Shown: positions 1 through 20,138 of the stretch, in pieces
Position numbering within the stretch: the stretch's first letter is position 1
Layout of the letters: each line of letters begins with the position of its first letter
Virus record (IMG/VR): IMGVR_UViG_3300042397_001710
Span: 1 to 20,138 of that record
DNA from: a virus
Length of the DNA stretch: 20,138 nucleotides
Strand: one strand, 5' to 3'
Translations under genes and position numbers: made by a program
Notes under the pieces: model-generated
The model's database searches: none
What the model was told of the DNA's origin: nothing
What the model saw: the letters and a program-made list of their open reading frames with translations, nothing else

Positions 1-1
1 A

Positions 2-232
2 ACACCATATATCTTTGACGATAGAGTTAATGACAATGATGTTGCAAATGCCATCATGGAGATGTATAAAATTGGTAAGAAGAAAAGAAAAGAAAAAGGA
101 TTAAAGGGTAGGAAGTTTATGATTAACAATCTATCAAATAAAATAATGTGTGATAAAATGATTGAGGGTATTGAACAAACCTTAGAGAATTTTAAACCAA
201 GAAGTAAATTTAATTTATACAAGATTATATAA
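2..232 (+). CDS. C-terminal end of a probable glycosyltransferase (5' truncated)
   Basis: An open frame enters from the left edge and runs 76 codons to a TAA at 230-232. The visible part is lysine-rich and helical. It begins TPYIFDDRVNDNDVANAI, then has a basic GKKKRKEKGLKGRKF stretch and ends FNLYKII. A late segment of the form '...DVANAIMEMY...' followed by a basic helix fits the C-terminal end of GT-B glycosyltransferases, where a position-dependent helix follows the nucleotide-sugar domain. The next gene, a clear GT-B glycosyltransferase, starts one base after this stop, so the two are co-transcribed. The family call is inferred from this tail and the context, because no catalytic motif is in view. 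Confidence 0.55.
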   Translation, partial: TPYIFDDRVNDNDVANAIMEMYKIGKKKRKEKGLKGRKFMINNLSNKIMCDKMIEGIEQTLENFKPRSKFNLYKII

Positions 233-233
233 T

Positions 234-1481
234 ATGAACAAACCATTTTTATTATTTAGAGGACCAGTTAAAACAAGAAGTGGATATGGTGCCCACTCAA
301 GAGATTTGTTACAAGCACTTTATGAAATGGATTTGTTTGAAATCAAGATTGATAGTTGTATGTGGGGTTCAACCCCGATGACGGCATTGGAAGATAATTT
401 ATTTCATAAATGGATTGAGTCTAATATTGTTAATCAATTAGAAAAAACACCAGACATTTACGTTCAAGTAACTGTTCCAAATGAATTCCAAAGAGTTGGT
501 AAATTTAATATCGGGATTACTGCTGGCATTGAAACGACTATTGCACCTAAGGATTGGATTGATGGTTGTAATAGAATGGATTTAATCATTACAACGTCCA
601 CGTTTTCAAAAGATGTTTTGTTACAAACAGTTTACAATGAGAATGAACAAAATACTGGTAAGTTAATTAAACAACATAAGATTGAAAGACAAATTGAAGT
701 TCTATTTGAAGGTGTTGATACCAAAATATACAACAACGTTTATAACAATATTGACATTGACATCAAAGAAGATTTTGCTTACTTGTTTGTTGGTCATTGG
801 TTAAAGGGTGACACAGGTCAAGATAGAAAAGATGTTGGTATGTTGATTAGATGTTTCGCAGAAGCATTTAAAGATGTTGAAGATAGACCCGCACTTATCC
901 TTAAAACATCATCCGCATCGTTCTCAATTAAAGAAAGAGAAAGTTTTAGAAAGAAGATAGAAGGGTTAGTGAGTGATTATAAAAATCCACCGTCAATTTA
1001 TTTGTTGTTTGGTGATTTAACTAATGATGAGATGAATAATTTATATAATCATCCTAAAGTTAAATCAATGGTAACGATTACAAAAGGTGAAGGGTTTGGT
1101 AGACCTTTATTAGAATTTACAATGACAGGTAAACCCGTAATTGCATCAAACTGGTCAGGACATAAGGATTTCCTACCAATGGATAAAGCAATTATGATTG
1201 GTGGTAAATTAACCGAGGTTCATGAAAGTGCGGTTGATACTTTTATATTGAAAGATTCTAAATGGTTTACCGCAAACTACAACGAAGTGACTGAAGTTTT
1301 TAAATTGGTTTATAAAGACTACGATAAATTTTTAGAGAAGTCTATGATGTTGGGTGATGAGAATAAAGAAAAATTCTCAATGGAAAAAATGAAAGAAAAG
1401 TTTAAAGATATTATTAATCCATTCTCAGTACAACCAAAAGAACAAAAACTTATACTACCTAAACTTACTAAAATAAAATAA
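234..1481 (+). CDS. GT-B fold glycosyltransferase (GT4-like), 415 aa
   Basis: This probable retaining glycosyltransferase would transfer a sugar from a nucleotide-sugar donor in the cytoplasm. The N-terminal half (residues 1-130) starts with FLLFRGPVKTRSGYGAHSRD, a Gly-rich acceptor-side loop typical of GT-B enzymes. The C-terminal half carries LFVGHWLKGD at about 184-193 and the donor-binding motif TKGEGFGRPLLEF, with the E-x7-E pair at Glu286 and Glu294. It is followed by GKPVIASNWSGHKDFL, a standard GT4 element. The length is normal for GT-B enzymes. The gene starts one base after the preceding stop and has no strong Shine-Dalgarno sequence. The donor and acceptor are not identifiable. Confidence 0.88.
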   Translation: MNKPFLLFRGPVKTRSGYGAHSRDLLQALYEMDLFEIKIDSCMWGSTPMTALEDNLFHKWIESNIVNQLEKTPDIYVQVTVPNEFQRVGKFNIGITAGIETTIAPKDWIDGCNRMDLIITTSTFSKDVLLQTVYNENEQNTGKLIKQHKIERQIEVLFEGVDTKIYNNVYNNIDIDIKEDFAYLFVGHWLKGDTGQDRKDVGMLIRCFAEAFKDVEDRPALILKTSSASFSIKERESFRKKIEGLVSDYKNPPSIYLLFGDLTNDEMNNLYNHPKVKSMVTITKGEGFGRPLLEFTMTGKPVIASNWSGHKDFLPMDKAIMIGGKLTEVHESAVDTFILKDSKWFTANYNEVTEVFKLVYKDYDKFLEKSMMLGDENKEKFSMEKMKEKFKDIINPFSVQPKEQKLILPKLTKIK

Positions 1482-1485
1482 GGTG

Positions 1486-1746
1486 ATGAACTTTAAATTT
1501 TTTCAAGGGAAGACTAACTTGTTTTTAGAATTGGAACCAACACAACTATTAACGTTAACTCGACCAATGTTTATTTCTGAAGATGTTGAGTTTTGTTTTC
1601 AATTTGATGAGGAAGAACCGGTTGTCTTTGCCACAGGTCCTAATGAATGTTCAATCCAATTAAGTCCAACTTCAGATAGTAATATTGCATTCAACAATAA
1701 TGGTAGAGAGTTTAAATTATTTGCGAGGGAGAGACAAAATGGTTAG
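1486..1746 (+). CDS. Small uncharacterised protein (86 aa) with FKFFxG N-terminus
   Basis: The ATG at 1486 is preferred to the GTG one codon upstream. It lies four bases after the stop of the glycosyltransferase, with AGGTG just before it. The product is acidic and short (MNFKFFQGKTNLFLELEPTQ...) and looks beta-rich, with no catalytic motif, signal peptide or membrane segment. It shares the opening FKFFxG with the next gene, and the DNA there is identical for 14 bases (1492-1505 and 1751-1764). It overlaps the next gene by eight bases (ATGGTTAG), which suggests translational coupling. I do not recognise the family. The tight packing supports a real gene. Confidence 0.6.
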   Translation: MNFKFFQGKTNLFLELEPTQLLTLTRPMFISEDVEFCFQFDEEEPVVFATGPNECSIQLSPTSDSNIAFNNNGREFKLFARERQNG

Positions 1747-1990
1747 TGAATTTAAATTTTTTCATGGGATATCAAAAAAGGGGGCTAGAAGACTTCGTGC
1801 GGTTTGGGATCTTGATGGTTTTAATGAAAGACGTGTCGATGTTGAAGCAGAATTAATTAGAGTGATGTCGGAAGAAATTTCAAGAAGTATTGATGAGGAT
1901 ATAATAGAAAGACTAACAAGAAAAATAAATGGTGGTGATAATTTTAATTATCTTGATTGGTGGATGAATATAGGAGATAATAGAGCATGA
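1739..1990 (+). CDS. Small uncharacterised phage-type protein (83 aa)
   Basis: The start is placed at the ATG at 1739, preceded by GAGGGAGAGACAAA, one of the few Shine-Dalgarno-like stretches in the window. An upstream in-frame start at 1685 would overlap the previous gene much more. The protein starts MVSEFKFFHGISKKGARRL, then has an amphipathic helical segment EEISRSIDEDIIERLTRKI, then NGGDN and a Trp-rich end (YLDWWMNIGDNRA). The ISRSIDEDII segment resembles helices found in phage structural proteins, but this is only a family resemblance. Its last bases overlap the next start as ATGA. The function is unknown. Confidence 0.62.
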   Translation: MVSEFKFFHGISKKGARRLRAVWDLDGFNERRVDVEAELIRVMSEEISRSIDEDIIERLTRKINGGDNFNYLDWWMNIGDNRA

Positions 1991-2187
1991 AATGTGAAAG
2001 ACATATTTGGGATACGGAAAATAAAGAGTGGTGTTGGAGGTGTGAGGAATTAACAATAAATGAAAACAAAAAGAAATATGATAAGTTTTGCGATAACAGT
2101 TTGCAACGAGTTGGAGGAAATCAAGAAGTTGGTACCATTCATATTGAAACACAAGAGAGCTCAAGACGAGATTGTGATTCTATATGA
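1987..2187 (+). CDS. Putative tiny zinc-binding protein (66 aa), largely overlapping the next gene
   Basis: The ORF begins with an ATGA overlap with the previous gene. It encodes MKCERHIWDTENKEWCWRCEEL, in which Cys3, His6, Cys16 and Cys19 form a C-x2-H...C-x2-C zinc-knuckle-like set. Only the first 24 codons are free of other genes. The remaining 42 codons overlap the glycosyltransferase at 2060 in another frame. The Cys/His pattern and the coupled start argue that it is translated, whereas the long out-of-frame overlap is a reason for caution. If real it could be a small nucleic-acid-binding or structural zinc protein; nothing more can be said. Confidence 0.4.
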   Translation: MKCERHIWDTENKEWCWRCEELTINENKKKYDKFCDNSLQRVGGNQEVGTIHIETQESSRRDCDSI

Positions 2188-2698
2188 TGAAAAAAATGGT
2201 AACCCTGAAGTATTAGATTTCTTATTACCATACAATAAATTACCCAATGTTCAAACGTGGAAATGTTTTGATTGGAATAATAATTTTGCAGATTTTAAAA
2301 ACATATTAAATGGTTATTGTAAAGGTAATTACATTTACCAACTTGATGCAGATGAAATGATTAGTGAGTATATGGTACAAAACTTACATCAAATATTAGA
2401 AATGAATCCTGGTGTGGACTTAATATTTGTTCCAAGAATTAATACAGTTCAAGGTTTAACCGATGAACATATTAAAAAGTGGGGGTGGAATGTAAACAAT
2501 AAGGGATGGGTTAACTATCCTGATGCACAGGGAAGAATCTATAAGAAAGGAATGAGTTGGTATGGTAAGGTTCACGAACGAATTTTAGGTGGTCAAAAAT
2601 TTTCATCATTACCAACCGATGACGACGATTATTGTATACAACACCATAAGACAATAGAACGTCAAGAAAAACAAAACAATTTTTATAAAACAATTTAA
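2060..2698 (+). CDS. GT2-like glycosyltransferase (212 aa)
   Basis: This GT-A fold family 2 enzyme is predicted to use a nucleotide-sugar donor and a divalent metal. The domain begins at about residue 7 (MISFAITVCNELEEI). The metal-binding motif is YQLDADEM, with Asp96, Asp98 and Glu99. The C-terminal part includes YPDAQGRIYKKGMSWYGKVHE and ends CIQHHKTIERQEKQNNFY, a pattern common in GT2 proteins whose late helix follows an H-x-H/K element. A stop codon (2057-2059) lies directly upstream in frame, so the start is either 2060 or the ATG at 2078, which fits the family edge better. The first bases overlap the putative zinc-protein ORF. Confidence 0.85.
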   Translation: MKTKRNMISFAITVCNELEEIKKLVPFILKHKRAQDEIVILYDEKNGNPEVLDFLLPYNKLPNVQTWKCFDWNNNFADFKNILNGYCKGNYIYQLDADEMISEYMVQNLHQILEMNPGVDLIFVPRINTVQGLTDEHIKKWGWNVNNKGWVNYPDAQGRIYKKGMSWYGKVHERILGGQKFSSLPTDDDDYCIQHHKTIERQEKQNNFYKTI

Positions 2699-2701
2699 CT
2701 T

Positions 2702-3433
2702 ATGGCAATCTTTAGAACAAATGGTGAACACGACGTTACATTTTTTAAAAATGAACAATATAAACATCAATTTGAAAATGACAATGAATGGGTCAATGAA
2801 AAAACCGAACTAAATTTAGTTGACATTGAATGCAGAATTGATATACCAACTTGGCAAGAAAGATATGAATATGAGTCAAATATATTGTGTAAAATTGTTA
2901 ATGAAAATAACTTTAAAAAAATCATAGAGTTAGGTTCGGGTCCCGGATTATTAGGTCAAAAAATAATTGATAAATCTATTGATTTAGATTACACATTTAT
3001 CGATCAACCAGGAGCCCAAAAAATATTTCAAGATAGAAATTATAAAGGTAATTTTTTTGTAAAAGATTTGATGAATTCATTTGACACCAATGATTTGTCA
3101 AATGATTATGATTTTTTAATTACAAATGATTTTTTGGAACACATATATAACCCGTCAATTGTTGTTCAAGAATGTTATAAACTTGTAAAAAATGGTGGTA
3201 AAATGTTTGTAAGCGTTCCTAATTGGAGAATGGGGCACACATTTATTTATAAGGGTTTATTTGATTATGATAATTTTGTATATTTTATGTATACACATGG
3301 ATTTCAAATTAGTGGTCTTTATGAATCACCACTAAAATGTAATTATTCACCTAAAGAAAGTTCTGAATCTGAAATGGATGATAAATTAATAACAAGTTGG
3401 AATTGGTACATGTTATTTGATAAAAGAAATTAA
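2702..3433 (+). CDS. Class I SAM-dependent methyltransferase (243 aa)
   Basis: This is a Rossmann-fold methyltransferase. Motif I is IIELGSGPGLLG, with Glu76 and the glycines at 78, 80 and 82. A later acidic motif is DYDFLITNDFLEHI, followed by LVKNGGKMFVSVPNW, the usual post-motif strand and turn. The pattern is that of the Methyltransf_11/23 group, which acts on small molecules, including sugars, rather than on DNA: there is no target-recognition domain and no DPPY motif. It starts three bases after the preceding glycosyltransferase and ends two bases before the next, so it is probably part of the same sugar pathway, perhaps making an O-methyl sugar. The substrate is inferred from context only. 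Confidence 0.82.
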   Translation: MAIFRTNGEHDVTFFKNEQYKHQFENDNEWVNEKTELNLVDIECRIDIPTWQERYEYESNILCKIVNENNFKKIIELGSGPGLLGQKIIDKSIDLDYTFIDQPGAQKIFQDRNYKGNFFVKDLMNSFDTNDLSNDYDFLITNDFLEHIYNPSIVVQECYKLVKNGGKMFVSVPNWRMGHTFIYKGLFDYDNFVYFMYTHGFQISGLYESPLKCNYSPKESSESEMDDKLITSWNWYMLFDKRN

Positions 3434-3435
3434 TT

Positions 3436-4020
3436 ATGAGCAAAATAGAATTTATAATACCAACATATAATAGACCAGATCACTTAATGTGTTTATTGAA
3501 TTCTTTATGTGCGCAAACAAGTAACGAATGGGTGGCACATGTTATTGCAGACTGCCCACCACAAGGTACGTTAGATAAAATTATGAAATACTTTAAGGAT
3601 GATGAAAGAATAAGATTTACTATTTTACCCGAAAGACATAATGATTGGGGGCATACACCTAGAAATATAGGTTTAGAATTAGCCACAGAAGAATGGGTTG
3701 TTATGACCGGCGAAGATAATTATTATGTCCCTGTTTTTGTTGATAATTTTTTATCCGCAACAAATGAACATCCTGAATCTAATTTTATTTTTTGTGATAT
3801 GGTTCACAATTGGGTAAATTTTGAGTATATTCATGTAAAATCCATGGTTAAATACGGTAGAATTGATATTGGTAATTTTGCTTCTAAAACTAAATTCGCG
3901 AAACAATTAAAATTAGACACCACCATTGCACAATCGGATTGGTTATTCATTGAAGAGTATGTTACTAAATTCCCGTCAAGCATAATTTATTTACCAAAAA
4001 CACTATATGTACACAATTAA
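3436..4020 (+). CDS. GT2-like glycosyltransferase (194 aa)
   Basis: This short GT-A family 2 protein opens with SKIEFIIPTYNRPDHLMCLL, the classic GT2 N-terminal strand and turn. The middle carries GHTPRNIGLELATEEWVVM, matching the R-N-x-G-L element before the metal site. At the metal position is TGEDNYY (Glu93, Asp94), a variant of DxD. The protein ends about where a minimal GT2 domain ends (SDWLFIEEYV...), so it lacks an extra acceptor domain. It overlaps the next gene by 14 bases. The non-standard metal motif leaves some doubt about activity, but the fold assignment is good. Confidence 0.8.
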   Translation: MSKIEFIIPTYNRPDHLMCLLNSLCAQTSNEWVAHVIADCPPQGTLDKIMKYFKDDERIRFTILPERHNDWGHTPRNIGLELATEEWVVMTGEDNYYVPVFVDNFLSATNEHPESNFIFCDMVHNWVNFEYIHVKSMVKYGRIDIGNFASKTKFAKQLKLDTTIAQSDWLFIEEYVTKFPSSIIYLPKTLYVHN

Positions 4021-4669
4021 AATAGCAATAGCAACAAATATAAATTTTTATAAATCAACACTACCAATTATAATTCCATCTTTAATTGAGAGAGGTATTG
4101 AACGTGACAATATACATGTATTTAATGCTGGATTTGATAATTACGAGTACCAAGTAATTGATGGTATTCATCACCATAGATTAGACCACAATTCATATGA
4201 GTATAGTCCGCTTATTGAGATTGTCGATAAGCAATTGGAATCTGAATATTGGTTCCTCGTACATGACACTTGTAAATTTGGACCAGATTTTAAAAAATTA
4301 TTATATAACATTCCCGAAGGTGCTATTAAACTTTCTTTGAATAATAAACCCGCAATGACTATGGGTACATATAAGTATGATTACTTATTGTCAGTTAAAG
4401 AAAAAATAATGTCAATTAGAAATACCGATTATTCTGAAGAGTCAATGAATCATTGGAAAAATTGGGGTGTTCCATATGAAGATTACATTATGTGGATGAC
4501 AGAACCAATGCCACTAATTTATAATGATGATGCTAGATGGGAGGTTGCGGATAATGATAATTGGTTTGGTACTAATACACAAAGAAGAACTGAATATTAC
4601 TTTTCATTAGACCTATATAAAAATAAATCCAATTGGGGCCAATCACCAATATTACAAAGAACAATTTAA
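4007..4669 (+). CDS. GT-A-like protein, probable glycosyltransferase (220 aa)
   Basis: The protein begins MYTIKIAIATNINFYKSTLP and continues with SLIERGIERDNIHVFNAG, a strand-helix-strand layout like the donor half of a GT-A enzyme. A possible metal-site segment is SEYWFLVHDTCKFGPDF, in which the H-D-T sits where DxD would be expected. The C-terminal part (WVPYEDY-like and MPLIYNDD segments) is not recognised. It lies between a GT2 and an FAD oxidoreductase in a run of overlapping genes, overlapping the first by 14 bases and the second by one (TAATG). A glycosyltransferase role is inferred from order and weak motifs. Confidence 0.5.
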   Translation: MYTIKIAIATNINFYKSTLPIIIPSLIERGIERDNIHVFNAGFDNYEYQVIDGIHHHRLDHNSYEYSPLIEIVDKQLESEYWFLVHDTCKFGPDFKKLLYNIPEGAIKLSLNNKPAMTMGTYKYDYLLSVKEKIMSIRNTDYSEESMNHWKNWGVPYEDYIMWMTEPMPLIYNDDARWEVADNDNWFGTNTQRRTEYYFSLDLYKNKSNWGQSPILQRTI

Positions 4670-5658
4670 TGAAAATTGCAATTATTGGAGGTGGTTGGGT
4701 GGGATGTCATTTAGCATATAAGTTAAAAGGTAATCACAATGTAACTTTGTTTGACAAAAATAATTTGTTATTTACTGAAACTTCTTATAATAATCAAAAT
4801 AGATTACATTTAGGATTTCACTATGCCAGAAACAATAAAACCAGACAAATGTGTAAAAATACATTTAATCAGTTTATGTCTGATTATGGTTTTTTAACGA
4901 AGGAGGTTCCAAATAATTTATATTGTGTTCCCAACACTAAATCCGTTATCGATTATGTAACTTATCTTCAAATATTCCGTGAGTTTGATAAAGAATTATC
5001 CGATATAAAATTTGAGGATGTTGAGGGTTGTGTGAATACTAATGAAAGACATATTGATTTCGATAAGGCACATAAGTTTTTTAATGATAAATTAAAAAAT
5101 ATAACAACCAATATTAATATAGATAAAAAAGAGTTGGGTAGAATATCCAAAGAATACGATTTAGTTATCAACGCAACAAATAACCATATTAAACATTCCA
5201 CTTGTAAAAATTCTTTTTATGAATTAACAATTTCTTTATTATATAAAAAAATAAAACATACAAATTTTGACGCGTTAACTATGGTAGATGGTGAGTTCTT
5301 TTCAATATACCCATATAAAGACGATATATATACGCTAACTGATGTGGAACATACTCCAGTAAAAAAATTTAGTAGTGTTAGAAAATTAAAAAATTACATA
5401 AAAACCATCGATCAAGATTTTGTTAATAAAAAATTGATTCTAATGGAAAAGAAAGTTAAACATTATTTACCTGATTTTTTATCCCATTATGAATATAATG
5501 GTTATTTTTTATCAACAAAATCTAAAATTGTTAGTACCTCCGATGAAAGATATCCAGTGATTTCCAAGGACGGTAACATAATAAACTGCTTTACGGGTAA
5601 AATACAAGGAATTTATATAATCGAAAAATACATACAAAATGAAATTAATAATAGGTAA
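4669..5658 (+). CDS. FAD-dependent oxidoreductase, DAO-like (329 aa)
   Basis: The N-terminus MKIAIIGGGWVGCHLAYKL is a dinucleotide-binding fold, with Gly7, Gly9 and Gly12 as the G-x-G-x2-G set. It is followed by NVTLFDKN, the end of the second strand. The segment NRLHLGFHYARNNKTR at about 45-62 is a hallmark I associate with DAO-family oxidoreductases found in sugar clusters. The C-terminus (SDERYPVISKDGNIINCF then FTGKIQGI) returns to the FAD site. The start at 4669 overlaps the previous stop as TAATG. An upstream ATG at 4633 would add 12 residues ahead of the fold and is rejected. A probable role is oxidation or reduction of a sugar intermediate; the substrate is unknown. Confidence 0.78.
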   Translation: MKIAIIGGGWVGCHLAYKLKGNHNVTLFDKNNLLFTETSYNNQNRLHLGFHYARNNKTRQMCKNTFNQFMSDYGFLTKEVPNNLYCVPNTKSVIDYVTYLQIFREFDKELSDIKFEDVEGCVNTNERHIDFDKAHKFFNDKLKNITTNINIDKKELGRISKEYDLVINATNNHIKHSTCKNSFYELTISLLYKKIKHTNFDALTMVDGEFFSIYPYKDDIYTLTDVEHTPVKKFSSVRKLKNYIKTIDQDFVNKKLILMEKKVKHYLPDFLSHYEYNGYFLSTKSKIVSTSDERYPVISKDGNIINCFTGKIQGIYIIEKYIQNEINNR

Positions 5659-6397
5659 CACGGGTCTTGTTGGATCCACTATTTTAGAAAGTGAATCATA
5701 CGACCACACTTTTAACAGTAAAAATTTAGATACATTTACGGACTTTGCACAAAACGGAGATGAGTTGTTCTTAACTTGTCTACCCGCAACGAAATGGATG
5801 GTGAATAAGAATCTAAAGGATGATATGAATAATATTCATAAAATAATTGAGACAATATCGATATTAAAATATTCTAAAGTAACTCTTATTTCAACAATTG
5901 ATGTTTATAATGATTCTCCTATTTTTTCAGATGAAACATATTCACCTAATATCAGTAAATTGAGTTACGGTAATAACCGTTATATATTTGAATTGATGGT
6001 TAAAGAAATGGTGAAGACAGATGATTTAAAAATATTCAGATTACCAGCATTGTTTAATAAAAACATCAAGAAAAATGTTTTATATGATTTAATACACAAT
6101 AATAACGTGGAACAAATTAATCAAAATTCATTTTTCCAATGGTATAATTTAGATAATCTAAAATCTGACATAGATAAGTTTTCAACGGAGTACCCTGAGG
6201 AAGTGGTATTCAATTTATTTACGGAACCAATACACACATCAGAAATTGTTGAGTTATTTTCTGAATATACAGATAAAGTTCAAAATGGAAGTAAAGTGAC
6301 ATATGATTACCATACCAAATTTGGTGGGTACATTTCGAATAAACATAACGTATTAAAAGAAATAAAACAATTTATCAATGAATTTAGCGTTAAGTAA
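5639..6397 (+). CDS. RmlD-like NAD(P)-dependent sugar reductase/epimerase (252 aa)
   Basis: This is a short atypical SDR. The cofactor motif is IIGNTGLVGST (Gly6, Gly9, Gly12), the compact version seen in RmlD-like dTDP-sugar reductases. The catalytic Ser/Thr region is LISTIDVYND at about 83-92. The usual Y-x3-K appears as SYGNNRYIFE, so Arg stands where Lys is expected. A later segment, IFRLPALFNKNIKKN, matches the substrate-side R-x-x-x-x-x-G/N element. It overlaps the preceding oxidoreductase by 20 bases and the following TIM-barrel gene by 20 bases. The Lys-to-Arg change could mean altered chemistry or a non-catalytic role. Confidence 0.72.
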   Translation: MKLIIGNTGLVGSTILESESYDHTFNSKNLDTFTDFAQNGDELFLTCLPATKWMVNKNLKDDMNNIHKIIETISILKYSKVTLISTIDVYNDSPIFSDETYSPNISKLSYGNNRYIFELMVKEMVKTDDLKIFRLPALFNKNIKKNVLYDLIHNNNVEQINQNSFFQWYNLDNLKSDIDKFSTEYPEEVVFNLFTEPIHTSEIVELFSEYTDKVQNGSKVTYDYHTKFGGYISNKHNVLKEIKQFINEFSVK

Positions 6398-7142
6398 TTT
6401 TGCTTGGGATAACCAAGATTCCGAAACTATATTTAAATCTTTAAAAGAGAATGGTATTAATAATATTGAATCCGTTTTAACTAAAATTAAAGACTGGTCC
6501 GAATTAGAAACCAAAGACATTGTTAGTTATAAAAAATATTTGGATGACAATGGGATTATTCCATACTCAATTCAATCACTATTCTATGGTGTTAAATGTG
6601 TTGATATAACCGATGTTGATGTTATTAAATCACATTTTGATAAGTTAATTTATTATTCTAAACTATTGGGTGTTAAGGTATTGGTGTTTGGTTCACCAGG
6701 ATTAAGAAAGAAAACTAATGGATGGGAAGATTCCTTAATTGAAATCTTTACCTATGTGGATAATATCTTGATTGGTACAGATATTAAAGTATTAATTGAA
6801 CCTAACACATCATCATACGGTGGTGAATTTTTTCACACGGTTAGTGATATTGTTAAATTTATTGATTCTAACGAGTTAAAAAATATTAAGACAATGATTG
6901 ACACTCACAACTCTATATTGGAGAATGTGGACCCTAATGTTGAACTTGTAGAGTATTTTAATTATATTGAACATATACACGTATCTGAACCAAAGTTAGT
7001 GGTAATTAAAGAAGATGAGTTTCATAAGAACTTTTCCAAAACGATTAAAGATTCTGGATATAATAAAACCATAACATACGAGGTAATGAAATCCCTTGAT
7101 TTAATATCTTCATTACAAACATTTTCAAAAATTTACAGATGA
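6378..7142 (+). CDS. Xylose-isomerase-like TIM barrel, sugar isomerase/epimerase (254 aa)
   Basis: The protein fits the AP-endonuclease-2/xylose-isomerase-like family, whose members isomerise or epimerise sugars at a metal site. The start MNLALSNFAWD is the first barrel strand. Expected metal or acid residues are visible in order: Glu141 (VLIEPN), Asp175 and His177 (MIDTHN), His201 (HIHVSEP) and Glu235 (TYEVM). The length is normal. DNA-repair endonuclease IV has more histidine ligands, so a sugar role is preferred, and the neighbours support it. It overlaps the next gene as ATGA. Confidence 0.75.
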   Translation: MNLALSNFAWDNQDSETIFKSLKENGINNIESVLTKIKDWSELETKDIVSYKKYLDDNGIIPYSIQSLFYGVKCVDITDVDVIKSHFDKLIYYSKLLGVKVLVFGSPGLRKKTNGWEDSLIEIFTYVDNILIGTDIKVLIEPNTSSYGGEFFHTVSDIVKFIDSNELKNIKTMIDTHNSILENVDPNVELVEYFNYIEHIHVSEPKLVVIKEDEFHKNFSKTIKDSGYNKTITYEVMKSLDLISSLQTFSKIYR

Positions 7143-8248
7143 ACATAACCTTCGTATTGGCAGTTTACAATAAATTAGATTTAACACAAGAATGTTATAA
7201 TCGTTTACGTAACGTATATCCAACAGCACCTTTGGTGATTAGTAGTGGTGGTTCATATGACGGAACCAAAGAATGGTTAGAATCATTGGAAGATAAGAAC
7301 CTTTCTTTTATTCATGATGATGATAGGTTAACATTTTCTGAAACGTATAATGCCGCCATTAAACTTGTTGATACAGAAAAACTTGTATTGATTCACAACG
7401 ATATGGTAATCGGTGAACAATTCTTAGAGAACTTAGATAGATTATTAGATGAGAATCCAAATACTTTATTATCATATACAACTATCGAACCCCCAATTTT
7501 TAGAGGACATCAAAGAGCAGGTAAAGTATTATTAGATTTAGGTTCAGGGTTTGATAACTTTGACCAATATCATTTTAATGTTTATGTGGACCAATGGAAA
7601 GATAGTAAGAATTTATACAATGGTGCGGTGTTCTTTATGAGTGGAACTAAAAAAATGTTTGAAGATGTTGGTGGGTTTGATGGTTTCAGTTTTGTACCTG
7701 CATTTTGTGAGGATGACGATTTCTTAATCCGTGCGAAACTAAAAGGTTATAATTTAAAAACCTGTGATTCTGCAATCACCTATCATTTTGTTTCGCAGAC
7801 ATCGAGATTTAGTGATGAGTTTAAAAAAGATAGAATGTTATATGAGGTTTCATCTAATAGAAACTTTATTAGAAAGTGGGGTGTACCAATCTCAGCATTT
7901 AACGAACTTAGGTATTGGGAAGAGGATAACTTTACTTATAAGACTTTTAATATGGGTTTAACCACTCGTAATAGAAATAGATTAATGGAAGTGGAACCAT
8001 TCTTTGATAAAATCGATTTAGGGGAGATTCCTGAGACTTATATTGAGAATGAACAAAAGAATACACGATACGATTTAAGGTCAAAATTTACCCTTACAGA
8101 CACGGTTGACGTGATGATTACAGAAGTTGACCAGTTTACAGATGATGACATTAGAACTTTACATAAAATAAGGTTATCAATACCTTACTACGAACCTGGT
8201 GAATACCAAATAGGAAATATGATGATAGTTATTAAAAAAACTATTTAA
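7139..8248 (+). CDS. GT2 glycosyltransferase with extra C-terminal domain (369 aa)
   Basis: The N-terminal GT-A domain starts MNITFVLAVYNKLDLTQECY. It contains a metal-site variant LVLIHNDMVIGEQFL (His86, Asn87, Asp88) and the conserved acidic cluster FCEDDDFLIRAKLKGYNL at about 188-205, which in GT2 enzymes holds the catalytic base. It then has the TYHFVSQTS element common after that motif. Roughly 100 C-terminal residues (from about 265) are not part of the core and may bind the acceptor. It is coupled to its neighbours by ATGA upstream and TAATG downstream overlaps. A transferase role is well supported; donor and acceptor are unknown. Confidence 0.86.
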   Translation: MNITFVLAVYNKLDLTQECYNRLRNVYPTAPLVISSGGSYDGTKEWLESLEDKNLSFIHDDDRLTFSETYNAAIKLVDTEKLVLIHNDMVIGEQFLENLDRLLDENPNTLLSYTTIEPPIFRGHQRAGKVLLDLGSGFDNFDQYHFNVYVDQWKDSKNLYNGAVFFMSGTKKMFEDVGGFDGFSFVPAFCEDDDFLIRAKLKGYNLKTCDSAITYHFVSQTSRFSDEFKKDRMLYEVSSNRNFIRKWGVPISAFNELRYWEEDNFTYKTFNMGLTTRNRNRLMEVEPFFDKIDLGEIPETYIENEQKNTRYDLRSKFTLTDTVDVMITEVDQFTDDDIRTLHKIRLSIPYYEPGEYQIGNMMIVIKKTI

Positions 8249-9096
8249 TGAATATACTTGTAACAGGAGGTGCCGGATTTGTTGGTACCAATTTAATTAA
8301 AAGACTTTTAAAAGATGGTCACGATGTTACATCGTTAGATAACTACTTAAGTGGTTTTAGTTCCAATCACCAAGATGGTGCAAATTATATATGTGGTGAT
8401 GTTAGAAATCTAGGAATATTAGATAACGTGAGATATAACATTATATTTCACCTTGCAGCAATTGCAAGAATACAACCATCATTTAAACATCCCGTTGAAT
8501 ATTTTGAAACGAATACAAATGGTACATTGAACGTGGCACAATATTGTGTTAAGAATGACATACCATTAATTTATGCCGGAAGTAGTTCACACCATAGTGG
8601 TAAGTTTAAAAATCCGTACACTTTCAGTAAGGATATTGGTGAGGAGATTATTAAACTTTATCAAGAACATTTTGATTTAAAGTCATCCATAACTCGTTTT
8701 TATAACGTATATGGTCCACATCATTTAAGAGATGGTGGTTATAGTACGGTAATCGGTAGATGGGAGAAACAATATGATGATGGTAATCCTTTAACAATAT
8801 ATGGTGATGGTTCTAAAAGAAGGGACTTCACACACATTGATGATATTGTTAACGCATTAATTAAGATATGTGATAAGGAATCGTGGGGACACACATTTGA
8901 ATTAGGTAGGGGTCAAAATTTTTCTTTAAATGAAGTTGCTGATATGTTTAAAAAAGATAGAGTTTATATGAAAGATAAACCAGGAGAGGCTCAAGAAACT
9001 TTATGTGAAAGTACATTGGCTAGACTAATTTTAGATTGGAAACCAATTGTAAATCTATACGATTATATAGATGAGTATAAAAAAAAGGGACTATAA
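8248..9096 (+). CDS. Extended SDR nucleotide-sugar epimerase/dehydratase (282 aa)
   Basis: This is an NAD-dependent epimerase/dehydratase family member. MNILVTGGAGFVGTNL gives Gly7, Gly10 and Gly13; IIFHLAAIARIQPSF and ETNTNGTLNVAQYC are standard elements. The active site shows AGSSSHHSG followed by NPYTFSK, giving Ser and Y-x3-K. RFYNVYGPHHLRDGGYSTVI, GDGSKRRDFTHIDDIV and the C-terminal lobe complete the family pattern. It is about 50 residues shorter than GalE, closer to bacterial WcaG-like enzymes. It would act on UDP-, GDP- or dTDP-sugars in the cytoplasm to supply donors for the glycosyltransferases upstream. Its stop codon lies in the loop of the terminator hairpin. Confidence 0.9.
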   Translation: MNILVTGGAGFVGTNLIKRLLKDGHDVTSLDNYLSGFSSNHQDGANYICGDVRNLGILDNVRYNIIFHLAAIARIQPSFKHPVEYFETNTNGTLNVAQYCVKNDIPLIYAGSSSHHSGKFKNPYTFSKDIGEEIIKLYQEHFDLKSSITRFYNVYGPHHLRDGGYSTVIGRWEKQYDDGNPLTIYGDGSKRRDFTHIDDIVNALIKICDKESWGHTFELGRGQNFSLNEVADMFKKDRVYMKDKPGEAQETLCESTLARLILDWKPIVNLYDYIDEYKKKGL

Positions 9097-9107
9097 AGTC
9101 CCTTTTT
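9082..9107. terminator. Bidirectional intrinsic terminator
   Basis: An 11-bp perfect stem (AAAAAGGGACT with AGTCCCTTTTT) closes a four-base ATAA loop. A run of T continues to the right (CTTTTTT) and A residues to the left, so it can act on both strands. The plus-strand TAA (9094-9096) and the minus-strand TAG (9091-9093) both lie in or at the loop, so the arms encode the last residues of both converging proteins. Confidence 0.9.
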
Positions 9108-9561
9108 CTTTTTTGATTAATTTAAATAAGACCTGATATTTGTCTTTCGTTTTACCTGCATCCTTTAAATCTTCTTTGGTAATTTCAGGGTATTCGATTT
9201 CAATTTCTTGATTTAAAAGTACACCATATTCATTATCAAATTCGATGTATTGTGGGTTAATAACTTTACCAGTTACGTTACCTTCCTCATCTTTCAATTC
9301 ATTATACATTTTAACTAAGACACCACCCTTACCATCTTCTTCACCATATTTTTTGATTAACTCATCTCTTAATGCTTCAACCTTAGTTCTCTCACCTTTA
9401 AGTTCTGTTGAGAAGTCACTCAATTCATATTTCAAAATGATTGATAGGTTTTGTTTACTGAATCCCTCAAACACTTGTTCTCCGGTTTGTGGTTCAATAT
9501 ATCCGTTTATTTCACTTTCTAATTGTAGAACGTCTCCCAATTTTAACGTAATTTTTTCCAT
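9091..9561 (-). CDS. Small acidic uncharacterised protein (156 aa)
   Basis: The start MEKITLKLGDVLQLESEINGY is followed by a lysine- and glutamate-rich protein without signal peptide, membrane segment or cysteines. The middle (ELKGERTKVEALRDELIKKYGE) is probably a helical hairpin. The C-terminal half has alternating beta-type stretches (YGVLLNQEIEIEYPEITKEDL) and ends in KLIKKEKGTL, encoded by the terminator stem. I do not recognise the family. The style is that of conserved phage accessory proteins. It has its own promoter candidate (TATATT at 9582-9587) and is the last minus-strand gene before the hairpin. Confidence 0.7.
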   Translation of the reverse strand: MEKITLKLGDVLQLESEINGYIEPQTGEQVFEGFSKQNLSIILKYELSDFSTELKGERTKVEALRDELIKKYGEEDGKGGVLVKMYNELKDEEGNVTGKVINPQYIEFDNEYGVLLNQEIEIEYPEITKEDLKDAGKTKDKYQVLFKLIKKEKGTL

Positions 9562-9581
9562 ATTTTTTAATTATCTTTTAT

Positions 9582-9610
9582 AATATATATCTTAATTTTA
9601 AAAATGTAAA
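9582..9610 (-). promoter_or_regulatory. Promoter candidate, TTTACA-N17-TATATT
   Basis: On the minus strand TTTACA (9605-9610) is followed by 17 bases and TATATT (9582-9587), in the 51-base gap between the DUF401 gene and the small gene at 9561. A start of transcription near 9575 would leave a leader of about 14 bases. The same spacing and -10 hexamer occur at three other places on this strand. Confidence 0.5.
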
Positions 9611-9612
9611 GA

Positions 9613-10620
9613 TTAAATTATTGTCAATAGTGCATAAGTAATCATAAGAGATATCCACACAATTAAAGCCTTCAAGTAGGTCATAAATCCAGTATGGAAA
9701 TACTTTTGACCGATTGGTAGACATTTATGTGATGGGGATATCAAATATGCTGAATATTCTAATGTAAAGAATAATACGAAATAATGCATCCCAAAGACAC
9801 TTGTTAATAAACTAACGATACTTGCATATTTTGCGGATGACCCCAACATAAATGATGAAAGAAATGATATCATTGCAACAACTAAAATGTGTTCGGGTTT
9901 ACTATATTGTTTAATGTACCCTTCAATCACATTATAATATGAACCAACCAAGTTACCTAAAATAATAACTAAAGCAACGATCCATATTAGTTCCCAATCG
10001 ATATACCCCAATATTTTACTCCAACTTTTAGAGTAATAAACTAACCATATTGTGAATCCTGTGAAGAAACCAAAATAGTATTTAGTAAAAAACACACACA
10101 TTAATATGGTTACTAAAAATGGTATAACCACCATCGTTATGTTTTGCATATTAATTGGTCCATCTTTAACTTCAATATCAATCTCATCGTCATTTAATGA
10201 TAAGATATAATATGTAACATACAATACCGATATTAAAAGTAATGGCCAAATATATGACATGAATTGCATATAAGTTAAACTTAACACAGCCATTGGAATG
10301 ATAACCGTTTTCTCTAATGGAGACCATAGATAGTAATGATGTGTTGCTAAGTAATCGATGATACCAAACTTCTTACGTTTCTTATTATCAACAGGAGCAA
10401 TGCTGTTTAACATTGATGCCGATAATGCAACACGTCCAGGAATAGGTAGGATACCACCAAAGAGTGATACTAAAAACACTACCATCCTCTTAGACTTAAC
10501 TTTTTGTTCAAGTAGTCTGAATATGTCCATAAGGTATCCTCTTTCTTTGAGGATACCTGTTACGAACATAATGAATATTAAGTAGACAAGAAACTCTTGT
10601 CCTTTGATTAAAATCTCCAT
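9613..10620 (-). CDS. DUF401-family integral membrane transporter-like protein (335 aa)
   Basis: This polytopic inner-membrane protein has roughly nine to ten hydrophobic segments. Features I associate with DUF401 (ion-transporter-superfamily type permeases) are visible. Early on there is VVFLVSLFGGILPIPGRVALSA, with the Pro-x-Pro-Gly turn at residues 59-62. A middle segment HHYYLWSPLEKTVIIPM follows, and near the end is YLISPSHKCLPIGQKYF, which matches the family's SPxHxCL signature. The family's substrate is not established. The start overlaps the stop of the outer-membrane barrel gene by 13 bases, so the pair is coupled. Such a transporter is unusual in a phage; it may be an auxiliary metabolic gene or alter host uptake. 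Confidence 0.75.
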   Translation of the reverse strand: MEILIKGQEFLVYLIFIMFVTGILKERGYLMDIFRLLEQKVKSKRMVVFLVSLFGGILPIPGRVALSASMLNSIAPVDNKKRKKFGIIDYLATHHYYLWSPLEKTVIIPMAVLSLTYMQFMSYIWPLLLISVLYVTYYILSLNDDEIDIEVKDGPINMQNITMVVIPFLVTILMCVFFTKYYFGFFTGFTIWLVYYSKSWSKILGYIDWELIWIVALVIILGNLVGSYYNVIEGYIKQYSKPEHILVVAMISFLSSFMLGSSAKYASIVSLLTSVFGMHYFVLFFTLEYSAYLISPSHKCLPIGQKYFHTGFMTYLKALIVWISLMITYALLTII

Positions 10621-11492
10621 GCAAATATAATTGTGGTTCTTGATTGTTTTGCGTCTTGATTAAGACCTGGCATGTGCTCAACATTCAAATAAGCCTTGTT
10701 ATTAAATCGATATTGAAGTAGTGGCCCAAGATACCACTCTTGTGAACCTCCATCAAAATCGTTGTATCTAAACATATGTGACACACCTAAAGTTAAATCA
10801 TTATTGATGATGTTAGCGTACGATGCAGTGTAAGCGTATTCGTCTTCACGAAGTTCTTTGACTCTTGATAAATTACCTTCATAAATTGCGTTGAATCCCC
10901 AAATACCTCTTTCTCCGATTCTGTCACCCAATAATAATTTTGGTTCGATACCCCAACGACCATCTAACATTTTTGTTTCCCAATAAAGAGTTGGGTTACC
11001 CCATAACTTACCCCAATCGGCAAGAGCATAACGAAATTCCCAAGAGAACCCTCTCCATTTGAATTCTTTGTCTCCATTGTATCCATCATAAACCGTATGT
11101 GAATATAAGTCTAACTGAAGTCTTTTACCCAAACCGAATGTGAACTCATCCCTCATTCTGATTTGTGCCGGTCCGTTTCTTCTTTGTCTGATATCAAACC
11201 ACTTCTCGTACATTGCGGTACCTGGTGGGTTCATCACATAAACTCTAGTGGATGCAAACATTCTCATTGTTGTCCAAAGTGGTTGACCGTAAGGACCTAC
11301 CTTGGTCATTAAAGGTACCTTCTTTGCTGTAACAACAATTTCTTGTAATTGATTAGGGACTGTGTCCGTTTGAACTTTTAAGGATTGTTCTGAACCTTTC
11401 TGAATTGCACTACTACTGTATTGTCCAAATGACATAGTGGTAGTAAACAATAGTGCTAACATTAGCGATAGCATTGTGATTGTTTTTCTCAT
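10608..11492 (-). CDS. Small outer-membrane beta-barrel with signal peptide (294 aa)
   Basis: The start is at 11492 (MRKTITMLSLMLALLFTTTM), because upstream codons run into the tRNA. Residues 1-24 form a classic signal peptide ending SFGQ, the Bacteroidota style. A short linker follows with QEIVVTAKK (residues 50-58), which looks like a TonB box, although no plug domain follows. From about residue 65 there are alternating polar/aromatic strands (FTFGLGKRLQLDLYSH, PTLYWETKM, and so on), and the chain ends TTIIFAWRF with a terminal Phe, as in barrels assembled by the BAM machinery. It is probably an outer-membrane protein placed in the host during infection. It is coupled to the DUF401 gene. 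Confidence 0.75.
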   Translation of the reverse strand: MRKTITMLSLMLALLFTTTMSFGQYSSSAIQKGSEQSLKVQTDTVPNQLQEIVVTAKKVPLMTKVGPYGQPLWTTMRMFASTRVYVMNPPGTAMYEKWFDIRQRRNGPAQIRMRDEFTFGLGKRLQLDLYSHTVYDGYNGDKEFKWRGFSWEFRYALADWGKLWGNPTLYWETKMLDGRWGIEPKLLLGDRIGERGIWGFNAIYEGNLSRVKELREDEYAYTASYANIINNDLTLGVSHMFRYNDFDGGSQEWYLGPLLQYRFNNKAYLNVEHMPGLNQDAKQSRTTIIFAWRF

Positions 11493-11525
11493 TTTGTTTT
11501 TGTTTAAGAAAAGTTTATAAAATTG

Positions 11526-11615
11526 CGGGGAGGAAGAGATTCGGACTCTCGATTGAATGTTAAGTCCAATAGCAGCTTCGGAGGCTGTCGGTTTAAACCA
11601 CTCACCCACCTCCCC
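11526..11615 (-). tRNA. Class II tRNA, serine-type body with CCG anticodon
   Basis: A 90-base cloverleaf reads on the minus strand. The seven-bp acceptor stem is GGGGAGG/CCTCCCC. The D stem is GGT/ACC with GG in the loop. A five-position anticodon stem has one A-C mismatch at 27-43. The variable arm is 21 bases with a four-bp stem (ATTG/CAAT). The T stem is GAGAG/CTCTT. G73 and the long arm are serine features. The anticodon loop is CTCCGAA, giving anticodon CCG, which reads the arginine codon CGG. The T loop is TCCGAAT, with C in place of the near-universal T55. CCA is not encoded. The barrel gene begins 33 bases downstream. Confidence 0.78.
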
Positions 11616-11629
11616 TTACAATATATTAT

Positions 11630-11658
11630 AATATAAACAAAAAATATCAGATAATCAA
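11630..11658 (-). promoter_or_regulatory. Promoter candidate upstream of tRNA, TTGATT-N17-TATATT
   Basis: On the minus strand TTGATT (11653-11658) is followed by 17 bases and TATATT (11630-11635), inside the 43-base gap between the methyltransferase stop and the tRNA. The predicted start near 11623 leaves about eight bases before the tRNA. The -10 box is part of a perfect 14-base palindrome, TATATTATAATATA (11622-11635). It would drive the tRNA, barrel and DUF401 genes. Confidence 0.5.
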
Positions 11659-12321
11659 TTACCTTTCAATTAAAAATATTCCAAGACCATTCCAAAAGTC
11701 TTTAGAATCTTCTCCACTTGTATGTATATTTTTTTGATATGTGATAATAGAATTACTTTCTTCTAATGCTTTAATTGCACCCTCTTTTTGCCAATTCCAA
11801 TCATCTACAATGAGAATACATTTATCTGACATATGTGGAATTAATTTCTTAATTGTTGTGTATTGGTCATAGTATTTTGTTTCCCCATCATAGAATATAA
11901 TATCTAATGGTTCTATGGTTGAATAATCAAACTCTAAATAATTTGCACGATACACATTCATGTTTTCCACGTTACCAAATTTCTTTACGTTCGATAAGAA
12001 CTCTTCTTTCGGGTCGTTGGGTTGACTTCTTAAATAAGATGTCATCTTTTGACTAATTCCGTTTGGCATTAAAAATGGTGAACTCCAATTATCAATACCA
12101 GTTGCTTTAATATCATTACCATAAATTGCAGAACAAAATGTGGAACCCCTGAATACACCAATTTCTAAATAATGTGCACCATCAATATTACATATGTTAT
12201 TGAGTAAACACTTCACTTTATTACTTGTGATTCCTTGGATGTTTATAATATCTAAGGTTAATTTAGATACTTCTAATTCTGCCCAATGTATTGAGTCTTC
12301 AATATGTTTAATATAATCCAT
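11659..12321 (-). CDS. SAM-dependent methyltransferase, Methyltransf_24-like (220 aa)
   Basis: The ATG at 12321 is preferred: it overlaps the stop of the preceding gene as TGATG, while the GTG one codon earlier is less likely. Motif I is HYLEIGVFRGSTFCSAI at about 50-66. A second acidic motif is ATGIDNWSSP, then DIIFYDGETKYYDQYTTI at about 140-157 and CILIVDDWNWQKEGA at about 168-182. The YDGxHxY-like and VDDW elements are characteristic of the Methyltransf_24 family, which methylates sugars and other small molecules. The usual His in the DGxH position is Thr here. It is the last enzyme of a four-gene cassette. No substrate is identifiable. Confidence 0.8.
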   Translation of the reverse strand: MDYIKHIEDSIHWAELEVSKLTLDIINIQGITSNKVKCLLNNICNIDGAHYLEIGVFRGSTFCSAIYGNDIKATGIDNWSSPFLMPNGISQKMTSYLRSQPNDPKEEFLSNVKKFGNVENMNVYRANYLEFDYSTIEPLDIIFYDGETKYYDQYTTIKKLIPHMSDKCILIVDDWNWQKEGAIKALEESNSIITYQKNIHTSGEDSKDFWNGLGIFLIER

Positions 12322-13346
12322 CACTTTCCTTTTTTATGGTCCGCAACAATGTCGCAGTAATTACAATCCCAACATTGAAATTTACATTTTTTAATTTTAT
12401 TTCTCCAACCATCTAATTCATCTGATGGTACACCATCTAAATATATTTCAGATGTTGGTCCTAATATTTCATTTCCCTTTGCATATGCTTTAATTACACT
12501 CATAGTATCATCTAACTTATTGAAACTATCTCTTCCGTGCATTTTGAATACATCAACATAGTTAAGAAATTCATCATAGTCTTTCTTAAATGGTGGTATG
12601 GTTGCAGCTTTAAAAAAGAACGCATTAATTTCTTTTTCCCATTTATATTCACAAGTTACTTTTGATATCTCGTGTCTAAAATATGGTAACTCATTATCAG
12701 TCTTTAAGTTATTGTATGAATAGTGTTCATCCATCATTGGACATCTACCTAAACAACCTTCATTCGTTAATAATGCAATGTTTACATACCTACCATATTT
12801 CTGTTGGAATTGTAATTGAGCTCGTCTAATGTTTTTTAATTCTTCAACATCTCTCATTAAAATTCTATCGATGTTGATGTAATCAAATCCTTGCTCCGCA
12901 TTGTACCAGAAGTCTTGTGCTGTTGCTACCTTCCTAAGAATAGTATTCTTAATTTCCATATCAGGAAAGTGTTTCTTAAGACCCATAGCAACCCAATGTG
13001 CGTGTGGTATGGTTATACATCTTAATCCCTTTTCATATAATGGTTTAAGGTTCTCAATAAACATTTGATAGTTATTGAAATTAGGGGATATGTTAATATT
13101 ATTAAATGTTGCGCTAACTCTAATACCCAACACATCCTGTATTTGAAGCGCGTTCTCTATTACAACGTTTCTATCTTCCGGTGTAAATACAGAACCCATT
13201 GCATCTTGGGTGAATGGTGGGATTCTACATGTAAAGTAAACATCATATATCCAATCTTTATGTTCTTGTAAGAATGGTACGAATCTACCAATGAAATCTT
13301 CCTCAGATAACATTGGATTTAATGGTATTGAAAATATTTTACTCAT
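12321..13346 (-). CDS. U32-like TIM-barrel protein with two Cys clusters (341 aa)
   Basis: The chain looks like a TIM barrel (FSIPLNPMLS at the start, GIRVSATFNNI, LRCITIPHAHWVA, YINIDRILM and other strands). A conserved NEGCLGRCPMMDEHY segment places Cys198 and Cys202 close to a histidine, with Cys232 thirty residues on. This resembles the U32/UbiU-V-like group that binds an Fe-S cluster. The C-terminus adds a second set at Cys321, 325, 328 and 331 (KCKFQCWDCNYC). Its gene overlaps the upstream radical SAM gene by eight bases, so the two proteins probably act together. Protease activity, implied by the old U32 name, is not indicated. The family assignment is tentative. Confidence 0.6.
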   Translation of the reverse strand: MSKIFSIPLNPMLSEEDFIGRFVPFLQEHKDWIYDVYFTCRIPPFTQDAMGSVFTPEDRNVVIENALQIQDVLGIRVSATFNNINISPNFNNYQMFIENLKPLYEKGLRCITIPHAHWVAMGLKKHFPDMEIKNTILRKVATAQDFWYNAEQGFDYINIDRILMRDVEELKNIRRAQLQFQQKYGRYVNIALLTNEGCLGRCPMMDEHYSYNNLKTDNELPYFRHEISKVTCEYKWEKEINAFFFKAATIPPFKKDYDEFLNYVDVFKMHGRDSFNKLDDTMSVIKAYAKGNEILGPTSEIYLDGVPSDELDGWRNKIKKCKFQCWDCNYCDIVADHKKGK

Positions 13347-14346
13347 GTTGGTTTCCTTCTAAACATCCACCACAAATTCCGTTACATAACGTGTCATAGA
13401 AATGACAATCTAAACAGTCTTTTGGTAATGTATAATTTTTATGATTTTCTGTGTATAATTTATCGAACTCTTCTCTTAATGATAATATATTACTTTCTCC
13501 CGTAATATTCAATACATTATCGATTTTAACTTTATCTTCCAATGGATAACAATGTATTGAACTTCCGTCAGGGAAAACATCTAAGGGCATAAATCCACAT
13601 ATTGTTTTATACTCCGGTATTTTAAATGTGGCAAACCCTAATGAATTTTCCATTACAGATTCTTTTGATTTACCTTCCCATAAACATGGTGGTACTTGGC
13701 AATCGGAAGTAATTCTAATATCATTATACTTACCAAATTTAAGTATCTTAGTAATCTCCGAACCCATTTCTTTGTTGTTAACAAGATATATGTTTGTTAA
13801 ATCTAACCCAACTCTAATGGCATTAATCTTACCATCCAATTGATGGTACAACCATTTAATGTACTCATAGAAATTCTTTTCTTTCCAATTACTTGACATT
13901 GTAATTGCCAAATATAATCTTGGGTGATTATCAAACCCCCATGTGTTAAGATAAGCGTTGTAAATTTCAGTGTAATTCTTTTTGAATATAACCATTCTAT
14001 TCTTCTCATCTAACTCAGCAGCGTTTGGGAATACCCATCGAATGTGTCTAATGTTTTTAATGATGAATTCTCTTGTGGTTTTACTAAACAGAAAGTTACT
14101 TACAAGATTGATTTTTAATCCTTTAGATATGATATGTTCAACAATTCCTGTGAAGTTCGAATGTTGTGTTGGTTCACCACCTAATATGGTAATCTCTTCT
14201 TTACTATTGTTAAGTTGGTAGTGGTCAATTAACTCATCTACTTTAGATAAAGTCATTTCACCTAAAGTATGTTGTACTCTAGCTTCTTCCTTTGTGAAAC
14301 AAAAAGAACATCCTTTAGCACATGTACCATTAATTACAAAGTTCAT
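13339..14346 (-). CDS. Radical SAM protein with SPASM-like C-terminus (335 aa)
   Basis: The N-terminus gives the radical SAM cluster motif C-x3-C-x2-C at Cys9, Cys13 and Cys16 (NGTCAKGCSFCFT). It is followed by the SAM-binding ILGGEPTQHS (GGEP at 56-59) and LKINLVSNFLFS. Later, CGFMPLDVFPDGSSIHCYP resembles the first half of a SPASM domain. The last 25 residues hold Cys311, 314, 321, 325 and 328 (CLDCHFYDTLCNGICGGC), enough for an auxiliary Fe-S cluster. Proteins of this kind modify peptides or proteins, or act in cofactor synthesis. The start codon directly follows the stop of the 2OG oxygenase. No precursor peptide ORF is visible nearby. Confidence 0.86.
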   Translation of the reverse strand: MNFVINGTCAKGCSFCFTKEEARVQHTLGEMTLSKVDELIDHYQLNNSKEEITILGGEPTQHSNFTGIVEHIISKGLKINLVSNFLFSKTTREFIIKNIRHIRWVFPNAAELDEKNRMVIFKKNYTEIYNAYLNTWGFDNHPRLYLAITMSSNWKEKNFYEYIKWLYHQLDGKINAIRVGLDLTNIYLVNNKEMGSEITKILKFGKYNDIRITSDCQVPPCLWEGKSKESVMENSLGFATFKIPEYKTICGFMPLDVFPDGSSIHCYPLEDKVKIDNVLNITGESNILSLREEFDKLYTENHKNYTLPKDCLDCHFYDTLCNGICGGCLEGNQHE

Positions 14347-14991
14347 TTAAACGTATCTAAATTGTTTAGTCTTGAGCCAATTTGGATTGGCGTCAGGTTC
14401 GTTATTAATATCAAATGCGATTCCCACTCTTAAATCACCATTCCATTGTTTAAATTCATGTTCAATATATGATGAAAATATTGAAACTTCTCCAGGAATG
14501 TTTGGGAGGTCGACTACATTGATACTACTATCAAATATACCAATTTTTTTTTGTTTAAACAAATATGTTGTATGTGTTTTTTCTGATGAGTAAAGAAAGC
14601 AATGACCGCTAAGTGCATATGGAAATTTCTTTTTACTCATATTATCCATATGTTTGTGTAGTCCAAGATAATCACCTTGTCTAAAAATGTTTGCCCACAT
14701 TTTAATATAGAAATTTTCCCATCCTAATGTATTGAAAATCAATTCTTTAATCTTAGATATTAAAATGTCAGTTTCAGGGATTTCTAAATCAATTAAATTA
14801 TAATATGTGTGATAATTTGTTATATTACTATGGTTTACAATGTTCATGTGTAACTTTGTTCCATCGTTAAGTCCCTTAATGTAAGATTCCCTTTCCAATA
14901 TTTTATCAGAAAGGGAATTAGTTGTTGTAGAATCTATGAAGTCTGATGTTATGATACCATATTCATAAGTTTCTAAATAATTTTCAATCAT
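14347..14991 (-). CDS. 2-oxoglutarate/Fe(II)-dependent oxygenase (214 aa)
   Basis: This is a double-stranded beta-helix oxygenase. The Fe(II) ligands are visible as H-x-D at His114 and Asp116 (LHKHMDNMS) and a distal His178 (SSYIEHEF). Ten residues later Arg188 (GDLRVGIAFDIN) is the expected 2-oxoglutarate anchor. The spacing and the IPGEVSIFSS strand fit the phage-common 2OG-Fe(II) oxygenase families, in which the substrate is often unknown. It lies one base after the stop of the upstream gene and abuts the radical SAM gene. A hydroxylation or oxidative step on a protein, sugar or lipid is likely; the target cannot be named. Confidence 0.84.
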   Translation of the reverse strand: MIENYLETYEYGIITSDFIDSTTTNSLSDKILERESYIKGLNDGTKLHMNIVNHSNITNYHTYYNLIDLEIPETDILISKIKELIFNTLGWENFYIKMWANIFRQGDYLGLHKHMDNMSKKKFPYALSGHCFLYSSEKTHTTYLFKQKKIGIFDSSINVVDLPNIPGEVSIFSSYIEHEFKQWNGDLRVGIAFDINNEPDANPNWLKTKQFRYV

Positions 14992-14992
14992 A

Positions 14993-15733
14993 TTAAAAAT
15001 CCATTGCTAATGTTAAAGGTGAAGTCTCAACATTCTCATCTAATTGTTGTTGGTAACTCATACTAACACCAAATTTCTCATGTTTCAATCTATGACAATC
15101 AGGAACGTTTTGACATGCTTTAACTCTTTGTTCTAATTGTTGTTGTTCAACAAGTAAATTAGCTAATTTTATTTTATATGACTCAACATTTGTTAAAATT
15201 TTAGTAACTAACTCTTGTTTAGTTACACCTCTACCTGTTGCCAATATATCAATCAATGGCGTACTGGCGGTATTATCTGATTGGTAAAGTAACGCCTCTC
15301 TTTTTTGTTCTTCCCAAGTTGCAACCTCTAAGTTAGAAGCATCAACAATTAGATTTTTCATTCTTTCAGAAAATCTATCGGCGATGACTTTTAACATTAC
15401 GAACTTATTAAACTTAACTGCCAATTCTCTATCCTCATCTGTTAAAAAATATTTTACTTTTTCAGTTTCAAGTTCTCCCGAGTTTGCAAATTGTGGGAAC
15501 TCATCTATAACGTTAGAATTAGTTCTAATTGAAACATATTCCTTATAGATATCTGCGAAGATATATCCTCTAGCAAATTCCTCGGGAACAACAACTGCAT
15601 TCATTTTTATTAATTCAACTCTGTTATCGTCATAGTCAGCATGTATTCTACCAACGGTGTAGTTTAAATAACTACTTAACTTAGTTACATACCCAGGAGA
15701 CTCTACCCCCATTTTAAAAATAATGTGTTTCAT
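14993..15733 (-). CDS. Uncharacterised phage protein (246 aa) with a helical domain near 140-215
   Basis: The N-terminal half (MKHIIFKMGVESPGYVTKL...) is beta-rich and of unknown type. The C-terminal part, from about NLEVATWEEQKREALLYQSDN through LIDILATGRGVTKQELV to KILTNVESYKIKLANLLVEQ, is a helical domain. I recognise it as a recurring element in phage tail-fibre accessory proteins, with W-x3-Q...A...Y, a D-x2-A-x2-R-G turn and a long amphipathic helix. A Cys pair (CQNVPDC) follows it. It overlaps its upstream neighbour as TAATG and sits one base before the oxygenase. A role as virion component or fibre-assembly factor is an inference. Confidence 0.6.
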   Translation of the reverse strand: MKHIIFKMGVESPGYVTKLSSYLNYTVGRIHADYDDNRVELIKMNAVVVPEEFARGYIFADIYKEYVSIRTNSNVIDEFPQFANSGELETEKVKYFLTDEDRELAVKFNKFVMLKVIADRFSERMKNLIVDASNLEVATWEEQKREALLYQSDNTASTPLIDILATGRGVTKQELVTKILTNVESYKIKLANLLVEQQQLEQRVKACQNVPDCHRLKHEKFGVSMSYQQQLDENVETSPLTLAMDF

Positions 15734-16497
15734 TATAATAATTTTTCGTTTATAGTTTCATTAGATGTTCCAATTTTAAATTGGTCCTTTAATTCATTTG
15801 AAATCATATCTTGATTAGTTGCTGCCATACCCATTAATGTGTTAATGTTTCTATCTATGGTAACAGTATATGTTGACGCTAACGCCATAACTTCTTTTTG
15901 TTGTTCGGGTGACATCATTAAAATTGAATCTAAATTACCTGTACCGACTCTACCGTAAGATATCATATCCAACATCGCCTGTTTAGCCATACGAACACTC
16001 CAATAATCTTTCTCATATTTATCCTCAAGTAGTTGGTTATTAAAAACTTCCATAAGAGACCTACCATCTGGCATTTTACTATCGTCACTTTCTAAAAAAT
16101 CTTTAATCAAGTCAATAAAAATTTGTCTTTCTCTATATGCATCCTTTAAATTTCTTTGGTATTTTCTTAAGTCGATGTGCATATCTTTAATACCCAATTC
16201 AACTAATTCCTTTCTTAATGGTTCAGTTAAGAATTCCATTTTCTCGTGTTCTAATTGAATTTCAATTTCTTTTTTTCTAAGAAGATATTCCATGTGTTCT
16301 GCAGCATCCTCTCTTGATCTTAACTCCATTAACCATTGTCTTAATTTAGCATATGGAGTTATTTGTGCTCCACCAACAAAGTTTTCCGCTTTATACTTTG
16401 GTAATGCAAAACTTAATCCTTCAGCAACGTCCAATAGTTTTCTATCTTCTTCGTTTAACGTATCTGATGCTCTTTTGTATTCAAATTTTTTGTCCAT
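15733..16497 (-). CDS. Uncharacterised helical phage protein (254 aa), probably structural
   Basis: This is a mostly alpha-helical, highly charged protein with a likely coiled-coil region at about 70-140 (HMEYLLRKKEIEIQLEHEKM and following). A later segment, DYWSVRMAKQAMLDMISYGRVGTGNLDSILMM, is a conserved-looking amphipathic block, and the tail is Asn/Gln-rich. There are no membrane segments, signal peptide or catalytic motif. The gene follows the two propeller-like proteins and begins 13 bases after a predicted transcription start, making it the first gene of the unit that ends in the modification enzymes. I do not recognise the family. A baseplate or fibre-linked role is inferred from position. 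Confidence 0.55.
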   Translation of the reverse strand: MDKKFEYKRASDTLNEEDRKLLDVAEGLSFALPKYKAENFVGGAQITPYAKLRQWLMELRSREDAAEHMEYLLRKKEIEIQLEHEKMEFLTEPLRKELVELGIKDMHIDLRKYQRNLKDAYRERQIFIDLIKDFLESDDSKMPDGRSLMEVFNNQLLEDKYEKDYWSVRMAKQAMLDMISYGRVGTGNLDSILMMSPEQQKEVMALASTYTVTIDRNINTLMGMAATNQDMISNELKDQFKIGTSNETINEKLL

Positions 16498-16516
16498 AAT
16501 ATTTTCAATTTATTAA

Positions 16517-16545
16517 AATATAAATAAAATTTTTGATAATGTCAA
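16517..16545 (-). promoter_or_regulatory. Strong promoter candidate, TTGACA-N17-TATATT
   Basis: On the minus strand a perfect -35 box TTGACA (16540-16545) is followed by 17 bases and TATATT (16517-16522). It occupies the only gap (48 bases) between the propeller pair and the next six genes. The -35 box directly follows the stop codon of the gene at 16546. A start near 16510 would leave about 13 bases before the ATG. Confidence 0.65.
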
Positions 16546-17655
16546 CTACCCCCTCCAACCATTTGCACCTGAAGATGTTCCCGCATTAACACCAGGATTT
16601 AATCCCGATACACTATTGGAACCACTATCAGTTGCATAATAGAATTTCCAACTGTTATTTGTTTGACCCGTGCCATCATAAACTCCTAACATATATTGCC
16701 AATCTTGCCCCATGGTAAAGTTTTCTTCTCCACAATTAGGGTGTGGTTTAGCAACCGTACCAATATTAGTGTCGTTTGATGTTGTCCATCTTCTTAAGTT
16801 ATAACCACCATTGTACGAACCTTCATTGCCCGCATATCCTTTACCTACCTTAGAACTAATACCCTTTTGTTGTCCGTGTGCGCTCCATAATGAACCATTT
16901 GTAAATGTTTCGGTTGAAAAATTAAATTTAACACCATTACCCGAATTAAAAGCATATCCGTAATTTTCATCACAGAACGCCCCAGCACCTTCAGAAGAAT
17001 TAAAACTAGATAAATTATAACCAGTAACTATAGCCTCATTAGATAAATTAAATTTATCAACACTTGTTTGTCCACCAGCAACAATCCAAGCGGCCTCTGT
17101 TTCTTTAAACATAACAGCCAAATCAGATCTTGCACTCGTAATATCAAATTTAGATTGATGTGCATAGTTAGTTTCATTTGACATATTAACCGCAGTTGTA
17201 TATGTTCCCTGTACATCGGAGGGACCTTTATGAGCATTGTCAGTATTTGCTGAAAAAACAAATAAGATAGTTTTACTACATGCCGCTTTTGTGTAGTTTG
17301 CCGGATAGTCCAATAATGCACCCATGTGGGTTGTTTGGTCTGTGGATACCACCGTTCTATGAACATTCTTCCATGGTGATGAGTCTTTATAACCACCAGC
17401 CAAATATGCATAATTAATTATTGTGCGATACTTGAACGCTGTATTCGCACTTTGTTGTGATGAAATTCTTTCCCATCCGTCATCGTTATTTGAAATTGCG
17501 GTATATACCATCATATAACTACCACTTGACGCTGTCTCTAAAAATAGTGACCCGATTGCTGGACTCGTTGGTCTATTAGCTCTTGTGTTCTTTGGTCCGG
17601 CAATAATTTGTGCAGCCCTCAAAGAACCACTTACTTCCATATTTTCGTATATCAT
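16546..17655 (-). CDS. Propeller-like virion appendage protein, copy B (369 aa)
   Basis: The N-terminus MIYENMEVSGSLRAAQIIAG leads into RPTSPAIGSLFLETASSGSYM, a short head module common in phage fibre proteins. The rest is a run of Kelch-like repeats: AGGYKDSSPWK...STDQT, AWIVAGGQTSVDKFNLSNE, YGYAFNSGNGVKFNFSTET, GYNLRRWTTSNDTNIG and SWKFYYATDSGSN. Each has a turn then an aromatic strand, suggesting a beta-propeller. It ends in a Gly/Ser/Asn-rich tip, NAGTSSGANGWRG. It is a clear paralogue of the next upstream gene with the same domain order, 19 bases away. A role as tail appendage or receptor-binding protein is likely. Confidence 0.72.
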   Translation of the reverse strand: MIYENMEVSGSLRAAQIIAGPKNTRANRPTSPAIGSLFLETASSGSYMMVYTAISNNDDGWERISSQQSANTAFKYRTIINYAYLAGGYKDSSPWKNVHRTVVSTDQTTHMGALLDYPANYTKAACSKTILFVFSANTDNAHKGPSDVQGTYTTAVNMSNETNYAHQSKFDITSARSDLAVMFKETEAAWIVAGGQTSVDKFNLSNEAIVTGYNLSSFNSSEGAGAFCDENYGYAFNSGNGVKFNFSTETFTNGSLWSAHGQQKGISSKVGKGYAGNEGSYNGGYNLRRWTTSNDTNIGTVAKPHPNCGEENFTMGQDWQYMLGVYDGTGQTNNSWKFYYATDSGSNSVSGLNPGVNAGTSSGANGWRG

Positions 17656-17674
17656 ATCTTATAAATATTTTCTT

Positions 17675-18817
17675 TTATGCTCTCCATCCGCAGTGACCAG
17701 ACGACATTCCACCATGGGTTGTTGGGTTTAATCCCGACACACTTGATGACCCTGTATCCGTTCCATAATAGAATTTCCAACTACCATTATTTTGTAAACC
17801 ATCATAATTTCCAATCATATACTGATGGTCTTGCCCCATCGTAAAATTCTCTTCTCCACAATTTGGATAAGGTTTAGCTACGTTACCTATATTGGTTTCA
17901 GTCGCATAATCCCATCTTCTTAAATTATAACCCCCATTATATGTTCCTTCATTACCGGCGTAACCTTTACCTACTTTGGAACTGATACCTTTTTGTTGAC
18001 CACTAGCACCCCATTGTTGTTTAACGTTCATTGTATCTGTGGCAAAGAATAATTTCATTCCACTTTCAGAACCATATCCATATCCATAATTTTCATCTGA
18101 GAATCCTGCGGCACCTAAACTACTTGTAATAGATGAATTCTGTACATTGGTACTTGTATATGCATTATATAAATTGAGATACATAGTTTCATTAGTGAAA
18201 TTAAACTTCTCAACTGCTGCAACCGCCCCTCCAAATATCCACGCAAATAATGTTTCTTGGAATAAAGTACCTGGTTGGTCTCTTGCGTTTGTTAAGTCCC
18301 ATTTTGTTTGATGAGCGTACCCTGTTTCATTAACCATATTAATACCTGTGGTGTATGTACTATTAACATCTGTTGCTGAGTGCCACGCGTTATCTGTATT
18401 AACTGACCACATGAATAATATTGTTTGACTACATCCGCCTGAAGAATATGATGATGGATAATCCATTATATCACCAACACTAACCGTTTGGTCGGTTGAA
18501 TTGATTGTTCTTTGTACTGTTTTCCAAGGTGAAGCATCTTTGTATCCACCCGCAGTATATGATGTTGTAATGATTGTTCTATATTTGAAAGCAATTCTTG
18601 AATCATCTTGTGAACCGATTGGTTCCCATCCCGCATCAATGTTATTGATACCATTATAAACCATAATGATACTACCACTTGATGAAGTTTCTAAATATAA
18701 TGAACCCGTATCGGGTGTTGCGGGTCTATTACTTCTATCACCAGCAGGAACAATTAATTGTCCTGTTGAACCTCCAGTCGTTAATGAACCACTTACTATT
18801 ACATTCTCTCTTAACAT
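17675..18817 (-). CDS. Propeller-like virion appendage protein, copy A (380 aa)
   Basis: The layout matches copy B: MLRENVIVSGSLTTGG at the start, RPATPDTGSLYLETSSSGSI, then the propeller-like repeats, and a Gly-rich end HGGMSSGHCGWRA. Long blocks are nearly identical to copy B, such as QQKGISSKVGKGYAGNEG, NGGYNLRRW and NCGEENFTMGQD. The regions near 185-240 (FAWIFGGAVAAVEKFNF, then the NAYTSTNVQNSSITSSL loop) diverge and include an insertion. This fits gene duplication followed by change in exposed loops. It starts right after the tail fibre and just below a predicted promoter whose -35 box is inside the fibre gene. Confidence 0.72.
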   Translation of the reverse strand: MLRENVIVSGSLTTGGSTGQLIVPAGDRSNRPATPDTGSLYLETSSSGSIIMVYNGINNIDAGWEPIGSQDDSRIAFKYRTIITTSYTAGGYKDASPWKTVQRTINSTDQTVSVGDIMDYPSSYSSGGCSQTILFMWSVNTDNAWHSATDVNSTYTTGINMVNETGYAHQTKWDLTNARDQPGTLFQETLFAWIFGGAVAAVEKFNFTNETMYLNLYNAYTSTNVQNSSITSSLGAAGFSDENYGYGYGSESGMKLFFATDTMNVKQQWGASGQQKGISSKVGKGYAGNEGTYNGGYNLRRWDYATETNIGNVAKPYPNCGEENFTMGQDHQYMIGNYDGLQNNGSWKFYYGTDTGSSSVSGLNPTTHGGMSSGHCGWRA

Positions 18818-18824
18818 ATTCTAT

Positions 18825-18853
18825 AATATACGTATTTTATCTTACAACTACAA
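18825..18853 (-). promoter_or_regulatory. Promoter candidate, TTGTAG-N17-TATATT
   Basis: On the minus strand TTGTAG (18848-18853) is followed by 17 bases and TATATT (18825-18830). The -35 box overlaps the codons for the last Val residues of the fibre protein. The predicted start falls at about 18818-18820, immediately before the ATG at 18817, so the transcript would have almost no leader. Confidence 0.4.
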
Positions 18854-20138
18854 CCCTACCTGACCTAGAAGATGCAAAAGTTATTGTAACAACACTTGTA
18901 CTTGTTGTAACAATTGATGATGGCCAGAACATATTATCTGAACTGTCATAAACAAATACCGCCACGTCTTTTGTTCCTAAACTATGTGTAACTGTTACTG
19001 ATGATACACTACTAAATGATGTTGAATATGATGAGTTTGAAATTGATTTAGCGGTACTTCCACCGATAGTTAATGCGGTGTGGAAATTTGGTATACCACC
19101 TCCACTAATTGAAAATATATACCCGGTATTTGTTCCATCATTTTTATAAATGTAAAATGGCGTTGTATCTGTATTAGATCTACCAACTATTTCCCATTTG
19201 TTATTTCCTGCAGAGTCTTGAAATTGAATAATGTTACCACTAGTTGAGGTCAACTCTCTTAATTTTAAAACCCGACTATCGGTATCACTGGTAAATATCG
19301 CAGCCTTAAATGTAGGTACTGCCGATGTTGCAACTGATTGTCCTATGGATACGGTAACCGAACCTGTTGTTGTGTCAACACCAACACCCGTTCCCGCATT
19401 AACCGCAGTTACTTTAGCCGCGGTATATGTTGTTGATATTGAACTACCATTCCAAGTACCACTTGTAATTGTACCAACCGTTGCTAAATTCGATAATGAC
19501 GTTAATGATGTATTTGAACTTGCTGTAATGTTTGTTGCATTTCCAGTTAATGTACCGATAAAATTACCAGAGTTCATTGTTACTCCCGAATTGTCAACAG
19601 TCATTATTTTAGTCCAAGTACCACCACCGGTTCCCGCTGAGTTATACCAGTGGGTTAAACCACCGGTGCTAAGACTATCAATTGCACCATGTGGAACGTT
19701 ATCTCCATTTGCATCTGGTGCTCCCCACCAAACTGATGCGGTTGATGTACCTCTAAAATATACTGTTCTACTTGTGTCTGTTGCATTTCCACCAAATGAA
19801 TTACCAAATGTTACACTACTCGCGCCAGATGAAAATTTAACAAGGTTTGATGTCGCGGTGCCACTTCTTAAATAAGTTGCAGTTACTCCGGCAAATGTTG
19901 GTGTTGATGTTGTTGCAATACTTTGTGGTAAACTTAATGTAACTCCACCTGTACTTGCACTAACCGTTACTTGATTACTTGTTCCTGTTAAAGATGTCAC
20001 ACCACTATTTGTGACTGTAACGGCACCTGTTGTTGTATCAACACTAATACCAGTTCCTGAACTTACACTTGTAACTTTAGCTGCGGTGTATGTTGTACTA
20101 ATCGATGAACCATTCCAAACACCCGTACCAATTGTACC
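18837..20138 (-). CDS. Tail fibre protein, 5' truncated (433 aa visible)
   Basis: The open frame runs in from the right edge; a GTG at 20000 is internal and is not a start. The visible chain is rich in Thr, Ser, Gly and Val with fibre repeats such as VWNGSSISTTYTAAKVTSVS and SGTGISVDTTTGAVTV, repeated at about 221-residue spacing. A Gly/Asn-rich middle (TLTGNATNITASSNTSL...) follows. The C-terminus, VTHSLGTKDVAVFVYDSSDN and then TITFASSRSGRVVVVR, is a familiar tip domain of phage fibres. No intramolecular chaperone (peptidase) domain is visible, so maturation probably does not involve self-cleavage. Its role is adhesion to host surface polysaccharide or protein. Confidence 0.85.
   Translation of the reverse strand, partial: GTIGTGVWNGSSISTTYTAAKVTSVSSGTGISVDTTTGAVTVTNSGVTSLTGTSNQVTVSASTGGVTLSLPQSIATTSTPTFAGVTATYLRSGTATSNLVKFSSGASSVTFGNSFGGNATDTSRTVYFRGTSTASVWWGAPDANGDNVPHGAIDSLSTGGLTHWYNSAGTGGGTWTKIMTVDNSGVTMNSGNFIGTLTGNATNITASSNTSLTSLSNLATVGTITSGTWNGSSISTTYTAAKVTAVNAGTGVGVDTTTGSVTVSIGQSVATSAVPTFKAAIFTSDTDSRVLKLRELTSTSGNIIQFQDSAGNNKWEIVGRSNTDTTPFYIYKNDGTNTGYIFSISGGGIPNFHTALTIGGSTAKSISNSSYSTSFSSVSSVTVTHSLGTKDVAVFVYDSSDNMFWPSSIVTTSTSVVTITFASSRSGRVVVVR
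19351..19475 (-). repeat. Fibre internal repeat, copy 1
   Basis: This 125-base block matches 20014-20138 at the same length with scattered, mostly third-position differences. It encodes the VTAVNAGTGVGVDTTTGSV and WNGSSISTTYTAAK segments. The offset is 663 bases (221 codons), so the repeat keeps frame. Confidence 0.8.
20014..20138 (-). repeat. Fibre internal repeat, copy 2 (may continue past the edge)
   Basis: Partner of 19351-19475. It encodes WNGSSISTTYTAAKVTSVS and SGTGISVDTTTGAVTV. The match reaches the window edge, so the repeat may be longer or have more copies outside the window. Confidence 0.75.

Follow-up and report, generated by a model that had tools for sequence, protein, structure and literature searches.

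The window, as we call the whole stretch of 20,138 nucleotides analysed here, contains six genes that all lie on the minus strand and run head-to-tail from 16497 to 11659, separated by overlaps or by gaps of 0 to 8 bases. The ORF list bears out the coordinates and the close spacing that the initial annotation gave for four enzyme genes and the two genes upstream of them. Since the identical order recurs in relatives, the set cannot be put down to chance. The cassette sits downstream of fibre and propeller-like genes of the same strand. The outermost of these (18837 to 20138) encodes a fibre-like repetitive protein whose frame is open to the contig end; it has a weak match to phrog_21918 (2.3e-5), a family also matched by the long fibre of a related phage locus, L247. 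Two proteins follow for which we keep the earlier word "propeller" as a putative label: A (17675 to 18817; phrog_1417, 9.5e-47), with distant matches in the T4-GC350/351 region of cyanophages, and B (16546 to 17655; phrog_1417, 2.6e-44). The cassette itself opens with two partner proteins, g353 (15733 to 16497; T4-GC353 family; phrog_1409, 3.9e-44), which has matches in 123 cyanophage records, and g352 (14993 to 15733; T4-GC352 family; phrog_1604, 4.9e-30), which has partial matches in 109 phage records.

Just ahead of g353, at 16517 to 16545 on the minus strand, lies the promoter-like element TTGACA-N17-TATATT. Taken singly the match is near chance, because the whole window holds three sites that agree at 11 of 12 positions, where 15 simulations gave 1.7 on average. 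What speaks for the proposed promoter is its place: 24 of the 39 upstream regions listed, the window's included, carry TTGAnn-N17-TATATT 45 to 51 bases ahead of the equivalent start codon (window and L006, both among the 39, are identical). Co-transcription of the cassette with phage proteins, as originally suggested, is likely.

Behind g352 come the enzymes, and the identities first assigned to them are supported by family matches, fold and bacterial intermediates. The gene at 14347 to 14991 (minus strand) encodes a probable 2OG-Fe(II) oxygenase matching phrog_81 (2.8e-12) and 2OG-FeII_Oxy_5 (PF13759; 7.3e-6), the latter with 26.7 bits, just under the cut-off of 27. Next, at 13339 to 14346 on the same strand, is a radical SAM/SPASM-type enzyme. 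It matches Radical_SAM (PF04055; 3.8e-10, 40.6 bits against a cut-off of 29.5), and its CX3CX2C motif (C9, C13, C16) is invariant in the 17 aligned rows. Equally invariant are C250, C266, C311, C314, C321, C325 and C328, presumably a SPASM-type pattern; the SPASM domain model TIGR04085 scores 16.5 bits against its cut-off of 27, and each of the 25 NCBIfam models listed, out of 36, falls under its own cut-off. The CX3CX2C motif and, presumably, the SPASM-type cysteines are shared with the radical SAM/SPASM peptide maturases, but between the six genes there is no RiPP precursor peptide gene and, within the cassette, no room for one. The ORF spacing thus confirms an absence noted from the beginning.

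The protein encoded at 12321 to 13346 (minus strand) receives no direct name from Pfam or NCBIfam, and because no Pfam match of that name exists the label "U32-like" needed other evidence. Within phages it matches the N-half of phrog_1458 (1.1e-93), and all 19 members of the phage alignment fail to match PF01136 at E up to 10. Distant kin were found by profile in 12 of 395 genomes (E 2e-12 to 9e-5). Three of the five such bacterial intermediates scanned exceed the PF01136 cut-off (1.2e-13, 1.2e-6 and 3.2e-5) and two do not; for the L095 paralog there is no PF01136 match over the cut-off. Searching PDB sequences with three single proteins and with two profiles yielded no useful match. Predicted structures point the same way as the intermediates. 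For the model of the window protein the solved U32 domain 5d88 ranks first (Foldseek E 6.1e-7; Z 15.5, rmsd 3.7, 203 residues aligned), followed by MTHFR at Z 14.5. In the model of a fused homolog, L213, the N-terminal domain also has 5d88 on top (Z 15.6, rmsd 3.3, 220 aligned; next 13.8). For the two-domain L213 model, whose domain arrangement is uncertain (pTM 0.56), 5d88 is absent among the 50 Foldseek matches listed; we discarded this ranking, which consists of pyruvate kinases throughout at rmsd 26-27. TIM barrels are common, and the fold match is for that reason to be weighed together with the bacterial intermediates. By the two combined, the protein is a divergent U32 relative.

Seven cysteines are invariant in the alignment of 19: 198, 202, 232, 321, 325, 328 and 331, that is C-X3-C, C, then C-X3-C-X2-C-X2-C. 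Of 122 ORFs with 335 residues or more, 121 show this pattern, and the remaining one is cut. It is distinct from the canonical U32 iron-sulphur motif CX6CX15CX3/4C, which is absent here; in the excerpts of PMC6747719 that we used, UbiV and two U32 families deviate from that motif too. The protein resembles the oxygen-independent U32 hydroxylases UbiU/UbiV and RlhA in its TIM barrel, its conserved cysteines and a distant profile link through bacterial intermediates, while differing from them in cysteine spacing. We infer that it carries an iron-sulphur cluster.

The last gene encodes an O-methyltransferase-type protein at 11659 to 12321 (12324 if translation begins at GTG); the start is probably the ATG at 12321, because relatives start there. 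The protein matches the C-half of phrog_1458 (7.1e-35) and Methyltransf_24 (PF13578; 1.4e-8, 36 bits against a cut-off of 26.3), a model which is not specific for O-methyltransferases. By inspection, FYD(G/A)...DD(W/A)N is shared by the window, six clade members and four cyanophages. Cation-dependent O-methyltransferases bind their metal through an Asp, Asp-Asp, Asn motif, and the shared residues agree with it. Structural comparison was made with the predicted L213 domain, not with the window's own chain. Its leading matches are MeT1 (Z 15.7), MycF (15.3) and SpnH (15.2), with TrmR at 14.4 and COMT at 14.3; enzymes other than O-methyltransferases score comparably (TYW2 14.8, a precorrin methyltransferase 14.3). 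On this model the fold is of the O-methyltransferase type.

These matches bring in one alternative reading, in which the enzymes oxidise and O-methylate a sugar on the virion or host surface, or tailor a small molecule. The structure titles of MycF and SpnH name them as sugar O-methyltransferases, and MeT1 we take to be another. The window's opposite strand carries glycosyltransferases, a GDP-mannose-dehydratase-like gene and a xylose-isomerase-like barrel, and a sulfotransferase is found near the gene on L095. However, catechol-type O-methyltransferases lie within about 1.5 Z of the top, the window's sugar genes are on the other strand from the cassette, and the consulted parts of PMC6747719 and PMC11574389 mention no sugar-acting U32 protein. 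We regard this alternative as unlikely.

How far do these genes belong together? Among 126 distinct uncut viral U32-like genes (14 further genes are cut and stand outside this number), the methyltransferase is fused to the U32-like protein in 84 and encoded by the next gene in 42. The core is accordingly this pair, usually one fused gene. Each half has matches in 123 of 50,697 GenBank phage records, all of them cyanophages. A radical SAM/SPASM gene stands directly upstream of the U32-like gene in 44 of the 44 genes that the window's protein retrieved and beside none of the 96 others, as judged by a profile from 13 clade members at E 1e-4, which sees only radical SAM genes similar to that of the window. 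The same 50,697 records hold no homolog of the window's radical SAM protein at E 1e-5. The 2OG oxygenase is present in 8 of the 44. So one clade has the radical SAM gene as an extra, and the 2OG oxygenase is optional. 2OG oxygenases also occur near the core pair in other phages (L240, S-CAM4 and L098).

The four enzymes had been proposed to form a unit, with co-occurrence of their families in relatives set beforehand as the test. Three of them do strictly co-occur within the sampled clade; the 2OG oxygenase does not, and the idea of a four-enzyme unit gives way to that of a core pair with additions. The core is already present in public cyanophage genomes as T4-GC354 (S-ShM2, P-SSM4, Syn19; the same gene in S-CAM4), a member of phrog_1458 with the two domains of the window pair and with g352/g353-type neighbours. 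It differs from the window in being one fused gene without a radical SAM gene of the window's kind, and is annotated "hypothetical protein" in all four phages. In the titles and abstract openings searched we found neither a phage U32 protein nor a report of this cassette.

Of 121 loci that have two or more genes upstream of the core, 115 carry g352/g353 within six genes on that side. The linkage is not absolute, because in S-ShM2 about 6 kb separate g353 from the fused gene. In L247, the phage copy with the longest branch, the U32-like and methyltransferase genes are directly behind a protein of 2173 residues; its best match is phrog_13589 (4.2e-60), a family of unknown function, and its next matches are long tail fibre families, phrog_11011 (2.6e-34) and phrog_33119 (4.2e-20). 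Outside phages, the gene on a Desulfocapsa MAG contig (L094) is flanked on one side by an RTX-repeat protein (PF00353, 1.1e-14), truncated where the contig begins, and on the other by a C39-peptidase ABC exporter, all on one strand; such an RTX neighbourhood was seen once. L095 has a sulfotransferase between the gene and a GLUG-repeat protein that ends about 3.7 kb away. Two further distant kin have mixed neighbours. A general rule that distant bacterial kin stand beside surface proteins was rejected, as the arrangement is absent in 5 readable regions of 7.

The partner g352 itself was compared for signs of a target. C-X5-CH is found in 40 of 40 distinct sequences from contigs with a complete radical SAM gene, where the C-terminal tail is conserved as well. 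The 68 other sequences, some of them from clade contigs cut before the radical SAM gene, include 4 with the second Cys and 2 with the His. Together with the adjacency of g352 to the enzyme genes, this might suggest that the radical SAM/SPASM enzyme alone matures g352 or another partner, for instance by a Cys thioether, while the U32-like protein and the methyltransferase do an unrelated job. Yet the same clade has several private Tyr positions in g352, so that C-X5-CH may be ordinary divergence, and the radical SAM gene directly neighbours the U32-like gene in 44 of 44 cases. We consider such a division of labour very improbable. As a proven target C-X5-CH was rejected as unspecific, and no motif in the g352 comparison stands out from ordinary clade divergence.

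What might the cassette do? The closest analogy is with TrhP and TrmR, which serve tRNA ho5U34/mo5U34 and, like the window pair, consist of a U32-type protein with an O-methyltransferase-type partner; the sections of PMC6599085 consulted describe trhP1, trhP2 and trmR as one operon in B. subtilis, and yceA(trhO)-trmR gene fusions in three eukaryotes. It could be argued that the phage pair likewise hydroxylates and O-methylates a tRNA or rRNA base, tuning decoding late in infection. TrhP and RlhA, both U32 proteins, act on RNA; TrmR and the tRNA enzyme TYW2 are among the methyltransferase fold matches; and in the window, as in 4 of the 7 related loci scanned, the gene immediately after the methyltransferase encodes a tRNA. 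Against this, the window tRNA has the anticodon CCG and therefore no U34 to modify, the fold scores fail to separate TrmR from sugar and catechol O-methyltransferases, and the constant neighbours are fibre-locus genes. The phage proteins also differ from TrhP-TrmR in their cysteine pattern and in being mostly fused, and the window protein has no match to the TrhP model. Modification of RNA is in our estimate quite unlikely.

From the same analogy, hydroxylation followed by O-methylation is the likeliest chemistry. Among possible targets an adhesin-type protein of the locus is the likeliest, because of g352/g353 upstream in nearly all loci, the fibre context of L247 and the RTX/exporter context of L094; the initial suggestion of a virion protein fares well here. 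We tentatively favour, at a little less than an even chance, the reading that the cassette serves the tail-fibre locus as a modification set. In this reading the U32-type iron-sulphur protein would put a hydroxyl on the fibre, the propeller-like proteins or g352/g353, and the O-methyltransferase would cap it. The radical SAM/SPASM enzyme in this clade, and the 2OG oxygenase in some members, would add further oxidative steps. With a target in the fibre locus, an effect on host adhesion or fibre stability may be expected. Two further points count against this reading. As far as the consulted parts of PMC6747719 and PMC11574389 go, every characterised U32 oxidase works on RNA or in the making of ubiquinone, and none on protein. 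The pair is moreover carried by cyanophages, whose hosts produce oxygen, a setting in which an oxygen-independent hydroxylase is unexpected.

A bolder extension is possible but doubtful: a widespread group of T4-like phages may possess the first protein-acting U32-type hydroxylase, mostly as a fusion with an O-methyltransferase, and bear methoxylated side chains on their receptor-binding or fibre proteins, with a radical SAM/SPASM upgrade in one clade and with bacterial relatives acting likewise on secreted RTX-type adhesins. The core is carried by host-grown phages (P-SSM4, S-ShM2 and Syn19), so the question is open to virion mass spectrometry. The fused protein is present in at least 123 sequenced cyanophage records. 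If it does modify fibres, host recognition would depend on chemistry that the sequence does not reveal, and a new class of target would be added for U32 proteins.

The six genes of the cassette occupy 16497-11659 on the minus strand of the window, a viral record of 20,138 bases, just where the initial annotation had placed them; neighbouring genes overlap or are spaced by 0 to 8 bases. Its naming of the methyltransferase and of the radical SAM protein agrees with Pfam and PHROG matches; its 2OG oxygenase has a PHROG match, but the Pfam score falls just under the cut-off. Of 39 upstream rows, 24 have a TTGAnn-N17-TATATT element ahead of the first gene, g353; the six genes may therefore share one transcript with its own promoter. 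No Pfam match of the window's U32-like protein bears the U32 name. It matches the first half of phrog_1458 very strongly and the methyltransferase matches the second half, an early hint that the two form a single gene elsewhere.

The core of the cassette is this U32-like/methyltransferase pair, usually fused. Counted separately, the U32-like protein, the methyltransferase and the partner protein g353 were each matched in 123 of 50,697 GenBank phage records, all of which bear the name Synechococcus phage, Prochlorococcus phage or cyanophage. Of the 50,697 records, g352 has partial matches in 109 and the 2OG oxygenase matches in 17. The pair is a single gene in all four cyanophage regions that we read (numbered T4-GC354 in three), downstream of fibre genes and T4-GC349-353-type genes; in S-ShM2 some 6 kb separate it from g353. 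Five scans of IMG/VR, two of them covering the best 80 of 176 and the best 80 of 239, gave at least 140 distinct U32-like ORFs. The methyltransferase is fused in 84 of these 140 and is the next gene in 42, and no U32-like ORF without it was seen among the 140, 14 of which are cut.

What is the U32-like protein? Seven cysteines are invariant in an alignment of 19 rows reaching from the window to cyanophages, and of 122 ORFs with a length of 335 residues or more, 121 show the pattern, the sole exception being cut. The predicted structure of the window's protein is a TIM barrel (pLDDT 78.3, pTM 0.79, with stretches under pLDDT 50 that include cysteine regions). Among solved structures the U32 domain 5d88 matches it best (Foldseek E 6.1e-7; Z 15.5 and rmsd 3.7 over 203 aligned residues), and MTHFR scores 1 Z less. 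For the N-terminal domain of a fused homolog, L213 (pLDDT 79.6, pTM 0.56), 5d88 is again first (Z 15.6, rmsd 3.3, 220 aligned; next 13.8); for the L213 model it is absent among the 50 Foldseek matches listed. A profile search of 395 bacterial genomes of one phylum found matches in 13, namely the starting genome and 12 distant ones, from 10 of which an ORF was recovered. These ORFs have NEGCLxxCP and the C-terminal cysteines in common; three of five such distant proteins scanned exceed the PF01136 cut-off, and for one there are further matches to the TrhP and UbiU models, with scores well under the cut-offs. In a second phylum (124 genomes) the profile matched the starting genome and no other. 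Sequence and predicted structure together indicate that the protein is a divergent U32 relative. Since it lacks the canonical cysteine motif, we do not class it with the characterised U32 oxidases. In L125 (6017-8376) a distant U32-like gene sits, by eye, directly behind an ordinary-looking U32 gene, resembling the paired genes ubiU-ubiV and trhP1-trhP2.

The U32 oxidases known so far introduce a hydroxyl group independently of O2, and their likely oxygen source is prephenate (PMC6747719 and PMC11574389). In B. subtilis, trhP1, trhP2 and trmR share one operon and contribute to the conversion of U34 to ho5U and then mo5U, and a yceA(trhO)-trmR fusion occurs in three eukaryotes (PMC6599085). By analogy, a two-step reaction would suit a pair so strictly kept together, and often fused, in phages: the U32-type protein would hydroxylate a target, and the O-methyltransferase would then methylate the new hydroxyl. 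The methyltransferases of the window clade and of four cyanophages have the motifs FYD(G/A) and DD(W/A)N in common. MeT1 is the top structural match of this domain in the fused model, and the sugar O-methyltransferases MycF and SpnH, catechol O-methyltransferase COMT and tRNA O-methyltransferase TrmR all lie within the same span of about 1.5 Z; non-O-methyltransferases match too (TYW2, 14.8). The sugar-, catechol- and tRNA-acting O-methyltransferase families have a metal requirement.

The radical SAM gene is the mark of a single clade. It stands immediately upstream in all 44 distinct ORFs retrieved with the window's protein, all unfused, and none resembling it was detected among the neighbours examined of 96 ORFs from other queries (84 fused, 2 followed by the methyltransferase, 10 cut); this examination is sensitive only to genes resembling the window's radical SAM protein, and nine of the 96 start at the contig start, with the upstream neighbour out of view. 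The 13 sampled rows of the radical SAM group form one clade, with support 100/99, in a tree of 42 U32-like domains; four sequences from the MAG contigs L093-L096 join its side with weaker support (88/97), and of these contigs L093 may itself be viral because of a dCTP-deaminase-like neighbour seen by eye. Of the four enzyme families initially proposed as a set, three occur together throughout the clade sampled; the 2OG oxygenase is present in 8 of the 44 clade genes. Two fused loci have, directly upstream, a gene picked up by the 2OG oxygenase profile; in one of them, L240, it was confirmed as PF13759.

What might be modified? A protein of the fibre locus is suggested by the constant neighbours, by the fibre-type protein before the L247 pair and by the context of L094. 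Among 121 loci with at least two upstream genes, g352 or g353 lies within six genes upstream in 115. The exceptions are L012, whose contig begins inside the cassette, L156, L157, L240, L241 and L247, the phage copy on the longest branch of the tree, where its placing is uncertain. In L247 the pair directly follows a 2173-residue protein whose best match is a family of unknown function, with long tail fibre families ranking below. In L094, a Desulfocapsa contig, an RTX-repeat protein and a C39-peptidase ABC exporter flank the gene, all three on one strand. L095 has a GLUG-repeat protein and a sulfotransferase within a few kb, and CysD- and CysN-like genes are nearby in L095 and L096 by eye. By tblastn, no such MAG contig has the methyltransferase beside the U32-like gene, and distant bacterial kin have varied neighbours in which we found no common theme.

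Against a fibre-locus protein, RNA and quinone are the known U32 targets. The methyltransferase is also followed by a tRNA gene in the window and in four of seven related loci, though the CCG anticodon has no U34. It is called as tRNA Arg(CCG), 91 bases, at 11525-11615 on the minus strand; from its long variable arm we take its body, by eye, to be Ser-type. Identical or near-identical copies follow the cassette in L007, L065, L077 and L090. CGG is nearly unused: it occurs once among the 6,324 codons of 22 window genes and 29 times among 66,719 codons of ORFs from ten related loci. Weighing both sides, we tentatively favour a fibre-locus modification cassette, at a shade under an even chance, slightly lowered because 5d88 ranks first overall in just one of the two models and because the methyltransferase domain matches non-O-methyltransferases too.

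Several further features deserve mention. The partner protein g352 (14993-15733) and its relatives end in PLTLxMDF or PLTLxIDF in 40 of 40 distinct sequences from radical SAM contigs, and 50 of 68 from other contigs have a terminal Phe. The cassette is followed on the minus strand (9613-11492) by a DUF401 permease (PF04165, 2.6e-10) and by a putative outer-membrane protein that has no Pfam match and, by eye, a Bacteroidota-like signal end; ORFs of similar size do so in many clade contigs. A plus-strand run of sugar-type genes (234-9096) holds glycosyltransferases, a methyltransferase, a DAO oxidoreductase, a xylose-isomerase-like barrel and a GDP-mannose-dehydratase-like gene. A second Cys protein with NAGCxxxCPxR and no Pfam match adjoins the U32-like gene in L095 (8744-9520) and L096 (2041-2820), amid genes that by eye are acetyltransferase-, TauE-, CysD- and CysN-like. 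In L249 (9150-10406), from a Desulfocapsa-order genome, a distant U32-like gene lies near several secreted-looking proteins containing CxxCH. L251, a 251-kb relative of the window clade, carries a Gp23-type major capsid protein whose nearest records include Rhodothermus phage RM378, Microcystis phage Mel-JY01, Flavobacterium phages and an uncultured phage; among four other relatives searched for Gp23, two showed just weak partial matches and the remaining two none.

In searches of mainly open-access literature, none of the papers listed dealt with a phage U32 protein or with this cassette. The radical SAM member has no match in the 50,697 GenBank phage records. We rate the cassette as a U32-type/O-methyltransferase pair found in a new context, to which a radical SAM enzyme has been added.
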